Under the pieces are notes generated by a model. The model was given only the letters and a program-made list of their open reading frames with translations. It was not told the origin of the DNA and did not search any database. Of a stretch of DNA of 64,000 nucleotides, positions 1 to 64,000 are shown one piece after another (positions within the stretch are counted from its first letter, which is position 1; each line of letters opens with the position of its first letter). The DNA lies in the IMG/VR virus record IMGVR_UViG_3300047550_002841, positions 1 to 64,000 of that record, one strand, 5' to 3'. The position numbers and the translations under genes were made by a program. The DNA is from a virus.

Positions 1-1708
1 TTACCCCCGTAAACGCACCATTAGTAAATGTTGGTGCAATATCAAGACCGACTAGTACATCGTTATTCGCTGCTGCTACGAGTGTGTTGTTAAAGTATAC
101 TCCTTGTGCAAGGGCTGAGGCCGCAGTTTTAGATCCTGTAACGTGAAATTTTGCCAAAGGATTCATTGTCCCTACACCAACTGCACTATCTCCTGTAGTA
201 GAAGCTTTGGCATATAATATAGTTGTTCCATCTAAATTCGATATGTGAACGCCTAATGAACCTGTGTATGGTTGTATGTTTAGGTTGTTCTGCTGATATG
301 CAAGACTTGTATTGTTACCCTGCCATATAAAAGATGTTGACGTGCTTGATTGTAGTGAAATAAGATTTGATATGCTACTATTTGAAAATACAACAGCACC
401 CTGCATCCTCGTAGTCCCATTCACATCTAACTTGTATCCAGCGTCTGTGGTGGTATTGATGAGAACATTGCCTGTATTTGCTATAGATAACGCTGCTATT
501 GCTCCAGTATACACTCTAAATTGACTAGAAGATGCAACCATATATATTCCAGCACTAGGATCTAGAGTTAAACTTTGACCTGCCGAAATTGAAACGCTTC
601 CATTTATTGTTAGTAAAAAGCCCGGTACAAGTCCTGTTGTTCCAATACCAACTCTCCCATTAACCGTATCTGTATAAATAAGATTAGTAGCAACTGTCAA
701 CCCACCAACAGTAATAGCATTGGTGGTGGTGTTTCCTGCTGTGGTGACCTGTGCTAGGGTAGGTACTGACACAAGTGGTGTACCTCCGAAGATGGTAGAA
801 ATGGTTTTGTTCTTCCAAAGAGAAGTTGAAGATTCATAAACTAATAAATCATTATTAGCCTCAGAAGAGATGAGAACACCATGTAACTCGTTTAGCTCGT
901 ATCCGTTTTGAATCAGAATAACCAAACGACCTTGGGTAGGGTGAGACCGAGCGATATAGCCTATAAAGACCGTGTGATTGGGTTCAGCAGGAATTGTACT
1001 CGTATATGCCCCTGCTGTAGTTGCAGACAACCACACAGCATCACCTGCCGTAAATGCAGAGGTATCTAAATCATGAAGAGTTCCATTTACCGCTACATAA
1101 CCATCTGAGTTATTTGTAATATCAGCAACTACAATACCAATTGTTTTGGATGAAGTAGCTTCTGTGTGTGCCTGAGATAAAAGAGCATTTGGTCTGTTTC
1201 CTGTAGCCCCACTGAGGTAAACTACTTGCCCTTTAGTTAAAGTAGAGCCAGTAGAGTTTCTTACAATAATTTCTATTCTTTCTGCAGAGTCTACCGTGCC
1301 GTCATTGTCCACATCATATGTGGATTTAAGCATATCTCCTCCACCACCACCGCCAGCAGGAGTTTGATTTTCCCACTGGCTAGTAGTAGAGTTGTATGTT
1401 AAAACTTGCCCATTTGCAGGGGCACTTAAAGTTACATCAGTTAAACCGTTTAGATTTGTAGGAGGCGTATACCCTAACGCAGTTGTGACATCAGCACTCG
1501 TTAATACGACTGCTCCAGTTCTGCCATTAAAAGAGTTTACTGAACTAGTACTAGTAGAACTAAGTAAAAGTTTTACATTCTCAGCGATTCTTCTTAAACG
1601 CTGCTCTTTAACTTTATACTCGTTATTCTTAGTTTGATCGTAAAGTCTTTTATACTCAATTGCAGAACTAAGTATATTGGACGCTATGATTTCGGCCTCA
1701 TTTGCCAT
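1..1708 (-). CDS. Tail fibre / receptor-binding protein, C-terminus outside the window
   Basis: An open frame starting at the ATG at 1708 runs off the left edge with no stop (569 codons visible). The N-terminus is helical (about residues 1-50). It is followed by NGRTGAVVLTSADVTTALGY, the repeat-like module frequent in phage tail fibres, a Gly-rich hinge (GGGGGG), and a beta-rich region with phrases such as GYVAVNGTLHDLDTS and YKLDVNG that recur in tail fibres of Bacteroidota phages. The role is inferred to be host adsorption at the tail tip. It lies 5 bases after the lytic enzyme gene, at the distal end of the virion operon. The family call is strong; the receptor is unknown. Confidence 0.8.
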   Translation of the reverse strand, partial: MANEAEIIASNILSSAIEYKRLYDQTKNNEYKVKEQRLRRIAENVKLLLSSTSTSSVNSFNGRTGAVVLTSADVTTALGYTPPTNLNGLTDVTLSAPANGQVLTYNSTTSQWENQTPAGGGGGGDMLKSTYDVDNDGTVDSAERIEIIVRNSTGSTLTKGQVVYLSGATGNRPNALLSQAHTEATSSKTIGIVVADITNNSDGYVAVNGTLHDLDTSAFTAGDAVWLSATTAGAYTSTIPAEPNHTVFIGYIARSHPTQGRLVILIQNGYELNELHGVLISSEANNDLLVYESSTSLWKNKTISTIFGGTPLVSVPTLAQVTTAGNTTTNAITVGGLTVATNLIYTDTVNGRVGIGTTGLVPGFLLTINGSVSISAGQSLTLDPSAGIYMVASSSQFRVYTGAIAALSIANTGNVLINTTTDAGYKLDVNGTTRMQGAVVFSNSSISNLISLQSSTSTSFIWQGNNTSLAYQQNNLNIQPYTGSLGVHISNLDGTTILYAKASTTGDSAVGVGTMNPLAKFHVTGSKTAASALAQGVYFNNTLVAAANNDVLVGLDIAPTFTNGAFTGV

Positions 1709-1713
1709 GCAAC

Positions 1714-2301
1714 TTATGCAATATCCTTAGACTCAATCAAAGTATAAGTAAATGAGTTTCCTTGGGCTTTAGCAGCTGCCTTACAAATTTTCATGAACTC
1801 ATCGAAATCTTTTACACGCTTGAACACTTGGCAACCATGTGACCAATGATCAATCCAAGTTGAGTCCAACCCTGCCTTATGAATATTGATTCCGTATATC
1901 CCTTCAGTGATTTTGGTTTCGTCATAAGTCATGTCTTTGTTAGCATCACGATACACCTTGATGTTAGCTTTTTGTTTCAAAGCTTCGTACTTACCTTGGT
2001 GCAACCCTACATGGTGTGAGCCGGGGTATTGACCGGGAACAACACGTGCAGTACCTGTACCATTGTTACCTTCAGCCATGGGTGCTTTACCGGGATCAGT
2101 TGTAGCCAACCAAATAAAAAACTTCCATGCTCCGTTTTCCTTGTACGATAAAGTCAACCAATCATCAAACTTATTGGTTACCTCTTTGCCGGGTGCACTA
2201 TTTCTAATGCCAATGATGTTTAGGTTCAAATCTCCGTTCTCGAAATATTTGTAACCTTTAGCTTTAACAGCTTTTTCTACTTGTTCTCTAGTGAAGCTCA
2301 T
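1714..2301 (-). CDS. Putative lytic enzyme with YkuD-like SHGC motif (endolysin candidate)
   Basis: The 195-aa product has H141 (GINIHKAG) followed by S154-H155-G156-C157 (DHWSHGCQVF). This spacing matches the active-site layout of L,D-transpeptidase/YkuD-type peptidoglycan enzymes (H...SHGC). There is no signal peptide or membrane segment, so it would act inside the cell or need a holin for export, as endolysins do. It sits between the tail fibre and small tail-end genes, so it could also be a virion-associated peptidoglycan hydrolase. The Cys-His motif is seen directly. The substrate and the choice between endolysin and tail lysin are inference. Confidence 0.6.
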   Translation of the reverse strand: MSFTREQVEKAVKAKGYKYFENGDLNLNIIGIRNSAPGKEVTNKFDDWLTLSYKENGAWKFFIWLATTDPGKAPMAEGNNGTGTARVVPGQYPGSHHVGLHQGKYEALKQKANIKVYRDANKDMTYDETKITEGIYGINIHKAGLDSTWIDHWSHGCQVFKRVKDFDEFMKICKAAAKAQGNSFTYTLIESKDIA

Positions 2302-2312
2302 ATGATTTTAAT

Positions 2313-2924
2313 TTAAGTTCCTGCTGGGTCTAAATAATCTGGTGTACCGTCACCATCGGTATCTTGTGGTATATTAGGATTGGGTCCTGCCTCCAATTGA
2401 TCTGGTATGCCATCTCCATCTGCATCCCAATCTAAGTAGTTTGGAATAGTATCTCCATCTGCGTCACCAACCCCTTCAACTACGTCTGGGATTGTATCGC
2501 CATCTGTATCCTGCAATACTGGGCCTTCACCGCCACCGCCTCCACCTTCTCCCGGATCTATAATAACTTCACCTCCACCAGTTCCAATGTCGGGGTTTCC
2601 GTCACCATCTCCGTCTACTAAGTACTCCTGACCAGATAAACTATTAACAAATGCATAGTACTCAGCCATGCTTACTGCAAAGTTAACTCCGCATACTCCA
2701 GCAGCCTTTGACAACAATATATCAACTTGGTCAGAAGTCAAATAACCTGCATGATCCACTGCAAACAAATACTGTAACGCATGTTTCTGATCTTGCACTT
2801 TAGTAGAGCAAGGAATATCATACTGGGCAGCTGTTTGCAAAGCAGTCTCGCTCGTAGAAATAAACTTCCTGAGATAAATCTTAGCCTTAACTAAGTTCTG
2901 TATTTGAATTGAAGTTAATGCCAT
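2313..2924 (-). CDS. Protein with thrombospondin type 3-like Asp-rich calcium-binding repeats
   Basis: The start is placed at the ATG at 2924, which overlaps the upstream stop as TAATG; a longer frame begins at 2963 but would overlap the neighbour by 40 bases. The 203-aa product has a helical N-terminal half (about 1-100) and then a Gly-rich linker. Repeated DxDGDGxPD units follow ([45 protein letters not shown]). Such repeats bind calcium in thrombospondin type 3 proteins, which are common on Bacteroidota surfaces. The position among tail-end genes suggests a calcium-stabilised virion or adhesion protein. The exact role is unknown. Confidence 0.65.
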
Positions 2925-3460
2925 TAGCAACCACAGCTTGAAGACAACCCAGTATTGCCGCAACCAGCAACAAGATCATTAAATTCACCCAACAAGGTTT
3001 GAGCCAAAGTGTAGTTTTCATACTCTTCCGCTAATACCATCTTGTCATAGATAAACTTAAGTTCCTCAAAATCAGAATTGTTTTGAATGGCCAACTGAGC
3101 TAGAGTCGCTTTAGCCGCTTCATATCGCAAAAAGTAAAAGGTTTCAACAATATCTCCGGGATCAAACTCAATAACTACTTCGTATAAACCATCAGGCGTT
3201 GTGGGCAACTGAGTGAAAATGTCGACTTGTCTATATGCTGCAGTCCAAAAGGTTGAAGTGTAAAGACCAGTCAAGTTATCGTAAGTGGTTTGACCGGGTC
3301 TCTTTACCTTTTGCTGAGGAATAGATGTTATAGAGGCTCTTGTCGTATTCGGAGTACCCCAACCTTCAGGATTGGTCGTAGCGTTGTAATCACCTGTCAC
3401 ATCACACAACAGCATCGTGTACTGACCGTTTACAACATCAAGTTTAACATTAAGTGCCAT
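2924..3460 (-). CDS. Hypothetical tail-region protein
   Basis: A 178-aa protein not recognised by family. The first two thirds look beta-rich, the last third helical, ending in a Cys-rich tail ([13 protein letters not shown]). The Gly/Cys ending is odd for a cytoplasmic phage protein and may form a metal site or disulphides. It is translationally coupled to the calcium-repeat gene through TAATG. A TAATTTTG box sits 4 bases before its ATG (3465-3472). Context suggests a minor virion protein. Confidence 0.6.
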
Positions 3461-3495
3461 ATTTCAAAATTAATAATTATTTTTCATAAAACGTG

Positions 3496-6400
3496 CTACA
3501 AAGGAACATCCTCGTACCCACTTTCCGCAGGTATATTTTTTTGAGTCTTTACTGCAGGTTCTTTTGTAGTAGTTTTTGGTTTACCCAATGGAATATCCTC
3601 GTACTGCTGTTCGGTAACTCCCTTTCCACTTGCATCACCTTGCATCATGCTCTTACCTTCTAAATCAAACTGTTTTACTAGATCAATTGCACCTGTAGCA
3701 AACTTTTTAAAGCGTTTTGGATCTTGAATCAATTCTTTATCTACTCTGAAGAATTTGTTACCAGCCGCATTTTCTGCATCTGCAACATTCATAAAGCCAC
3801 CAACATACTCATTCAAGTTATTAGTTGCCTGATCTTCTAGCTCTTGACCACCGTAAAGAGTTTGTGCCAATCCTCGAGTTGCTGTCAGCATCTCACTTTG
3901 AACCATTTGCATATATCTTTCTGGGTCATCCCTATACAACTTTTCTCTTTCTTTATCAATGAATGTATAGTTCGCAAACAAAGTCATTTGATTAGAAATG
4001 TTGTAAATATCAGACATGATTCTCGCCATCAATTCAAACCCAAATGGAGTCTTAGGATTATTGATACCCATAATCATAGTGCCATCTTCTCTCCTATTAT
4101 AAGAGGATTGCAAATCAATCATTTCCTTGTAGCGACCTTGGTCAATCAAGATATCTTGAACCATTTGTCTACGAAGCATAGCGTTATACTCAAGAATATT
4201 ATTGTACTCGTCAGGAGTCATTTTGTATGAGCCACTAGGAGTACTAACTTTTCTCGGCAATGCTTGCGGCAGTGCATTCCACGCCTCCATTTTACAACAC
4301 AAATAAGTCAATGCTTCCCAATCCGGGATTTCATAACCTGCATACGCTTTAGTCGCCTTGGTGATGTCGAAAGTATTATACATGAACTCTCCCAACACAC
4401 TTCCTTTAGGAGTCTGCAAAATACGCTTACCAAAAGGATCTACTTTTACTGGCAGCAAATCACGATCAGATTCTATAAATGGCAAGTTGACATACTTAGT
4501 CGGATCACCAAATGGCCATCTTTCAGATAACTTAGTTGCTAGTTTAGTGAAGAACAATGTTGCCGATTCGTTCTCTACCGTAATACCGAATGCCTTAAAT
4601 GGTTCTGAGTCCCTAGAATCGTAATCTACAGCATAACCACGTCTCCATTTATCAATCCAAGACAAACTGTTTGGTACAATAGCACTTGCCATAGTCAATG
4701 TAATGTCCGCAAAGAAGTTAGGCAACTTGTTTTCGTCTTCGTCACTGATTGCTTTTGCTACACTTAGTACCCCACGTACAAATGTTTGATCGATAATGTA
4801 TTTGTACGCAGACTCATAGTTGCCAAACAGACTTGATGCAAACTCCTCGGAGATTTCTTCAAATGCCCCACGGTTTACAAACTTAGGGTCAGTTTGCATT
4901 CTGTGTTTGTTTTCTTTGTACTGGAAATACAACGCTGCACCTATAACACCAAAGCCTCTGTAGTCCGTAATAAGATCGTTTTCCCTATCCCATGCTTTAC
5001 TTAAACGTGGGGATTTATATGGTTCTCCGATACCTAGTTCAGAAAGTCTTTCCTTCATGTGCTCTTTAACTAGAGTCCAGTTGATTGAATAGGGTCTTTC
5101 AAACTGATAAGTGAAGTCAGCTGATTTGGTTTTATCATCTTCCTTTTCATCCTGAGGACCCCCAGACAAAGCACCTGCTTTCACAAATTCCAAAGCGATA
5201 AACTGCAAACCTGCTCCAACCATCGCCCGAGCCATTACACGATCCATGTTCCTAGCCTCTGTGCGTCTTTCATTTGCAAACGCTTCTTGAGTAGTACTGC
5301 CACTCTTTAACTTTTGACCACGGTCATAAGCTTTCTTACCTGCGTTCGCCACCTTGAACAATGCATACTCGGGGACCAGAAACTCTGCTAATTCTACAGC
5401 GTAGTTACTAGGAATCTTTGTGAATGGAACAGTACTGGTTCCAAACAATCTTGCAATTTTACCTGTGAAACTACCTATTGAGCCGTCCGGTCCAAAATTA
5501 CGTGTGCCCCTTTGCATACGTGCGAACTGTTCAGTTACCCAGTTATCGTTAGCATAAACGAATCTAAGTGCTTCTTCACTTGCTACAGGGTTTCCATAGT
5601 CTCGGTTAATTTCCAGAAAGGCTTTTCTCAGATCATTGTATTCTTTAATCAACCTTTTCTTTTCAGCTTTATCTGTAGTAGAATCAATCCGTTTTTCAAG
5701 TTGAATCGCTTGAACACTCTGTTTGAAATCTTCAGATACAGAAGTCATATAAGCAAAATCACGGAACACCGCATCTGTTGCTGACATCACCCTAAAAATG
5801 ATATCTGGAATAATACCAAAGGTGGCTTCCAATGCTCTCACGCTTTTTTGTTTGTCTGGAATCTTACCAAGTGCATTTATTCTGAAACCATGCTTGTAAG
5901 CCAATTCCTCGTCTGTCATAGATGAGATACCTGCCGCACGTTTCATTTGGTCTAGCTTTAAGCCAAAGTATGAACTAAATGCTTTGAACGAATTAAAGCC
6001 TTGTGCATAGTTGTTTGTATCTGCCAATCCTTGACTTACCGTGCCATCCTTTAGGATTTTCATTCCCTTCTTTACTCCCATTGGCATGCCATACTTAATA
6101 CCTCGTACGATATCAGCCCATGTCACTTTGGTGTACTGCTTGTCAACTAAACCAGTTTTTGCTCCAACATAACTTACCATTGTTCTCAAAGGATCAGTAA
6201 AGAACCCTACAAACAACTTCACCACGTTACTTGTAGTGTTTACAGCTAACGACCCGGGAGTCATCAACCCTCCTTTAATAAAGCTGCGGAACGCATCAGT
6301 TCTAGATTCAGATCCCTCGTATGGAGCACGTGCTGCAATGTATTTTTCTGTAGCCACATTCAACTTTTCATATAAGTCTTTGTGGTATTCCAAATTTGTC

Positions 6401-9400
6401 TTGGTTGGATCTGCGGCAGATTCTGCATAAGGATTTGCCATAGCCTGTTCACGACTCGCTTTGAACAACTCTTTTAGTCTGTCTACCTCACGTGCCAAAT
6501 CCATCATCTCTTCTTTCGCTTTTTCTGGAATTGACTCGCCTTTCTTCAACAACTTAGCAATCATAGCTTCAGTGCTAGTTGTATAGGTATCCTGAGTTAA
6601 CTGACGGAACAATCTCAGCATTCTACCAACCTGTGTACCAGCTTTAAGAATAGATGCATACTGCTGACGAATACTTGCTGGGTCTGCTCCGCTATGTTTT
6701 GCCTGAAGCAACAACTCTATTTCCTTTGCTAATAATACATCTCCAGATTCCAGTACATCAGATAAAGTTTTTAGCAGCATTGGGTATTCAGTAGGATCTA
6801 TGTTTTCCATAGCATCCAAAAGTTCTTTCTTATCTCTGACTACCCTCATTGCATCTTCTTCATTCTCCATCACAGTTGCTTCATCTTCAAAGAGACCCTT
6901 ACCAGCTTTTTGTTTTTCAATATTTGCCCTTTGCTTCAAAGAGAAATAATCTTTAATGTCATCTGGCTCAAATCCACTCTTCATCAAAGCAGTATACAAT
7001 TCCTCATCTGTGATACCTTTGAACTGAGGATTAGCTTTTAGATCCGCAAGGAAGTTTCCAATGTCATCAATAACATCACTATTTTTCTGCTGTTTTACAT
7101 CGGCTACGGTGGTTCCATTCAACATAGCGTTGTAAATCTTACGCATTGGTTCACTTACTTGCATTTCGATAGGCGTACCTACAATGCCACCATAGATTCT
7201 GAGAAGCCATGACTTAAAGTTTTCAAACGCTGATTTTACTACTGGGTTGTCAATCTTGCCATCCCCTAAGAATTTCTCAAAGCCTCTTGCAAACAACTCA
7301 GACGTATCTCTATTCCACTTCTTGTGACCTACTTGGTCCATAAATACTTGCTTTTCATGGGCAGTCAAATAGTGCTCAAACATATGAGCCAACTCATGCA
7401 TAGCAGTAGTTATGTTTGGATTAGTCAAGGCGAATATTAAATTTTTACCTGACTCAGTTTTCAAGAATGCTCCATGTGCACCAGCCTTGTTTTGTTGGAA
7501 CAATGCTTGACCTTCTGCGGCTTTTAATAACGTATCTTGAGATAGTTCAATAGAATTAAATTCTGCGTTAGGCAAATAATCTGGACCTACGTATTCACGC
7601 AAATAGGTCATCATCTCCTCTGAAGTCATGTCTTTCAATGCGATTTTTTTGCCTTTGAAATCAACTTCTTGATCTAAATCTATTCCTTGAAGATTTGGTA
7701 TATCTCCAGATACTTGAGATGTTCCAATTGTAAATCCAAGTTTCTTTTGCAGATTTTTTAGCCTTGATGGAATTTTCTCGTTGTATGTTTTATTAATGCC
7801 TGCTCTAGTACTAGCTTCAGATTGGTTCAATGGTGCTACAGCTGGGCCTATACGACTTCCTCCAGTAAAAATAATTTTATTTAATCCGCTGTCGCTTGCA
7901 ACTTTGATTGCTTGCTTAATAAGCATATCCATAAAATTATCTGTCTGAATTAGTGGCGTATCTTTTTTAATCGCTCTAACCCTTTTATCCAATGCGGCTG
8001 TTTCATCAAATTTCTTAAATGCCTCCAAATTTTCATTACGCAATGTTGCCGCATACTGAGATGTTAACTCAATGAGTTGATCAATGTCAAGCGGTGACCA
8101 TTGAGTAGGCTTGCCATACCCAGAAGTATCAACCTGTCTTCCTGTAGCTTTTTCAATTTTATCCTTGTTATTATTTAAAAATTTACTCAGCTCAACTGCA
8201 AATCCTTGCGAATAGAAACTAGTGTTCTTGAAATTAAATAAATCCTTGAAAATAAACTCTGCAAACAGTTCGTTTTTAACTTTTTTAACTTGCTCTTGGC
8301 GTGCTTGCGACTTATCTGATTGCATTTCGTGAACAAACAATGCCAAGTTACCGTCACTATCAACTACGATCTCAGTTCTCAAGTGACCAATTACCTCTAG
8401 AGGATTGCCAGAAAAATGCTTTGAGTTATATAGTTCTTTTCCTATGTCATCTCGTTTCTGTCTTGCCTGCTGTAGTTTGTCTTGCAGTATTGCAATCTGA
8501 CCTCTATTTTTCGCTACATCTTCTGGGGTCTTTGCCAGATTATTTAATTCCTCTAGATAGTTTAGAACCCTGTTGTTATATTCTTTATACAATGGGTTTT
8601 GAGTAACTGGAGTTGAAATTAAGTGCTCTTTATAAGTATTAGGTACTGCCCCAGAGCCTAAATCTGGCTTGAATGATTCATAGTTGTCAAACAAATTCAT
8701 TACACCATCTAAACCAGTAGCTCCACGATATCTTTTAAGACGCAATAACTCATCTTCAGCGTTCATATATGTTTTAATATATGATTGCAAAAGCTCTTTG
8801 GTAGATGCATCTGTATCAATACTCTCTTTTATTTTTTCTATGTTACCTATGATATCAGCAAATTTTTGATACTCATTAGTACCAATGTAGTTTTTAAACA
8901 CTGCTAGATTATCAATAGTAATATCTTCTAAATTAATTACTCGAACTCTACCATCAGCAAAACGCACTACAGCATTTGGACTTCCAGTAGTTCCACCATA
9001 ATAATTTAAACTATCAAATCTATTTGAGTTTAGCGTAAAGGGTATGTTGGTGCCAAAAGCTGTCAATGCTCCCTGCTCTATTTCTGGGCTCGCTGATAAT
9101 AAAACTACTGACTCTACAGTTGAAGTTTGGACTTCGTCAGCAGGGTTATACGAAATAACTGCCCTATGACTATCTTCTAGCCAGTCTATTAACTGCTCCT
9201 TAGTGATGAATATTTCATTTGGGTTAAGTGCAGGGTTTTGACTTTGAGCATCAATTCTTACATTATCAATAAATTCAGATAACCCCAGCCAATCTAGTTC
9301 GCCATCCTTTGCCCCCATGGTCTTCAACATGGATCGCAAATCTTTACTTGGATATCTCTTCGCTGATGTAACCAACCTAGCAACTGCTAAATCGACATTG

Positions 9401-12400
9401 TTATAAAACGATGTGCCATAGTTATCGAGTATTGATTTCTGAACTGTATTGAATTCAATCAATTCTTTTGTCTGCTCTTTGTTTAATTGACCTGTTGTTT
9501 CCAAAAAGTTAGATGCTACTGAACCTGTAAAAGTTCCAGTAGATTCGTACTCACCGTAAACTTCGTTAAATCTATTTTGAGAAATCAAACCGCCATCTAC
9601 AAGTATTGACTTCAGTTCCTGTTTCGTGAAGTCTTTAATTGATTTAAATGGATCATAAATTCCATCCATGTACTTGTCTATGCCCGGGAACATCTGATAA
9701 TATACTTCCCTCGATTCTATTGCTGTAGTTGGTTCCGCTGCCCCATTCAAACTGCTTGAATTCAGCTTACTATTTATTAGTGAAGACGCATCAAATAGCT
9801 GATCAGATAACTCTAGCATTTGGTCTAATAGTCTTCGACCATTAAAGCCAAACTGATCATTCACTAAATAATCCGATCCTATTGAATTACCGTAATCATC
9901 ATAACGATCAATAGCGTATTCATTACCTAAATTGTCGATGAACTCATACAAATCTTTACCTTCTCTACTTCCTATATAACTTGCTATGTCATATACTGTT
10001 TTAGGATTTATTTTACCTTTTTTTATTTCCTCTTGCAATATAGCCAAAGACTCTCTCATCACTTGAGCTTGACCACTAACGTTATACCTAGCAAAATCAG
10101 GATGATTAATCAGCTTTTCTAAACTAGATAATAAAAATGGTATTTCACCTACAAAAGATCCATTCGGGAATATTTCATTAATTGTAAGTACATTTTCAGA
10201 CTCCAAAGTGTAGTCTAATCGATTAGCAAAGGTTGAAGTAAAGTCGAAGTCTATTAACTTCTTGTCAGTCAAACTTCCCAACTTCATCGCAAAGTTAAAA
10301 GTATTGTTATACGCTTTACCTTCTGACTTTGTCTTAGCCACATAATCCATATATATACTTTTCAAAGTATTTATATCGCTATCGCTAAGTGAATAAGATG
10401 CTCCTAGTTTCTCAAAGTGGTCATCTAGATTTTTATTGATTGGTGTTTTATATAAAATCTGTGCGATGTCTAAAAACAAACTCTGATAGCTACCGAACTG
10501 AAATACGCCTTTATCAATGTAAAAATTAAGAACTGAGTTCATGAAGTCAGTGGCATCCTTATCTAGAACGTTAGCTTTTGTCGCCTCCATGATTTTAGCT
10601 CTGATCGTTGTGGGAGTCACAAAATCATTGATTGCACGTGGGTCATATTGTCCCTCCATGTGCTGAACCGCTTGACGAATCGCATTCTCTAAACCTAGTT
10701 TATTCTTTCCTACCGCGTCTTGATTCAAATTAATTATAATGCTACCGGGAACACCCTGACTTTTGCCTTTGCCTGTATATAATTCATTTGGTCTAAATGA
10801 AAATGCCGCACTAGTATTGTCCATAACAAAACGGACTTTTACTTGAGTTAAATCTGGATACTCGGCTAAGAGTTCAGGACTTCCACCTAAAAACTCAGCC
10901 AAGCCCATCATAGTTTTCCGTGCACCTAACTGCTGATTTCTATCGACTTTACTAAAACTGAATCTGCCAAGGATTTTACCTACATTGGTTTTCTGTGCCA
11001 ATGGATTAACAAACTCATTCTTTATAGCCTCTAAATCATTTAAAAATCCAAGAGGGTATTCAACATTAATATTGTTCTGTGTAATAGTAGCTTCACCGTC
11101 TTCTCCGATAGTCAAACCAGTCATCACTTCAATTTGACGATCTGTAAATCCTTTGCTCTTTAAATCATTAGCCTTTTCTATATTGGCAACCAAAAACTCG
11201 GGTGAGTAATTGGCAGACATTTGATACAACGGATTCAGCTTTGGTGTCATCTTCAAGAAATCCAAAAACTGATCCTCTGTACGTTTAAGTACTCCGATTT
11301 GAGTCTCCATGAATGTTTGAAGAGTCATTTCAGCACGTGTAGCTGCTTCCTCTACTGCTGCGAGATATCCTTCAATATATGCTTTTCTTTCCTTACGTGA
11401 TCTACGTGCTCTAAATGGAGTTTTTAAACTTGGTCTGAAACCCCAAACTAAGCCTGCTTCTTGAAACAAATGTTTTCTGTAACGCTCTCTTGCTCGATCG
11501 TTCTGTTTGATAAGTTCTACTCCCTGCTCATACTTAGCTACATCCACCATATTTGCAACTTCAGCTTTTGCCATATCATTAATCTGCTGCTGAGTTGTAC
11601 CTTGTGGAATATCTTTTCCCATGTTCTGTAAGAACTCGATTGCCGATATCTCTCCGTTGTTAAACCTAATTGCATCTACTTGATCATCGGTTACAAACGC
11701 ACCTTCTTTTTGTGTAGATTTCAGTACGCCTTTGATTGTTAATCGCCTTTGTTTATCTTTCTCTAAATCCAACACCTGTTTCTTCAAATCAGACTTTCGG
11801 TTTTTAGCAGTCTGAGTAGACATAACCGTACCGTTTAAGAACTTTTCAGTTGTACCAAAAGTTGATGCTCCAGTGTATTTAACCGCAATAAAGTTGTTCA
11901 AGTCTTCTCTAAGCTTTACAAATGCATCTAAGCCAGCTTTATCATTACCTAAAACCTCTTTGACTTTACTTCTACTGTTGATTAACAACATCCCAATAAA
12001 GTTATCAATTGCATCTTCTTTAGTGATTCGCCCATCGTTAATCATGTCTCCAAAAACCTCATTGAAGAAATTGTTGCGACTAACTGATTCTCGAACTTTA
12101 TCAGTAACAGCATCTTTCTTACGAGTACGTATTGGCTGATCTGTGTTCAAGTCTTGATCTTCCGTATTGAATAGAGTGTCATCAAACTCTTTGAGCAAAG
12201 GAGCAATATAACTAGCTACCTTATTCAGTTTAGTTCGTGATGAACTAGCGATGTACGCAACTCCATCCTTAACAAAAGAAGTCATGTTTAACTTCAATTT
12301 GTTTCCTACCTTCCGACTAATATCGTTAAGATAAGTACGTACTGCATCATCATTTACATCTGCCTCTTTGGCCGTGTTTGTAAACAAACCTAAAATCTGC

Positions 12401-15400
12401 GATGCTGCCATATTGAATTGGCTTGCGTACCTAGTCTTTGTACTAGCAGCCGCCTTATCAATACGCTCCTTCTTGCTTCTTCCAGTACTCGTGTTGTTCT
12501 GAAATAAGACTTGGTCCTTGTCTACTTGACCAGTTGCTTCAGCTTCTGGATCAATACCAAGATTTGCTTTTGCAACATTTTCAACATTTGCTTTTGAAAC
12601 GATTCCATATTCTTTTGATTGTTTGTCGATGAATTCGGCAGTTTTGTCGTTAACTTCTACAAATTCGTCTGTAACTGAAGTTAAACCTTTTGCCTCTAGT
12701 TTTGTAGTTTCTGGGTTGTAACGGTAAACCACTTTATTATCTACCACTCCGTTTTTAGAGGATACATAAAACTCTTCTCCCAAATTACCTGCACGCTGCT
12801 CTACTTTTACTCCTTCTGTTCCAACACCGCTACTAGCAGAACTTGAAGTCGTAGTACTTGTATTGTCGTCTACTGGACCTGATGTCATCACTGGGTTAAA
12901 TGCAAATGACGGTGCATTAGTTGCATTCGGAACCCCTGCCATAGCCATTGCCGGAGCAGTCACTACTTCAGGTTTTGTAGTATTGTTTTCGTCATAGTCA
13001 GAGTTCTTTATTGTCTGATCCAACAATTTGAGAATTTCCACATCTACCGCATCAACATCTTCTCCATAAACTCTGTCTAAGTAATCTTGAAAGTTTTGCC
13101 GAGTCTTAAATAGTACACCTAAGTTTTCTAAATTCAAAGATGAAAAACTCATACACATCAAGGCAGTAGCTCTTAGATTAAATAATCTTTCATCCTCTGT
13201 CTTACCGTATGCATTCTCAGTAGCTGCTACAATATCAAAACCATTTGCTTTGAACTCAGACCAAATATTTGAAAAAGTCTCTTCAGTCATTGAAGCTGTG
13301 GCACCAGAAAAAGATCGACCCATTATAGTAGCCATCTTACCAATTAAGTTAGTTGGAATAAATCTACCTAGGTTCATTACTCCAGTTGCTTTATCGTACA
13401 TCTGACTACCCACTTTTTCAGCAACTCCCATACCTCCATCTTGTCCTGCTAATTCATAAGCCATAAAGTCAACTCCATAATTGACTGCTGCTTTTTCAAA
13501 TAGTGTAAATACCCCTACTCCGGTGCGGCCATATTTATTAGCCATGTAACTTCTTGCAGCTACTGCGGCTTCTCCTGTAAATAATGCCTTTGTGCTATTG
13601 GCTACAGGCTTACGCATTAATCCAATCTGAAGCGCCATCCCTAAAGAAGTAAGAAACCCTTTGCCAAGCTGTGAATCTTCATTCAGAGTTTTTAAAGATT
13701 CGACAACATCAGGATTAACATACATTCCTTGCTCTGTCAAGAAGTTAGCTACCGTTAATACTTCTTCGGCAGGTGTCTGAAACTCTTCCTGCTCTACTAA
13801 ATTAACAGTATTTGTAACTACAGTACTCAGCATGTTATTAACAATGCCATCTGCTTTTACTTTGGTTAAATCTGCATTTGTATAAATTACTCTGTTCAAG
13901 GCTTTGATTTGTGCCTTCTTCTCAAGAATGCGAGAGTTTAGTTTATAAAGATATATTGCGTTTGCTTTCTGTTGGTCGCTTATAACTGTGGTAGCTTCAA
14001 AAGATGAAAATGGTACGGCAATAGCATATAACTTCTGCAAGAAATTACCATTCTCTGCAACTAAAGTTTTGTACTCCGCATCTAGTTCTTCTGCGTTATA
14101 GTTCTCAGGCAAAACGACTTTCTTAGTCTGCATGTCCTTGAACCTTTGACTCATATAGTCCAACTGCTCATACAATACGTTTCGCTTTTCTTTGAGAATT
14201 GCTGCATCGGTTTTTTGTTCTGCCTGAGCTGTCTGTGTATAAACCTTAACAACCTTTTGCTGTTCTCTTCCCTCTAAACGATTTCCAAACGCATCGAAGA
14301 ATTCTTCTTTCGGCAATGCATTCACGCCAAAAAATCCAACTTCTTGTTTTCGTTGACTGATCTGAGCTTTGAGTGATTGCAACTGTTTGAGTTTGTCTGC
14401 AGGAAGTTTTACTTGGTTTTTACCTTTAACTTTGACCCCAGACTTATAAATTTCTTGCACTTGTTCGTACAAGGCAGCGATTTCTCTTTCTTCTTTTGTT
14501 AATTCTGCTTGTGCTCTATTTTCTTTTATTTGATCATAGTTGGATATCAACTGACCTTTTTCATTCTTGATAAAGCCTGCTTTCTTACGTTTATCTTGGT
14601 AGGTTTTGTCTACCATGTTGTTCAGATACTTTGACTTATACTCTTCAAGAATCTCTGATACTTCAAAATCATCTAGGTTGTTTCTTCGTAGAATATTTTC
14701 AAACTCGTCACGATCTAACTTTTTAAATGAACCTCGATAATTAGGATCTTGATAATCAAATGAAATATTATTACCTAACTCAGCTTCAAAAAGCATCTTA
14801 CCGATTTGTTCTTCATTCAACGCTGGAACAGAAGATGAACGATCATTTTCATCAAATACTGTTGCAGCCTTATTCAAGAACTCGGTGCCCATGTCTTTTT
14901 CAGCATTTGACCTCCGAATCTCTTTCTGATCTTCGTATCTTGCTATGTCAATGCCAAGTTTACCCTTTTCATAATAACTGCCTGCAAACAAATCTTGTGC
15001 ACTTGTAAAGCCTAGTTCATTCAGCTTTTTCTTGTGAACTCGGCCATAAGAATCTCTGTTGATCGGATCTTTCAAGTATTCGTAAAAATCAGCCGCATTA
15101 TCAATTGGTTGGCCATACGCATCAACATTTAAGTTGTTTTCACGAAGCGTGTTAAAGTTTCTGTCAGCTGCAATTCTCTTCTGCACTGACCCAAACTTTT
15201 CAGCTACTGGATCAGGAGCAAATTGGTCTAAACTTGTACTGTATCTCGGTGCGTTTGCTGCTAGAAAAGGTTTATTAAATCTAGGATCATATACACTTAC
15301 TGCATCTTGGTTAGTATATACACTTTTTTCGTATTGAGTAAGACCGCCTTGAAGTTTATCTGTAAGTTCTTTCGCACTTGCAATTTTAAAGTATTGAGCT

Positions 15401-15942
15401 AATTGACCTCGATTAGCCAGAAAAAATTGATCTAGATTATATGGGTCCTGCAAGGCTTGACCTAACTCATCAGCATTATTTACCTTTATTTCATATTTAC
15501 CAGCACCAATACTCAAAGGTGTTGGAGATGCTGGATCATGAACAGCTGTATAGAGATTATTAAAAGTTAAATCTTTTCCTACAATATTATCTAACTCTTT
15601 CTCTCTTGCTATCTGATCGTCTATACTACGTAATGTAAAATTCTCATTGAAAACTGCCTGAGCTTGTTGAGAAGCTTTTACTAAAAGTTGTCTCTCTTTT
15701 GATGTAATCTGCTGGCTGCCTTGCCGAGGTGTCTGAAAACCGCCTGTTTTAGCTACTATTGGCTTGATTATAGGTTGACCTACTTTAGTACCTCCACTTT
15801 TAGATGCAGCAGAAATTTGATCCCACTGTTCCTCAGAAGGAAGTCTAAAATCAACTAACGGTTTTGGAGCAGGCGTATCTTTTTTAACCGATCCAGTATT
15901 TATCCTAGGGGTAGGCTTTGAATCTTTTTTTTCTTCAGGCAT
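3496..15942 (-). CDS. Giant 4148-aa polyvalent virion protein with metallopeptidase and LPD38-like regions
   Basis: One uninterrupted frame fills 12.4 kb, about a fifth of the window. Seen in order: a Pro/Lys-rich N-terminus; a hydrophobic, Gly-rich stretch around residues 740-900; a Ser/Thr linker near 1030; long helical regions; a segment near 2490-2620 with SKHF...HLR...HEMQSD (about 2538), resembling the EIQSD module of large polyvalent proteins of phages and conjugative elements; HELAH at about 2849-2853, a zinc metallopeptidase signature; and a C-terminal region from about 3227 (GGLMTPGSLAVN) resembling the LPD38 domain that ends such polyvalent proteins. In podoviruses proteins of this kind are packaged and ejected with DNA. 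Its place after tail genes fits that. No RNA polymerase DxDGD motif was found. Confidence 0.75.
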   Translation of the reverse strand: MPEEKKDSKPTPRINTGSVKKDTPAPKPLVDFRLPSEEQWDQISAASKSGGTKVGQPIIKPIVAKTGGFQTPRQGSQQITSKERQLLVKASQQAQAVFNENFTLRSIDDQIAREKELDNIVGKDLTFNNLYTAVHDPASPTPLSIGAGKYEIKVNNADELGQALQDPYNLDQFFLANRGQLAQYFKIASAKELTDKLQGGLTQYEKSVYTNQDAVSVYDPRFNKPFLAANAPRYSTSLDQFAPDPVAEKFGSVQKRIAADRNFNTLRENNLNVDAYGQPIDNAADFYEYLKDPINRDSYGRVHKKKLNELGFTSAQDLFAGSYYEKGKLGIDIARYEDQKEIRRSNAEKDMGTEFLNKAATVFDENDRSSSVPALNEEQIGKMLFEAELGNNISFDYQDPNYRGSFKKLDRDEFENILRRNNLDDFEVSEILEEYKSKYLNNMVDKTYQDKRKKAGFIKNEKGQLISNYDQIKENRAQAELTKEEREIAALYEQVQEIYKSGVKVKGKNQVKLPADKLKQLQSLKAQISQRKQEVGFFGVNALPKEEFFDAFGNRLEGREQQKVVKVYTQTAQAEQKTDAAILKEKRNVLYEQLDYMSQRFKDMQTKKVVLPENYNAEELDAEYKTLVAENGNFLQKLYAIAVPFSSFEATTVISDQQKANAIYLYKLNSRILEKKAQIKALNRVIYTNADLTKVKADGIVNNMLSTVVTNTVNLVEQEEFQTPAEEVLTVANFLTEQGMYVNPDVVESLKTLNEDSQLGKGFLTSLGMALQIGLMRKPVANSTKALFTGEAAVAARSYMANKYGRTGVGVFTLFEKAAVNYGVDFMAYELAGQDGGMGVAEKVGSQMYDKATGVMNLGRFIPTNLIGKMATIMGRSFSGATASMTEETFSNIWSEFKANGFDIVAATENAYGKTEDERLFNLRATALMCMSFSSLNLENLGVLFKTRQNFQDYLDRVYGEDVDAVDVEILKLLDQTIKNSDYDENNTTKPEVVTAPAMAMAGVPNATNAPSFAFNPVMTSGPVDDNTSTTTSSSASSGVGTEGVKVEQRAGNLGEEFYVSSKNGVVDNKVVYRYNPETTKLEAKGLTSVTDEFVEVNDKTAEFIDKQSKEYGIVSKANVENVAKANLGIDPEAEATGQVDKDQVLFQNNTSTGRSKKERIDKAAASTKTRYASQFNMAASQILGLFTNTAKEADVNDDAVRTYLNDISRKVGNKLKLNMTSFVKDGVAYIASSSRTKLNKVASYIAPLLKEFDDTLFNTEDQDLNTDQPIRTRKKDAVTDKVRESVSRNNFFNEVFGDMINDGRITKEDAIDNFIGMLLINSRSKVKEVLGNDKAGLDAFVKLREDLNNFIAVKYTGASTFGTTEKFLNGTVMSTQTAKNRKSDLKKQVLDLEKDKQRRLTIKGVLKSTQKEGAFVTDDQVDAIRFNNGEISAIEFLQNMGKDIPQGTTQQQINDMAKAEVANMVDVAKYEQGVELIKQNDRARERYRKHLFQEAGLVWGFRPSLKTPFRARRSRKERKAYIEGYLAAVEEAATRAEMTLQTFMETQIGVLKRTEDQFLDFLKMTPKLNPLYQMSANYSPEFLVANIEKANDLKSKGFTDRQIEVMTGLTIGEDGEATITQNNINVEYPLGFLNDLEAIKNEFVNPLAQKTNVGKILGRFSFSKVDRNQQLGARKTMMGLAEFLGGSPELLAEYPDLTQVKVRFVMDNTSAAFSFRPNELYTGKGKSQGVPGSIIINLNQDAVGKNKLGLENAIRQAVQHMEGQYDPRAINDFVTPTTIRAKIMEATKANVLDKDATDFMNSVLNFYIDKGVFQFGSYQSLFLDIAQILYKTPINKNLDDHFEKLGASYSLSDSDINTLKSIYMDYVAKTKSEGKAYNNTFNFAMKLGSLTDKKLIDFDFTSTFANRLDYTLESENVLTINEIFPNGSFVGEIPFLLSSLEKLINHPDFARYNVSGQAQVMRESLAILQEEIKKGKINPKTVYDIASYIGSREGKDLYEFIDNLGNEYAIDRYDDYGNSIGSDYLVNDQFGFNGRRLLDQMLELSDQLFDASSLINSKLNSSSLNGAAEPTTAIESREVYYQMFPGIDKYMDGIYDPFKSIKDFTKQELKSILVDGGLISQNRFNEVYGEYESTGTFTGSVASNFLETTGQLNKEQTKELIEFNTVQKSILDNYGTSFYNNVDLAVARLVTSAKRYPSKDLRSMLKTMGAKDGELDWLGLSEFIDNVRIDAQSQNPALNPNEIFITKEQLIDWLEDSHRAVISYNPADEVQTSTVESVVLLSASPEIEQGALTAFGTNIPFTLNSNRFDSLNYYGGTTGSPNAVVRFADGRVRVINLEDITIDNLAVFKNYIGTNEYQKFADIIGNIEKIKESIDTDASTKELLQSYIKTYMNAEDELLRLKRYRGATGLDGVMNLFDNYESFKPDLGSGAVPNTYKEHLISTPVTQNPLYKEYNNRVLNYLEELNNLAKTPEDVAKNRGQIAILQDKLQQARQKRDDIGKELYNSKHFSGNPLEVIGHLRTEIVVDSDGNLALFVHEMQSDKSQARQEQVKKVKNELFAEFIFKDLFNFKNTSFYSQGFAVELSKFLNNNKDKIEKATGRQVDTSGYGKPTQWSPLDIDQLIELTSQYAATLRNENLEAFKKFDETAALDKRVRAIKKDTPLIQTDNFMDMLIKQAIKVASDSGLNKIIFTGGSRIGPAVAPLNQSEASTRAGINKTYNEKIPSRLKNLQKKLGFTIGTSQVSGDIPNLQGIDLDQEVDFKGKKIALKDMTSEEMMTYLREYVGPDYLPNAEFNSIELSQDTLLKAAEGQALFQQNKAGAHGAFLKTESGKNLIFALTNPNITTAMHELAHMFEHYLTAHEKQVFMDQVGHKKWNRDTSELFARGFEKFLGDGKIDNPVVKSAFENFKSWLLRIYGGIVGTPIEMQVSEPMRKIYNAMLNGTTVADVKQQKNSDVIDDIGNFLADLKANPQFKGITDEELYTALMKSGFEPDDIKDYFSLKQRANIEKQKAGKGLFEDEATVMENEEDAMRVVRDKKELLDAMENIDPTEYPMLLKTLSDVLESGDVLLAKEIELLLQAKHSGADPASIRQQYASILKAGTQVGRMLRLFRQLTQDTYTTSTEAMIAKLLKKGESIPEKAKEEMMDLAREVDRLKELFKASREQAMANPYAESAADPTKTNLEYHKDLYEKLNVATEKYIAARAPYEGSESRTDAFRSFIKGGLMTPGSLAVNTTSNVVKLFVGFFTDPLRTMVSYVGAKTGLVDKQYTKVTWADIVRGIKYGMPMGVKKGMKILKDGTVSQGLADTNNYAQGFNSFKAFSSYFGLKLDQMKRAAGISSMTDEELAYKHGFRINALGKIPDKQKSVRALEATFGIIPDIIFRVMSATDAVFRDFAYMTSVSEDFKQSVQAIQLEKRIDSTTDKAEKKRLIKEYNDLRKAFLEINRDYGNPVASEEALRFVYANDNWVTEQFARMQRGTRNFGPDGSIGSFTGKIARLFGTSTVPFTKIPSNYAVELAEFLVPEYALFKVANAGKKAYDRGQKLKSGSTTQEAFANERRTEARNMDRVMARAMVGAGLQFIALEFVKAGALSGGPQDEKEDDKTKSADFTYQFERPYSINWTLVKEHMKERLSELGIGEPYKSPRLSKAWDRENDLITDYRGFGVIGAALYFQYKENKHRMQTDPKFVNRGAFEEISEEFASSLFGNYESAYKYIIDQTFVRGVLSVAKAISDEDENKLPNFFADITLTMASAIVPNSLSWIDKWRRGYAVDYDSRDSEPFKAFGITVENESATLFFTKLATKLSERWPFGDPTKYVNLPFIESDRDLLPVKVDPFGKRILQTPKGSVLGEFMYNTFDITKATKAYAGYEIPDWEALTYLCCKMEAWNALPQALPRKVSTPSGSYKMTPDEYNNILEYNAMLRRQMVQDILIDQGRYKEMIDLQSSYNRREDGTMIMGINNPKTPFGFELMARIMSDIYNISNQMTLFANYTFIDKEREKLYRDDPERYMQMVQSEMLTATRGLAQTLYGGQELEDQATNNLNEYVGGFMNVADAENAAGNKFFRVDKELIQDPKRFKKFATGAIDLVKQFDLEGKSMMQGDASGKGVTEQQYEDIPLGKPKTTTKEPAVKTQKNIPAESGYEDVPL

Positions 15943-15946
15943 ATTA

Positions 15947-15954
15947 CAAATATA
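15947..15954 (-). promoter_or_regulatory. TAnnTTTG box just before the giant gene
   Basis: TATATTTG on the minus strand ends 4 bases before the ATG of the 4148-aa gene. The same arrangement (TAnnTTTG, 4 bases, ATG) recurs at 3465-3472 and 18768-18775. It matches the Bacteroidota -7 element, but no TTTG box lies at 18 bases here. A promoter placed so would give a leaderless or almost leaderless message. Confidence 0.4.
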
Positions 15955-15985
15955 ATACCTAGAAGAAAATTAAAACAGAAGTAAA

Positions 15986-17539
15986 TTATTTTATTGGGTT
16001 TGGTACTATTGCGTTGTTTTGATCTTTAACACCACCTTTAATACTAGCGTATGCTTTATTCCAGTTCTTTAAATCTGCCTCATTCCACTTTGCTCTACGT
16101 GTTAAATCATCTAGCACAACTGATTGTTTATCTGCTCCAATTATTACATCACCGTTTTCTTCTGGGTAATACAAAGGAACTAAATATGATTCAACACCCA
16201 CTTGAGGAGCTGCTGCTACTGCAAATTGGTTCTGACTCGCCAGTGCCCACGGTAAATACATAATTTTTTCCCCTGCCGCAGCTGCTTGATTTACTTCATC
16301 TGTCTCTAAAACACGTAAAAATATCTGACCTGTTTTTGCGTCCTTACTCTTTTTAGTTGGAAATACGCCAATGTGACTTGCGTAAAAGTTAGTCTCTGCC
16401 ACATCGTTGAACGCAGGTAAACCAGTTTTCATACTCAAAATGCTACGGTTCTTAGGGATTCTAATTTGAGTACCTCCACTAGCAGAAGCAACTGATACCA
16501 TTTTCTCAGTACGCAATGCATTAGGTTTATTTTTAAAGTTCAAAACCATAGATGCTACTTGGAAAGTAGTAGGTGCAGCGTTTTGTCCTGTATTATTAAC
16601 TGTAATGTTTGTTCTGGTACCTAAAAATAAATTCTTATCAATTGACTTTTTAGGAACATTCGGTTTGATTTTTTCGTTGTAGAAATACTCATATAAGCCT
16701 TCTGTTCCTTGTGCCAACAATTCATCTCGGGTTGCCGCGTCTGCACTTGACCAATATTTTTCACTAAAATACTGAGCCCTGACATCGGGTGAACTTAAAA
16801 ACCACTGCTTGCCAATTTCATAAGCATTGTCCTTTTCTGTCAATCTCAAACTAGGGTTATTCTTTTTTAATAACCTAGCCTCTTCAGCATTAAATGGAAT
16901 ACTAAATACTTTTTCTTGACTTAATGTTTTACCCTTTGTACCTGCAACCTGCTCAACTACTTCACTAATCTCAACACCCTGCGTATTGATGTCAAACAAT
17001 TTATTTTGAATGTAATCACTTATATCAATAAATGGTTTTGGCGAAAACTCTAAAAAGCCTGTCTCAGGAGATACATTAATATACCCATCGGCAAATACAT
17101 CTGGATTTTCTTGAAATTTCTTGAGCATCTCAGATTCATTTTTAGCACCCTTAATAATGCTGTATGCTTTGTCAATTGAAGGTGACAGATAATTCTTTCC
17201 GGGCTGTTTAACAAAGTTTTCAATATCAAATAGAACTTTTGATTTGAGAACCATTCTGTCTGTCTCAGTATCCCAGTTAATAAGACCATAGTCAGCTTGC
17301 TCCACTATGTTAGGATCTTTTGACTTCTCTAAAGATGCTAATTTGGATATGTAATTTGTAGTCAAATCTTTTGCGTCATTCAAATATGCATTGTGATAAA
17401 TCTTTTTATTCAATGCTATTTGTTGACGAATTCGATCTAAGTTTTTATCTATTCGCTGATCTGTATCTCCACTCGGAACTTTTAACCGAGGGGCTTTGCC
17501 TGTGGCACCAATTGCTGCTCCTAATGAAAATTCTGCCAT
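15986..17539 (-). CDS. Hypothetical virion-module protein (517 aa)
   Basis: Not recognised. The 517-aa product has a Gly/Ala-rich start, a charged helical stretch (about residues 25-75), and then mixed alpha/beta sequence without membrane segments or catalytic motifs I can name. It lies between the paralogous 214/191-aa pair and the giant protein, with only 2 bases to the upstream gene. It was therefore probably co-expressed late and may be an internal (ejected) virion protein or its partner. The function is inferred from position only. Confidence 0.6.
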   Translation of the reverse strand: MAEFSLGAAIGATGKAPRLKVPSGDTDQRIDKNLDRIRQQIALNKKIYHNAYLNDAKDLTTNYISKLASLEKSKDPNIVEQADYGLINWDTETDRMVLKSKVLFDIENFVKQPGKNYLSPSIDKAYSIIKGAKNESEMLKKFQENPDVFADGYINVSPETGFLEFSPKPFIDISDYIQNKLFDINTQGVEISEVVEQVAGTKGKTLSQEKVFSIPFNAEEARLLKKNNPSLRLTEKDNAYEIGKQWFLSSPDVRAQYFSEKYWSSADAATRDELLAQGTEGLYEYFYNEKIKPNVPKKSIDKNLFLGTRTNITVNNTGQNAAPTTFQVASMVLNFKNKPNALRTEKMVSVASASGGTQIRIPKNRSILSMKTGLPAFNDVAETNFYASHIGVFPTKKSKDAKTGQIFLRVLETDEVNQAAAAGEKIMYLPWALASQNQFAVAAAPQVGVESYLVPLYYPEENGDVIIGADKQSVVLDDLTRRAKWNEADLKNWNKAYASIKGGVKDQNNAIVPNPIK

Positions 17540-17541
17540 GT

Positions 17542-18186
17542 TTATGCCTGTTTTTCTTCTGGTGTAGTGCCTGCCATCATATTTTCAGTACCAACTTTAA
17601 TAGCAGTACCTGCAGCTTTTTCAGCCATAATTCTATACGAACGCTGTGCCGAAATATCTTTTTGAATGATATTTGACATAGCTAAATTCATACGCTCTAG
17701 ACCGCTCAACATCTCCTGTTTGTATCCTACATTCTGTTGCATGATATTCGCTTCTCCACTAACCCTATCCATAGATGCTATTCTACCTACTAATGCCGAA
17801 GACTGTGGAGAAACTAGTCGAGCCTTATTTTCAAATTGTGCAAGTCTTGTGGCCAGATTTGATCTCAATTGCCCTGTTACCTCACTAGGTAATCCAGCCT
17901 TTGCTCCCTGCTCATAAATACTTTTCATACCTGCGTATGGTCCCATTGCACTTCTAAAACTCGGCATGGGTAATCTTCTAGCTTTTTTCAACTGGTCTTG
18001 ACCAACAATCATCTGGTAAATACCGCCCATAATAGAAGCTGACCCAGCTCCGTCTAAACCGTATGAAGGTGCAGAAGACCCACCCATGCCCAAATCAGGC
18101 CCAGTGGTCCCATAATCCATACTAGATTGCTTGGGATTTAGTTTTACTTCTCCAGATGGAAAACCGGGTGATCTCTGCACTGCCAT
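17542..18186 (-). CDS. Virion-module protein, paralogue of the next gene (214 aa)
   Basis: The C-terminal half shares a clear pattern with the 191-aa neighbour: RSYRIMAEKAAGTAIKVGTEN here against RDYRIMAEEAAGEAIKQGSEN there, preceded in both by an SSALVGRIASMDRV / SRLASMDRI segment and an EQGAKAGL / RDNFKTGL segment. The N-terminus is Gly/Ser-rich. A tandem duplication followed by divergence is the simplest reading. Proteins of this size with helical C-termini next to an ejected giant protein are often internal head or ejection proteins, but that is inference. One base separates it from the upstream gene. Confidence 0.6.
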   Translation of the reverse strand: MAVQRSPGFPSGEVKLNPKQSSMDYGTTGPDLGMGGSSAPSYGLDGAGSASIMGGIYQMIVGQDQLKKARRLPMPSFRSAMGPYAGMKSIYEQGAKAGLPSEVTGQLRSNLATRLAQFENKARLVSPQSSALVGRIASMDRVSGEANIMQQNVGYKQEMLSGLERMNLAMSNIIQKDISAQRSYRIMAEKAAGTAIKVGTENMMAGTTPEEKQA

Positions 18187-18187
18187 A

Positions 18188-18763
18188 TTATGCTATACCT
18201 CCTGTAGCTGCTTTACCAGCCATTTTACCTGTATACTCGATACCCATAACAAGGTTCTCAGAACCTTGCTTGATCGCTTCTCCTGCGGCTTCTTCAGCCA
18301 TGATTCTATAGTCTCGTTGTGCTTGTACTGATCTCATCTTAATGCTTGATATTTCACTAGCTGTTCTAGCCATGCTATTCAATTGCATTTGACGATATTG
18401 TTGATCCATATTCGCCAATACACCTTCAGTTTTTATTCTGTCCATAGATGCAAGTCTACTTGAAACTTGTCCTCCGAACTGGGGTGAAGTTTCAGTTAGT
18501 GATCGCATCGTTTTAGCAGTCTGTGCTGCTGTTGCCGTACGCATGGCCTCCATTGTAGTTTGTCCTAAACCAGTTTTAAAATTATCACGATACATGTTTT
18601 GATTTTCCCTTAAATATTGAAGTCCTTCGGTATAGTCTGGAAAAGGTAGCTTTCTTGCTTTACGTGCTTGGTTCATTCCTTTTGCGACCTGTATACCACC
18701 TTGAACAGTACGTGCCATCGCACCTGCTGCCATAATAAGTAATGAGATCGTAATTGGGTCCAT
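18188..18763 (-). CDS. Virion-module protein with hydrophobic N-terminus, paralogue of the 214-aa protein
   Basis: The 191-aa protein has an N-terminal hydrophobic helix (about residues 4-18, ITISLLIMAAGAMA), a basic patch (RKARKLPFPDY), and a long helical C-terminus matching the downstream paralogue. LPFPDY matches LPMPSF in the paralogue. The hydrophobic start could contact membrane during DNA ejection or simply pack in a tail lumen. A TAAATTTG box lies 4 bases before the ATG (18768-18775), with a TTG 19 bases further upstream. The function is inferred from context. Confidence 0.6.
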   Translation of the reverse strand: MDPITISLLIMAAGAMARTVQGGIQVAKGMNQARKARKLPFPDYTEGLQYLRENQNMYRDNFKTGLGQTTMEAMRTATAAQTAKTMRSLTETSPQFGGQVSSRLASMDRIKTEGVLANMDQQYRQMQLNSMARTASEISSIKMRSVQAQRDYRIMAEEAAGEAIKQGSENLVMGIEYTGKMAGKAATGGIA

Positions 18764-18782
18764 ATTACAAATTTAATTTATT

Positions 18783-21700
18783 TTATTTATTATACAACCT
18801 AGGGTTTGGTCTATATTTAACCACGTAGTTAATCAACTTTTGGAAAATATTGGGTGCAAATCTCAACTTGATTTTTAAGTATCTGCCCCACAATCTAGAG
18901 GTATCGTTAGAATTTACGCTAGTTCCTGTAGAGTCATTTTTAATCGGAGCATAGTAAAAGTCTTCCAACTCTTCAAATTCTGCACTAGTCAAAAATGAAA
19001 CATGATCTCTAGTAGCAAAATCTAACCGCTCAGGAGTAATATCACTTACTACCTGCACTGCCTCAAAGTTTTTACTCAAGTTCGGATCAATATTTACCAC
19101 CCCTTCAATGTGACCATTATATTGAACTCCATAGAATGTACTATAGTTACCTGAGTTGGCTACATAAATTTTGTTCTGGTCGTCTGGTTTACTTGTATAG
19201 TAAGTGTTCCCACGACTAGTAATGATATTCGGATACTCAGTCATGAACCCAATAAAACCACCTTTCACTTCATCATAAACCAATGTAAATATTTTAAAGT
19301 ACTGTGGATGTGTATCAGGTGTTAACTTTTGCCATCTATTTGCCCACGTTGCTCCAAACTGAGGTACTGAATTAATAGTATCTAGATTGTTTACTGTTTT
19401 CAAGTATACAAATGGTACACCAGAAATATGTCGATCAGCAACCTCGGGCTCTCCGTAGTAATTGAAATCTAACACATCACCACTGTGACTATTAACAACC
19501 AATGAGTTTATCGGATATTGAACAAACGTAAGATAGCTCGTGTCCGTATATGTCTGAAACTCAGATATGCTTGGGTCTACTGCTGTAAATGACATCACAA
19601 CTTCATAAAATCTTTGGTTGTAGCCAATAACTACTCCCTGACCAGTAATTGGTTGATCTTGTCTAGTATGCCAATCCGTATTATTCATCAAATAGGATAT
19701 CAATCCTTTATCCGAAATAACTTGAACTCCATTACCTGCAAAGCGTATTAATTTCTTTGCCCTACTATTCCACCAATACAAATTCTCATCTCCAGTAAAG
19801 GTTTTACCCTTGGCAATAGCAAATTTATTAGTTGCTCCAAAACTACTGAGCTGCTGCCCTTTGTTGTTCAGAACCCCACCTGTACCAATAATTAGTTCAG
19901 TACCTGAGTCACTATTAACCACTTGAGTATCACCTACATAATGTCTTATAAATGCATCTGGCTGTAACGAGTATAAGTTACTATTTACAGTTACAATATC
20001 AACTATCTCACCTTGGTTAGTATCTAAATCAACAACATCAATAGGCTTAAATACTCTGTAGTTATCTCTCTCAGAGCCAGTGCTTTTGACTTGTGAAAAT
20101 CTTATAGACGCTGGACGCTTACCATCCCATCTAGAGTTAGGGTCAAAACCAGTTTCAGTAAAGACATTATCTATCACTGAAAACTGTGAATCATAATTAT
20201 TCTGATTGTCTACTTCCGGCCATTGCTCCAGCCAGTAAAGTAATCCAGTTCCCCACGCTCCTTGCGGTAGCTCTGCATAAGTAACTACGTTTGAAGCCAA
20301 TGTCGCTACACCTGTAAATGTAGGTGACCAATCTCGAATATACGCATTGCCTGCACGTTTGTAACCTGCTTCGTTGATACCGGTAATAAATTTTTCCATG
20401 TACTGCGGATAAACAAATCCGGGACCTTCCTGTTCATCATTGTGGTCTATTGTATAGAACATCTGCGTATTAGAGATGTTCTGTGAATAGAATGAATACG
20501 CCAATCCGAAACCATAATTCAATGAGTTATAAGTACTCATACGCATTTTTAAATGCGACTTTTGAGTAAATACATCTCCTCCGAAAACAGATACATTTGA
20601 TTGTATGCCCCTTTCGTTACCTGTCATTATATATAAATGATTGGTTGTTTCATACACACTCTGCTCTTTATTGGCTGGGTACTTTGCGGTGTTGCCCTTG
20701 TCACGGAAAATTTGAGCATATACTAATCCTTCTTTATTAAATGTGCCTGATCCAGTAGCATACAAACCAGTGTATCCGGGAATAGTACTTAGTTTTGTTG
20801 TCAACTTGAATACTGTACAGGCTTTCATATTGCTGAAAAATGGATTTACACTAGCATAAGTTCTACCCTCGGGTGGAACACTAATTCCATTTTTAACCTT
20901 ATCCATTCCTCCAAACGGTCTTGCTTCACCTGTCTGAAACTTTTCCGCTTCAGCAATTGTAAAATCAGTATACGGTACTAATGTGTTTTTGAAATAGCCT
21001 GTGTACTCTTGATGTACAGACTCATAGTCACCTGTATTAAAACCTTGAAGCGTATACTCATCATATGGTACTGGCACGCTTAAAACTTTCATCTTGTCAC
21101 CTGCAACATATGTATACTGTACTTGGTTGAAGTACATGTCGGGCGAGTGGAAATAACCAAACTCAGAGTTATCAGTATTGCCCAACATGATATCATTTTG
21201 ATAGGATGATGTTCTAAATGCTAAACTATGATCTCTTCTACAATAATTTGACGGAAAAGTAGAAAACGTAAATGATGGCGTTCTAACTACATCCTTGTGG
21301 TAAGGAATCAAATTATCTACCCCTAGACCGGGATCTGTATCTTCTCTCACTCCTCCTACAAGAAGTCCAGTTGCCAATACCTCGGGTATCCGATCACATC
21401 TTACAATTCTATACGCTTTTATCAAACGATACAGAGGTTCTCCATCAACTTGATAATCTAAATTGATATTGTGAAATTTAGGATAGTAGATGTTGACGTA
21501 ATCAGAATCTAGATTTGTAAAGTTTGTAGTTGTAATGTTATTGGCTGATCTGCGTGTAGGTGATGTACAGTTAGTTGCTGACAAGTCAAAACGAATATCA
21601 TCTACCCAATATGGCGAAGACCATTTACCAGTTTTTTTCCACTGAACTTGTATACCAAAACGATAGGTATCATTCATCATGTAACCAGTATAGTTCAATA

Positions 21701-23504
21701 CATTCTGAGGATCTTGGTATTCACCAAAACGATAGTTAGGATAAGTCTTATTTGTATCTCCTTTACCAAAACGATTGCCACGCCAAACACTTGGTATTTG
21801 TTTAATTTCAAGACTGTGGGTAATTTGAGATGCCCACTGCGTCAAATCAGCATCGACCATTTCTTCAATGTTTGAAATAAATAGTCGATTACTGTTGATT
21901 CGCAAACTCTTCACTTTTGTCACTTTTGCTGTAAGAGCTAGTATTTCTGCTGGGGACAATGGGAAATTGTCTTGACCATTGTTGCTGTGAACAACTTCAA
22001 TTGATGTTTCGTTATTCAAACGATATCTCTGAACCATTGAAGCAGTAAAAGTATCTCCTTCATATTCAATAGCAACCAATTCAAAATAAGCGTATTCTCC
22101 CGGGGGAATGTTATCTACTCTGAGTTTTATTGATTTGTTTGTCAGAGTCCCCGGCTGATCACCTTTTACTAAAGAAGCACTAGTTGTGTTTGTGCTAAAT
22201 ACATTAATAAGACCACTAGGATACAAATAATCTGTACCCACAAAATCATCGGTCACAAAACGACCAGAATATCTTTTGTTACCACACTTCAGTGATCCAC
22301 CCCCTTCAGTACTTTCCAAGTAGGTAATTGTAGCAGATGGTGTATCTACGAACAGGGCTGTTTCTTTATCTACTTTAGATATATCAATAGTGCCACCGTA
22401 AGCAGTCAATACTCCATCCTGCACATAAGGGTATGGTACACTCAGTGCTCGGGGTTTATTGTAGTTGTCAGTCCAATATATATTGACATCTTGCGTACGT
22501 TTTTCTACGTCAGCTTGTATCTGATAATCAACATTAAATCCTAATCTCTTAGATTTTAACAGCCTTGTATATGTATACGAATCTGTTGCCGAGTTATATT
22601 GAACTACACCAATTTCACTTAAACTACGAAACGGTGTGATATAACTTGCTGATAGATAATTTGGAGTAGCCAAAAAGACAATGGTATCATCGCCCACACT
22701 TTCCATTCCGATAATTTTATACTTCGCCACTAACGAAGTAAAATCTACCCACTCAGAAAGTTGAACAAGTTTATCGATTATGTTTCCTGACTCAATAATC
22801 TCAAAATCATCCCATGTAGTGTGCGATACATCAAAATATCCGCTTTCACTATCGATGTAGGTAAATGAAGTATAAACAAATCCAGCACTAAACGCAGTAA
22901 GAATCGTCTGTATTTGTGTAGTAAGTGAATTCACAGGAGTCGATGTCAACTCTTGTGAGCCAGAACCTGCAGAAGTAATGTCTATAATTGAAGTTAACGC
23001 TGCATTAGAATACAACTCAATAACAGTTCCAGAAATAACTTTTACATAGTAAGATGACCCAGATACAAGTGGTGTCGCTGCCGAACCAAATAAATTCAAG
23101 TAAGTTACAAGCTGACCATTGGAAAATGAGTGAGCACCTCCAAACGTAATTCTATTTAAAACTGTATCAATACTAGAAATCAAAATGCTAGTGGGCGATA
23201 ACGCGGCTGTATAAGTAGTAGGACCACTTAATACGTTGTTACGATAAATGCCAATAGATCCATTAATTAAATATGGGTAGGTGGCTTTTACATATACTCT
23301 CCAAACAGTTTCTGTAGAAGTAGGATCAGGTATAGTTACTTTTAGACTATTTCCCTTCATAGGAGAAACAGCCTGCAAATTAGACGATGAATCATCTCTA
23401 TGTCTAATATTTTGGGCATCTATATAATTACCACCAGATACACCCTGTGGGTCTGTATCCTTATCCATGATACCATTCTGAAGTAATTTTACGTGTATTC
23501 CCAT
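18783..23504 (-). CDS. Large tail protein, nozzle/stabilisation type (1573 aa)
   Basis: The N-terminal 60 residues (LLQNGIMDKDTDPQGV ... NYIDAQNIRH) have the pattern seen at the start of tail nozzle or stabilisation proteins of podoviruses, where the protein loops over its own beta-propeller. The rest is beta-rich with many aromatic residues, as expected of a propeller-containing tail tube protein. It directly follows three connector-type genes in transcription order, the place where T7 gp12-like or crAss-like tail proteins are found. The tail assignment is strong; the precise equivalence is inference. Confidence 0.65.
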   Translation of the reverse strand: MGIHVKLLQNGIMDKDTDPQGVSGGNYIDAQNIRHRDDSSSNLQAVSPMKGNSLKVTIPDPTSTETVWRVYVKATYPYLINGSIGIYRNNVLSGPTTYTAALSPTSILISSIDTVLNRITFGGAHSFSNGQLVTYLNLFGSAATPLVSGSSYYVKVISGTVIELYSNAALTSIIDITSAGSGSQELTSTPVNSLTTQIQTILTAFSAGFVYTSFTYIDSESGYFDVSHTTWDDFEIIESGNIIDKLVQLSEWVDFTSLVAKYKIIGMESVGDDTIVFLATPNYLSASYITPFRSLSEIGVVQYNSATDSYTYTRLLKSKRLGFNVDYQIQADVEKRTQDVNIYWTDNYNKPRALSVPYPYVQDGVLTAYGGTIDISKVDKETALFVDTPSATITYLESTEGGGSLKCGNKRYSGRFVTDDFVGTDYLYPSGLINVFSTNTTSASLVKGDQPGTLTNKSIKLRVDNIPPGEYAYFELVAIEYEGDTFTASMVQRYRLNNETSIEVVHSNNGQDNFPLSPAEILALTAKVTKVKSLRINSNRLFISNIEEMVDADLTQWASQITHSLEIKQIPSVWRGNRFGKGDTNKTYPNYRFGEYQDPQNVLNYTGYMMNDTYRFGIQVQWKKTGKWSSPYWVDDIRFDLSATNCTSPTRRSANNITTTNFTNLDSDYVNIYYPKFHNINLDYQVDGEPLYRLIKAYRIVRCDRIPEVLATGLLVGGVREDTDPGLGVDNLIPYHKDVVRTPSFTFSTFPSNYCRRDHSLAFRTSSYQNDIMLGNTDNSEFGYFHSPDMYFNQVQYTYVAGDKMKVLSVPVPYDEYTLQGFNTGDYESVHQEYTGYFKNTLVPYTDFTIAEAEKFQTGEARPFGGMDKVKNGISVPPEGRTYASVNPFFSNMKACTVFKLTTKLSTIPGYTGLYATGSGTFNKEGLVYAQIFRDKGNTAKYPANKEQSVYETTNHLYIMTGNERGIQSNVSVFGGDVFTQKSHLKMRMSTYNSLNYGFGLAYSFYSQNISNTQMFYTIDHNDEQEGPGFVYPQYMEKFITGINEAGYKRAGNAYIRDWSPTFTGVATLASNVVTYAELPQGAWGTGLLYWLEQWPEVDNQNNYDSQFSVIDNVFTETGFDPNSRWDGKRPASIRFSQVKSTGSERDNYRVFKPIDVVDLDTNQGEIVDIVTVNSNLYSLQPDAFIRHYVGDTQVVNSDSGTELIIGTGGVLNNKGQQLSSFGATNKFAIAKGKTFTGDENLYWWNSRAKKLIRFAGNGVQVISDKGLISYLMNNTDWHTRQDQPITGQGVVIGYNQRFYEVVMSFTAVDPSISEFQTYTDTSYLTFVQYPINSLVVNSHSGDVLDFNYYGEPEVADRHISGVPFVYLKTVNNLDTINSVPQFGATWANRWQKLTPDTHPQYFKIFTLVYDEVKGGFIGFMTEYPNIITSRGNTYYTSKPDDQNKIYVANSGNYSTFYGVQYNGHIEGVVNIDPNLSKNFEAVQVVSDITPERLDFATRDHVSFLTSAEFEELEDFYYAPIKNDSTGTSVNSNDTSRLWGRYLKIKLRFAPNIFQKLINYVVKYRPNPRLYNK

Positions 23505-23506
23505 AG

Positions 23507-23998
23507 TTATAAATTAGCTGCTCTTTGCAGTTGATACTCCCTCTTGTAATTATCCATTACTGGTGCATAACGATCAAAGTGTCTCCTACTGTATTTCCAA
23601 CCAATATAAGCTACAAGCATACGCTCCCATTCATCCTTCAAATAAACTGTGCCATCTTCATCTACAGGATAACCTTTGTACGATATGACGAACTTGGTAC
23701 CATCTGCAATCTCTAATGCAGACATAAATATAGCGTAGTCGTTCTGAATTTCAAAATCATATGATTCACAATATGTCTGCCCTTCGCAAGTAGATACACT
23801 TAGAATCTGATTCCAAGCGTTGGGCAATGGCAGACGAGAGTCTTCTATTTCGCTAATGTAGGTGTAATTACGTAAATTACTACCGGATCTAAACGTCTTC
23901 AATACTTGGTTTACCAATATTTTAAACCAAAGTGCATTTTCAGAATAACTGATTTGCAATTCCTCACAGGCTGCTGCAATTACATCTTCAATTTTCAT
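23507..23998 (-). CDS. Head-tail connector / ring protein (163 aa)
   Basis: A small mixed alpha/beta protein: a helical start (IEDVIAAACEELQI), a beta middle, and a C-terminal helix with YIGWKYSRRHFDRYAP. Length, fold impression and location (between the portal/capsid block and the 1573-aa tail protein) resemble the ring or adaptor proteins stacked under the portal in crAss-like and T7-like virions. Two bases separate it from the tail protein gene. Not assigned to a named family from sequence alone. Confidence 0.5.
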   Translation of the reverse strand: MKIEDVIAAACEELQISYSENALWFKILVNQVLKTFRSGSNLRNYTYISEIEDSRLPLPNAWNQILSVSTCEGQTYCESYDFEIQNDYAIFMSALEIADGTKFVISYKGYPVDEDGTVYLKDEWERMLVAYIGWKYSRRHFDRYAPVMDNYKREYQLQRAANL

Positions 23999-24009
23999 CG
24001 GTAATCAGA

Positions 24010-24666
24010 TTAATTTTGTTTATTTGGAACAGTGTCTAACGAATCAGATATTACATCGGCTGTACGAACCATCTTACGCATGAGTTCTACACTAATCTGC
24101 TCAACAATGTCATTCTCCATAGCCGCATCAATCGGATATTGATCGATGTCGGTACGATAGTTTGGAACTTCGGTTGGATCGTTAAATAACGCTTTTACCA
24201 ATAACTTTCTAAACTTGGGGTTTTTATAAATATGAATATAGAATTTGCCATCATAATCTGCTTGGTAATCCCATACGATTCCTTTTTCCTTTTGAAACAT
24301 TGAATGCATAGATAATGCAGTGTAGTTTGAACGAATCCGCATAAAAGGCTTTTGTGCATTCACATGACCAACATAAATAAAACCATCATGACGATCATCC
24401 AATCTTATTACAGTCGGGCATGGAAACTTAACGACATCGCAACCTGCTTCAACTTGAGCTTCCAATAATTCAACACTATAGGCTTGTACACACGCTTCGT
24501 TAATGCGATCACTCAACGATTGCTTAGTCAGTGCAGATAGTATAGATGCTCGAGCAGTATGTATTTTTGACTCGATATATGGTTCATCAAAGCGTGTTTC
24601 GTCAGTCGTATTTCCCCCACCAATATTAGATAGGATTCTATGTACTATTTCTCGTAGAGTACTCAT
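24010..24666 (-). CDS. Head-tail connector / ring protein (218 aa)
   Basis: The N-terminus (STLREIVHRILSNIGGG) is followed by a helix and a beta-rich core, and a C-terminal helical segment (MENDIVEQISVELMRKMV). The pattern of an N-terminal helical pair then a beta sandwich then a helix fits adaptor/ring proteins. Position second in the run of three connector-type genes supports this. It could also be a tail completion protein. Confidence 0.5.
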   Translation of the reverse strand: MSTLREIVHRILSNIGGGNTTDETRFDEPYIESKIHTARASILSALTKQSLSDRINEACVQAYSVELLEAQVEAGCDVVKFPCPTVIRLDDRHDGFIYVGHVNAQKPFMRIRSNYTALSMHSMFQKEKGIVWDYQADYDGKFYIHIYKNPKFRKLLVKALFNDPTEVPNYRTDIDQYPIDAAMENDIVEQISVELMRKMVRTADVISDSLDTVPNKQN

Positions 24667-24669
24667 CTA

Positions 24670-25494
24670 TTAAGGATTTATTGAGATGTCCGCAGCAGCA
24701 TTCTGCCGAACTTCAGCATCTCGCACTTGTGCAGAATATGTCATTACACACTCATCAGCCAGACGATACAAGAACTTTTCTGTGTATGCTGTGATCTGAG
24801 TGGCCCCAGTCGCTAAAAATATATGGCCAGTCGCACTAGTAGGTTGTGAAAAATAATCTATTGTGATTGATACTGGCTGTGGAAACAAATACAATGCTTT
24901 GTTATTGGCAGTTCCTACAATGCGGTTTTGTATTTGATACTTAGGTTGAAATATTGTAGCCGTATGATACACATCTTTTTTTCTGTCTGAAAACCTAGGT
25001 GTAGCTTCAAAAGTTCTGGTCAAGTATACAGCAGCTGCCGGATCTACAGGAGTAGCACTGCTAATAGTAAATGTTGTTTTAGTAGTTGCCGTAACTACTC
25101 CAGTAACTGCGATTACTTTGATTGTATCGCCAACCCTAACTGTATGACCAGTAGAAGTAAATACTGTAGTATACGGACCTGCACCTGTAGTAACACGAGT
25201 AAGAACGCCTAGCAACGTATCAAATGTACATGCCACTCGGAACAAGTGCATGTAAGTTCTATCCAAACCTGTTAGATCAAAATAAGGATTTGATACAGTT
25301 TTAACCTCATCCTTAATTAAAAGACTCCAGAGTTCATCGTATTCTTTTTGAGCATCGAGATCCCTGTAAGTTCTTTCACACAAACGGTATATTGTTTCCT
25401 CAATAATACGATTAGCTTTGCCAGTGTCTATATAGGCACTGTAGGCTTTATCGATTTTTTGTTGAAGTAATGTGTAAAATTCAGCCCCGGTCAT
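24670..25494 (-). CDS. Head-tail connector / ring protein with inserted beta domain (274 aa)
   Basis: The N-terminal helices (FYTLLQQKIDKAYSAYIDTGKA) and C-terminal helix (KFLYRLADECVMTYSAQVRD) bracket a Thr/Val-rich beta segment at about residues 95-165, which looks like an inserted immunoglobulin-like or similar domain. It is first of the three connector-type genes in transcription order. TATATTTG lies 6 bases before its ATG (25501-25508), so it may head a sub-operon running into the tail genes. Function is inferred from context. Confidence 0.5.
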   Translation of the reverse strand: MTGAEFYTLLQQKIDKAYSAYIDTGKANRIIEETIYRLCERTYRDLDAQKEYDELWSLLIKDEVKTVSNPYFDLTGLDRTYMHLFRVACTFDTLLGVLTRVTTGAGPYTTVFTSTGHTVRVGDTIKVIAVTGVVTATTKTTFTISSATPVDPAAAVYLTRTFEATPRFSDRKKDVYHTATIFQPKYQIQNRIVGTANNKALYLFPQPVSITIDYFSQPTSATGHIFLATGATQITAYTEKFLYRLADECVMTYSAQVRDAEVRQNAAADISINP

Positions 25495-25523
25495 TTAACA
25501 CAAATATACAAAAATTAATTATT

Positions 25524-26123
25524 TCAATCGAATATACTTTTTTGTCTCTTCAAATCCTCTACTTTGTTTTTGTAATGCTCTATCAGATCAAGCATTTCAT
25601 CAGTCGTATACTTTTTCACTTGTTTTGAAAGTAGAACCATTTTGTCAGCCATGCCAGTACCGTATTTAATATCCAGTCGCTTCCCGAATTCGTACTGCAT
25701 ACCACTTAATCCAACATTACACGCATAGCATTGGGGTGCACAATTGTGTTCATGAAACCGAGTGGACATAAATCTTCTAGACTGAAAATGCCCATTCTGT
25801 ATTGCTTTAAAATACTCTTGTCGGTCACAAGTAAAACATTTTACCCTGCCTTGATTATCTGAATTGACCAATCTAATGTACAGTGAAAAAAAGATGTCTA
25901 GTTTTTTGGTCAGTTGAGATATACTGAGTCGTTTCTTTTCTCTTTTGACTGCTTTTCTCTCCTGAGCTTTTTCTTTAGCGTATTTTTTGTAGCACGTCAA
26001 GCAGAGTTTTTTCCTAAAATTCGCATACGGACGATCTCGTTTACAACCAGAACATACACTTTCTTTTACTCGCTTTACGGCCTCTCCCTTAATTGGAGTT
26101 TTCTTTTCTTTTTTCTGAATCAT
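25524..26123 (-). CDS. ninG: NinG/Rap-like recombination endonuclease
   Basis: The 199-aa protein has an N-terminal CxxC zinc ribbon (SVCSGCKRDR ... LCLTCYK), a Lys/Arg-rich linker, then the NinG core: SLYIRLVNSD, CFTCDRQ, GHFQSRRFMSTRFHEHN and PQCYACN. In lambda, NinG (Rap) is a structure-specific nuclease that resolves recombination intermediates. Here it sits inside the virion operon between head and connector genes rather than with replication genes, far from the SSB and exonuclease. It could act on branched DNA before packaging, which would explain late expression. The family call is strong; timing is inference. Confidence 0.85.
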   Translation of the reverse strand: MIQKKEKKTPIKGEAVKRVKESVCSGCKRDRPYANFRKKLCLTCYKKYAKEKAQERKAVKREKKRLSISQLTKKLDIFFSLYIRLVNSDNQGRVKCFTCDRQEYFKAIQNGHFQSRRFMSTRFHEHNCAPQCYACNVGLSGMQYEFGKRLDIKYGTGMADKMVLLSKQVKKYTTDEMLDLIEHYKNKVEDLKRQKSIFD

Positions 26124-26134
26124 GTGGCATCAAA

Positions 26135-26160
26135 TAAAAAACCCCTCCTAAGAGGGGTTT
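26135..26160 (-). terminator. Rho-independent terminator after the 287-aa gene
   Basis: On the minus strand a 9-bp stem (AAACCCCTC/GAGGGGTTT) with a 4-base loop is followed by TTTTTTA. It lies 21 bases after the stop at 26181 and just before the NinG-like gene, so it should reduce transcription into the connector genes. Confidence 0.85.
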
Positions 26161-26180
26161 CATGTGAACGAATAAACTCC

Positions 26181-27044
26181 TTAGACGGTCAAACCATCAA
26201 CAAGGGCGGTCTTCTTTTCTCGTGTTTTCTTAACCTCCTTGATCTTTTCGGCAACTACCTCAGTAATATCTGATTTAGTCATGTCGTCAAGATTTTTAGC
26301 AGGTTGAGTAACAGCTTTATCTACTTCTGGAACAATAAAGCCATAAAATAAATCTTTGTCGCTATTACACATGTCGACTACGTCCCTCTCAGTAGGACCA
26401 AGAGTACGACCACCAACACGATAAAAACCACTTTCATACTTAATCAAGCCAAGCGTAATTGCCTTATTGGCATACACTTTAACCTTTTTGTCTGAATCTA
26501 CTGCATTATAGAAATAATCAAATACGTTTTTACGTACGATAGCTTCCCCTGTTAAGTTTGGACCAACCAAACGAGAAATCAATTCCTTGTGCGACAAGCT
26601 TCTGGCATCGATTCCCAAAGCAAAGGCCAAATCATATTTTTCTTCAAATGACAATGACATGCATTTCAATGCTGTGTCAAAGTTTTCTCCCAACTTTGCT
26701 ACTTCATTGTCGATGATTTTGTGTTGCAAAACCAATGTAAACAAAGCATTTATCAAATTAGGATTGTCATGTCCTTCAGATAAGACCAATGGGTGATTCA
26801 TGTAAAAATCGACTACCGCTAGTTCATAAGGATTAGAATCCTCATATTCCAACGTGTAGATCGCACCGTCATTTAGCAGTACGTCAAATTGTTTAAATGA
26901 ACCATCTTGTTCAAAGTCTGAAATAATACGTTTACCGTTTTCTACACAGTAAAGATGTTTACGACTCACTTTGTCGTAGTAAGCTCCTTGCAAGGTATAG
27001 GTACCTTTGGGAGAGCGAGATGATAAGAGTATTTTACGTAACAT
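26181..27044 (-). CDS. Hypothetical protein in the head module (287 aa)
   Basis: Not recognised. The first 80 residues look like a beta-barrel of SH3/OB kind (YTLQGAYYDKVSRKHLYCVENGK ... IYTLEYED); the middle is helical; the C-terminus is Lys-rich (VAEKIKEVKKTREKK). It stands alone between two terminators (27081-27110 and 26135-26160), so it may be expressed at a level of its own. That isolation suggests a head-associated or regulatory role, but there is no direct evidence. Confidence 0.6.
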   Translation of the reverse strand: MLRKILLSSRSPKGTYTLQGAYYDKVSRKHLYCVENGKRIISDFEQDGSFKQFDVLLNDGAIYTLEYEDSNPYELAVVDFYMNHPLVLSEGHDNPNLINALFTLVLQHKIIDNEVAKLGENFDTALKCMSLSFEEKYDLAFALGIDARSLSHKELISRLVGPNLTGEAIVRKNVFDYFYNAVDSDKKVKVYANKAITLGLIKYESGFYRVGGRTLGPTERDVVDMCNSDKDLFYGFIVPEVDKAVTQPAKNLDDMTKSDITEVVAEKIKEVKKTREKKTALVDGLTV

Positions 27045-27080
27045 ATAAATATTTGTCGAAGATAAAGAAATAAACCAAAT

Positions 27081-27110
27081 AAAAAAATGGGGGAGTCTCC
27101 CCCCCCATTA
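27081..27110 (-). terminator. Rho-independent terminator after the head decoration gene
   Basis: On the minus strand a G-run/C-run hairpin (GGGGG, 5-base loop, CCCCC, extended by AT pairs) is followed by seven Ts. It comes 16 bases after the stop at 27126 and closes the portal-scaffold-capsid-decoration transcription unit. Confidence 0.8.
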
Positions 27111-27125
27111 AAAGCACCAAATTAA

Positions 27126-27863
27126 TTACAAGTTGTAAGTTGCAGGTGAAGACAACGGAGCAGCAATGAATGCATCAATTGCTGTTACCAAAGTTGCGTT
27201 ATTGGTAAAGATAACTTGCTCAAGGTATTCTTGTCCGGGGTTAACGTGACCAGAAGCATTACTTTGTTTTACTTTGAAGCAGTACTCAGTGTAAACTTGA
27301 CCAGCTACTGCGTTGCTCAAGCCACGCAATGCCAAGTTAGCAGCCAAACCATAAGGCTTAGCAAAAGCTACAGTCTGAGCCACAGCCAAAGTACCTGCAC
27401 CTACGCTAATACAGTTGATGTTCTGAGGAACAGTTGTATTAGAAGTTACAGTCACTAAGGTAGTACCGTCAGTCGCAGTTACACCGTAAGCTACACCGAT
27501 TGCGTTGATAGCTGCAGTCAAACCTGCAGTAATCTCAGCAACAGTTGCAGTAGCATCAGAAGTGAAGCTAGCAGTGAAAGTCTGCAAGTTAGGACCGAAG
27601 TATCCCCAATCAGACTCTTTGTACACCTGAATAGTCACAGAGTAAACTGTGCTGTTCGTAGCGGTAGGAGTCAAAGTTTGGCTACGAGAAGTACCAGCAG
27701 CACCAGCTTGCTTAGTAACACTGTAGATACCCAAAACATCCATAGGGATAAAACGCTGAGCTTCAGGAGAAGTCAAGTCAGATCCAGAACGGTTGTTCAC
27801 AAACAATTTGCCTTGGTCTACTGTCAAAGTAGTGGCGTTATTCAATAAAACTACGTTTTGCAT
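27126..27863 (-). CDS. Putative head decoration / auxiliary capsid protein (245 aa)
   Basis: The 245-aa product is rich in Ala, Thr, Val and Asn with little charge, typical of beta-rich structural phage proteins. It follows the capsid gene by 11 bases and is followed by a strong terminator, so it is probably made in large amounts. No signal peptide or enzyme motif. Head fibre base or decoration protein are the likely options; the choice is inference. Confidence 0.55.
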   Translation of the reverse strand: MQNVVLLNNATTLTVDQGKLFVNNRSGSDLTSPEAQRFIPMDVLGIYSVTKQAGAAGTSRSQTLTPTATNSTVYSVTIQVYKESDWGYFGPNLQTFTASFTSDATATVAEITAGLTAAINAIGVAYGVTATDGTTLVTVTSNTTVPQNINCISVGAGTLAVAQTVAFAKPYGLAANLALRGLSNAVAGQVYTEYCFKVKQSNASGHVNPGQEYLEQVIFTNNATLVTAIDAFIAAPLSSPATYNL

Positions 27864-27874
27864 TTTCTTAAAAA

Positions 27875-29236
27875 TTAAGCGATTAATTCAACCAATCCGC
27901 AACGCTCAGCAGCGCAATACAGACCGCAATCAGAAAGAATGTGGAAATCCACACCATCAACATCGCTTGAAGCCATAGATCCGCTCATTCCGTTAGCAAT
28001 TACTTGCTTCAAAGAAGAAGGATTAGAATCTTGCAAGCCGATCATACCGGGGACGTAAGCTGCCAACATTTCATCATTGTTGAAGTGATACTTCTGCAAA
28101 GGAGAAATAGTTCCGCTACCATCAGCAGCAGGGATTGGAGTCAAATCCAATACATACATGCTGTGAGACTGACGAGGCTTACCAGTAACACCAGACAAAT
28201 CGCCTTTGAATGCATCGTCATCCAACAATGCCCAACGAACGAAGTCAATTTTGATACCAGCATAGCTGTAAGTCATTACATTCAAACCTTCAACTGATAC
28301 ACCACCCAAAGTGTTGGTATTACCAGCGTACTGAATGTAAGCAGACAACAAAGTTTGCAAACGAGCCATCATAGCAGTACCCATCAAAGCGACAAGGTTA
28401 CGACCATTTTCAGCACTCTTACGAACCAAAGTTTCCAAGAAATCATTAAACTGAGTTTGAGTGATTTCAGCAGTCAAAGGCAAGTATACACCGCCATTGT
28501 TGATGATAGACCAACGCAAACCAGCAGTAGTGTATGATTCACCTTGAGGACCGCTGATGATAGCACGCTCAGAGAATGCATATTTGAATTCCAAACTCTT
28601 AGAGAATTTACGGAGAGTCAAATCATCATATGAACGGTACCAGAAATCACCCTGCCACTTAACGAAAGAAGAAGCACGATCTCTACGAGCTTGGCTTGAG
28701 CTTTCACGAGTGATAGCAGTGTAAGTGTAATCAGTTTGTGGAACAAAGTTCAAAGGAGTTTTACCATTGCTGTAGCGGTTAGCAGAAGAGTCAAACAATA
28801 CTTTTGCCATACTACCAGCCAAGAAGTGGGTAGCAGTAGCGAAAGTGGTGCTCACTCGCTTAACAATGATCAAGTTTCCACCGCCAGAAGGCTTGTCAAC
28901 GATGATACCTTGTACCATGTTGTTATCAGCAATAATATCACCGACACGGAAGTTAGATGCATCATCAAGAGTAACCTGCAAAGCTTCACCAGTGGCATAG
29001 CCAGTTGGAGTGGTAGAAGCAGCAGCCACACGAGAATAAACAGAAAGATTTCCAAGTGCACTGATTTCTACTTTAGGCTGAGGGCTTGAAATAGAAGCAG
29101 ACAATTTGGAAGTCAACTGAGTCAAAACATTGTACCCATAATCTTGGGCGTAAACCATAGCCATTTTATTAGGCAGGCTCAACCCCCTAAGGAGGAGCGA
29201 CTGGTTTAAATCGAGGTTAGTAACTGGACTTGCCAT
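27875..29236 (-). CDS. Major capsid protein
   Basis: The 453-aa protein lies directly after a scaffold-like gene and portal, the canonical position. It starts with a helical N-arm (LNQSLLLRGLSLPNKMAMVYAQDYG), continues through a mixed alpha/beta HK97-like composition, and contains loops rich in Arg/Ser (SSSQARRDRASSFVKWQGDF). The gene shows clean codon use and a tight operon position (12 bases after the scaffold gene). The capsid role is inferred from gene order, length and composition rather than from a named motif. Confidence 0.75.
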   Translation of the reverse strand: MASPVTNLDLNQSLLLRGLSLPNKMAMVYAQDYGYNVLTQLTSKLSASISSPQPKVEISALGNLSVYSRVAAASTTPTGYATGEALQVTLDDASNFRVGDIIADNNMVQGIIVDKPSGGGNLIIVKRVSTTFATATHFLAGSMAKVLFDSSANRYSNGKTPLNFVPQTDYTYTAITRESSSQARRDRASSFVKWQGDFWYRSYDDLTLRKFSKSLEFKYAFSERAIISGPQGESYTTAGLRWSIINNGGVYLPLTAEITQTQFNDFLETLVRKSAENGRNLVALMGTAMMARLQTLLSAYIQYAGNTNTLGGVSVEGLNVMTYSYAGIKIDFVRWALLDDDAFKGDLSGVTGKPRQSHSMYVLDLTPIPAADGSGTISPLQKYHFNNDEMLAAYVPGMIGLQDSNPSSLKQVIANGMSGSMASSDVDGVDFHILSDCGLYCAAERCGLVELIA

Positions 29237-29248
29237 TTTCTTTTTTTA

Positions 29249-30229
29249 TTATATTTTTTTGGCGGTTAGGTAGGCATTAAACGCATCATCTGCATTCGTA
29301 GCTTTGAAGCCACCTGTTGCATTTGAAGGTCCTTTGCCACTGCTAGGATTTGTTGTCGCCATCAACATTTCTTTCCTACCAGCGTTTTTGGCTGCTGTAA
29401 CATTAGTACGGACGATATCCTTTCCATACAAACGCCACAAAGCAAAATCAGCCATTAATTCTGTGTCAAGTGAACCGTCTGCACGATTTAATGAAATCTC
29501 TTTTTTCAAAAAGTTCTTGATTTTAGCCGACATTTCGTCCGTCACTTTCAAACCGTAAACTTCTTTACCTGAAATTTCTTTCGCCAATTGATCCACTTCA
29601 CTTTCAAAACGCTCAACAGTCTGACGGTACTTATCTTCTTGGACAGCATTTTTCTTAGTCAGTTGTTTCAACTTCGACTCAGATTGCTGCAAAAAGGTAT
29701 TACGGTACTCCTGTATGAGTTTTTTTCTTTGGAAAAGCGACATGCCGTTGAACTCTTCAACTGCTTGTGCATAGTCATCACCATCGAATCCTTCCAACTG
29801 TTTGAGCCCTAGCTCAACAATACTGGCATCATCGAGGGTGTTATAATCCGGCAAATTAAACTCAGAGACAAAGTCTTTGAGCGTCTTACCAGATTTTTTA
29901 AATTCACGAAGCAACTGAATGTCTTCGTCTTCATCTTGAACCTCTTGGGTTTCAGTGGGTTTAGCAGAGTTAGCGTCAGTGGTGTTAATACTTGCTGCTT
30001 CTGTCTTTTCATACCATGGGGTTTCTTCTACTTCTACAGGATCTTCTGTATTAATAACTGGTTCAGAAACCTCAGGCGAGGGTTTAACTTGTGTAACCGA
30101 ATCTGTAATTTGATCATTTACAGTGGTAGGTTCAGCTGCAACAGGTTGAACTGGCTCAACTTCCACCTTGGGCTGCTGAGGTTCTTTTTGTTGTTGCTGC
30201 AAAATTTGTTGTTCGATAGTATCGTACAT
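29249..30229 (-). CDS. Scaffolding protein candidate
   Basis: The start is taken at the ATG at 30229; the longer frame begins with TTG. The 326-aa product is very acidic and Gln/Glu/Pro-rich in its first 110 residues. A helical coiled-coil region follows (about 115-230), and the tail ends in Ala/Thr/Asn-rich sequence. Low complexity, acidity and location between portal and capsid genes are the hallmarks of scaffold proteins that shape the procapsid and leave. It could carry a protease site, but none is visible. Confidence 0.7.
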   Translation of the reverse strand: MYDTIEQQILQQQQKEPQQPKVEVEPVQPVAAEPTTVNDQITDSVTQVKPSPEVSEPVINTEDPVEVEETPWYEKTEAASINTTDANSAKPTETQEVQDEDEDIQLLREFKKSGKTLKDFVSEFNLPDYNTLDDASIVELGLKQLEGFDGDDYAQAVEEFNGMSLFQRKKLIQEYRNTFLQQSESKLKQLTKKNAVQEDKYRQTVERFESEVDQLAKEISGKEVYGLKVTDEMSAKIKNFLKKEISLNRADGSLDTELMADFALWRLYGKDIVRTNVTAAKNAGRKEMLMATTNPSSGKGPSNATGGFKATNADDAFNAYLTAKKI

Positions 30230-30235
30230 ATAGTG

Positions 30236-30265
30236 CAAAATTAATTAAATTTCCTAGAAAGCAAA
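30236..30265 (-). promoter_or_regulatory. Promoter candidate TTTG-N18-TAATTTTG
   Basis: TTTG (30262-30265) and TAATTTTG (30236-30243) on the minus strand are separated by exactly 18 bases, matching the Bacteroidota primary sigma factor consensus. It lies only 6 bases before the scaffold ATG, so the message would be nearly leaderless. Confidence 0.5.
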
Positions 30266-30291
30266 GTGTTTAATAAAATATACATTTTTTA

Positions 30292-32523
30292 TTATTCTGG
30301 TACAGTAGCTTGTTCAGTTGGTTGTGCTTCTGCTGCCATTTCTTCAGATGGGGCAGCAGGTGCCTCTTCTACGGTAGGTTCTTCGTTTGCTTGAGCTGGC
30401 ATGTTCTTCGCCATGTTACCAGCAACTTGCAACTCAGCTCTATAGTTGTTACCGTCTTGAGCCATTTGTGCTTGTTCCTTCTGCATGGCCATTTGTGCTT
30501 CCATCTGAGCAGCTTGCATCATCTGAGCTCTTTGTGCTTCTAGCTTACGCTCACGATCTTTTTTGTCCATGGCATATTCAAGTTCTTTTAACAACTCAGT
30601 GTAGGTTTTTGCAGTTTCGATACGGATATAATCACGCATATCAATCATTTGATTCTGCATGGCCGCCTGTGCAATAGCCAATAGACGCTCACGAGCTGCT
30701 TCGTCAACGAAATCTTTGATCTTAATGTATACGCCAAAATCTTCAAACTGAAACTCTTCGGTCAATTCCAAGTATTCAATGCCTCGGTTATCAACCAAGC
30801 CAATGGTATCTGTTTCCAAATCCATTAACGAAATCTTGTATTGATTCAAAGAGTACTGTAGATCCTTTTCCAAAAATTGAATGAAGCCTTGATATAGGTA
30901 AGCGGTTCCCAAGTTAGATTGAGCAATTGTACCTGCCTGTGTCTTAGCCCCCAAGTAGCCAGCCTGTTGACCCATTGCGACCTTTGGTACGTTGACGATT
31001 TCTTCCATGATACGCTCTTCCTCACGTTTCAAAGCAATGATTTGTTGTACGTTAGGATCCAATGTCATATCAACAACTTCTACAACTTTATTGTAATCTG
31101 CGTTGTTGAAGTCTTCACCTGTCATGTTGCCATCGGTGATGTGAATCCCCATTCTTTGGAAATCGTTTAACACATCCTGTGCTGTAGCAGATCCCAATTT
31201 ATGTTTATTTAAAATGAAGACTTTGCCTTTAGCACGGTCTGTCATTTTGGTAATCTCATGGTTAAGGTAATCGATTCGATCTTGGTGTTTATGCAAACGA
31301 GATGCGATAGATCGAGTTTCACCCATCACCATATTTGGCAAAAAGATTTGAATTGGCAACTGAACATCAGTAGGATCATCTGTTCTACGAACAATGTTAT
31401 TTGCTTCTCCGTAATCAACTACATATTTATTGGCAATCAAGGTTCCTTTGTAGATTGTCTTTATAAAGTATTTTGAATTGGTACGTGTTCTCATTTTGGC
31501 AAAGTGTTCGTTGCCATATTGATCTTTCACTTGTTCGTATCTCAATTCTTTGTAGCCAACCCAATAACCCGTAACGCATGCCATCTTTGGGACACCGCTA
31601 TAGTTATACCACCAACGCAATTTGTTTGAGGTTATGTATTCCTCTCCCAACATTTTATCCATGGTCTGGGTATTTACTGTTTTGATTTCGTCAATCTCTT
31701 GGGGTGTCAGATGCTGAATAAATTCAGGCTTAGCAAGAATTTCACCGGGAGTAAGCCAATCAATCTTACCGCAGTAGTGTGCTCTATTATTAAAGTCATC
31801 ATCTACTGAGTTATCCCAGATCAAGTTATAAGGTAGAATGATTTCTTTAAACTGCCGTCCGTTCTTAATTGAGTTCTCGATACCACAAACGCCACCCAAC
31901 AATAGATACAAGAATGCTTGTTTGTATTTTTCAATAAACTTGTTTCTATGTAGAATATCTTCAGCAAGTCTTTGAGCGACAACTTCAGAATACTCCTTGT
32001 AGTCGTACATCATGAACTTCCGAAGATCCTCAGGCATTTCAAACTCATCCATGCCAGTAGGAGTAAACTCAACTCCCTTCTGTGACATGATATCAAAAAT
32101 CTCTTGGTACTTGATCTTCAGCATTCCAAGAGCCAGTATTTCATTCTTTTTAGAGACTAGGGCTTCAGATGTAGCACGAACAGATGGTTCAATGTTTTCA
32201 ATCATCTTAATCGCATTGCCAATCATAAAGTCAATCATTGAGGTCAACTTCTGTCCATTAATCCATACACTAGGCAGATCGCAGTTGTCTTCGTCTTTAG
32301 TCTTGTAGTAATAGTCTCGGTTTTCTTGTTTGCCAAGGTAGTAAGTGAACATGCGGAGCATTTCATCTACAGGCTTTTCAAAAGTTGCTGTGCTTTGATA
32401 CCCCAACATATTCTGCTGCGTATTGTATTTTTCTGCAACATACCGCAGCGAATCCATATACCACTTTACATCTTTCTGTATCTCTGGTATAAACTGATTG
32501 GGTTGATCTCTTAAAGCAATCAT
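30292..32523 (-). CDS. Portal protein
   Basis: The 743-aa protein has an N-terminal helical domain, a central region with WKYN/YNLIWDNSVDDDFNNR-type loops, a wing-like beta region and a long helical C-terminus. The end is very rich in Gln, Met, Ala and Glu (residues about 660-743), as in portals with crown/barrel extensions. It is the first head gene in the operon, followed by scaffold and capsid genes. The portal forms the dodecameric DNA channel used by the terminase. Length and C-terminal barrel recall crAss-like and P22-like portals. The role is well supported by order and architecture. Confidence 0.75.
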   Translation of the reverse strand: MIALRDQPNQFIPEIQKDVKWYMDSLRYVAEKYNTQQNMLGYQSTATFEKPVDEMLRMFTYYLGKQENRDYYYKTKDEDNCDLPSVWINGQKLTSMIDFMIGNAIKMIENIEPSVRATSEALVSKKNEILALGMLKIKYQEIFDIMSQKGVEFTPTGMDEFEMPEDLRKFMMYDYKEYSEVVAQRLAEDILHRNKFIEKYKQAFLYLLLGGVCGIENSIKNGRQFKEIILPYNLIWDNSVDDDFNNRAHYCGKIDWLTPGEILAKPEFIQHLTPQEIDEIKTVNTQTMDKMLGEEYITSNKLRWWYNYSGVPKMACVTGYWVGYKELRYEQVKDQYGNEHFAKMRTRTNSKYFIKTIYKGTLIANKYVVDYGEANNIVRRTDDPTDVQLPIQIFLPNMVMGETRSIASRLHKHQDRIDYLNHEITKMTDRAKGKVFILNKHKLGSATAQDVLNDFQRMGIHITDGNMTGEDFNNADYNKVVEVVDMTLDPNVQQIIALKREEERIMEEIVNVPKVAMGQQAGYLGAKTQAGTIAQSNLGTAYLYQGFIQFLEKDLQYSLNQYKISLMDLETDTIGLVDNRGIEYLELTEEFQFEDFGVYIKIKDFVDEAARERLLAIAQAAMQNQMIDMRDYIRIETAKTYTELLKELEYAMDKKDRERKLEAQRAQMMQAAQMEAQMAMQKEQAQMAQDGNNYRAELQVAGNMAKNMPAQANEEPTVEEAPAAPSEEMAAEAQPTEQATVPE

Positions 32524-32539
32524 TTATTACAAATTTACA

Positions 32540-32547
32540 CAAATATA
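32540..32547 (-). promoter_or_regulatory. TATATTTG box upstream of the portal gene
   Basis: TATATTTG on the minus strand lies 16 bases before the portal ATG, matching the Bacteroidota -7 element. The best upstream TTG is only 11 bases away, so a normal promoter is not complete. Transcription from the structured-RNA promoter at 32861-32890 could also reach the portal gene. Confidence 0.35.
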
Positions 32548-32616
32548 GAAAAGTAAAACAAGATTTCTCTTATTTTACTATTAGAGTACTAGTATAACAT
32601 ATTTGCTTGGTACAGG

Positions 32617-32857
32617 ACCAATGAGTGAGTTATCCCTTAAAAGGGTTATCACATTGGTCATACTGTGACTTGCTCGTACACAGTCCCAATATCAATGAGG
32701 CATGCAAGCTCATTAACTTGGAATCAACTGTCGAAGGTTGCATCCTCCGTCCGGTCCTGCGACTCATTCCTTAGTGCCATCGCTGTGCTGTGCCGGAATC
32801 CCATGGTAGCACACTACCCTAAACCGCCACCGTGTTCTCACCGACCGATTTAGGGGG
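32617..32857 (-). ncRNA. Structured RNA candidate between repressor-like and portal genes
   Basis: The 362 bases 32524-32885 hold no gene. Within them 32617-32857 is GC-richer than its surroundings and full of complementary segments: CCCTAAA 32817-32823 with TTTAGGG 32849-32855; GGTAG/CTACC around a CACA loop at 32805-32818; AATGAG 32694-32699 with CTCATT 32709-32714; ACTGTG 32662-32667 with CACAGT 32679-32684; ACCAATG 32617-32623 with CATTGGT 32652-32658 enclosing CCCTT/AAGGG. A complete promoter (TTTG-N18-TAAATTTG) ends just before the first stem on the minus strand. No match to tmRNA, RNase P, tRNA or a group I intron core was recognised. It may be a stand-alone RNA or the leader of the portal operon. 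Confidence 0.5.
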
Positions 32858-32860
32858 ATA

Positions 32861-32890
32861 CAAATTTATACTACTTTTCGAGAAATCAAA
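32861..32890 (-). promoter_or_regulatory. Promoter candidate TTTG-N18-TAAATTTG before the structured RNA
   Basis: TTTG (32887-32890) and TAAATTTG (32861-32868) on the minus strand are 18 bases apart. There is no start codon close downstream; the first stem of the structured segment begins within about 6 bases, so the transcript would start with the RNA itself. The -33 box overlaps the 3' end of the repressor-like gene. Confidence 0.55.
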
Positions 32891-33305
32891 ACGTACTCAA
32901 CAAATTTTTTGAAGAAAGATATTCCATATCGTGAAACATCATATCCCACGGGCTCACATTAAAAGTAAAAGCCAATACGATTGTAGTATGCAAGATGTTT
33001 TCATCGATGTAGTAATCTTCTGACACCAGCAGTTGACTCTTGAACATATAGTTATCTTGTCCAGTTTTGCGTTTGACTTCTTCGTATAGCTTTGCGAAAT
33101 TCATATTCCGCTCACGCATGATATACTTGATGTTCTTGGTAATGTTCTTGATGATGTGATTTACTTTTAATTCTTTCTGCTGAAAGAAGTACGTTTTGAT
33201 TAGATCCTTGACTTTGATGTCTTCAATTACTTGTGAGTGTCCTTCTTGTTTGATCGCAATTATTTCCTGATCAATTTCATCCATGGTTAGTTTTTTTCTT
33301 GGCAT
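32886..33305 (-). CDS. Small regulator candidate with HTH-like C-terminal half (139 aa)
   Basis: Residues about 50-130 run NIKYIMRERNMNFAKLYEEV ... LHTTIVLAFTFNVSPWDMM, a helical pattern resembling Cro/CI-type helix-turn-helix domains, in which the last phrase corresponds to the helix before the domain end. The N-terminus is charged and helical. The gene is divergent from the SSB operon, with 63 bases between the two starts carrying TAnnTTTG boxes on both strands (33311-33318 plus, 33338-33345 minus). That is the usual place for a switch regulator. The DNA-binding call is moderate and rests on pattern and context. Confidence 0.45.
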   Translation of the reverse strand: MPRKKLTMDEIDQEIIAIKQEGHSQVIEDIKVKDLIKTYFFQQKELKVNHIIKNITKNIKYIMRERNMNFAKLYEEVKRKTGQDNYMFKSQLLVSEDYYIDENILHTTIVLAFTFNVSPWDMMFHDMEYLSSKNLLSTF

Positions 33306-33310
33306 TTTTA

Positions 33311-33318
33311 TATATTTG
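33311..33318 (+). promoter_or_regulatory. TATATTTG box upstream of the SSB operon
   Basis: TATATTTG on the plus strand lies 50 bases before the SSB ATG, in the 63-base divergent region. A minus-strand counterpart TATTTTTG lies at 33338-33345, facing the regulator gene. The spacing allows both promoters to be controlled by one bound protein. No TTTG was found 18 bases upstream on the plus strand. Confidence 0.4.
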
Positions 33319-33368
33319 TGTTAACGTCTCTCGGACACAAAAATAGGAAACCTTTATTACTTATATAT

Positions 33369-34034
33369 ATGGCACTCGGAAACAACTCGTCCTCAATTTA
33401 CTTGGACTTAAGAAACGGTAAAGTTTATCGTTACAGCAAAACAAACGAACCCGGCACAACAGCAATTCAAACTGCAAAGGGCGAAACACGGTACTTCTAC
33501 ATCTACGATTTTGTAGAGGGGCATGTCACAAACTTCTCAACTCGACAGGAGGACATTCAAGGAAAACTTAAACTGAAGTTTCAGATCCATTTGAAAGATG
33601 GCAATGATGACTACATAGTTAAGATGGATGTAGACTCATCTTACTTCAGAATGTTCTGCAGCGTAATCCCCAACATTGATTGGAATTTCCCTGTAAGATT
33701 AATACCACGGATCAAGGAAGAGCAAGGCGTAAAGAAGTCCTCTTTAATTACAGTAAACAATGGTAAGCCATGTAAGTTTGCTTTCACCAGAGAGAATCCT
33801 AACGGCAAGCCGGAAGTAACCTTTACTAAAAACAAAAAGGGTGAAGTAATTGACATTGATCGTGAGGAGGAGCAACAGTTCTTCTTCAACTTGATTGCAG
33901 ATGCCAAAACCAAATTGGTACATCCAGCTGTGGCACAACCTGCTCCTACAAGTGACCGTGTTGCAACAAACGTAAAGCCTGCTCAAAACTTTTCAGAGGA
34001 TGAAGCCTTTGAAGATGATGACTTACCATTTTAA
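33369..34034 (+). CDS. ssb: Single-stranded DNA-binding protein
   Basis: The start is placed at the ATG at 33369 (the longer frame opens with GTG and lacks support). The 221-aa protein has a beta-rich core (YFYIYDFVEGHV, KLKFQIHLKDG) compatible with an OB fold, and a disordered linker. Its acidic C-terminal tail ends DDDLPF, the tip by which bacterial and phage SSBs recruit partners. It is first in an operon with an exonuclease, 9 bases before the next gene, as expected for replication/recombination. The OB-fold call is by pattern; the tail is diagnostic. Confidence 0.75.
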   Translation: MALGNNSSSIYLDLRNGKVYRYSKTNEPGTTAIQTAKGETRYFYIYDFVEGHVTNFSTRQEDIQGKLKLKFQIHLKDGNDDYIVKMDVDSSYFRMFCSVIPNIDWNFPVRLIPRIKEEQGVKKSSLITVNNGKPCKFAFTRENPNGKPEVTFTKNKKGEVIDIDREEEQQFFFNLIADAKTKLVHPAVAQPAPTSDRVATNVKPAQNFSEDEAFEDDDLPF

Positions 34035-34043
34035 TATTATTGA

Positions 34044-34382
34044 ATGAAAAGCTCATCAAAGATTGCTAACCCCATGTTAGCAGAAGCCATCAGCAATACC
34101 ATTGTCAAACCATCTAAACGCCCTCGTATTAAAAAGGATGAGGCTGCTCCTGAAAATGAAGTAGCCTCCCTCCCCGGGGGAGAAGCTCTACAGAAAGTAG
34201 AGAAGAAGGTTTTTGATCATATACAACATCATTACGACAAGGATGCTAAGATCCAGAAGCAATCGTGCATGAAAGCCGCAGCTTCCGTTTATAATCCACC
34301 TTTTGGCGAGGAACCAGAAATCATAGCCAACAAGGTAATTCAAATCGCAGAAAAACTATACCAATGGGTGAACTCAAACTAA
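34044..34382 (+). CDS. Hypothetical protein between SSB and exonuclease (112 aa)
   Basis: Not recognised. A basic, Pro/Lys-rich N-terminus (KPSKRPRIKKDE) is followed by a helical C-terminal half containing VFDHIQHHYDKDAK and VIQIAEKLYQW. It overlaps the exonuclease start by 19 bases, so the two are probably coupled in translation. It might be a recombination partner such as an annealing factor or exonuclease regulator, but nothing in the sequence proves that. Confidence 0.55.
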   Translation: MKSSSKIANPMLAEAISNTIVKPSKRPRIKKDEAAPENEVASLPGGEALQKVEKKVFDHIQHHYDKDAKIQKQSCMKAAASVYNPPFGEEPEIIANKVIQIAEKLYQWVNSN

Positions 34383-35365
34383 TCAACATCGACAAAGAAA
34401 CCAACTATGACGAATGGCTAGCATTTCGTCAAAATGGTCTCGGGGCTTCAGACATAGGCACACTTATGGGTCTGAACCCCTACAAATCTAAAATTGAACT
34501 ATTCTACCAAAAGGTAGGAGTCATACCCATCAAACAAGATGAAAACATTCCCATGTTCTATGGCAATCGTCTAGAAGACTTTGTAGCCAATATGTGGGAG
34601 TATTTCGATGGAGAAGATCCCGAATCTGTAATCACCAACTACAACGCAGGAAATAAACTAAAACACTGCAAACCAGTAACAGGTTACATCGTCAATAGCG
34701 ACTATCCCAATTTGTTCCTTTCTCCAGACCGCATCATCGTAAACAAAGAAACTGATAAACTAGTTTACGGTGGTCGCCTAATTGAAAAAAATTTCAAGGG
34801 CGTTCTAGAAGTTAAAACCATTAACGGTTTCGCATCCAAACAATGGGACGGTGGTATACCCCCATCCTACGTTACTCAACTCCAAACCTACCTCTTCGGT
34901 CTGAATCTTACCTACGGTGAAATTGTTCTCTTTGAAGATGGTCGTAAACTCTCCTCCATCCACATGGATCTTAACCCTACACTCAAACAACAAATCCTTG
35001 AAGCAATGGAAGACTTCTGGGAACGTGTAGATGCCGCTAAAGCTGATCCCGAAAACATTCAACTCTATGAACCTGAACCCGATGGTACAGAAGCATTTGA
35101 AAAGTTCCTCAACGACAAATACGCAAACTCAGAAATTAAAACCCTACAAGGTACTCCCGAACTTCTACAAATAGCTGTCACCCACAAAGTAATCGCAGCC
35201 GAAATAAAAGAACTAGAAGCCAAAAGTCGTGAATGCTCTAACCTCCTTAAAAATACCCTCAAAGAACATGAAGCACTAGACTTCGGTCAAAGCGGTAAAG
35301 TAATATGGCGTACAGACTCTAGAGGCATTAGATCACTCCGTAATAACATTATTATCAATGAATAA
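34364..35365 (+). CDS. YqaJ-type 5'-3' exonuclease (phage recombination)
   Basis: The 333-aa protein starts with DEWLAFRQNGLGASDIGTLM, the signature opening of YqaJ/lambda-exonuclease nucleases (R-x-x-GIGASD). It then shows LFLSPDRIIV (metal-binding Asp) and GVLEVKT (E-x-K catalytic pair), followed by the helical SYVTQLQTYLFGL segment. Such enzymes resect dsDNA ends for recombination with an annealing protein and SSB. SSB is two genes upstream, which fits. The C-terminal third is a helical extension. No annealase of known type is visible nearby; the 112-aa neighbour is the only candidate. Confidence 0.85.
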   Translation: MGELKLINIDKETNYDEWLAFRQNGLGASDIGTLMGLNPYKSKIELFYQKVGVIPIKQDENIPMFYGNRLEDFVANMWEYFDGEDPESVITNYNAGNKLKHCKPVTGYIVNSDYPNLFLSPDRIIVNKETDKLVYGGRLIEKNFKGVLEVKTINGFASKQWDGGIPPSYVTQLQTYLFGLNLTYGEIVLFEDGRKLSSIHMDLNPTLKQQILEAMEDFWERVDAAKADPENIQLYEPEPDGTEAFEKFLNDKYANSEIKTLQGTPELLQIAVTHKVIAAEIKELEAKSRECSNLLKNTLKEHEALDFGQSGKVIWRTDSRGIRSLRNNIIINE

Positions 35366-35582
35366 CAAAAATGTTCCCCCTGTAGTCCGTAGAATACTAT
35401 CCAATAGAGACGAAATACTCTACCACCTGTCTCGTGAAAATCGTACAATAGAACAAGAATATAACCTCGTCCTTAACAAACAATCTAAACTGCCTAAACG
35501 TCTACGTGACTTTATTATCCAATACTACGAAGTTCAATCAACTCAACTGCCAAATGAAACTGACTCCCCTATCCCCCAGTGA
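35358..35582 (+). CDS. Small hypothetical protein (74 aa)
   Basis: A charged helical 74-aa protein (PPVVRRILSNRDEILYHLSR ... LPKRLRDFIIQYYEV). It overlaps the exonuclease stop by 8 bases and the following gene's start by 29, so it belongs to the same operon. No family recognised. Confidence 0.55.
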   Translation: MNNKNVPPVVRRILSNRDEILYHLSRENRTIEQEYNLVLNKQSKLPKRLRDFIIQYYEVQSTQLPNETDSPIPQ

Positions 35583-36105
35583 AAAATCCTTCCTAGATCA
35601 AATTAGATCCTACTTCCAAGACTCTATCGGTGAAATACCTTGGGAAAAAGACTACATAATCCTACGCCTTACCCAAAAATCATCCAAAGACTTCTCCGAT
35701 ATCATCTACATCCCCACCCTACAGCCTGACCCAAACGAATACTACTACCAGACATTTAAATGTAACTCCTTTAAACACGACCAAACCAAAATTATTACAG
35801 GCTCTTTCACCTACCGCCTAGCATCTAGGTTCAACTGCGTCTACGCACAACAAATATGCCCGGTGTTCTACGAAAATACACTCTCCCACTCTATCCTCTC
35901 TGATCACTATCAACCCAAACTGAACGGTCTAAACATCCTATTTCACCCAATACACTCCATTCTGCCCATTATGAGCCCCATTTCAGCATCCTCCAAAGGC
36001 TCAATCATCGTAGAACCCAAAGCTTACCCCACTATCAAAGAACACTACCGCAAAGGACAAACAGAAATTAAACTCTTCGTTGTCGATATGCACCTTTTAC
36101 TCTGA
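35554..36105 (+). CDS. Hypothetical protein (183 aa)
   Basis: The start is at the ATG at 35554. The 183-aa product is rich in Tyr, Ile, His and Ser and has no motif I recognise (KSFLDQIRSYFQDSIGEIPW, YYQTFKCNSFKHDQTKI). The coding strand here and in the two genes before it is unusually rich in C and poor in G compared with the genes beyond 37 kb. It is the last gene before the non-coding origin-like region, and an inverted repeat and terminator follow within 120 bases. Confidence 0.55.
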   Translation: MKLTPLSPSEKSFLDQIRSYFQDSIGEIPWEKDYIILRLTQKSSKDFSDIIYIPTLQPDPNEYYYQTFKCNSFKHDQTKIITGSFTYRLASRFNCVYAQQICPVFYENTLSHSILSDHYQPKLNGLNILFHPIHSILPIMSPISASSKGSIIVEPKAYPTIKEHYRKGQTEIKLFVVDMHLLL

Positions 36106-36111
36106 TTTTGC

Positions 36112-36172
36112 GTTTTGTCTAACTTTTGAAAGTCTCAACCCGGGAAATCGGCAGACAAAAGTTAAACAAAAC
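36112..36172. repeat. 17-base imperfect inverted repeat
   Basis: The arm at 36112-36128 and the arm at 36156-36172 are complementary at 16 of 17 positions, with TAACTTTTG/CAAAAGTTA as the inner part and a 27-base loop. It begins 6 bases after the stop of the 183-aa gene, so it may stabilise the 3' end of the message or bind a protein dimer. Confidence 0.7.
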
Positions 36173-36193
36173 ACCATTTTACCCCCAAATACA

Positions 36194-36227
36194 AGGCCCA
36201 GTACTACCCTATACCGGGCCTTTTTTA
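36194..36227 (+). terminator. Rho-independent terminator closing the SSB-exonuclease operon
   Basis: AGGCCC (36194-36199) pairs with GGGCCT (36216-36221), followed by TTTTTT. A C8-9 run (36231-36239) lies directly beyond. Confidence 0.85.
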
Positions 36228-36405
36228 TATCCCCCCCCCACCCTAAATCAAAAAATACAAGTTTGTGTGAGCGGTGGAGGTTATACGTAAAAAAAATCAG
36301 AGCAATACGCCAAAAAAAACATCCCCTCCCTTTCGTGCCTACGCCCATACGCAAAACAGCGTGTTTGTCTTGCGGATGGTTTCGGTCGCGAATTAAAAAT
36401 CAAAC

Positions 36406-36870
36406 TGACCTTTGGTCAACCTAGGTTTTAAAATGCGTAACCAACATTTGTTGGTGTCGGACTGAGGCAATTTCAGTGGCTTTAAAGGGTTTCAACCTTA
36501 AGGTTGGCTTGCCTTAAATAAAAAGTTTGTGTCTCTCTTCAAATCAAACCCTTGGTTTGCCTCAGAAAAAGTGTCCAATTTTGAGTGTCCAATTTTCTAT
36601 ACGAAGTATAGGTTTATATATTTAACAGAGTTTCAAACTCTTAAGAGTTTGGTAGGACCTTAAAGAGATAGTTGAAGAGCCTCGTGCCGGGGTGTGCAAG
36701 CGTGACTTTGGCGTGTAGAACTGTGGATCAAAGTGACGAGGCTGGATGTATGCTTGAGGATGTATGTTTGGATGCTTGATGGTGTGTGTATGACGCAAGA
36801 TTAAACGAAGTTTAGATGAATTGTGGACAACTAATTTTATCCTTTAGGATAAGAGGTGTGGATAAGGTGG
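36406..36870. other. Putative replication origin: palindromes, iterons and DnaA-box-like sites
   Basis: Bases 36106-36987 carry no convincing gene. From 36406 there is a run of short palindromes: TGACCTTTGGTCA 36406-36418, ACCAACATTTGTTGGT 36440-36455, CAACCTTAAGGTTG 36493-36506, CAAACCCTTGGTTTG 36545-36559, TATACGAAGTATA 36598-36610, CAAACTCTTAAGAGTTTG 36634-36651. GTGTCCAATTTT is directly repeated at 36571 and 36585. DnaA-box-like sites follow: TGTGGATCA 36722-36730, TGTGGACAA 36822-36830, TGTGGATAA 36857-36865. The last is the exact complement of the consensus TTATCCACA. An AT stem-loop lies at 36837-36852. GCCTCGT (36679) and ACGAGGC (36736) form an outer stem. The phage also encodes a DnaA domain IV-like protein. 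Origin function is inference. Confidence 0.5.
36744..36780. repeat. Iteron-like direct repeats
   Basis: Three adjacent units beginning GGATG: GGATGTATGCTTGA (36744-36757), GGATGTATGTTTG (36758-36770) and GGATGCTTGAT (36770-36780). They lie between two DnaA-box-like sites. Repeats of this kind bind initiators in plasmid and phage origins. Confidence 0.55.
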
Positions 36871-36911
36871 TTTGGTGAACTGAGGGAGGGAAGCCCTAAT
36901 TACTTTGGGTT

Positions 36912-36968
36912 TTTATAGAGTTATTTACTCACCCTTTTTAGGGTGAGGTAAGTAAATAACTCTTATAT
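36912..36968. repeat. Long hairpin upstream of the 312-aa gene
   Basis: GAGTTATTTAC (36918-36928) pairs with GTAAATAACTC (36952-36962), and inside it CTCACCC pairs with GGGTGAG around TTTTTA. AT pairs extend it to 36912 and 36968. No T-run follows, so it is not a simple terminator. It lies 20 bases before the ATG at 36988 and resembles in design the hairpins at 38756, 40639 and 42944. Confidence 0.75.
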
Positions 36969-36987
36969 AAAAACACAAAGTAAAATT

Positions 36988-37926
36988 ATGAAAACTGCAA
37001 AAAACACCAAGACAATGCAAAGCATCACTGCCAACATCACTGAGTCAATGAAACAGAGTTTCGTTGAAAGTAGCAAGACAATGAGTAAGGATGAAATCCT
37101 TAGCCATTTGAGTTCATTCGCTAACCGTAAGGTTAAGAAAGCGTGGTTAACAAAGCGGATTAACGACAGAGTCGTTTACCTTACATTCTTAAAGCAAGCA
37201 TCAACCGAAGGTTGGAAGCACTTTTATGGTCAGCCTATTCATCAGAAGTTTGTAGAACTTCAGATGTCTACTCTTCAATCTATGATTGATGTTCGTTTAA
37301 AACTTTCTCCTGAAGGAGAACGAGAGGCACTGTATGAGACTTATGTAAGTCCTTTAACTAAAGTTCAACCAAAGGTTGTTCAGAAGCCCCAAGCCAAAGT
37401 TCAACCGAAGGTTGTCAAGGAAGTTCCTCAGCCAAAGGTTGCCAAGGTAGTCAAGATTACCAAGCCACAACCGAAGGTTGTTGAGCAAGACGAAATGACA
37501 AGAGTCATTGATCTTCTTTCAGAAGTGACCAAGCAAGTTACAACTTGTCTCAACAAGTTGGTTGAACACAGCAATGCAATTGCTGAATTGCAAAAGGTTG
37601 TCAACCAACCGAAGGTTGTAGAGAAGCCTAAGGCAGTTAAACAACCAAAGGTTGTAGCCAAGGGACCGAAGTTGACTGAGTTGCTTAGCAAAGACAAGCC
37701 AACCAAACAACCAAAGGTTGCCAAGGCTGAGCCAACAACTCCTAAAGGAGTCAAGGCTAAGAAACAACCAAAGGTTGGTCCTGCAGTAAGCCTCATGACG
37801 GCTTTTTGGAATGCTGCTCAGCCAAAGCAAGACAAGAAATCTAAGATTTCTCACGAAGATGCTTTCCAACATCGTTCCGATGTAGAAAAAGGTCAGTACA
37901 AGAAGTTTCGCATGGAGGTTTTTTAA
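36988..37926 (+). CDS. QPKV-repeat protein (312 aa)
   Basis: The first 120 residues are helical and basic (KDEILSHLSSFANRKVKKAW, FVELQMSTLQSMIDVRL). After residue 125 the protein is a Lys/Pro/Val-rich repeat region with at least nine QPKV units, interrupted by one helical, coiled-coil-like stretch (MTRVIDLLSEVTKQVTTCL). Overall it is very basic, like nucleoid-associated or DNA-coating proteins. The repeats come from a 13-base palindrome, CAACC(A/G)AAGGTTG, present at 37366, 37402, 37468, 37606, 37642, 37708 and 37765. One more copy (37202) is read in another frame. Its stop codon lies inside the terminator hairpin. Function unknown; placement next to the origin-like region suggests a DNA-related role. 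Confidence 0.6.
   Translation: MKTAKNTKTMQSITANITESMKQSFVESSKTMSKDEILSHLSSFANRKVKKAWLTKRINDRVVYLTFLKQASTEGWKHFYGQPIHQKFVELQMSTLQSMIDVRLKLSPEGEREALYETYVSPLTKVQPKVVQKPQAKVQPKVVKEVPQPKVAKVVKITKPQPKVVEQDEMTRVIDLLSEVTKQVTTCLNKLVEHSNAIAELQKVVNQPKVVEKPKAVKQPKVVAKGPKLTELLSKDKPTKQPKVAKAEPTTPKGVKAKKQPKVGPAVSLMTAFWNAAQPKQDKKSKISHEDAFQHRSDVEKGQYKKFRMEVF
37202..37777. repeat. Dispersed 13-base palindromic repeat CAACC(A/G)AAGGTTG
   Basis: Eight exact copies lie in this gene at 37202, 37366, 37402, 37468, 37606, 37642, 37708 and 37765. A ninth lies in the neighbouring gene at 38545, and a related palindrome lies in the origin region at 36493. Each can form a 5-bp hairpin with a 3-base loop. Confidence 0.8.
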
Positions 37927-37938
37927 CCTCCATGTTTT
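37911..37938 (+). terminator. Terminator overlapping the end of the QPKV gene
   Basis: CATGGAGGTT (37911-37920) and AACCTCCATG (37925-37934) form a perfect 10-bp stem with a TTTT loop, followed by TTTT. The stop codon of the gene (37924-37926) is part of the hairpin. Confidence 0.75.
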
Positions 37939-37976
37939 ACAAAAGTTTCACCAATTAACCATTCAAAGAAAAAATC

Positions 37977-38075
37977 ATGCAGTTATTAAAAGAAATCACC
38001 ATCGGAATCGCTTTGCTTTCCCTAATTGCCTACGGCATCTATTGGATGCTTGACATCAAAAATCTTAAAAACTAA
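37977..38075 (+). CDS. Very small membrane protein (32 aa)
   Basis: A 32-aa frame with one hydrophobic helix (ITIGIALLSLIAYGIYWML) and a charged C-terminus (DIKNLKN). Its leader TTCAAAGAAAAAATC is the A-rich kind used by its neighbours. It lies 5 bases before the next membrane protein gene. A single-pass inner membrane peptide; role unknown. Confidence 0.5.
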   Translation: MQLLKEITIGIALLSLIAYGIYWMLDIKNLKN

Positions 38076-38079
38076 ATCT

Positions 38080-38247
38080 ATGAAAAAAGACTCACAAACC
38101 ATCGTCCTCCTTCTATTTGCATTGGCTTTCTACACAAACGCAGTTTGGTCTGCCTTTTCTAATGACTTGCCTGCTCTCGTAATCAGTGGCATTATGTGCC
38201 TACTATTCGCTGGGATTGCAACCTTTTCAGTTCTCAAAAATAATTAA
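38080..38247 (+). CDS. Small two-helix membrane protein (55 aa)
   Basis: The start is at the ATG at 38080 (KKDSQTIVLLL). Two hydrophobic segments (about residues 6-24 and 29-50) are separated by a short loop containing SNDLP, with a basic N-terminus. Small membrane proteins of this shape can be holin-like or superinfection-exclusion factors, but it sits in the early/accessory region rather than with lysis genes. Confidence 0.5.
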   Translation: MKKDSQTIVLLLFALAFYTNAVWSAFSNDLPALVISGIMCLLFAGIATFSVLKNN

Positions 38248-38256
38248 TCTACGATT

Positions 38257-38748
38257 ATGGAAAACAATATGCTAAACAACTTTCAACAAATTGACAAAGT
38301 CAAACTCTACAATGTAGAAACTTACATTCATGGTGATCAACTAGAAGTTGAAACCTTTGTCAAAGAATTGAACACTCTTGCCAAACAAACAAAGTTTGAA
38401 TACGAACTGACCGAAGCAGTCCCATCGTTAGATGGCGAGGAAATTGACCCTAATCAATCTGTCTATCTTGTGTATGGTATAGTCACAGAAAAAGATATCA
38501 AAGACTTGAACTTGCATTTGGACTTTCTCATCAGCGACTACCAACAACCAAAGGTTGAATTCATTCCTATTGCTGAAGACTTTTGTCTTATGATTGACGG
38601 CAAATCCGATGGCTATGTTTATCATTATACAACTATAGTTGATATGATAAATGACGGCTTTACTTGGAAATCTAATGAAAAGTTCAAGAGGATGACTCGC
38701 ATGAATCACGATGAGTTGCAACACTTCCTCAACAACCGAAAATACTAA
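38257..38748 (+). CDS. Hypothetical accessory protein (163 aa)
   Basis: An acidic mixed alpha/beta 163-aa protein with no recognised motif. It contains one QPKV (YQQPKVEF) encoded by the same CAACCAAAGGTTG palindrome (38545-38557) that builds the repeats of the 312-aa protein. A long hairpin follows 8 bases after its stop. Confidence 0.55.
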   Translation: MENNMLNNFQQIDKVKLYNVETYIHGDQLEVETFVKELNTLAKQTKFEYELTEAVPSLDGEEIDPNQSVYLVYGIVTEKDIKDLNLHLDFLISDYQQPKVEFIPIAEDFCLMIDGKSDGYVYHYTTIVDMINDGFTWKSNEKFKRMTRMNHDELQHFLNNRKY

Positions 38749-38755
38749 TGTTCTT

Positions 38756-38822
38756 TACTCTCTCTTCTTTTGTATATACCCTGAGTTCTTACGAAGGGTT
38801 ATACAAAAGATTAGAGAGAGTT
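38756..38822. repeat. Long intergenic hairpin
   Basis: ACTCTCTCT (38757-38765) pairs with AGAGAGAGT (38813-38821), TTTTGTATA with TATACAAAA, and ACCC with GGGT, around the loop TGAGTTCTTACGAA. There are small internal bulges and no T-run after it. The loop resembles that of the hairpin at 40639-40700 (TGAGTTTATGA). Confidence 0.75.
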
Positions 38823-38881
38823 AATAAGGCTCTGAGACCCCAACCAAAACCACAAACCAAACCACACATCAAAGAAAAATC

Positions 38882-39088
38882 ATGTCTACCAACTTCGTTT
38901 ACCTCGTATTTCAAGTAATGCCATTTGACGACTATCGCCATGAATTTGAAGGTGCTTTCAGCACTAAAGAATTGGCTGAAAACTACAAGCAATATCTTAT
39001 TGCTTTAGAGACAGAAAAAGACTCTCAAACCGACCCTAATGACTTTTATGTAACTCAAGTTACACTTGACAGAACCAAATCACACTAA
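38882..39088 (+). CDS. Small hypothetical protein (68 aa)
   Basis: FVYLVFQVMPFDDYRHEFEG, then AFSTKELAENYKQYL: a beta strand, a loop and a helix. This layout is seen in many small phage proteins with an 'FST..LAE.Y' phrase, a loosely conserved family of unknown function. The leader CATCAAAGAAAAATC is A-rich, without a Shine-Dalgarno. Confidence 0.55.
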   Translation: MSTNFVYLVFQVMPFDDYRHEFEGAFSTKELAENYKQYLIALETEKDSQTDPNDFYVTQVTLDRTKSH

Positions 39089-39100
39089 TCACAGAAAAAT

Positions 39101-39412
39101 ATGAAAAAGAAAACATCATCATCAATCCTCATCAACGGAATCAAAGATTTACATCCAATGTACCAAGGTTATCTTATAGATAGACTGAAACACGACATTG
39201 AACACATCAAAGATGCATTGCCCGATCTCTATGAACAAGATAAAATAGACACTGCCAATGGCAAAATCAGTATGTTTCACCCCAATTTCTATGTTACTTA
39301 TGTAAATCAAATCACCGACATCATTGATGCAATTGATAGGAACTATCATGACAATTGGAAATCTGACGAAGTATTTATACCAACCCCAAAAGTGCCTTAC
39401 TTTGAAAATTAA
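39101..39412 (+). CDS. Small hypothetical protein (103 aa)
   Basis: A helical 103-aa protein with DIEHIKDALPDLYEQDK and VNQITDIIDAIDRNYHDNW. The leader contains TAATCACAGAAAAA, the phrase shared by several genes in this region. Function unknown. Confidence 0.55.
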   Translation: MKKKTSSSILINGIKDLHPMYQGYLIDRLKHDIEHIKDALPDLYEQDKIDTANGKISMFHPNFYVTYVNQITDIIDAIDRNYHDNWKSDEVFIPTPKVPYFEN

Positions 39413-39426
39413 TCACAGAAAAACCT

Positions 39427-39669
39427 ATGTACATCTTTATTGAAACCAAGTTTACACTTGAAATTAGACCATGTTACCATTGTACCTCGATTTATCGGGG
39501 TACAATTACCAAACTCTACGCCATTACTCTCAAAGATCAGAGATCAAAGAAAGAATTGACTCATCGGCTTGTTCACGAAGATGAAATCTTAACCACAATT
39601 GAAGACATTCTACCACTTTACTCACAGCAAATTGCAAACCAAATCAAAGCAGAATTTAATCTAATCTAA
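39427..39669 (+). CDS. Small hypothetical protein with internal hairpin (80 aa)
   Basis: An 80-aa protein with a beta-rich first half (YIFIETKFTLEIRPCYHCTS) and a helical end (DILPLYSQQIANQIKAEF). The segment 39479-39506 (ATTGTACC ... GGTACAAT) forms a hairpin inside the coding region. It starts after the shared AATCACAGAAAAA leader and ends 2 bases before the next gene. Confidence 0.5.
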   Translation: MYIFIETKFTLEIRPCYHCTSIYRGTITKLYAITLKDQRSKKELTHRLVHEDEILTTIEDILPLYSQQIANQIKAEFNLI

Positions 39670-39671
39670 TC

Positions 39672-40235
39672 ATGAAACTACAAACCATTACCTCTGGTAA
39701 CATCACCGTTGAACTCTATCTTGACGATAGTCCCGAAAATCCAAGAATGAACGACAATGAAACTAAGTTCGTTATGTTCCATAAACTTTACAAACTACCA
39801 AACGAAACAGGTATCCCAAATTACTCTGAGTTCTTTAACTCATGGCAAGAAATGCAACTTGACTTGCAGTCAAAATTCAAGTATGTAACTTCGGTTTACA
39901 TGCTAAGTCATGGCTCTATTCACTTTTCTTTGACTGACTTCAATGATAGATGGGATTCGGGACAAGTTGGTTTTATCGTATCTAATAATGGAACATTAGA
40001 CCAATTCAAAATGCATGCTCAAATTGAACTCATGGAATATGGCTATTATGCTAATGGAGATTGCTTCGGCTACACAGTCAATCACTCAGAGATAGAAGAT
40101 ACAGAGTCAGGATGGAACTTCCTTGGTGGTGACCATCACGAAAGTGGATTGGTAGATTGTTTAAGCGATACTTTAGAGTATAGTTTTAATCAGAGCCCCG
40201 AGACTATTAACGAAATCATCAAACAATTAAACTAA
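39672..40235 (+). CDS. Conserved phage protein with WDSGQVGF motif (187 aa)
   Basis: The middle of the protein reads VYMLSHGSIHFSLTDFNDRW, then DSGQVGFIV. This HSG/HGS...DRWDSGQVGF pattern is found in a widespread phage and plasmid protein family of unknown function. The N-terminus contains DDSPENPRMNDNETKFVMFH, matching the opening of that family (D.NPR..D). It is cytoplasmic, acidic, with no membrane segment. The family has been suggested to have anti-defence roles in some contexts; the sequence alone does not show this. Confidence 0.65.
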   Translation: MKLQTITSGNITVELYLDDSPENPRMNDNETKFVMFHKLYKLPNETGIPNYSEFFNSWQEMQLDLQSKFKYVTSVYMLSHGSIHFSLTDFNDRWDSGQVGFIVSNNGTLDQFKMHAQIELMEYGYYANGDCFGYTVNHSEIEDTESGWNFLGGDHHESGLVDCLSDTLEYSFNQSPETINEIIKQLN

Positions 40236-40262
40236 TCAAAGAAAAACTAAATCACAGAAATT

Positions 40263-40622
40263 ATGGGACGCTATTATTCAGGAGACATCGAAGGCAAATT
40301 TTGGTTTGCTTTACAATCATCAGATTGTGCCGACAGATTCGGCAGAACTGGGCTAACGCCAAATTACATTGAGTACTATTTTGAAGCAGAAGACTTAGCC
40401 GAAGTTGAAGCAGAAATCCAAAGGATTGAAACTACACTTGGAGAGTTCAAAGAAAAAATAGATAAATTCTTTGAGGTCAACAATGGTTGGAACGACCAAA
40501 TGCTTGCCGATAACGGCATTTCAAGATACCTTTTGTCTGAGTACGCTGATCTGTACCTTGGCTACAAGATACGAGATGCAATCAAGGAAAACGGAAGTTG
40601 CCAATTTACGGCTGAATGGTAA
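40263..40622 (+). CDS. Conserved phage protein MGRYYSGDIEGKF family (119 aa)
   Basis: The opening MGRYYSGDIEGKFWFALQSS and the later SEYADLYLGYKIRDAI with GSCQF before the end match a small, well conserved family in phages of diverse hosts with no assigned function. The central part is helical and acidic. The leader AAATCACAGAAATT is of the regional type. A long hairpin follows its stop by 16 bases. Confidence 0.65.
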   Translation: MGRYYSGDIEGKFWFALQSSDCADRFGRTGLTPNYIEYYFEAEDLAEVEAEIQRIETTLGEFKEKIDKFFEVNNGWNDQMLADNGISRYLLSEYADLYLGYKIRDAIKENGSCQFTAEW

Positions 40623-40638
40623 CAAAAACCACTTAAAT

Positions 40639-40700
40639 TACCTTATCCCTCTCATATAACTCTGAGTTTATGAAGAGTTATCTGAGAGGTAGATAAGGTA
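40639..40700. repeat. Long intergenic hairpin
   Basis: TACCTTATC (40639-40647) pairs with GATAAGGTA (40692-40700), then CCTCTC with GAGAGG and ATAACTCT with AGAGTTAT around GAGTTTATGA. There is no T-run after it. It lies 34 bases before the Gp88-like gene. Confidence 0.75.
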
Positions 40701-40733
40701 AACTAAATTAATCCAATCAACAAAGAAAACACC

Positions 40734-41477
40734 ATGAAAACACAAATCGAATTCACAGTACCTGCACATCTTTTGTCTGATGGCAAAAGTAATGCAAAAA
40801 CCAAGAAAAACCATCGCCCTACCAAGATTTTATATCTTGCTCCTGCGGAACAAAATGCCCTTGGCGTTAATCTATGTCCCTTTGCATCCAAAGGATGTAC
40901 TAAATCTTGCTTGTTTACTGCAGGAATGGGGGTGTATGCCAATGTCAAGCAATCACGAATGAACCGAACTCACTACTATCTACAAGATAGGTTCAACTTT
41001 CTTAATCAAATGGCTCACGAAATCACCAATACCGCAAAGCGGTTGCAAAAACTCGATAAGCCTTTGGCTGTTCGTCTTAATGGTACTTCAGATGTCAAGT
41101 TGGTTGAGCAACTTGTTGCTTCTTATGGCAACGACATCCCATCCAATGTTATCTTCTACGACTACACAAAAATCCCGAAAAAAGCTGGCGAGTATACACT
41201 CAAAAGTGGTCACCGCTATGTTGTCACCTTTAGTTTATCGGAAGATAATTGGGAAAACTTTGAGTGGCTTGTAGGTAACAAGTTAGCAGTCGGTGCGGCA
41301 GTCTTCGCAGTCAAGAAAGATCAACCTTTGCCTGAGTTTTACAAAGGTATGCCTGTCGTTGACGGTGACTCTCGAGATGACTTGATGCTTGATGTACCTA
41401 AAGGTACTATTTTGGGACTCAGAGCCAAAGGCAAAGCCTTAAAAGACCAATCAGGATTTGTTATACAAAACTTTTAA
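40734..41477 (+). CDS. Gp88-like phage protein (247 aa)
   Basis: The sequence shows NAKTKKN, ILYLAPAEQNALGVNLCPFA, then SKGCTKSCLFTAG and later PLAVRLNGTSDV, NVIFYDYTK and VTFSLSEDN. The Cys cluster (CPFASKGCTKSC) and Leu/Asn/Gly phrases are those of the 'gene product 88' family of phages. That family is of unknown biochemical role, possibly metal-binding. The 247-aa length is typical. Downstream members of the run are two small paralogous genes. Confidence 0.75.
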   Translation: MKTQIEFTVPAHLLSDGKSNAKTKKNHRPTKILYLAPAEQNALGVNLCPFASKGCTKSCLFTAGMGVYANVKQSRMNRTHYYLQDRFNFLNQMAHEITNTAKRLQKLDKPLAVRLNGTSDVKLVEQLVASYGNDIPSNVIFYDYTKIPKKAGEYTLKSGHRYVVTFSLSEDNWENFEWLVGNKLAVGAAVFAVKKDQPLPEFYKGMPVVDGDSRDDLMLDVPKGTILGLRAKGKALKDQSGFVIQNF

Positions 41478-41488
41478 TCACAACAACT

Positions 41489-41683
41489 ATGATACTTCAA
41501 AAAGAATTAACCGAAGAAACCCTTGACAATGCAAGAGCATGGTTTGAATCACTTGGCTACTCAGTCGAAATCTCATGTAGTACTTTGTACCTTGAACTTG
41601 ACTGCTGTTCAGTTGAACTATCTCAATCAGAGATTGAATGCAGAGCAGAATTATGGATAAATCACCTCAATCGCAAAGACTAA
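41489..41683 (+). CDS. Small protein, paralogue of next gene (64 aa)
   Basis: LDNARAWFESLGYSVEISCS, then TLYLELDCCSVELSQSEIEC and RAELWI. The same order occurs in the next gene (LEKAFRWFQENGHEVTM, TLYIVVW, VQVSTAEIDYRAELW). The two probably arose by tandem duplication. Function unknown. Confidence 0.6.
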   Translation: MILQKELTEETLDNARAWFESLGYSVEISCSTLYLELDCCSVELSQSEIECRAELWINHLNRKD

Positions 41684-41695
41684 TCACAGAAAAAC

Positions 41696-41884
41696 ATGAG
41701 CAATTTAGAAAAAGCATTCCGTTGGTTCCAAGAAAATGGTCATGAAGTGACCATGGATGACAACACTTTGTACATTGTAGTATGGAATACTACTTTGGAA
41801 GAGTCAATCGATGTACAAGTCAGCACTGCGGAAATTGACTACCGAGCAGAACTATGGCAAAGCCTACAAACCAATCAAAACTAA
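41696..41884 (+). CDS. Small protein, paralogue of previous gene (62 aa)
   Basis: A helix-strand-strand-helix pattern like the 64-aa neighbour, with the shared end (S/T)(Q/A)EI(E/D)(C/Y)RAELW. The leader TAATCACAGAAAAAC is repeated almost exactly before this gene and the next, which fits duplication of gene plus leader. Confidence 0.6.
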   Translation: MSNLEKAFRWFQENGHEVTMDDNTLYIVVWNTTLEESIDVQVSTAEIDYRAELWQSLQTNQN

Positions 41885-41897
41885 TCACAGAAAAACT

Positions 41898-42113
41898 ATG
41901 GACATTAATCAAAAATCATCAGCAGACCACATCATCGAGCATTTAATTGCCATCGATGTAGACGGAGAAACTATGCACTACATCATTGAAAAAACAGGTT
42001 TGAGTTATCAAATGCTTCATCAACTAATCATGTTGGCAGGTGACAATGAACTCAACTATGTTCTTTCAGAACGAAACGAAATTCACGACCAAGGAAAAAA
42101 CACACATTTATGA
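41898..42113 (+). CDS. Small hypothetical protein (71 aa)
   Basis: The start is at the ATG at 41898 after the leader TAATCACAGAAAAACT. A helical acidic protein: HIIEHLIAIDVDGETMHYII, then SYQMLHQLIM, suggestive of a small helical (possibly HTH-like) fold. It overlaps the next gene as ATGA. Confidence 0.5.
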   Translation: MDINQKSSADHIIEHLIAIDVDGETMHYIIEKTGLSYQMLHQLIMLAGDNELNYVLSERNEIHDQGKNTHL

Positions 42114-42412
42114 TAACAAAAACGAAAGCACTCGAAATTATTGACTCAGGCAAGTTCTTTTCTTGCAAGTTTGTAAAACAAAACGGAGAGGTTAGAACCC
42201 TCCGTGGCAGAACTGGTGTACGAAAGTACACTGACAAAAACGGCAATTGCCAAACCATTAAAAATGTTGGCATGAAATACAAGCCAAAAGACATGGGCTA
42301 TCGTGTGGTTTTGGATCTTGACAAGAGAGAATACCGCATGATAAACACCATCACAATCGTAGAATTCAACAACCAACCAATCGGAAACTTTAACCTATCA
42401 AAATCAATCTAA
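42110..42412 (+). CDS. Conserved small phage protein (100 aa)
   Basis: KFFSCKFVKQNGEVRTLRGR, then TGVRKYTDKNG and YRVVLDLDKREYRMINTITI: a beta-rich, SH3-like layout seen in a common phage family that carries 'F.K..G..R.m..R.GV.K' and 'YR.i....i'. Unknown function. It is coupled to the gene before by ATGA and is 3 bases from the next. Confidence 0.6.
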   Translation: MITKTKALEIIDSGKFFSCKFVKQNGEVRTLRGRTGVRKYTDKNGNCQTIKNVGMKYKPKDMGYRVVLDLDKREYRMINTITIVEFNNQPIGNFNLSKSI

Positions 42413-42415
42413 GAC

Positions 42416-42667
42416 ATGAAAGCACCTGCAGGACACTACCGCAAACTAATCAGCAATCCTCACATCAGAATTGCCTTTACTCACACTCCAATTTATGGCT
42501 GTATCAAAGTTAATAGTGATTCAGTCATAGAAGAACTTAAACAAAGTAACGATGAGTATGCTCAGTATTACATCGATGGTCTTACAAGTGGTAACATGGT
42601 TACCATTGTAGAACAATCAGTTGAACACTACTATCGTAACAACGGAGAACTTTTCTTTACAACTTAA
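42416..42667 (+). CDS. Small hypothetical protein (83 aa)
   Basis: An 83-aa protein: IRIAFTHTPIYGCIKVNSDS, then helix EELKQSNDEYAQYYIDGL and strand MVTIVEQSVEHYY. Not recognised. It is tightly placed, with 3-base gaps on both sides. Confidence 0.55.
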   Translation: MKAPAGHYRKLISNPHIRIAFTHTPIYGCIKVNSDSVIEELKQSNDEYAQYYIDGLTSGNMVTIVEQSVEHYYRNNGELFFTT

Positions 42668-42670
42668 TCT

Positions 42671-42937
42671 ATGATAAAAGTATATTTTCAATCAGAGATT
42701 GGTAGCCACTCAGAGTTAGTGGCTACCTTTAAATCAGACGAAATGTATCAACACTTCATCCCAATGCTTGAGCATCTTGCCTCTAAACAACGCTGTTTTG
42801 TCACTGAGACTATGTCTGAGTTTGACATTGCAGAAGTAATCCCCAATCAATTGACGCAGGTACTAACCTCACTTGAGGAAGGTGATTTCAATGGGGCAAC
42901 AATGGAACTTGAAGATTTAATCGACCGCCTAAAATAA
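42671..42937 (+). CDS. Small hypothetical protein (88 aa)
   Basis: An acidic 88-aa protein: MIKVYFQSEIGSHSELVATF, a helix (SDEMYQHFIPMLEHLASKQR) and a terminal helix (NGATMELEDLIDRL). Not recognised. A long perfect hairpin follows 6 bases after the stop. Confidence 0.55.
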   Translation: MIKVYFQSEIGSHSELVATFKSDEMYQHFIPMLEHLASKQRCFVTETMSEFDIAEVIPNQLTQVLTSLEEGDFNGATMELEDLIDRLK

Positions 42938-42943
42938 ACTAAA

Positions 42944-43009
42944 TTATCTATGTCATCTTTGAGTATACCCCATATTTATGGGGGGTATACTCAAAGAGAC
43001 AATAGATAA
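42944..43009. repeat. Long intergenic hairpin with perfect 16-bp stem
   Basis: TCTTTGAGTATACCCC (42956-42971) is perfectly complementary to GGGGTATACTCAAAGA (42982-42997), and outer TTATCTAT/ATAGATAA (42944-42951 and 43002-43009) extends it across a small internal loop. No T-run follows. It is the strongest of the four hairpins. Confidence 0.85.
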
Positions 43010-43023
43010 AACCAACAAAAATT

Positions 43024-43248
43024 ATGAACAAAACACAACAAATCGAACACAGAATGGCTATGATTTTGGATGACCTCCGAGTTATTAGACAACACATTTA
43101 CACCGAAAACCTCGGGGAATCTTTTGAAAAGCCTACAACGGTGGCTGATGAGTGTTGGACTCACTTCAACAACATCGAGATTGCTTGCGACTTAAACTCT
43201 GAAGAGAGTTTATCTTGGACATTGTTTGACCAATCAAAGAAAAAATAA
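43024..43248 (+). CDS. Small hypothetical protein (74 aa)
   Basis: An acidic helical 74-aa protein (QIEHRMAMILDDLRVIRQHI) with TTVADECWTHFNNIEIA. Not recognised. It ends 2 bases before the next gene. Confidence 0.55.
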   Translation: MNKTQQIEHRMAMILDDLRVIRQHIYTENLGESFEKPTTVADECWTHFNNIEIACDLNSEESLSWTLFDQSKKK

Positions 43249-43250
43249 TC

Positions 43251-43754
43251 ATGACACAATTAGATTTACAATCACTGGACCGCCATTACTTTTGGAATGA
43301 ACGACCCAAAGCAGTTCTACAAGATTTATCAAACAACTTTGATAAAGTTGAAGACATGACCTATCTCAATGACACTTGTCCCTCATTAGTAATCAACGAT
43401 TACATTCGTTTGTTTCTGCCCAATTCCATTTTTGACAATGGTGAAACAAGCACCAACAAATATGCGGTAGTCATTGACGAAACACACACCTTTGCAGGAT
43501 CTAAGTTTTACACCTTTGATGAATTACATCATGCCGTTGAAAAAATCGATGAGTTATTGGCTGAAAAACCATCACGACCACCCCTCTACGAAGTGGGTAT
43601 TGACAGGGGTGAAACAGGTACCGAAACTCTGGCTAAATTCCCTACCATTTACGATGCTGATACATTTATGTATGGCTACCAAATGGCAGATCCCAATGCA
43701 AAATTATTTATCGATACGATAACTTTTGATTATGTTTCAACTCTAAATAAATAA
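43251..43754 (+). CDS. Hypothetical accessory protein (167 aa)
   Basis: A mixed alpha/beta acidic 167-aa protein with a TFAGSKFYTFDELHHAVEKI phrase and LYEVGIDRG...AKFPTIYDADTF, which looks like two repeats of a strand-helix unit as in modified-base or small-ligand binding folds. No catalytic motif. Not recognised. Confidence 0.55.
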   Translation: MTQLDLQSLDRHYFWNERPKAVLQDLSNNFDKVEDMTYLNDTCPSLVINDYIRLFLPNSIFDNGETSTNKYAVVIDETHTFAGSKFYTFDELHHAVEKIDELLAEKPSRPPLYEVGIDRGETGTETLAKFPTIYDADTFMYGYQMADPNAKLFIDTITFDYVSTLNK

Positions 43755-43758
43755 CACT

Positions 43759-43965
43759 ATGAATTTACTTCACCTATCTACTCTACTTGACGATGGTACC
43801 ATCTATGAATCTGAAGCCGAAGCAAAACTTCGTTTTAAATACTTACTAAACCAAATCAGTAAGATTTATGACGAACTTGAAGAAAGTGGTGGAAGTGAAG
43901 AGCAGTATGCTCTTGGCGATGTAATGAATATGCTTTACCATTTAAGTAACTATGAAAAAATATAA
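43759..43965 (+). CDS. Small hypothetical protein (68 aa)
   Basis: An acidic helical 68-aa protein (EAEAKLRFKYLLNQISKIYDE). It overlaps the next gene by 14 bases. Not recognised. Confidence 0.5.
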   Translation: MNLLHLSTLLDDGTIYESEAEAKLRFKYLLNQISKIYDELEESGGSEEQYALGDVMNMLYHLSNYEKI

Positions 43966-44332
43966 GATATATCGAAACCTCCATCGTAACTGCTTCAGTG
44001 TACTAAAGTACAATCCTGAAAAGAAAGGCTATCGGTTGCACGAATACATTACACATGGTATCTTGCATGATGTTGTAGCAAAAGTTTCTCAGGCTGGTCG
44101 ACAAAGAGTTATCAAAGAAAAACAAAAGAATGTACATGCATATCTTCTCTGTGAAAAGTATGATAAACTCGATCGATTTTCCTTTGACTCATTGGATTTC
44201 CATGAAATCTCTTACAACCCTTACATACATGATTCCTTTGTAGTCGGTCTCACTAAAACCTTTACATCAGCCACCAAAGTCGGATTAACTATTGATAGTT
44301 ACACCGCCAAAGCATTACTCTTAGAAAAATAA
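43952..44332 (+). CDS. Hypothetical protein (126 aa)
   Basis: A basic 126-aa protein with two halves. The first is KIYRNLHRNCFSVLKYNPEK and HDVVAKVSQAGRQRVIKEKQ, a phrase typical of small phage proteins with 'R.rv..ekkK.VHA'. The second, VHAYLLCEKYDKLD ... ISYNPY, matches the same set. Unknown function, but it is likely a conserved phage family. Confidence 0.55.
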   Translation: MKKYKIYRNLHRNCFSVLKYNPEKKGYRLHEYITHGILHDVVAKVSQAGRQRVIKEKQKNVHAYLLCEKYDKLDRFSFDSLDFHEISYNPYIHDSFVVGLTKTFTSATKVGLTIDSYTAKALLLEK

Positions 44333-44410
44333 ATTTTGAAATTACACAAACATCCTTTTTATTTGCAAAACCAATCACCAAACTTTACACAACTTAAACC
44401 AAAACAAATT

Positions 44411-45370
44411 ATGAAAAACACAAACCAAATCAACAACGAATTCACAATGAACACACCTGCCTTGTCTATCGAAAACTTTGAGAAGACTATGAATCTTCTT
44501 GAAAGTACTGGTCTTAACTGGGAAGTTAAGAAAGAACAATTCTCACATCCTTCGGGATTGACTACTCCATTTTATGGTATCTTCCGATACGATCAAAATG
44601 CTAACACTCCAACCCAATGCTTGGGGTCTGTAAAAGAAAGGTATACACCTTTCCAAAACTGGGAACTTGCCGACACCATTGTTCGTGCTACTGAGGGAAT
44701 TGGTATTACTACCAACCGGGGCGGTCAACTTAACAACGGCAACAAGGTTTACCTTCAAGCACAATTGCCCGATGAATATGTGGGTAAGTCTGACATTAAA
44801 CGCTGGGTTACAGTCTTGAACTCACACGATGGTTCATCATCCATTGGCTTTGGTTCTACCAATACTGTGGTTGTATGTCAAAATACTTTCCACAGAGCCT
44901 TCAAAGAAACTGATAAGTTTCGCCACACTGCCAGTGCAAAAGAGCGTATTGAAATTGCCATCCGTCAGTTCCAAGACACGATCAATGCAGACAAGAATCT
45001 ATTCGATTCCTTCAAGCGTATGGCAGAACTGAAACCCGATGAGAGTTTGGTACAAGCGGTCATAAACAAAATGTTTAAGGTCGATGTAGTCAAGAACTCA
45101 CAAGAAGATATTTCTACTCGTAGAATGAATCAAATCCAATCGTTTGCACAAGCCTACAACATCGAGCGTGACCTTGAGGGTGACAATGTTTGGGGATTGT
45201 TCAATGCCGTAACTCGTTACACCAACCACATGGCTGCTCCTTCAGAGCAATCACGCAAGACTAACTATCTAATGACAGGTGGTGGTTACGACATTAACAA
45301 CACAGCTTATGATACAATCATGGGTTGGCTTGAGGAACGCACCGCTAAGACTGTGTTTTCGTTTTCATAA
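44411..45370 (+). CDS. DUF932 / phage-plasmid-like protein (319 aa)
   Basis: The start is at the ATG at 44411; a longer frame begins with TTG at 44336 and would lack a leader. Features of the DUF932 family (TIGR03299-like): LGSVKERYTPFQNWE, LQAQLPDEY, VTVLNSHDGSSS and VVCQNTFHRAF. The family occurs in phages and plasmids and is of unknown biochemical role, sometimes next to recombination genes. The length is normal for the family. It is followed by a strong terminator, so it probably ends the accessory operon. Confidence 0.8.
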   Translation: MKNTNQINNEFTMNTPALSIENFEKTMNLLESTGLNWEVKKEQFSHPSGLTTPFYGIFRYDQNANTPTQCLGSVKERYTPFQNWELADTIVRATEGIGITTNRGGQLNNGNKVYLQAQLPDEYVGKSDIKRWVTVLNSHDGSSSIGFGSTNTVVVCQNTFHRAFKETDKFRHTASAKERIEIAIRQFQDTINADKNLFDSFKRMAELKPDESLVQAVINKMFKVDVVKNSQEDISTRRMNQIQSFAQAYNIERDLEGDNVWGLFNAVTRYTNHMAAPSEQSRKTNYLMTGGGYDINNTAYDTIMGWLEERTAKTVFSFS

Positions 45371-45386
45371 TTATCAATTGTTGGTT

Positions 45387-45415
45387 GCCCCTCACCATTA
45401 GGTGGGGGGCTTTTT
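45387..45415 (+). terminator. Terminator after the DUF932 gene
   Basis: GCCCCTCACC (45387-45396) pairs with GGTGGGGGGC (45401-45410, one G-T pair) around ATTA, followed by TTTTT. Confidence 0.85.
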
Positions 45416-45427
45416 AAAAACACTACT

Positions 45428-45640
45428 ATGGCTAAAAAAATAAACAAAGAAGTATCATTAGAAAAATCTTTTAAGGACATGGATGACATGGAGCGTAGAA
45501 TCTTCTTGACTTATGTCTCCGAACACCTATTACATTACGACACCCATTTCAAAGAAATGGTAGATATACTAACTAAATGGGAAACCACAAACCCTATACC
45601 ATCAAGACTTGAATACACTATCCACGAAACACTCAACTAA
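45428..45640 (+). CDS. Small hypothetical protein (70 aa)
   Basis: A charged helical 70-aa protein (LEKSFKDMDDMERRIFLTYV, HFKEMVDILTKW). Not recognised. It is 4 bases from the caspase-like gene downstream, so the two may be coexpressed. Confidence 0.55.
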   Translation: MAKKINKEVSLEKSFKDMDDMERRIFLTYVSEHLLHYDTHFKEMVDILTKWETTNPIPSRLEYTIHETLN

Positions 45641-45644
45641 GATC

Positions 45645-46286
45645 ATGAAAAAACAAAAACGCACACTAGTAATTCATCCTAAGGATGTAACAACCGATTT
45701 CTTAATTCCTATTTACAAATCACTGAATCCAAATACTACCACCATCCTCACTACTTACGAAGAAGTAGAAAAGAATTCACTTGCCACCCAAATCAAAAAG
45801 CATGATCGCATTATCATGCTGGGTCACGGATTCCCCGGGGGTCTGTGGGGTTTCGATCGACTGCTGATAAACGACTCAAACGCAGAATTACTTCGTAACA
45901 AAGAATTAGTTGGTATTTGGTGCCATGCAAATCAGTTCTTTGAAAAGCATGGTTTGCTCGGAGTCTACTCCGGCATGATAATATCAGAGCCTCTAGAAGC
46001 TATATTCTATAGTGTTCCTTACACCGACAGCATGATTCATGAGTCAAACACTTTGTTTACTAAAGCCGTAACTCAGTCAATTACTTCGACTACTCCAATT
46101 GAAGTCTTCCGTAGTATGTACCGAAGTGAAAGCAATCCAGTTATGATTTACAATCAAGACAATTTCTTTCATGCTTATGAAGTACATCAATTAGAAGACA
46201 ATGAGCAAGCAATGGTTGACTACAATGCGATGGAGGAGGAATGGGAAATGGATAACTATAACGAAATAGCACATGAGCAACAATAA
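45645..46286 (+). CDS. Caspase-like (clan CD) His-Cys protein candidate (213 aa)
   Basis: The start is at the ATG at 45645, 4 bases after the 70-aa gene. KRTLVIHPKD opens a Rossmann-like alternation. H61 lies in IIMLGHGFPGGLWG and C93 in LVGIWCHANQF, each after a hydrophobic strand. That order (strand-HG ... strand-C) is the layout of caspase/CHAT-type peptidases. A similar group of bacterial and phage proteins has the 'IWC.AD.FVE..GL.G.Y.GM.ISE' phrase; here IWCHANQFFEKHGLLGVYSG. The catalytic idea is inference; H61 and C93 are seen. Its last residues (HEQQ) are read from the MSNNKQ cassette of the next gene. Confidence 0.5.
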   Translation: MKKQKRTLVIHPKDVTTDFLIPIYKSLNPNTTTILTTYEEVEKNSLATQIKKHDRIIMLGHGFPGGLWGFDRLLINDSNAELLRNKELVGIWCHANQFFEKHGLLGVYSGMIISEPLEAIFYSVPYTDSMIHESNTLFTKAVTQSITSTTPIEVFRSMYRSESNPVMIYNQDNFFHAYEVHQLEDNEQAMVDYNAMEEEWEMDNYNEIAHEQQ

Positions 46287-46533
46287 ACAAAGTATGAAAC
46301 TATACACAGAAGAACAAGTAAAGCATATGTTAATTGGATTAATTGGTTCAGCAAAAACTGTAGATGATTTTTTGCATAGGTATTATACCCCCATCGAACT
46401 ACCAACCCCCATCGAACTACCTAATGATGATGAGATACATAAACAGGCAATTAATTACTCGGGTTTTGACAATGAATTTAAGGCAGGCGCAAAATGGATG
46501 CGTGATAAAATACAAGGAGGTAACAATGAGTAA
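46273..46533 (+). CDS. MSNNKQ-array protein 1 (86 aa)
   Basis: Begins MSNNKQS, then a second Met (MKLYTEEQVKHMLIG), as if the cassette was placed in front of an older start at 46294. The body has a tandem PIELP repeat (residues about 42-52, from a 15-base direct repeat near 46391) and ends KWMRDKIQGGNNE. The GGNNE tail and stop come from the next cassette. Function unknown; EEQV..M helices resemble common phage small proteins. Confidence 0.6.
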   Translation: MSNNKQSMKLYTEEQVKHMLIGLIGSAKTVDDFLHRYYTPIELPTPIELPNDDEIHKQAINYSGFDNEFKAGAKWMRDKIQGGNNE

Positions 46534-46756
46534 TAAACAAATAATAGCAACACGCAAATGGATAGTTGAACACATCACATATAGTGATGGAACAACTGCA
46601 ATTAGCAGAACAAACGATGGATTTAATTCTTTTGAATTAATGGGTATACTTGAATTATCTAAAGACGACATAATTAATCAAATAAAAGGAAATGTCAAGC
46701 CCGAAGTAGTTAAAAGAAAAGTAATTTTAGAGAAAAAGTCAAACCAAAAACAATGA
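46526..46756 (+). CDS. MSNNKQ-array protein 2 (76 aa)
   Basis: The start at the ATG at 46526 is supported by AAGGAGG 6 bases upstream; the frame is open further 5' but without a ribosome site. MSNKQIIATRKWIVEHITYS and a Lys-rich end (KRKVILEKKSNQKQ). Its stop overlaps the start of the next cassette (ATGA). Unknown function. Confidence 0.55.
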   Translation: MSNKQIIATRKWIVEHITYSDGTTAISRTNDGFNSFELMGILELSKDDIINQIKGNVKPEVVKRKVILEKKSNQKQ

Positions 46757-46839
46757 GCAACAATAAACAAAGTATGCCAATTTCAGTTAAAATATTTTTA
46801 TTTTTTTTATTAATTGCTTACATACACAGAAAGAGTTAA
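46753..46839 (+). CDS. MSNNKQ-array membrane peptide (28 aa)
   Basis: MSNNKQSM is followed by PISVKIFLFFLLIAYIHRKS: one hydrophobic helix with a basic tail. It repeats the 'MSNNKQ-x-M' join of protein 1. It is coupled to protein 2 by ATGA. No GGAGG precedes it, so expression may depend on coupling. Confidence 0.45.
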   Translation: MSNNKQSMPISVKIFLFFLLIAYIHRKS

Positions 46840-46841
46840 TT

Positions 46842-46997
46842 ATGATTAAATACACAGAAAGAGAAATAGAACACGAAAGAAAATATCACTATTACAAGGG
46901 TTATTCTAAAGGTGTATTGACTACATTTATTTTAATGAGTTTATATTATATTTTTATTGTAGTATTTGATTATTATTTAAATGGAGGTAACAAATGA
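46842..46997 (+). CDS. Small membrane protein in the array (51 aa)
   Basis: The only member without the cassette N-terminus. MIKYTEREIEHERKYHYYKG, then a hydrophobic helix (VLTTFILMSLYYIFIVVF) and DYYLNGGNK. GGNK is read from the next cassette (GGAGGTAACAAATG). Its start follows TACACAGAAAGAG, which recurs inside the gene at about 46851. Confidence 0.45.
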   Translation: MIKYTEREIEHERKYHYYKGYSKGVLTTFILMSLYYIFIVVFDYYLNGGNK

Positions 46998-47329
46998 GCA
47001 ACAATAAACAAAACGAAAACAATAACGCTAAACATCAATTTAGCAACACAGAACCTTTGACACACGCACAGAAAATCGCTGTTGCAAATAAAATGAGCAA
47101 CAATAAACAAGGTAGTGTAAAGTGGTTATTTGAACAAGTGTGTAATTTAGATTGGAAAAATATTCAAGGAGAAAAAAAGTTGGAAATTCTTGAACAAGCC
47201 AAAGCAATGCACAAGGAGGAAGTGACATCATTTACTGCAGATTGGAGTATTCAGTATAAATATGAAAATGGCAAAAACATTAATCAATTTTACTACGAAA
47301 CATTTGGAGGTAACAATGAGCAACAATAA
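46994..47329 (+). CDS. MSNNKQ-array protein 3, contains a second internal MSNNKQ (111 aa)
   Basis: Begins MSNNKQNENNNAKHQF, and at residue 34 (47093) a second MSNNKQ occurs in frame, without a GGAGG. The part after it (SVKWLFEQVCNLDWKNI ... ILEQAKAMHKEEV ... QFYYETFGGNNEQQ) is homologous to protein 4, with EQAK.M.KE and YY.ETFGG. This family of 'TAVEW...EQAKEMEK...YYNETF' proteins is common in Bacteroidota phages, function unknown. The N-terminal 33 residues look like an inserted or fused fragment. Confidence 0.65.
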   Translation: MSNNKQNENNNAKHQFSNTEPLTHAQKIAVANKMSNNKQGSVKWLFEQVCNLDWKNIQGEKKLEILEQAKAMHKEEVTSFTADWSIQYKYENGKNINQFYYETFGGNNEQQ

Positions 47330-47546
47330 ACAACAAACGGCAGTGGAGTGGTTTGCGGAACGCATACAAAGTGATAAAATATTCAACTTTGAAAAAGTTT
47401 TAGAACAAGCCAAAGAAATGGAGAAGGAAAGAATTGAAACTGCATACAACAAAGGAACAGTTCATGGAATTGATTATCCTGAAAGTACACTACCAATAAC
47501 TGGTGAACAATACTACAACGAAACCTACGGAGGAGGTGAGCAATGA
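47316..47546 (+). CDS. MSNNKQ-array protein 4, EQAKEMEKE family (76 aa)
   Basis: MSNNKQQTAVEWFAERIQSD, VLEQAKEMEKERIETAYNKG and YYNETYGGGEQ. The start at 47316 has GGAGG 6 bases upstream. The protein is a member of the same common phage family as proteins 3 and 5, and its tail GGGEQ is part of the next junction. Confidence 0.65.
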   Translation: MSNNKQQTAVEWFAERIQSDKIFNFEKVLEQAKEMEKERIETAYNKGTVHGIDYPESTLPITGEQYYNETYGGGEQ

Positions 47547-47770
47547 CAAACAATAAACAACAAACGGAAGCCGATGTTTTAGAATTGGCGATGAAACTTT
47601 ATCCATTTAGTAATTCTGAAAGGAATGCCTTTATTGATGGGTATAACAAAGCAAATGAAATAGACAAGGAAGAAATAGTCAAAGCATTTGACCGTGGGCG
47701 AGTTTGGAATATGTCTTGGGATGGAGAATCTTATTATGAGGAAATTATAATTAAAGGTAATAATGAATAA
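47543..47770 (+). CDS. MSNNKQ-array protein 5 (75 aa)
   Basis: MTNNKQQTEADVLELAMKLY ... EIDKEEIVKAFDRGRVWNMS ... ESYYEEIIIKGNNE: the same family pattern (helix, DKEEI.KAFD, Y.E). The cassette is a variant (GGAGGTGAGCAATG). It ends KGNNE, a decayed version of GGNNE. Confidence 0.6.
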   Translation: MTNNKQQTEADVLELAMKLYPFSNSERNAFIDGYNKANEIDKEEIVKAFDRGRVWNMSWDGESYYEEIIIKGNNE

Positions 47771-47783
47771 TTCGGAGGTAACA

Positions 47784-48062
47784 ATGAGCAACAATAAACA
47801 AATAAAAAACGGAGATGTATTTGACATAGGTCAAACAGTAAATGGCGTAAGCAGGTTTCTTTGGTTCAATAATGCATGGTATTACTTTGAAGAAAGGTTA
47901 TCAAGGGAATACGAATACGACCAAGATGAATTAACAAAAACTGTACAAAACTGGAATGACCTTGAAGAAATTACATTTATTAAAAACATATTTGATACAA
48001 CAAATATAAAAATATTAGCAGTTAATCACTTGCCGTTAGGTAGCACTTTAGAAGGGAGGTAA
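47784..48062 (+). CDS. MSNNKQ-array protein 6 (92 aa)
   Basis: The start at the ATG at 47784 has GGAGG 6 bases before it. MSNNKQIKNGDVFDIGQTVN, then FLWFNNAWYYFEERLSREYE: a beta-rich start as in small SH3-like phage proteins, and a mostly beta end. Not recognised. Confidence 0.55.
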   Translation: MSNNKQIKNGDVFDIGQTVNGVSRFLWFNNAWYYFEERLSREYEYDQDELTKTVQNWNDLEEITFIKNIFDTTNIKILAVNHLPLGSTLEGR

Positions 48063-48064
48063 CA

Positions 48065-48259
48065 ATGAGCAACAATAAACAAATCATGAAAAACTTTATT
48101 ATCGTACTCTCAACAATCCTTAGCGGATTGCTCTACGGATGGTGCATTGTGCACTATCCCATCACTGCACAGATCATCGCTGGAGGCATGGGCTTGTCCT
48201 TTCTCTTCGTGATAATGATCGCCTTTTACTCACTGGAAAATAAAAATGAAAATGACTAA
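48065..48259 (+). CDS. MSNNKQ-array two-helix membrane protein (64 aa)
   Basis: MSNNKQIM, then KNFIIVLSTILSGLLYGW and an IIAGGMGLSFLFVIMIAF helix: two hydrophobic segments and a charged tail (LENKNEND). The second Met (48086) would be a natural start without the cassette, again the MSNNKQ-x-M join. Confidence 0.55.
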   Translation: MSNNKQIMKNFIIVLSTILSGLLYGWCIVHYPITAQIIAGGMGLSFLFVIMIAFYSLENKNEND

Positions 48260-48818
48260 TAACAATCAACAACTTGACCTATTCGATGGTATCGAGAACA
48301 AAGATTTCTTGGAATACCACAAGACCAATCCACACCTTTACGATGCATTTAAAGCAGTAGCTTTTGATGCAATGAAAATGGGCTTTAAAACTTATGGTGC
48401 CAACGGCATTTTTGAAATCATTCGCTGGAAGCGTGCTGAGCGTGGTGACGGTGAGTTCAAAATCAACAACAACTTCGCTCCGCTTTTTGCTCGACTCTTT
48501 GCCAATGAGTTCCCTCAGTATTCTAGTTTTTTCAGATACCGCAAATCAAAGTTTTCGGAGTATCTCAAATCACTACCCATGCAAGAAAAACGCATGCATG
48601 AGTTAGTATTCTTCTATGAAAACGCCTCGTTTGTTTTGACCATAGCTCCCACTGAAGATGATTGGTGGACTACCGTAAATGTAACTGAAAATGGGCGAAC
48701 TTTTTTCTTTGATGTCCACTATTGTGAAGACTACAACGAAATCTGCGTTTATCCTTACAACGGCAAACACACCACAGAAAGTTATATCAAAGCAATTTAT
48801 ACTCAAAAGATCATATGA
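48252..48818 (+). CDS. Conserved phage protein with winged-helix-like N-terminus (188 aa)
   Basis: The start is chosen at 48252 (MTNNNQQLDLFDG), a decayed cassette; an ATG two codons earlier (48246) is possible. FKAVAFDAMKMGFKTYGANG and IFEIIRWKRAERGDGEFKIN, then NNFAPLFARLFANEFPQYSSFF, is the core of a family common in phages and prophages ('f.A..i...g...y....I.e.iRw......FKiNN....Y.R.f....P....FF'). From about residue 110 a second, beta-rich domain follows (VLTIAPTEDDWWTTVNV), which that family normally lacks. Function unknown. Confidence 0.6.
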   Translation: MTNNNQQLDLFDGIENKDFLEYHKTNPHLYDAFKAVAFDAMKMGFKTYGANGIFEIIRWKRAERGDGEFKINNNFAPLFARLFANEFPQYSSFFRYRKSKFSEYLKSLPMQEKRMHELVFFYENASFVLTIAPTEDDWWTTVNVTENGRTFFFDVHYCEDYNEICVYPYNGKHTTESYIKAIYTQKII

Positions 48819-48931
48819 ACATAGCATATCGGTTTGCCATTCCTACAGATTACTGCCTTTATCAAGGCAATGTAACACTACCAATACGAATTAAATATGT
48901 TTACAATTTTGCGGTATATCTTCAGGAATAA
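48815..48931 (+). CDS. Very small hypothetical protein (38 aa)
   Basis: A 38-residue frame, coupled to the gene before by a 4-base ATGA-type overlap. It is basic/aromatic (MNIAYRFAIPTDYCLYQGNV) and overlaps the following membrane gene in another frame. A TGCCTT/AAGGCA hairpin (48854-48869) lies in it. Weak evidence of being a gene beyond coupling. Confidence 0.3.
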   Translation: MNIAYRFAIPTDYCLYQGNVTLPIRIKYVYNFAVYLQE

Positions 48932-49028
48932 ACCTCACAAGGAGTTTCTTGTCCTTGAGACTGCTATGATTATCTATTACAGTCTTTGGGCAATAGGCAT
49001 CTATGTGCTATACAGATTAATTCTATGA
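48897..49028 (+). CDS. Small membrane protein (43 aa)
   Basis: MFTILRYIFRNKPHKEF, then a hydrophobic helix (ETAMIIYYSLWAIGIYVLYR). Its stop overlaps the RHH-like gene start as ATGA. Single-pass membrane peptide with a basic N-terminus; role unknown. Confidence 0.4.
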   Translation: MFTILRYIFRNKPHKEFLVLETAMIIYYSLWAIGIYVLYRLIL

Positions 49029-49357
49029 CTCAACTTAAGATTAGAAAAAAGAATGTTGAAGTAATCAACATTGTCTTGAGTAGTGAGCAGTACACAAAGT
49101 TAAAGAAGCTGGCTGATGAGAATGGTTTTTCATCGCCAGCTAATTTAATTGATGATATCGTTCACTCTTATTTTAATAAGCACCGAACTAGAATTCGCAA
49201 AACCGTGGAGGAGTACGAGAAATCCATTAAAATGCCAGTGCAGATATCACAGAATAACTGGCACATGCTATCACGCTACTCTGAATCTACCAAAATATCA
49301 AAGGGAACCTTTATACATTTAATACTACGAGAGATAATTAAAAAAATACCAAAATGA
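49025..49357 (+). CDS. Ribbon-helix-helix-like DNA-binding protein candidate (110 aa)
   Basis: The start is at 49025 (ATGA overlap). Two similar segments follow the strand-helix-helix layout: VINIVLSSEQYTKLKKLADE ... SPANLIDDIVHSYF (residues about 12-50), and MPVQISQNNWHMLSRYSEST ... SKGTFIHLILREII (about 70-108). Tandem RHH units in one chain would bind DNA as a pseudo-dimer. Its 3' end overlaps the serine recombinase by 4 bases, so it may be the recombinase's regulator or directionality partner. The RHH call is by pattern. Confidence 0.5.
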   Translation: MTQLKIRKKNVEVINIVLSSEQYTKLKKLADENGFSSPANLIDDIVHSYFNKHRTRIRKTVEEYEKSIKMPVQISQNNWHMLSRYSESTKISKGTFIHLILREIIKKIPK

Positions 49358-50043
49358 AACGAGCCGCTTTTTATACGCGTGTGAGCCACGACAATCAAGT
49401 CGAAGATGGATCATCATTAGAAAACCAAAAAGATCGCATAGAAGCGTTCTGTAAGCTAAATAACTACTCTATAGTAGCATCATTCTCTGACCCCGGAGTC
49501 TCTGGTCGTAAGTTTGAAAACAGACCAGAGTTTATGAAGATGATGAAACTCGTAGAGAAAAAACAAATCGATGTAATTGTAGTCTATAGTCTATCTCGTT
49601 TCGGTAGAAACCTAAAGGATACTTTGAAATGGATATCTTTTCTAGAAAGTAAGGGCGTTTCGTTCTACACATTAGACTTTCAAATAGACACATCTACTTC
49701 TCATGGTAAACTTATGCTTCAGATGATGGGAGCCTTTGCTGAATTTGAAAGCAACCAGCGTGGGGAATTGATTTCATCTGTGATGAAGTACCTGAAAAAA
49801 GAACAGAAAGTTTATTGCGGTCCTACACCTTTAGGGTTTCACAAGAAAAATGGATCTTTGATTGTGGATGAAGAAGAAATGAAAATAGTTAAAACTATCT
49901 TCAGCTGGAAGAATACTATGCCACACTCTACCATTGCTAGACTTTGCAATGATATGGGGTTTCAGACCAAGAAAGGCAAGAAGTTCTATCACACCACCAT
50001 TGATAAAATCGTAAACAATAATATCTATGAACAACATCTTTGA
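49354..50043 (+). CDS. Serine recombinase (resolvase/integrase family, short)
   Basis: KRAAFYTRVSHDNQ contains the catalytic Ser11, and VIVVYSLSRFGRNLKDTLKW the conserved Arg motif. FAEFESNQRGELI is the E-helix region of the resolvase domain. A short C-terminal recombinase DNA-binding part (GFHKKNGSLIVDEEEM ... SIARLCNDMG-like, here STIARLCNDMGF) follows. At 229 aa it lacks the zinc ribbon and coiled coil of large serine integrases. It could integrate, invert or resolve multimers. No tyrosine integrase is present in the window. Confidence 0.85.
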   Translation: MKRAAFYTRVSHDNQVEDGSSLENQKDRIEAFCKLNNYSIVASFSDPGVSGRKFENRPEFMKMMKLVEKKQIDVIVVYSLSRFGRNLKDTLKWISFLESKGVSFYTLDFQIDTSTSHGKLMLQMMGAFAEFESNQRGELISSVMKYLKKEQKVYCGPTPLGFHKKNGSLIVDEEEMKIVKTIFSWKNTMPHSTIARLCNDMGFQTKKGKKFYHTTIDKIVNNNIYEQHL

Positions 50044-50233
50044 GATTTATGATGCTCGTATTGTACAAGGAGTTACAAACGAGAAACGAGATTATCGTTT
50101 GTATGTAAATCAAACCCTAATCGAAAAGCATAGCACCATGGAAGAGGCTATCAAACAACTATATCAAATTCAAGAACAGATCAATGAAAAAAGAAACAAT
50201 AAGAATATATTCAACTTCCGGTTTTGTTTTTGA
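50027..50233 (+). CDS. Small hypothetical protein (68 aa)
   Basis: A charged 68-aa protein (NNIFEIYDARIVQGVTNEKR ... TMEEAIKQLYQIQEQINEKR) overlapping the recombinase stop by 17 bases and the next start by 50. Helical and acidic/basic mixed. Not recognised. Confidence 0.45.
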   Translation: MNNIFEIYDARIVQGVTNEKRDYRLYVNQTLIEKHSTMEEAIKQLYQIQEQINEKRNNKNIFNFRFCF

Positions 50234-50480
50234 TATCAGTTACCAATGGGTCATGGAGCACATGGGTATAAAAGACCATAGCAAAACAAAAACTCTCGAG
50301 GTAATTGAATATCTTCGCAGACTCTCTTGGTATGAAATCCTACCAGTTCTTAAACTAGTAGCAGTTATTGAGGAAGACTGTGCCGATACTTTGAATGCTT
50401 GTGTATTCGATGTTGTCGAAGACCCATTTAATTATCCCATCACCAAAAAGAAAGCACTGCAATTAAAACTAAACTCATGA
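50184..50480 (+). CDS. Hypothetical replication-region protein (98 aa)
   Basis: A 98-aa protein beginning MKKETIRIYSTSGF, then helices (KTLEVIEYLRRLSWYEILPV). It overlaps the following gene by 4 bases. Not recognised; grouped with replication genes by position. Confidence 0.5.
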   Translation: MKKETIRIYSTSGFVFDISYQWVMEHMGIKDHSKTKTLEVIEYLRRLSWYEILPVLKLVAVIEEDCADTLNACVFDVVEDPFNYPITKKKALQLKLNS

Positions 50481-50839
50481 ATGACGATCAAATTTTACTC
50501 TACACAATCGCTGAAATTTTACTAGAAGTAAACTTATCAGAAGAAAAGAAACAACGCATACGAGATGCTATGTGCGGTGTATACGCACGCACGCCTGAAC
50601 CGCAACCCAAAACCAAAAGGTTTGAAGTACCAGCAATCTCCGATGTTAAAGCTCACATGGACACCCTACAGGTGGCTAATGCCGAAAAACACTCAGCTGA
50701 GTTTTGGCATTTTTATGAGTCCAAGGGATGGATGGTTGGCAAAAATAAAATGAAAAACTGGAAGTCAGCAGCCAGTAGATGGTGTATTGAGTTACCAAGA
50801 ACCTCAGGTGATAATCAAAAGAAAAGAATTGTGGTATGA
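50477..50839 (+). CDS. Replication accessory protein candidate (120 aa)
   Basis: The C-terminus EFWHFYESKGWMVGKNKMKN, then WKSAASRW is the phrase found at the end of many phage replication/primosome proteins in Bacteroidota phages ('FY..NGW.VGK..MK.WKAA.r.W'), often next to helicase or primase genes. The N-terminus is helical. It overlaps the primase-helicase start by 4 bases (ATGA), in keeping with a loader or partner role. Confidence 0.6.
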   Translation: MNDDQILLYTIAEILLEVNLSEEKKQRIRDAMCGVYARTPEPQPKTKRFEVPAISDVKAHMDTLQVANAEKHSAEFWHFYESKGWMVGKNKMKNWKSAASRWCIELPRTSGDNQKKRIVV

Positions 50840-52536
50840 GTTATGCATCGGAGTTCAGCAGATTAAATATTGATTTAAAAGGTAAGTTCTCGGGGGTTCT
50901 GAAAACCCAGTGCCCAAGATGTTCATCTACTAGAAAGAAAACTGGAGATCCATCGTTGTCAGTGAACATCGATGAAGGGTTGTATAAATGCCACCACTGT
51001 CAGTGGAAAGGAACTGTGGTCGAGCAAAAGTACAACCGCCCCGAAAAGGTTGGAGATAAAGTCGATGAAAGCATTTACAAGTACTTCTTGGACCGTGGCT
51101 TAAGCCAAGCAACAGTCGACCATTTCAAAGTCACTCAGAGCATTGAGAGGATGGCTGATGGCAAACAGCACAAAGTAATTAACTTTAATTATTTTGATGG
51201 TTCCATTCTAGTGAATGTCAAGTACAAGAGTAGAGACAAACAATTTAAAATGGTACAGGGAGCAAAGAAGATCCCTTACAATCTCAATTCCATTAAAGAA
51301 TCGCCACAAATTATTATTTGCGAAGGTGAGGAAGAGGCTATGGTATGGCATGAAGCAGGCTATCCTTTTGCGGTCAGCTGTCCTGCTGGAGCCAATGTTG
51401 GTAACAACAACTTAGAATGGCTCGACAACACTTACAGTTTCTTTGAGAACAAAAAGATTTATCTAGCCACTGACAACGACACGCCCGGGAAGAAACTGAA
51501 GGAGGATTTGTCAAGACGGTTTGATGCAGACAATGTTTACATCATTGAGTTTGGTGAGGTTAAAGATGCCAACGATTATTTAAAAGCGTACGGCAAGGAA
51601 TCTTTGATTCTTATATTTGAAAATGCAAAACCACTACCCATCCCAGAGATTTCTACTGTTGACAATTTCATGGATGAACTCATCAGTATATACGACAATG
51701 GTTACCCAGTCGGAGACTCTGTTGGTTATCCTGAGTTTGATGATCTTTTAACTTGGAAACGAGGTCAGTTTGTAGTTGTATCGGGAGTCCCCGGCTCAGG
51801 AAAATCTACATTTGTAGATCAAGTATGCATTCGTTTAGCCTTGCGAAAAAACTGGAAGTTTGCAATGTTTTCCCCTGAAAACGACAATGTCCTCAAAAGT
51901 ATACGCATGGCTGAACAAATTGTGGGCAAGCCTATCGCAGGTGACATACAACGCAGGATGTCTAAGGACATATACATGCGTGCTCTCACCTATATAAATC
52001 GTCACTTTTCTTTCTATGATACTGCCAACTTGGATGATTTTAAAATCGACAACTTATTACGCATTGCTAAATCTTTGATTAGACAAAAAGGTGTTGATGC
52101 TATCATTCTTGATCCATTCAATTACATTGAGCAAGACTCGAATAATGATATCATGAATGAAAAGATTGGTCGCATGCTGGTGAAAATGAAAAAGTTTGCC
52201 TTGACTAACAAAGTTCTAGTTTTACTAGTGGCTCACCCAAAGAAGATGCAAAAGAATAAAAACAATGGGCAGTATGAAATACCACGACTCTATGACATTA
52301 GCGGATCGCACCACTTCTTTAATGTTACTGACAATGGATTTGTAGTACATCGTGACTTTGACACTGGACTTGTAGATGTCTATGTGCAGAAAGTTAAGCA
52401 TTACTTCATGGGCAAACTTGGCTACGCAACTTTTGATTTTGATCCGCAGACAGGCAGATACAAAGAACAAACACAGTATTGGGAAAACGAATTAGAAAAC
52501 AATGATCAAGCCGAATTCTTTACTGGCCTTACTTAA
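50836..52536 (+). CDS. Primase-helicase (T7 gp4-like)
   Basis: A zinc ribbon (CPRC at about 23-26, CHHC at about 53-56) is followed by a TOPRIM-type primase core with IIICEGEEEAM (about 159-169) and LATDNDTPG (about 216-224). A RecA/DnaB-like helicase domain follows with Walker A GVPGSGKST (about 317-325), Walker B IILDPFNY (about 426-433) and a downstream VLVLLVAHPKK (sensor-like). The 566-aa length and order match T7 gp4 and relatives, which unwind and prime the lagging strand. Coupled to the preceding gene by overlap; DNA polymerase is one gene downstream. Confidence 0.9.
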   Translation: MSYASEFSRLNIDLKGKFSGVLKTQCPRCSSTRKKTGDPSLSVNIDEGLYKCHHCQWKGTVVEQKYNRPEKVGDKVDESIYKYFLDRGLSQATVDHFKVTQSIERMADGKQHKVINFNYFDGSILVNVKYKSRDKQFKMVQGAKKIPYNLNSIKESPQIIICEGEEEAMVWHEAGYPFAVSCPAGANVGNNNLEWLDNTYSFFENKKIYLATDNDTPGKKLKEDLSRRFDADNVYIIEFGEVKDANDYLKAYGKESLILIFENAKPLPIPEISTVDNFMDELISIYDNGYPVGDSVGYPEFDDLLTWKRGQFVVVSGVPGSGKSTFVDQVCIRLALRKNWKFAMFSPENDNVLKSIRMAEQIVGKPIAGDIQRRMSKDIYMRALTYINRHFSFYDTANLDDFKIDNLLRIAKSLIRQKGVDAIILDPFNYIEQDSNNDIMNEKIGRMLVKMKKFALTNKVLVLLVAHPKKMQKNKNNGQYEIPRLYDISGSHHFFNVTDNGFVVHRDFDTGLVDVYVQKVKHYFMGKLGYATFDFDPQTGRYKEQTQYWENELENNDQAEFFTGLT

Positions 52537-52810
52537 ACACCTAGTAAAGCAGAAATATGACATAGATCACATAAATGTGAATCCTGTTCTGATGCCAAAG
52601 ATTCAAGTACTCTTTCAGCGTATCAAAGCGTACGAGGTTCGCTCCTTCAAAGACTATGTGATTATTTATATTGACACAAAACCAATCGTCATAAAAAGCT
52701 ATGGCTGGTTGCGTGCTCATGGTTCTTATGAACCCATCTTGATAGATCCGGTGACCCGAACTATTTATACCCAAATGATAATTAAATACAATGAGAACAG
52801 TAGTTTATGA
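52502..52810 (+). CDS. Small hypothetical protein between primase-helicase and polymerase (102 aa)
   Basis: A basic 102-aa protein (LLALLKHLVKQKYDID, KAYEVRSFKDYVIIYIDTKP) overlapping the helicase stop by 35 bases and the polymerase start by 20. Mixed strand and helix; not recognised. The double overlap argues it is a real gene in the replication operon. Confidence 0.5.
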   Translation: MIKPNSLLALLKHLVKQKYDIDHINVNPVLMPKIQVLFQRIKAYEVRSFKDYVIIYIDTKPIVIKSYGWLRAHGSYEPILIDPVTRTIYTQMIIKYNENSSL

Positions 52811-54644
52811 TATAGAAATATTCCAAAACTTTTTTTCGTACACGGACATTGATGTTAAAACATTAGAGACAAATGTGTTTGTTGTTCACGAAAGCCAAAA
52901 TATGATAGACAAACTCTACGAGTATCTAGTAGAGCCCAAGTACCGAATTGGTTACAACAATGTACATTTTGATAGGGTGGTTTGTGATTTTATCACTGAC
53001 AACTATGAAAAGTGGAAGAAGATTCCCATTCGTTCTGCACTTTTGAATTTGTATCAAATGACTCAGTCATTGATCAAGAGTGAAACCAAAGAGTTCTATC
53101 GAGGTAATACTGAGATTGATTTATTCTTATTGAACCACTACAACAATAAGAACAGGTCCACATCGCTAAAAGCATTACAGTGCAGTATCTTTTGGGAGAA
53201 TGTTCAAGACATGCCCTTCGAGCACAGCGTAGAAGTTACTGAGGACATGATTGAAGAGATCCTCAGCTACAACATGAATGATGTGCTAAGTACCAAAAAG
53301 TTCTATGAATTGAATCTTGACAAGCTATCCTTCAGAAGAGAGCTGGGTAAGAAGTACAAAAAGTTCATGCTCAACATGCCAGACATTGCAATCGGTGAGG
53401 AGATTTTCTTGCACGAGATCCGAAAGCAATCAGGCATTCGTAAGAATGAGCTGAAAGAAAAGGTATCATACGATAAAACAGTTGATTTAGGTAAATGTAT
53501 TCTGCCTTATGTACAGTTTGAAAGTGAGCCGTTTAAGCAGTTGCTAGAAAAGATTAAGTGGACTGTAGTGTCTGACACCCAAAAATTAAAATACAATGTC
53601 AAGTACAAAGGCTTTCACTTTTTTTATGGCGTAGGTGGGATTCATGGTTGCATTCCTCCCGGCATTTACGTTCGTGATGACAACTATGTCATCCTTGACT
53701 TTGATGTGAAGTCTTACTATCCCAACTTAGCCATACAAAATAATCTGTATCCCAAGCATATCCCTCGGGAGGTATTCATTACTACCTACAACTCGATCTT
53801 TGAAAAGCGTGTGCTTGCTCAAAAACAAAAAGACTCTACGCAAGATGCAGGTTTAAAACTAGCGTTGAATGGTGTGTTCGGTAAAACTGGTGAAGTTAAC
53901 TCAGCATTCTTTGATCGTTACTACTTTTATAGTATCACCTTGAATGGTCAGCTCTCACTTACTATGTTGTCTGAGAAGTATATGAATCATATACAGGGGC
54001 TTCAGATTCTACAGATCAATACAGATGGTGTGACTGTGCGTGTTCCCAAAAAGGCTTTAGCCTTGCTAGACAAAATCAACGAAGACTTTATGGCACAGAC
54101 TGGGTTGATCCTTGAGTCTTCAGAATACGAAAAGATAATTATCCGTGATGTAAACAATTATTTAGCGATCTCAGTAGATGGAAAAATCAAAAAGAAAGGT
54201 ATCTTTGAAACCCAAAAGGAATTTCATAAAGACAATTCTTTTCTAATTGTACCAAAAGCTTTAGAACAATACTACGTTAATAATATCCCAGTCCAAGAAA
54301 CAATTAAAGCATCTAAAAACATTTATGATTTTTGTGGCAGATATAAAGCGTATAAAGGCTGGTCAGCAGTTTTCAATTCGTCCGAAGAGGGAGAGGTTAC
54401 TCAGAAAAATTACGGTAAAGTTCTGCGATATTATCCGTGCACCCAAGGCGGTGGAACGAGTTGGAAAGTAAACGTAGACGGTCGCATACACAATCTTCTA
54501 GCCAATCAAGCCACTGTTTTATTCAATCACTATTTCCCTGTAGATGACTTTGAACTTTACCATGTAAACTACGAATTCTTTGTTAACGAATGCTATAAAA
54601 TTATCAACGAAGTTGAACCTAAACAATTATCCTTTAACTTTTAA
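52791..54644 (+). CDS. Family B DNA polymerase (617 aa)
   Basis: 3'-5' exonuclease motifs: D-I-E at residues 7-9 (VYDIEIF), YNNVHFD and YNMNDVLST. Polymerase motifs: A, DFDVKSYYPN (about 303-312); B, KLALNGVFGKTGE (about 355-367); C, LQINTDGVTV (about 407-416). Motif C has Asn where DTD usually has its first Asp; the second Asp, which holds the metal, is kept. At 617 aa it is short for a cellular-type family B enzyme. Start is the ATG at 52791. No terminal-protein candidate is evident next to it. Confidence 0.88.
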   Translation: MRTVVYDIEIFQNFFSYTDIDVKTLETNVFVVHESQNMIDKLYEYLVEPKYRIGYNNVHFDRVVCDFITDNYEKWKKIPIRSALLNLYQMTQSLIKSETKEFYRGNTEIDLFLLNHYNNKNRSTSLKALQCSIFWENVQDMPFEHSVEVTEDMIEEILSYNMNDVLSTKKFYELNLDKLSFRRELGKKYKKFMLNMPDIAIGEEIFLHEIRKQSGIRKNELKEKVSYDKTVDLGKCILPYVQFESEPFKQLLEKIKWTVVSDTQKLKYNVKYKGFHFFYGVGGIHGCIPPGIYVRDDNYVILDFDVKSYYPNLAIQNNLYPKHIPREVFITTYNSIFEKRVLAQKQKDSTQDAGLKLALNGVFGKTGEVNSAFFDRYYFYSITLNGQLSLTMLSEKYMNHIQGLQILQINTDGVTVRVPKKALALLDKINEDFMAQTGLILESSEYEKIIIRDVNNYLAISVDGKIKKKGIFETQKEFHKDNSFLIVPKALEQYYVNNIPVQETIKASKNIYDFCGRYKAYKGWSAVFNSSEEGEVTQKNYGKVLRYYPCTQGGGTSWKVNVDGRIHNLLANQATVLFNHYFPVDDFELYHVNYEFFVNECYKIINEVEPKQLSFNF

Positions 54645-54647
54645 ATT

Positions 54648-55148
54648 ATGACTATTCACGATTACACTCACGAAATGATCGAAGCTATTGTAAATACAGC
54701 GAAACTGGACTCATTAACCAAACATAAAATCGTCAGAAAAATTCATTCGATGAAAATCTACAAGGATTTTAGAACCAGAAAGTTAGAAGAAGTGAAACCT
54801 CAAAAACGCAAACGACCTTCGGCACCAATGAGTTACAACATATTGCCACCTTCGGTCAAGGAAGTAATAAAACTAGCCTGTGAAAAACATGAAATTGATC
54901 TGCATGAATTCTGCAGTAACCGAAGACTAACCGATATAACTGATTGCCAAAGGCAAGTAATCTACTTATTGCATAAGGAGTTTAAGTACAGCTGTACCAA
55001 AGTAGCATCATGGTTCATTAAAGATCATAGCACTATTCTCTACGCATGCAAGAAGCACAACGACCTAGTTGATACGAACCGCATGTATGCACGGTTGTAT
55101 CAAGTCATTGTAGATCAGACCAGAGAGAAATCTATCTTTGTAATTTAA
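54648..55148 (+). CDS. DnaA domain IV-like DNA-binding protein (166 aa)
   Basis: Residues about 69-140 (SVKEVIKLACEKHEIDLHEF ... RQVIYLLHKEF ... SWFIKDHSTILYACKK) match the C-terminal DNA-binding domain of DnaA, including the D-H-S/T-T-I/V-L-x-A-C signature (DHST at 126-129). The AAA+ ATPase domain is absent; the first 65 residues are basic and helical. It could bind the DnaA-box-like sites at 36722-36865, competing with or attracting host DnaA. The 3' end overlaps the TerL gene on the other strand by 17 bases. Confidence 0.8.
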   Translation: MTIHDYTHEMIEAIVNTAKLDSLTKHKIVRKIHSMKIYKDFRTRKLEEVKPQKRKRPSAPMSYNILPPSVKEVIKLACEKHEIDLHEFCSNRRLTDITDCQRQVIYLLHKEFKYSCTKVASWFIKDHSTILYACKKHNDLVDTNRMYARLYQVIVDQTREKSIFVI

Positions 55149-56970
55149 CATCGACCCATGTCTTAACAGCTTTGCCGTTAATCATCTGAATCATGGGGAT
55201 CTTCTTGCTCATCAACTCAGGACCTCGATCTCGCTTTTTCTTTTCAAGAATCTGCTTATGAAATATCTCGCATGATACCATGGCATCTATGATGTCAGTG
55301 TTGTCTGCGAGATAATTCTTGGCTTCTTCAATAATCTCTGTGAAGAAAATACAGTCCCAGAATTTTCTCAAGTAATCGATGATGTATGAGTTACCTCTTT
55401 CAGTTGTCGCATCGCTCTTGTACCAACCGAATGTTCTGTCGCCACTATTAAATGCCTTGCCTAACAATGTTTGTCTTGTAGCTAAGAGATCCAAACGGTT
55501 ATGCTGTTTGTATTGATCTAGGATCACACCGCCTCGGTTGACCTCTATGTTGACTTTCGCTTTGCCATAGTAATCCTGCAACAACATTGTGTTCTTCATA
55601 ATGATATCTGGATCTAAAGCTCGCTCCTTATAGATCGCCACATATCTGTCAGTCTCTAAATCTTTGATTACAGTACAGTTATCAGAACCATCATTTAGTT
55701 TTGCTGATACGAATGGAATCGGGTCCATACCGCCAATGTACTTATGCTCTGGGTTAAAGCGTTCGAGCATTAAAATCTTTCCACTCTTACTAGGTTTGAT
55801 TTCAATCTTACCCTCTAGCGTAGCAATTAGATCACACCTTTCGATAGGTGCTGGACTTGCCAAAAGAATACGCTCTCTTTCCGTCAACTTGGACATTACA
55901 TCTTGAGGCAATGCACCTTTTGCATTAGAAGTAAATACTTCTTGTATACTCAGTGGGTATTGCTTGATAAATGATTCCAGATAACTTTTATCCTCTAACT
56001 TGTCTAGTTGATCCCTAGTCTTTACAATCCACTCTGTGGCGGCTTGCTCATCACTATGACCATTAGGGCAAAAGTTTAGTATCTTTCCAGTCTCTCTACC
56101 TTTTGAATCCAGTTCTGGGGCTCTCTGAATCCCCATCCACCCCGGTAGAAATACCGTAAGCATTTTAATTACTTCAGCATTTTTCCAAAGTTCTGCTCCT
56201 TTTTTCTGTCCTTCTACAGAAGATTCCCCTGCACTACCTCCCATTACAATTGGGGCTACCTTTACAAAACCGTCTTTTGTAGACGCTTGTGCTGATCGAT
56301 AAACCTTATCTGCATAAGGATGCAAAAAGAACTCATCGAGAAAAACGTGCATTGCACGAAATGCTTCAAGTGAAGTAGGTTGTTCTACCGTATCACGAGT
56401 CACGATTTTAGAATCCAAACCAGCAATCTCTCCAGTAGCTTTGTCTAGCCTACCCATGTGAAGATAACCAGTTTGTCTTGTACTGATAACCCCCGGTCTA
56501 AAGTACGAATCTATACCATCGAAAACTACACGGAGCTTATCTTTATACATCTCCTCCAATCGAGATTTATCAGCAGATGTCAACAATGATGTTGAGCCGG
56601 GGTGAGTAAATGCAATCCAAATCGGTATCACACCGCCAAATGTCAATGACAAACCAGCTTCTCGTCTTTTAGTCACCATCAGGTCCCAGAAAGTATTTCT
56701 GGCTTCGTGATATGAACCATAGATTAGATCATCAAGATCACGCCAAACAGGTCGAATTCGTGTACCCATGGCCGTCTTGATGTTAGCCTGAGTCAGCATG
56801 AAATAATGTGCCGCTTGTAAACCAAACCTACCTTCTGTCCAGTATTCTTTTTCTTTGCCCCACCACAGATCCTTCTCCTTGTTGGTTGCATTTGGGTTTA
56901 ACCCATACTTACTATACCATTTGTCGTAGACAAACTTAGATGCCTTTGGTTTTAAATTTACAATTTCCAT
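55132..56970 (-). CDS. terL: Terminase large subunit
   Basis: The 612-aa protein has the ATPase part with an adenine/Walker A-like VTKRREAGLSLT segment, and Walker B as HVFLDEFF (about 204-211). A nuclease-like C-terminal half follows (KYIGGMDPIPF at about 410, IKDLETDRYVAIYKE, NIEVNRGGVILD). TerL packages the genome through the portal and cuts it. It starts 3 bases after the probable small subunit and reads towards the replication operon, with which its 3' end overlaps. The family call is strong. Confidence 0.88.
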   Translation of the reverse strand: MEIVNLKPKASKFVYDKWYSKYGLNPNATNKEKDLWWGKEKEYWTEGRFGLQAAHYFMLTQANIKTAMGTRIRPVWRDLDDLIYGSYHEARNTFWDLMVTKRREAGLSLTFGGVIPIWIAFTHPGSTSLLTSADKSRLEEMYKDKLRVVFDGIDSYFRPGVISTRQTGYLHMGRLDKATGEIAGLDSKIVTRDTVEQPTSLEAFRAMHVFLDEFFLHPYADKVYRSAQASTKDGFVKVAPIVMGGSAGESSVEGQKKGAELWKNAEVIKMLTVFLPGWMGIQRAPELDSKGRETGKILNFCPNGHSDEQAATEWIVKTRDQLDKLEDKSYLESFIKQYPLSIQEVFTSNAKGALPQDVMSKLTERERILLASPAPIERCDLIATLEGKIEIKPSKSGKILMLERFNPEHKYIGGMDPIPFVSAKLNDGSDNCTVIKDLETDRYVAIYKERALDPDIIMKNTMLLQDYYGKAKVNIEVNRGGVILDQYKQHNRLDLLATRQTLLGKAFNSGDRTFGWYKSDATTERGNSYIIDYLRKFWDCIFFTEIIEEAKNYLADNTDIIDAMVSCEIFHKQILEKKKRDRGPELMSKKIPMIQMINGKAVKTWVDVKLQR

Positions 56971-56973
56971 GTG

Positions 56974-57303
56974 TTACTTCTTTTTACTAGACGCTAATCG
57001 ATCTGCAAGAGAACCTTCAGTTTCTGCAGGATCTTCCTCTTGCGATGGATATGCTTCTAGTTGTGCTAGTTTAAGACTCTTGTTAATCTTATCGCCAGCT
57101 TGCAACAACTGAAATAGTGCTTTAAAATATGGATCATCTAAATCAATAGTCTTAGATTTGACTCCATCCATTAACTGCCGTGAGGCAGATACTAATGTCG
57201 CATAAAAATCCTTCGCAGGATCAAACATTTGTGCTTGCAATCTTTCAATTGCTTCTTGTTCTGTAAGATTCTCACTTGCCAGAAATTTCTTTAATTTGTC
57301 CAT
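56974..57303 (-). CDS. Terminase small subunit candidate (109 aa)
   Basis: A helical 109-aa protein: LTEQEAIERLQAQMFDPAKD, FYATLVSASRQLMDGV, then ALFQLLQAGDKINKSLKLAQ and a charged Lys-rich tail (SSKKK). Directly upstream of TerL with 3 bases between, the usual position and length of a small subunit. No clear HTH is visible, so the call rests on position and helical make-up. Confidence 0.55.
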   Translation of the reverse strand: MDKLKKFLASENLTEQEAIERLQAQMFDPAKDFYATLVSASRQLMDGVKSKTIDLDDPYFKALFQLLQAGDKINKSLKLAQLEAYPSQEEDPAETEGSLADRLASSKKK

Positions 57304-57454
57304 TCTTCAAGTCTTTCACCAATTTTTTTTGTACTTCTATATCTTTTTGAACCCTGTTTGCTTCGATAGGGTTATCAATACTACTATAGTATTCATACCA
57401 GCAAATAAGTTCCTCAAGTTTCTTAAATGCTTGTTCTATTTCTTTTTTGCTCAT
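57272..57454 (-). CDS. Small hypothetical protein (60 aa)
   Basis: A charged helical 60-aa protein (KKEIEQAFKKLEELICWYEY) overlapping the TerS candidate by 32 bases and DUF3310 by 32 bases. The overlaps and operon position support it being real. Not recognised. Confidence 0.45.
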   Translation of the reverse strand: MSKKEIEQAFKKLEELICWYEYYSSIDNPIEANRVQKDIEVQKKLVKDLKNGQIKEISGK

Positions 57455-57725
57455 TGTGCTTAATTAACTTATCAAGATACCATTGTGCTTTTTTCAAGTC
57501 TTCTAAACCATTTTTATTTTCGCACCTCCAAATATACTTAATAATATTTGCTGTACAAACAGCATCTAAGCCAGTCTTATTGACTGTGGCTGATTCTATA
57601 GCGTCAATGCATTCGACTTTACCTTGAGTATAGTGAGTCGGGTGATTAACATTATCTTTTACTTCCTTCTGATGAACATCCCGATCATCAGACCCACTAC
57701 CAAAATAATCCAAGTTATACTCCAT
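57423..57725 (-). CDS. DUF3310 protein (100 aa)
   Basis: NHPTHYTQGKVECIDAIES, then TANIIKYIWRCENKNGLEDL and KKAQWYLDKLI: the full DUF3310 pattern (NHP.HY..G..Ecid.i ... ni.KYi.R...Kng.eDL.KA.wYl..l). It is frequent in phages; members have been described as nucleotide kinase-like but no biochemical role is firmly set. The N-terminal 20 residues are acidic. It overlaps the lipoprotein gene by 67 bases in another frame. Confidence 0.85.
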   Translation of the reverse strand: MEYNLDYFGSGSDDRDVHQKEVKDNVNHPTHYTQGKVECIDAIESATVNKTGLDAVCTANIIKYIWRCENKNGLEDLKKAQWYLDKLIKHNEQKRNRTSI

Positions 57726-58084
57726 TTAGTTTCTTTTAATGTTACGATTCGTCCCGGTACTTTAACTTCACGATGTATTGTATCTCTCACAGTAAGAGTA
57801 TCTGGTTTTACTGTTACCCCGAAAAAATCTCCACGCCTTTCAATAATCAAGCGTTCTGTTTCAATGATAGTGTCGTGGCTAATAATAAAAGAATCCTTGT
57901 GCTCTGGCACCGGAACTTTTATTTCTCTGATAATCGTATCCTTTACTGTAACTGTATCAGTTTCAATAAGTTCTGGATGTTTCTTTATCAGCCTCTGATA
58001 TCTTTTCTGAGCAGAACAACTCATCAACACCATTGTACAAACAATGGCTATCGCCACTGAACTACTCTTTAATGTCTTCGACAT
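57659..58084 (-). CDS. Lipoprotein with C-terminal membrane segment, unimolecular spanin (u-spanin) candidate
   Basis: The 141-aa product has an N-terminal signal (SVAIAIVCTMVLMSC) with a lipobox ending at Cys23. A periplasmic middle of repeated Thr/Val strands follows (DTVTVKDTIIREIKVPVPEH, DTLTVRDTIHREVKVPG), then a C-terminal hydrophobic helix (about 119-138, WSITWIILVVGLMIGMF) ending IRRK. An outer-membrane lipid anchor and inner-membrane helix in one chain with a beta-rich middle is the design of u-spanins such as phage T1 gp11, which fuse inner and outer membranes at lysis. A holin-like gene and the SHGC enzyme complete a possible lysis set. The function is inferred from topology. Confidence 0.6.
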   Translation of the reverse strand: MSKTLKSSSVAIAIVCTMVLMSCSAQKRYQRLIKKHPELIETDTVTVKDTIIREIKVPVPEHKDSFIISHDTIIETERLIIERRGDFFGVTVKPDTLTVRDTIHREVKVPGRIVTLKETKWSITWIILVVGLMIGMFIRRK

Positions 58085-58313
58085 AAATATCTATAATGTT
58101 GTTTTGCTTTAGGTAGTCAAAGGTTGCCATAATGTACTCTCTAGTCACACATACATGACATCCACAAAAAATGTCGTAGGGTTCAAACAGAGCACCCTCC
58201 TCTGTTACAAATTCTTCATCTCGATCAATAGATTCCATGCAATTGTCCAAATGACTTTCTACGAATTGCTGTAATCCTACAGCTTGGTCCGGTGTTAATG
58301 CTATTTCGTTCAT
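58062..58313 (-). CDS. Small acidic protein (83 aa)
   Basis: A very acidic 83-aa protein with several Cys (CMESIDRDEEFVTEEGALFE, DIFCGCHVCVTREYIM). CGCHVC could bind metal. It overlaps the spanin-like gene by 23 bases and has a complete promoter-like element 14 bases upstream. Not recognised. Confidence 0.55.
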   Translation of the reverse strand: MNEIALTPDQAVGLQQFVESHLDNCMESIDRDEEFVTEEGALFEPYDIFCGCHVCVTREYIMATFDYLKQNNIIDIYVEDIKE

Positions 58314-58326
58314 GTTTTTAAGTGAA

Positions 58327-58356
58327 CAAATATACTATTTTTTCTTATTTCGCAAA
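58327..58356 (-). promoter_or_regulatory. Promoter candidate TTTG-N18-TATATTTG
   Basis: TTTG (58353-58356) and TATATTTG (58327-58334) on the minus strand are separated by 18 bases. The ATG of the 83-aa gene follows 13 bases later. The element would give the lipoprotein-DUF3310-TerS-TerL block its own promoter. It partly overlaps the small membrane gene at 58335-58430. Confidence 0.6.
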
Positions 58357-58430
58357 TGGCGATCAATAAAATACCAAAACGCAAATAGAAAAGTGAAATA
58401 AATTACTAGGAATATGGCGACTTCACGCAT
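58335..58430 (-). CDS. Very small membrane protein (31 aa)
   Basis: MREVAIFLVIYFTFLFAFWY, then FIDRHLRNKKK: one hydrophobic helix and a basic tail. The start overlaps the DUF5872-like stop (TAATG) and the TAG stop adjoins the promoter box. Translational coupling and good topology support it. Confidence 0.45.
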   Translation of the reverse strand: MREVAIFLVIYFTFLFAFWYFIDRHLRNKKK

Positions 58431-58819
58431 TACTTACGGAAAGGAACTACTTTTTTAGCAATACTCTTAGGTTGAGCCACAAACTGTTTACCCTTTGCGT
58501 TACCCTGTGCCTTTGCTTTATTAGTAGCTGCTTTCTCTCCTGAACTCAAAGATTTCCATGCCGCATCTGGCAGATATCTTTTTTTGCCTTTTGATGGCGT
58601 ACCATCTGAAGTTCTCCACTTCTGATCACCCCACTTCTTCAAAGAATTATCTGAACTCTTTGGGCCTACATATCCACCGCCAGATTTCTTATATCGCTGT
58701 GTGGCAAGCTGAGCTTTGCGAGCAGACCATTCCCCGGGGTCACCACCCTTACTGCCAGCTTTTACACTAGCAACAATGGCTTTCCATTTACTGGGATTGG
58801 TCTTTTTCGCAGTAGCCAT
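58430..58819 (-). CDS. DUF5872-like small basic protein (129 aa)
   Basis: The sequence shows NPSKWKAIVASVKAGSKGGD, PGEWSARKAQLATQRYKKSG and GGYVGPKSSDNSLKKWGDQK. The order then continues through RYLPDAAWKSLSSGEKAATN, as in DUF5872 proteins of phages and giant algal viruses ('KW..i...vKa.skGGk.GqWSARKAQLA...YK..GGGY.g.k...NSL.kW...W'). Function is not known; the basic, Gly/Ser-rich sequence suggests binding nucleic acid or packing in the virion. Confidence 0.75.
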   Translation of the reverse strand: MATAKKTNPSKWKAIVASVKAGSKGGDPGEWSARKAQLATQRYKKSGGGYVGPKSSDNSLKKWGDQKWRTSDGTPSKGKKRYLPDAAWKSLSSGEKAATNKAKAQGNAKGKQFVAQPKSIAKKVVPFRK

Positions 58820-58968
58820 TACTTAGTAGATTTTCCCATTGAGGAGTTTTTACTAACCACTTTTTTTGTAACCTTAGTTAGTTTGCCAACAGGTTTCATT
58901 GTAACCTTAGTCAGTTTACCAACTGGCTTCATAGTGGATTTCATCGGGGTTGGTTTTTTGCCGTACAT
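58819..58968 (-). CDS. Very small Lys-rich protein with tandem repeat (49 aa)
   Basis: MYGKKPTPMKST, then MKPVGKLTKVT twice in tandem, and KKVVSKNSSMGKSTK. It is coupled to the DUF5872-like gene as TAATG. A TATATTTG box (58975-58982) precedes its ATG by 6 bases. A strongly basic peptide of unknown role. Confidence 0.5.
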   Translation of the reverse strand: MYGKKPTPMKSTMKPVGKLTKVTMKPVGKLTKVTKKVVSKNSSMGKSTK

Positions 58969-58989
58969 GATATTCAAATATAATTATTT

Positions 58990-59136
58990 TTAACCTTGAC
59001 CTCTATAAGCTTTCCGATAATTTTTACTAGATTTCAAAGAAGAATTCTTCTTTTTTGAAACTACTCCCGGACGCTTAATCTTTGGCTTGGGTTTCCACTT
59101 AGCCAGTTCTTTAGAGGATTTTACTTTGGCTGCCAT
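58990..59136 (-). CDS. Very small basic conserved phage protein (48 aa)
   Basis: MAAKVKSSKELAKWKPKPKI, KRPGVVSKKKNSSLKSSKNY and RKAYRGQG. The 'WKPK.K.KRPGV..K.K.S.LK.SKNY.K.Y.GQG' pattern is widespread among phages near terminase genes. Unknown role. It overlaps the coiled-coil gene by 16 bases. Confidence 0.6.
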   Translation of the reverse strand: MAAKVKSSKELAKWKPKPKIKRPGVVSKKKNSSLKSSKNYRKAYRGQG

Positions 59137-59567
59137 AAGTATAAACGAAAATAACCGAAATCTTCAGTACCACCTTCTTCAACGTAATTCAAATACGCTT
59201 CGTAGATTGGACCTTTGAACTCTACTTGCTCAAAAGATGTATCAATACCTTTACTGATCATTTTTACTTGATACAGTTCCATCTTATCTTCCATCACGTT
59301 TACTACTTTGCTGATTGCTTCTACCTTCTCCTCAGCCTTTACTACTGCCTCTTTGAGTTCAGCCTTCTCTTCTACTTTTGTTTTTACCAGTTTCTCGCTA
59401 GTCTTCTGTGCTACTTTAGTGACTTCAGAAGCCATCGCCAAATTCTTTTGGACTTTCGCCAGCATCATGTCGATCTCATCCACTGGAGGAGATGTCACCG
59501 CTCCAACTGGAAATGCTATTTCAATCATAATCAGAAAGACACAGCATACAACAATTAACGCTCTCAT
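59121..59567 (-). CDS. Secreted/membrane-anchored coiled-coil protein (148 aa)
   Basis: An N-terminal hydrophobic segment (RALIVVCCVFLIMIEIAF) could be a signal or anchor. A coiled-coil stretch (about residues 35-105, rich in Lys/Glu/Ala/Val) and a C-terminal globular tail (YEAYLNYVEEGGTEDFGYFR) follow. It may be periplasmic and belong to a lysis or envelope group with its neighbour. It overlaps the neighbouring coding regions by 4 and 16 bases. Confidence 0.55.
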   Translation of the reverse strand: MRALIVVCCVFLIMIEIAFPVGAVTSPPVDEIDMMLAKVQKNLAMASEVTKVAQKTSEKLVKTKVEEKAELKEAVVKAEEKVEAISKVVNVMEDKMELYQVKMISKGIDTSFEQVEFKGPIYEAYLNYVEEGGTEDFGYFRLYLWQPK

Positions 59568-59845
59568 AGCTTTTTAACTGTGTTGATAATTCTTAACTCC
59601 GTTATAGCTGCAGCAAGTGCACTATCACTTTTCTTTAAAGCAGCATTCATGCGATCAACTTTAATTTCCAAAGCCTTAATCTTTTCATTAGAGACTTGGA
59701 TCTGATCCGCATAACCTGTTTTAACGTCATAATACAGATAGCTAACAGCCACCAACATACAAAAAGCCACTGCAGCAACAGGATTCTTTTTGAATTGATC
59801 AAAAGAAACTGGCAGCGGATTCGTTTTAACTTTTGCAACAGCCAT
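59564..59845 (-). CDS. Small type II membrane protein with coiled coil (93 aa)
   Basis: A basic N-terminus, a hydrophobic helix (VAAVAFCMLVAVSYLYY, about 24-40), then a coiled-coil region (IQVSNEKIKALEIKVDRMNA). This N-in/C-out topology with a periplasmic coiled coil resembles inner-membrane spanins, though a u-spanin candidate is also present. TATTTTTG lies 5 bases before its ATG and TAATTTTG just beyond. Confidence 0.55.
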   Translation of the reverse strand: MAVAKVKTNPLPVSFDQFKKNPVAAVAFCMLVAVSYLYYDVKTGYADQIQVSNEKIKALEIKVDRMNAALKKSDSALAAAITELRIINTVKKL

Positions 59846-59863
59846 GATAACAAAAATACAAAA

Positions 59864-60181
59864 TTAATTTTTATTTTTTTCATCTAAAAAATCTAGCAAA
59901 CGAACTTTTTTTCTGTCTCGTTTTGCTTTCTCTGAGTCAGTTAGCGTAATTATCCCAAAGATCAACAAGGATAAAATGATAACAAAAAATGCTGGAACTA
60001 CATAGTTTTGTGCTTCCGTATACCAATTGTATTCGGTATCCAATGGCTCAACAATACTTGACGTGACTTCATTGGTATCAATCTTATCACGATCATCGCG
60101 GTAACTCTTGAGCATTGCATCAGCCATGCTGTCTGCAGCTCGATTCATGCTGTCAATCCATTCTATACTACCTCTTTTCAC
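59864..60181 (-). CDS. Single-pass membrane protein (105 aa)
   Basis: A charged N-terminal domain (DSMADAMLKSYRDDRDKIDT), one hydrophobic helix (VVPAFFVIILSLLIFGIITL, about 61-80) and a basic cytoplasmic-type tail. The frame begins with GTG at 60181, overlapping the neighbour by 14 bases; the ATG at 60148 is an alternative start. It belongs to the operon of the two-component genes. Unknown. Confidence 0.5.
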   Translation of the reverse strand: MKRGSIEWIDSMNRAADSMADAMLKSYRDDRDKIDTNEVTSSIVEPLDTEYNWYTEAQNYVVPAFFVIILSLLIFGIITLTDSEKAKRDRKKVRLLDFLDEKNKN

Positions 60182-60716
60182 CTGATGCGTATTTAACTCC
60201 CATGATGGTTCCTATAATAGAAAATGAATTCGTCAACAATATACCAAACAGATTAGACCAAGTACTCTCTATAATCTTGGCATCCAACCCCTTGGATATA
60301 ACGTAAAAGTACAAGAGAGATGTCAGAAATGCAACAGTTCCGATGATTCCTAACGCCACTTTAACAATGAGCCCAACTAATTCAAACTGGGTTCTCTTCT
60401 GTAAGGTTTCTAAATCCTCTACCGCAGCATCTCGTAACTTAACAGACTCCGACAAAGCAACCTGTAGCTCGCCCATGAGCTTCTCTCTTTCTGCTTGGCT
60501 ATCTATTAAATCCTTATTTTGTTGTTGGACTTGCTTGGTTATTTCTAATCGCTTCCTTCTAGTTTCGTTATCTCTTTGTTTTGCCTCATCTATGTATTGC
60601 TGAAACTCCTTATTTGTAGTCTTAATTACTTTCAGTAAGTTTCCCTCTAGTGCAACTTTTTTAGATTTGTACAGAGAGATTAAGTCGGACTCAATATCTT
60701 TACCAAAGGATATCAC
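60168..60716 (-). CDS. Coiled-coil protein with two membrane helices (182 aa)
   Basis: A long amphipathic helical region (about 1-105: EFQQYIDEAKQRDNETRRKR ... REKLMGELQVALSESVKLRD), then two hydrophobic helices (VGLIVKVALGIIGTVAFLTSLLYF-like, about 112-135, and LFGILLTNSFSIIGTIM, about 154-170). Its GTG start overlaps the stop of the receiver gene (GTGA), so it is translated with the signalling pair. It may anchor a complex at the membrane or be an effector of the pair. Function unknown. Confidence 0.5.
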   Translation of the reverse strand: MISFGKDIESDLISLYKSKKVALEGNLLKVIKTTNKEFQQYIDEAKQRDNETRRKRLEITKQVQQQNKDLIDSQAEREKLMGELQVALSESVKLRDAAVEDLETLQKRTQFELVGLIVKVALGIIGTVAFLTSLLYFYVISKGLDAKIIESTWSNLFGILLTNSFSIIGTIMGVKYASGEKR

Positions 60717-61150
60717 TTATACACTTTAAAGGGAGCAGTTTTATTTTTATAGCCATCGTAGTCCTTACGGAAAGCTTCTAAGCGTGGCTCAATCTCATCA
60801 CTCTTAATAATCCAAAACTGTGCTCCAACCTTTTTAGCTTTCTCTATCTCTTGTTTATCATCAGACGAAGAGATGATACCTATGACTACACCGTTTCCGT
60901 ATTCGCCATTGATCTTACGAATCAGCTCAATGCCATCAAAAGAAGAACCTATAATATTTAAATCTACGAATACACACTCGGGTTTATCTTCTTCTGGGCC
61001 CTCATCAAACCATTTTTTAAATAGGCGATCAGCTTCGTCAGAAGAAGTCAAACTTTGTAAACTTAGAGTTATATCTAAAAGACTGCAAGAATCTTCAAAC
61101 ACAAGATGAAACAAATCTTCATCGTCAACCAATAGTATAGAATCAATCAT
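60713..61150 (-). CDS. Stand-alone receiver (REC) response regulator (145 aa)
   Basis: A CheY-like receiver domain with the acidic pair in LLVDDED (D9-D10), phospho-acceptor D63 in CVFVDLNI, switch Ser in GIISSSDD (S94-S96) and conserved Lys in WIIKSDE (K116). There is no output domain after the receiver (the chain ends GYKNKTAPFKVYK), so it must act by protein contact or as a phosphate relay. It overlaps the histidine kinase by 4 bases (ATGA) and lies in an operon of phage membrane proteins. It is of full length for a single receiver. Confidence 0.85.
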   Translation of the reverse strand: MIDSILLVDDEDLFHLVFEDSCSLLDITLSLQSLTSSDEADRLFKKWFDEGPEEDKPECVFVDLNIIGSSFDGIELIRKINGEYGNGVVIGIISSSDDKQEIEKAKKVGAQFWIIKSDEIEPRLEAFRKDYDGYKNKTAPFKVYK

Positions 61151-62373
61151 AATCTTATTTTAATTTTTGTACCCACATCAAGTTTTTCTACCTCTATTTT
61201 GAAGTCATGTTCTTCCATAATAGCCGTACATATATTCAAACCTAAACCAGATCCGGCTTCTGCTTGACCTTCTTTACGAATATATGGCTGAGACCATGTT
61301 TCAAAATCTTTCTGAGACATCCCTCTTCCGTTATCTTGGATAACAAAATAGTTATTTTCCACAAAGATATGGACTAATTTTGTTGCCGAATCGTTGTATT
61401 TTAAACCGTTTCGGATCAAATTATCCACTGCTGTACAGAATAAACTTTCATTGACTAAAATAGTGGGCATATCATCTATAACCACTTGCTTTTCATATGA
61501 TGTACTAGACAAATAAGATTGTAAAATTTCTTTTAAGTTGCACTCAGTCCTCTCTAACTGAGCATCTTTTTTTACCAGATTCGTAAACTCCTTAACCCCA
61601 CGATACACCTTTTGTGTGTGTACCAAACCTTCCTCAATCATTCTTAGAGGTGCATCCACCTTCAATGTTTTAATTTGCTCCTGAGTCAATCTTCGTTTCA
61701 ATGAACTCAAGCCTCTGGGTATGTACGTATTAATACCAGAGTGCATATCATGACGCAATATTTTTGCCGCATGCTCTAAGTAAGAATTCTTCTTTGCGAT
61801 TTCAACCTCAATGTTCTTCTTAGCGGTTATATCTGTTGCTATCTTAAGCACCCTATATACCTCACCATAAGGATCCATAATTGGGTTGTAGTTCCCGTAA
61901 ATCCAAACTGCCTCACCTTTTTTATTTCTTCTTTTAAATTCACCTGAAACAGACCGTCCTGCTCTAAGATTTCTCCATAAACTCACATGTTCCTCCTGCG
62001 AAAAATCATGAATTAAATCACGATGATTCATTTGCTTCAGTTCACTGTTGCGATACCCAGTGATGTCTGAAAATATATCATTAGCATTTAAAATACTCCC
62101 ATCTGTATCTAGTTCTACTAATGCGTTAGATAAATTAATAGCCAGTAGCGTATCGTCAACTGACTGTGCTTTGTATTGTGCTTTTCTTACAAACTCAACT
62201 GCCCCTATAAAAAAGAAAGGTATGAATGCAATAATACATCCATACCCAAACTCTATAATTAATAACGATGGTTTAAAATATCCAAATACTACTGCACTCT
62301 GAACCCCGAAGAAAGTCATCATGATTGCAATCGCAATCAATAGGGAGCACTTAGCCAGTAGTGATAGTTTCAC
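61147..62373 (-). CDS. Membrane-bound sensor histidine kinase with PAS domain (408 aa)
   Basis: The start is the GTG at 62373, overlapping the previous stop. Two N-terminal membrane helices (about 8-30 and 40-62) are joined by a short loop, so there is little sensing domain outside. A PAS domain (about 78-190: ALVELDTDGSILNANDIFSD, ITGYRNSEL, WIYGNYNPIMDPYGEVYRV) then leads to an H-box RHDMHSGINTY with H208. An ATPase domain follows with N-box NLIRNGLKYN (about 319), G1 DNGRGMS (about 347) and G2 GSGLGLN (about 374). The receiver partner is the next gene. A complete kinase in a phage is unusual; all catalytic boxes look intact. Confidence 0.88.
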   Translation of the reverse strand: MKLSLLAKCSLLIAIAIMMTFFGVQSAVVFGYFKPSLLIIEFGYGCIIAFIPFFFIGAVEFVRKAQYKAQSVDDTLLAINLSNALVELDTDGSILNANDIFSDITGYRNSELKQMNHRDLIHDFSQEEHVSLWRNLRAGRSVSGEFKRRNKKGEAVWIYGNYNPIMDPYGEVYRVLKIATDITAKKNIEVEIAKKNSYLEHAAKILRHDMHSGINTYIPRGLSSLKRRLTQEQIKTLKVDAPLRMIEEGLVHTQKVYRGVKEFTNLVKKDAQLERTECNLKEILQSYLSSTSYEKQVVIDDMPTILVNESLFCTAVDNLIRNGLKYNDSATKLVHIFVENNYFVIQDNGRGMSQKDFETWSQPYIRKEGQAEAGSGLGLNICTAIMEEHDFKIEVEKLDVGTKIKIRL

Positions 62374-62516
62374 TTTTTCGTTTTTTTAGACGCACTTATG
62401 GCAATAGCGATCACCTGCTTTTTACTCCGTGGGTTTTTACCTCCGGGCTTAGCGTACGCTTTGTTTTTCTTCATAAGCTCGCTAATATTTTTAGATACGC
62501 TTTTTCCTAGTGGCAT
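62370..62516 (-). CDS. DUF6496-like very small basic protein (48 aa)
   Basis: MPLGKSVSKNISELMKKNKA, GGKNPRSKKQVIAIAISASK and KTKK: the 'MPLGKs...NI.EL......gk.RS.KQ..AIA..a.' pattern of a small phage family (DUF6496-like). Coupled to the kinase by a 4-base GTGA overlap. Function unknown. Confidence 0.65.
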   Translation of the reverse strand: MPLGKSVSKNISELMKKNKAYAKPGGKNPRSKKQVIAIAISASKKTKK

Positions 62517-62674
62517 TACTTTTTCATTTTCATTTTAGATATTGAAGATCCAGCCATTTTACTTTTGATGTTTGACTTGCTCTTAGCCATCTGCATTGCA
62601 GAATCTATTTTCTTTTTTTCGGACATGGCTGAGACTTTCTTCGCAGGTCCATACATTGGTTTTGGTTGTTTCAT
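62516..62674 (-). CDS. Very small Lys/Met-rich protein (52 aa)
   Basis: MKQPKPMYGPAKKVSAMSEK, then helical basic sequence (KIDSAMQMAKSKSNIKSKMA). TAATG overlap with the next gene. It shares KP-MYG with the 49-aa protein at 58819. Unknown. Confidence 0.5.
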   Translation of the reverse strand: MKQPKPMYGPAKKVSAMSEKKKIDSAMQMAKSKSNIKSKMAGSSISKMKMKK

Positions 62675-62679
62675 AGCCT

Positions 62680-62844
62680 TTATTTTTTCTTTTTCATTTT
62701 GCCGAACATCATCTTCTCTTTGGCTTCAACTTTCTTACCCTCTTTCTTTTCGTGCTTCATTTCAGCCTTTTTAGAAGTGTACTTTTCCATACCACCGTAC
62801 TCAGAAATCTTCTTACCTACGGCTTTCTTTATTGGTTTTTTCAT
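62680..62844 (-). CDS. Very small Lys-rich protein (54 aa)
   Basis: MKKPIKKAVGKKISEYGGME, KYTSKKAEMKHEKKEGKKVE and MMFGKMKKKK: nearly 40 percent Lys. Coupled to the 129-aa basic protein by ATGA. Such proteins occur in several phages next to each other; role unknown. Confidence 0.5.
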   Translation of the reverse strand: MKKPIKKAVGKKISEYGGMEKYTSKKAEMKHEKKEGKKVEAKEKMMFGKMKKKK

Positions 62845-63230
62845 TTCTTTGTTGATTTCATCATTGGTTTCTTGGTAGCAACAGTCTTCTTAGATGGAGC
62901 AGCAGTTGCTTTCTTTGGTGCAGACTTAGTACCCTTTAGTCCACCGCTTTTTGCCTTATTGAATCTTTCCTTGGCTGTATCGTGATATGGGTTTCTCATC
63001 ATACTATCCGCCTGCTTTCTTATTGTTCCTTGTAAGTCATATGGAAGACCCGCTTTGGTTTGAATAGTTTGATCACCTGATCTCAATGTTCTTGTGGGAG
63101 CACTAGTGAATTTTTTCACATTTGTATCAAATCGTTTTCCGATTGCTTCATATTGAGCAGAATCCTTTGCAGTATATGTTCTTTTCGGAGGACTTGGCTG
63201 CATTTTTTTGGTTGATTTCTTTATAGCCAT
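62841..63230 (-). CDS. Basic protein with disordered ends (129 aa)
   Basis: Lys/Pro/Thr-rich ends (STKKMQPSPPKR; TKSAPKKATAAPSKKTV) flank a short folded-looking centre (YEAIGKRFDTNVKKFTSAPT). Highly basic, with Lys-Ala-Pro low complexity as in histone-tail-like proteins. May coat DNA or sit in the virion. Not recognised. Confidence 0.55.
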   Translation of the reverse strand: MAIKKSTKKMQPSPPKRTYTAKDSAQYEAIGKRFDTNVKKFTSAPTRTLRSGDQTIQTKAGLPYDLQGTIRKQADSMMRNPYHDTAKERFNKAKSGGLKGTKSAPKKATAAPSKKTVATKKPMMKSTKK

Positions 63231-63234
63231 GATA

Positions 63235-63339
63235 TTATTTCTTTGGTTTATTTTTTGATACTTTCACCTTACCACTTGGCTTGGTGGGTTTTGAGTTGTT
63301 GTGTTCTAGCTTCTTAGCTACAAAATTACAGTTAAACAT
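63235..63339 (-). CDS. Very small basic protein (34 aa)
   Basis: MFNCNFVAKKLEHNNSKPTK, then PSGKVKVSKNKPKK. TAATG overlap with the DUF6321-like gene. Only coupling and composition support it. Confidence 0.35.
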   Translation of the reverse strand: MFNCNFVAKKLEHNNSKPTKPSGKVKVSKNKPKK

Positions 63340-63635
63340 TAGCACTTCCATCTTTTACGAGCCTGCCTCAAACGTGAGTTTGGATCTGAAGCCGCCTTCG
63401 GGAACATTTTCATTTGACCAGCACTACGAGCACAAAATGATTTGCGTCTCTTCGCATCTGCACTACCTGCTTTCACTTCACCAGTGACAGCTGTCTTTAA
63501 TTTAGATCCGGGGTTTGCTCTGCGATATGCAGCCACACCTTTAGCCGTCATACCTGCACCCTTCTTAGTGGGCAGGTAATTAGCATTTTTTCCTCTAGTG
63601 GTTTTCGGAATGGGATTATCCCTCTTGGTTGCCAT
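63339..63635 (-). CDS. DUF6321-like small basic protein (98 aa)
   Basis: The start is set at the ATG at 63635 inside the 3' end of the holin-like gene; an earlier frame (63683) would add 16 unrelated residues. The sequence GAGMTAKGVAAYRRANPGSK, LKTAVTGEVKAGSADAKRRK, SFCARSAGQMKMFPKAASDP and NSRLRQARKRWKC is the complete DUF6321 pattern, found in phages and in giant algal viruses. The conserved RKSFCARS and RKRWKC suggest a metal- or nucleic acid-binding role, unproven. Confidence 0.8.
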   Translation of the reverse strand: MATKRDNPIPKTTRGKNANYLPTKKGAGMTAKGVAAYRRANPGSKLKTAVTGEVKAGSADAKRRKSFCARSAGQMKMFPKAASDPNSRLRQARKRWKC

Positions 63636-63852
63636 CTTTCTTCTTAAATATCTTATTGGCAGCTCCGAGGCCCAGAGCACCAAAAGCGAGTGCAGCCACT
63701 GCTTCTACCAAAATGGCAGATGGAGCCACATGCTCTTCTGAAAAAGAATTGTGATACATGGTCACACACAACGCGATTGAACATAGAATGCCCACGAATC
63801 GATTCGCAGAAAATTTATCATGCTCATCTTTGAAAATTTGAAAGAATTTCAT
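63616..63852 (-). CDS. Holin-like small membrane protein (78 aa)
   Basis: KFFQIFKDEHDKFSANRFVG, then two hydrophobic helices (ILCSIALCVTMYHNSF, about 21-36, and AILVEAVAALAFGALGLGAA, about 46-65) and a charged tail (KIFKKKDGNQEG). A short N-terminal amphipathic part followed by 'S..R.vG...' and two helices is the shape of many class II-like phage holins. It overlaps the DUF6321-like gene by 20 bases. No cell-wall enzyme is beside it, but a u-spanin candidate is 5.5 kb downstream on the same strand. Confidence 0.5.
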   Translation of the reverse strand: MKFFQIFKDEHDKFSANRFVGILCSIALCVTMYHNSFSEEHVAPSAILVEAVAALAFGALGLGAANKIFKKKDGNQEG

Positions 63853-63875
63853 ATGGCTAATTTATTTAATTTAAT

Positions 63876-64000
63876 TTAATTTTCCAATGGTGGAAATGGT
63901 GGTGTTACAACTTCAAACTCACTCGGTGTTCCAAGAACAGGGGTTAATGATTCATCGAAAACAATATACCAAAATTGTGGTGTGTTCAATTCTGCAAACT
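63876..64000 (-). CDS. 3' end of a protein cut by the window edge
   Basis: An open frame enters from the right edge and ends at 63876 with the residues FAELNTPQFWYIVFDESLTP, VLGTPSEFEVVTPPFPPLEN. The Pro/Glu-rich end after a beta-rich segment resembles tail-fibre-associated proteins. The 23-base gap to the holin-like start is AT-rich (ATTTAATTTAATTTAATT-like) and holds no hairpin. Confidence 0.55.
   Translation of the reverse strand, partial: FAELNTPQFWYIVFDESLTPVLGTPSEFEVVTPPFPPLEN

Follow-up and report, generated by a model that had tools for sequence, protein, structure and literature searches.

A repeated start/stop joint at which small phage genes are probably exchanged by homologous recombination

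The window analysed here, positions 1 to 64,000 of IMG/VR record IMGVR_UViG_3300047550_002841 (an uncultured virus whose whole record is 64.9 kb), contains an array of small genes linked by copies of one short sequence, which we call the joint. The array raises the question of whether the joint is kept for the peptide that it encodes or takes part in rearranging the genes that it connects. We consider it likely that homologous recombination in the joint, a translation-neutral adaptor, swaps, duplicates and deletes small phage genes.

The sequence AGCAACAATAAACAA occurs exactly seven times (46276, 46756, 46997, 47096, 47319, 47787 and 48068), and together with an eighth copy at 47546, which has two mismatches, lies within 1.8 kb; the chance level across the whole window is a mean of 0.77, and eight copies were reached in none of 100 shuffles. 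Outside the array, no copy was found in the 64.9-kb record with one mismatch allowed. Within the array GGAGGTAACAATG is exact only at 46516, 47306, 47774 and 48055, with a near-form, GGAGGTAACAAATG, at 46983; after the copy at 46516 the sequence runs on as AGTAATAAACAA, shorter by 3 nt. The full 28-mer, GGAGGTAACAATG plus AGCAACAATAAACAA, is present in three copies only (47306, 47774 and 48055). The joints are as follows (SD, Shine-Dalgarno).

46273..46290 (+), joint copy 1, ATGAGCAACAATAAACAA, without SD
46516..46540 (+), joint variant GGAGGTAACAATGAGTAATAAACAA, encoding MSNKQ, one codon fewer
46753..46770 (+), joint copy without SD, whose TGA terminates the upstream gene
46983..47011 (+), joint copy with one additional A, GGAGGTAACAAATGAGCAACAATAAACAA
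47093..47110 (+), internal in-frame joint without SD; a short leader ORF precedes it and is fused to the second module that it opens (MSNNKQGSVKWLFEQV..)
47306..47333 (+), full 28-nt joint, with the GGNNEQQ-stop of the upstream gene inside it
47532..47560 (+), MTNNKQ-type joint GGAGGTGAGCAATGACAAACAATAAACAA, ATG at 47543
47774..47801 (+), full 28-nt joint
48055..48082 (+), full 28-nt joint

The original prediction that at least eight genes share a two-part joint therefore holds for AGCAACAATAAACAA but not for the full 28-mer. The joint was also said to supply the SD, which is true of the three full copies, as these carry GGAGGTAACAATG, but not of those at 46273, 46753 and 47093. Its proposed contribution of GGNNEQQ-stop to the upstream gene is seen once in the window, in the gene ending at 47329; other upstream genes end in GGNNE, GGGEQ, KGNNE or GGNK, at the other stop of the joint or just ahead of it, and gene 45645-46286, which overlaps joint copy 1, ends in ..AHEQQ-stop with its TAA within the joint. 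The translations confirm the reading MSNNKQ-x-M at 46273, 46753 and 48065, and the gene with an internal in-frame joint at 47093 is real; the homologue of this module begins with its own joint in contigs L053 and L098. The genes of the array and its flanks are listed below.

45645..46286 (+), left flank gene
46273..46533 (+), array gene, 86 aa, MSNNKQ-S-MKLYTEEQ family
46526..46756 (+), array gene, 76 aa, MSNKQIIATRKW..
46753..46839 (+), array gene, 28-aa hydrophobic peptide, MSNNKQ-S-MPISVKIF..
46842..46997 (+), small hydrophobic ORF, 51 aa, starting without a joint
46994..47329 (+), array gene, 111 aa, made up of a leader, an internal joint and an EQAKAMHKE-family body
47316..47546 (+), array gene, 76 aa, EQAKEMEKE family
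47543..47770 (+), array gene, 75 aa, MTNNKQQTEADVLELAMKLYPFSNSERNAF.., with a related N-terminal half in L204
47784..48062 (+), array gene, 92 aa, body IKNGDVFDIGQTVNG..TFIKNIF
48065..48259 (+), array gene, 64-aa membrane peptide
48252..48818 (+), right flank gene, phrog_13625

Searches of the small genes against Pfam and PHROGs gave nothing significant except phrog_13625 for the right flank gene, and the 47784 gene, earlier described as SH3-like, matched neither collection. The N-terminus of the right flank gene, MTNNNQQ, resembles a decayed joint. The EQAKEMEKE family is predicted to fold as three helices with low-confidence ends (AlphaFold, pLDDT 75), a structure with no match in the PDB. 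We suggest that the array bodies may be dispensable host-interaction genes.

The joint has stops in both frames other than that of its start codon, TGA at +1 and TAA at +11, and therefore ends most incoming genes while opening the next; 184 of 240 upstream genes terminate at one of the two. An upstream gene arriving in the start-codon frame would become fused to the downstream gene. Where just one upstream frame is open, as at 142 distinct joints, it is in frame with the ATG in only 15 cases, a scarcity that may be due to selection against fusions rather than to the joint itself. Seven joints from the window fold no better than shuffles, inspection revealed no inverted symmetry, and Rfam gave no hit. 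In our model, the joint would give a start codon in an A-rich, unstructured initiation context, presumably initiating translation in vivo, and would serve as a translation-neutral adaptor linking small phage genes. A crossover within it would close most upstream genes and open the downstream gene, whichever genes are joined. Crossovers between copies, in one array or between co-infecting phages, would thus leave genes swapped, duplicated or deleted, with proteins keeping joint-derived tails (N-terminal MSNNKQ..., C-terminal ...GGNNE(QQ)).

The 22-nt core AACAATGAGCAACAATAAACAA, often with GGAGGT ahead, was found in more than 100 uncultured viral stretches and in two Bacteroidia MAG contigs; positions 46752-47000 of the window are 89% identical in MAG contig L123. 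The phages carrying the joint probably infect Bacteroidota; their sizes run from about 35 kb to 295 kb, and they include phages for which no capsid homology to the window phage could be detected. The concern that the joint might occur at random across unrelated genomes is dispelled by isolate phages and plasmids, in which matches were at chance level only (E about 1 or worse), and no isolate relative of the array DNA or of two array proteins was found among 50,697 phages. At 22-45 nt, the joint is short for classical recombination.

Comparison of relatives locates the changes in gene content. Contig IMGVR_UViG_3300021962_000937 (L125) is 99.85-100% identical to the window over 40226-46317 and 99.8% identical over 48055-60363, so near-identity (99.8-100%) spans about 18 kb; between these blocks, whose edges are joint-associated, L125 has 252 bp where the window has 1,737 bp. 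On the left, the 46273 gene acquires a new body in L125 after 15 codons (switch at +44), on the right the block shared with strain L125/L016 starts at the first base of the 48055 joint, and the 252-bp replacement itself has a 94%-identical copy in the array of L027. L126 is 99.99% identical to the window from 47511 onward with a different gene ahead of it, the switch lying 32 nt upstream of the 47543 joint ATG. A jumbo phage array (L011) contains a tandem duplication whose copies are 98.45% identical over 903 bp, the left edge of each falling 4 nt ahead of a joint ATG, and its sister L033 has a single copy. Modules shared at 95-100% identity by otherwise dissimilar contigs stop at joints and have point differences of their own. 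The two near-identical strains, the shared modules and the duplication all show gene gain or loss at joints or joint-associated edges, and gene order is not kept among relatives, contrary to the view that relatives might retain one order without turnover. What we keep of the proposed shuffling system is homology-driven turnover at joints; that it is dedicated, as opposed to a recombinogenic by-product, we do not carry over.

Near-identical blocks of related genomes end abruptly at shared short sequences. Identity arriving from upstream mostly stops at +12 to +35 relative to the joint ATG, and identity running downstream mostly starts at -14 to 0. In the same arrays, after deduplication, edges were found at 79 of 128 joints and 61 of 202 other gene starts at 95% identity, and at 55 of 93 and 22 of 136, respectively, at 98% identity (odds ratios 3.7-7.5), in a set of loci mostly retrieved by the joint, which biases toward joints at edges, far fewer having been retrieved by flank or body genes. 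Breaks are frequent at non-joint starts as well (16-30% at 95-98% identity), so joints raise turnover but are not its sole site.

Exchange also occurs within genes, a feature absent from the earlier reading of the array. The C-terminal half of the 47316 gene pairs with different N-terminal halves in other contigs, seven in all, and the exchange point is the QAKEMEKE helix, a second homology block that, in the commonest family, would let half-genes recombine. The body of the 47784 gene occurs in other loci with different N- and C-termini, and the C-terminal tail of the left flank gene, EEEWEMDNYNE, is also found on array genes of L148 and L113; swapped termini were seen in loci retrieved through the body protein, independent of the joint. 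The suggestion that the cassette was placed ahead of an older start is confirmed at 48065, where about 38 relatives without the joint start at the inner ATG (48086).

An identical N-terminus on many different proteins, 119 of 180 bodies falling in one broad family by single linkage, would also be expected if selection on the peptide MSNNKQ as a targeting or stability tag kept the joint, the array arose by duplication and divergence, and joints were irrelevant to recombination. We regard this as very unlikely because synonymous positions are fixed: at sites beyond the 22-mer used for searching, one 18-mer codon string accounts for 53 of 56 MTNNKQ sites, where codon usage predicts about 3%, and one string for 37 of 50 MSNNKQ sites, where about 1% is predicted. 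Such identity of codons means that DNA, not the peptide alone, has been inherited. Moreover, the 47784 and 48065 bodies exist with and without MSNNKQ, an L127 gene whose joint has decayed starts at the inner ATG, many bodies belong to other small families, and block edges lie at joints. It also seems improbable that joints were enriched only by survival, through illegitimate or replication-slippage joining where genes meet and selection for in-register products. Identity from both sides extends through the joint, as a crossover in shared sequence predicts, half-genes are exchanged at another shared sequence, and the joint-bounded tandem duplication resembles unequal crossing-over, although the frequent breaks at non-joint starts, and the two-frame stops that make most junctions tolerable, are what such joining would produce. 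All contigs compared are metagenome assemblies, and most window joints have no independent copy of the whole junction (two of eight recur). That short repeats linked unrelated fragments during assembly is nevertheless barely credible, as 96 of 264 junctions recur in another metagenome (at least 90% over 160 nt), outside the array the three sequences compared (window, L125 and L126) agree at 99.8-100%, and each shared module bears its own point differences.

Homologous recombination at the joint is probably carried out by phage enzymes, and the window holds three genes of interest.

33369..34034 (+), possible single-strand DNA-binding protein, judged from its position adjoining the exonuclease and its acidic C-terminus, ..EDDDLPF
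34364..35365 (+), RecE/YqaJ-like recombination exonuclease, candidate recombination enzyme
49354..50043 (+), serine recombinase, Resolvase PF00239 and Recombinase PF07508

The serine recombinase, the sole recombinase found in the subset of ORFs searched (no tyrosine integrase was among them), sits 1.1 kb downstream of the array and has homologues in 15 of 118 joint loci (partial loci), often 0.8-2.3 kb from a joint. This proximity would suit a site-specific enzyme crossing over at the joint in the manner of an integron or shufflon, a mechanism that we find highly improbable: only 15 of the 118 loci, which are partial, have a homologue, edges are scattered over tens of nucleotides with no fixed crossover point, the L125 left (+44) and L126 (-32) switches fall outside the 28-mer, the joint copies are directly oriented without inverted symmetry or notable RNA fold, and half-genes shuffle at another sequence. 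For homologous recombination, the RecE-like exonuclease would fit a phage exonuclease and annealing pathway. One scan for the exonuclease found a single relative only, and a search of the other joint loci (partial loci) found none; no annealing protein was identified, and the SSB-like gene at 33369 had no family hit and an AlphaFold pLDDT of 37.

Known systems share some of these features. The mobile regulatory cassettes of T4-type phages (PeSL), said to have been described by Arbiol et al. in 2010, are reportedly non-coding intergenic elements consisting of an early promoter and a stem-loop. Like the joint, they are short repeats between small accessory genes that bring expression signals and allow homology-mediated modular shuffling; the joint, however, has no stable fold, lies in the coding sequence of both neighbours and provides a start and two-frame stops. 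Integron gene-cassette arrays likewise place small genes head-to-tail around a repeated element where turnover is high, but that element is a folded attC site, whereas the joint is coding and, in seven window copies, without an attC-like fold. Lambdoid phages exchange modules at boundary or linker sequences, there through phage-encoded recombinases and, as proposed here, through short or diverged homology. Unlike those linkers, one joint sequence is reused many times per array as an interchangeable gene adaptor and is also found in phages with which the window phage shares no detectable capsid homology. Relaxed recombination of the Red/RecT type lets phage-encoded enzymes trade modules whose homology is short or diverged (PMC3945230). 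In cluster K mycobacteriophages, the Start-Associated Sequences (SAS/ESAS) are 13-bp elements that precede the start, and about half have 17-bp inverted repeats; a possible link to translation initiation was discussed and the role left open (PMC3203893). With SAS as with the joint, one short sequence, conserved among related phages, recurs where many unrelated small genes begin. SAS is, however, a non-coding GGGATAGGAGCCC just ahead of starts, while the joint differs in sequence, covers the first 18 nt of the gene, terminates the preceding gene and shows evidence of recombination.

How phages acquire and lose their many small genes of unknown role is an open question, and in these arrays the points of acquisition can be read: the joint is directly searchable, its modules are countable, and a crossover can be located with a precision of tens of nucleotides. 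The arrays show single genes and half-genes moving as one pool among phages of very different size (about 35-295 kb) and with no detectable capsid homology to the phage of the window, and the joint offers a marker for new accessory, perhaps anti-host, proteins. For annotators, the odd shared N- and C-termini are best treated with caution, as recombination scars that are no sign of common function. It is possible, though we hold this only tentatively, that we are seeing an evolved form of combinatorial gene assembly common to unrelated Bacteroidota phages, with a universal adaptor, read in overlapping frames as start for one gene and stop in the other two frames, selected for translation-neutral swaps of genes and half-genes from a communal accessory pool.

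The window covers nearly all of the 64.9-kb record of an uncultured virus, in which the following features bear on the analysis.

33369-34034, protein adjoining the RecE-like exonuclease, with an SSB-like acidic tail (..EDDDLPF), no family match and no usable structure model
34364-35365, RecE/YqaJ-like exonuclease
45645-46286, left flank gene
46273-48259, array of nine small ORFs, tightly packed head to tail
48252-48818, right flank gene
49354-50043, serine recombinase
61150-62373 (minus strand), ORF whose product has PAS and HATPase (histidine kinase-like) domains, unusual for a phage

A short repeated DNA that closes one gene and opens the next (the joint; 22-nt core, 28 nt in full), or a shortened variant of it (46526), opens eight of the nine array ORFs, the exception being 46842; ORF 46994 contains the internal start of a second module. 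The sequence AGCAACAATAAACAA has seven exact copies and one near copy, all in the array and none elsewhere in the 64.9-kb record. The repeated joint is therefore real, but the original prediction of an identical cassette in eight genes was too strong, as the full 28-nt form including GGAGGTAACAATG occurs only three times; the remaining copies have no Shine–Dalgarno (SD) sequence, carry a short indel, or replace AGC with ACA.

The joint's own frame encodes MSNNKQ or MTNNKQ, the +1 frame meets an immediate stop (TGA) and the +2 frame gives EQQ and a stop (TAA); one of these two stops closes the upstream gene at 184 of 240 joints. At 142 distinct joints just one upstream frame is open; it matches the frame of the joint ATG in only 15, mostly through one repeated leader, ..KKELKELMEKDKT-MSNNKQ.., fused to or truncated by the following sequence, and the internal in-frame copy noticed at 47093 is such a leader–joint fusion. 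We infer that joints start translation. GGAGG is present in 78/240 and a recognisable SD is absent from 111/240, and folding of the RNA of seven joints gave no notable structure. At Bacteroidota start sites upstream adenines and low structure matter, rather than SD (PMC6847099), and a joint functional with or without GGAGG is consistent with these reported rules. We note the presence of GGAGG in about one joint in three, despite Bacteroidota ribosomes reportedly not using SD. The host of the window phage is likely to be a member of the Bacteroidota, because the closest matches of its primase-helicase (about 33%) are faecal phage records and Riemerella, Tenacibaculum and Flavobacterium phages, and because the only bacterial assemblies with the joint are two Bacteroidia MAG contigs.

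The joint is inherited DNA rather than a peptide reached by convergence. Exact copies of the 28-mer occur in 29 viral contig stretches, and of the 22-mer core in 115, with differing genes behind, and the joint-bearing contigs come from some 99 metagenomes; a search of isolate phages and plasmids gave no match beyond chance. At sites outside the selection by search pattern, the same 18 nt encode 53/56 MTNNKQ starts and, likewise, 37/50 MSNNKQ starts, where window codon usage would give about 3% and 1%, respectively, and conservation falls immediately past the CAA codon. Selection on the peptide as what keeps the joint fails on this codon identity, and the same bodies also occur without the tag.

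Turnover is seen directly in near-identical strains, as had been predicted for gene gain and loss at joints. IMGVR_UViG_3300021962_000937 (loci L016, L125 and L145) is 99.8–100% identical to window 40226-46317 and 48055-60363, and between these flanks 252 bp stand in for 1,737 bp of the window. The right edge of the swap is the first GGAGG base at 48055, the left edge lies 27 nt beyond a joint, within the shared MSNNKQSMKLYTEEQ start, and the replacement gene has a 94% identical copy in the array of L027, an otherwise different contig. Locus L126 is 99.99% identical from 47511 onward and has another gene of the commonest (EQAKEMEKE) family ahead of that point, switching at a conserved TACTACAACGAAACCTACGGAGG stretch directly before the 47543 joint. 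This strain turnover is independent of joint-based selection, because both contigs were also retrieved by flanking- or body-gene queries. Relatives at a greater distance (DNA about 70% identical, capsid protein 86–90%) have no array between the flank genes (L130, L135 and L146) or, in L148, carry it beyond the right flank gene. In the 232-kb record of L011 a tandem duplication (98.45% over 903 bp) has both left edges 4 nt ahead of a joint ATG, and its sister L033 has a single copy of the unit.

Across 142 loci, 349 of 1,483 near-identical block ends fall near joints against 59 under uniform placement (six-fold). Most of the loci were retrieved via the joint, which biases this and the following comparison toward it, and the counts are not fully independent either. 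By the fairer control, joints break more often than other gene starts of the same arrays at every identity threshold, with odds ratios of 4.5, 3.7 and 7.5 at 90, 95 and 98% identity after near-identical boundaries were collapsed. Upstream-shared blocks pass through the joint and mostly end 12–35 nt past its ATG, and downstream-shared blocks mostly start 14–0 nt ahead of it, which is the expectation for crossovers within some 25 nt of shared sequence. The other gene starts also break, in 16–30% at 95–98% identity, and joints therefore intensify turnover rather than being its sole route.

Proteins of the commonest family have three things in common: the joint, a segment reading QAK(E/A)M(E/H)KE and the ending YYNETYGG. 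Eight N-halves occur in at least two distinct proteins, seven of them with differing C-halves, and the C-half RIETAYNKGTVHGIDYPESTLPITGEQYYNET (window 47403-47552) is found on seven different N-halves, including that of the window 47316 gene (contigs L020, L028, L089, L092, L106, L199 and L204). In many contigs identity to the window begins near 47403, in the QAKEMEKE codons. Structure prediction gives three helices with ends of low confidence, and the termini encoded by the joint are therefore probably not part of the fold.

The shared termini of array proteins are scars. About 38 relatives of the 48065 gene begin at its inner ATG (48086) without a joint, the joint-ATC-ATG arrangement is confined to the window clade, and L127 has an apparent decayed joint ahead of its copy. 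The 47784 body (IKNGDVFD..TFIKNIF) follows a joint in the window, L162, L163 and L167 and has its own short start in L164, L165, L166 and L168; its C-terminus is QQ, EQ, NETFGGNNEQQ, NETYGGNK or QHTEVTNERT, mostly set by the following joint. The left flank gene ends in EEEWEMDNYNE (window 46200-46286), a tail that other phages carry at the C-terminus of distinct array genes (L148 9094-9315, L113 3819-4130).

Homologous recombination within the joint is, in our judgement, the best account and a probable one. The window phage has a RecE/YqaJ-like exonuclease gene, and phage annealing recombinases tolerate short and diverged homology (PMC3945230). The serine recombinase encoded near the array could be proposed as the shuffling agent, but we disfavour it: homologues occur in no more than 15 of the 118 joint loci, which are partial, the crossover edges vary, and half-genes shuffle at another place. 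An artefact of metagenome assembly is unlikely, since 96 of the 264 junctions were recovered from further metagenomes as well.

The mycobacteriophage SAS (PMC3203893) are among the closest known kinds to the joint. Exchange at boundary sequences in lambdoid phages is another. The T4 PeSL cassettes are a third. We know of none of these, from a literature search of open-licence papers, that codes on both sides, supplies a start and two-frame stops, is reused in one array and is also spread over phages whose capsids have no detectable relationship.

The 180 distinct joint-started bodies (median 81 aa) form 34 families under a loose rule. One body (L033 1018, L108 2876) has an HELG motif, possibly of an ImmA/IrrE-type peptidase; one copy lies in a phage record of 295 kb, the other in a separate contig, and their DNA is about 95% identical. 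Three joint-started proteins (L028 1680, L023 830 and L081 4580) have an inner part resembling a lipoprotein signal peptide (MKKLILATLLIGMISGC..), two of them retaining an inner ATG behind the joint.

A relative of the window capsid protein was detected in none of eleven joint-bearing records (35 to 295 kb), and only L089 among them has a relative of the primase-helicase; three true relatives of the window phage have both. The array segments common to the window and L089 and L013 are 92–96% identical. Because array segments are shared despite no detectable capsid relative, we conclude that the module pool crosses phage lineages.
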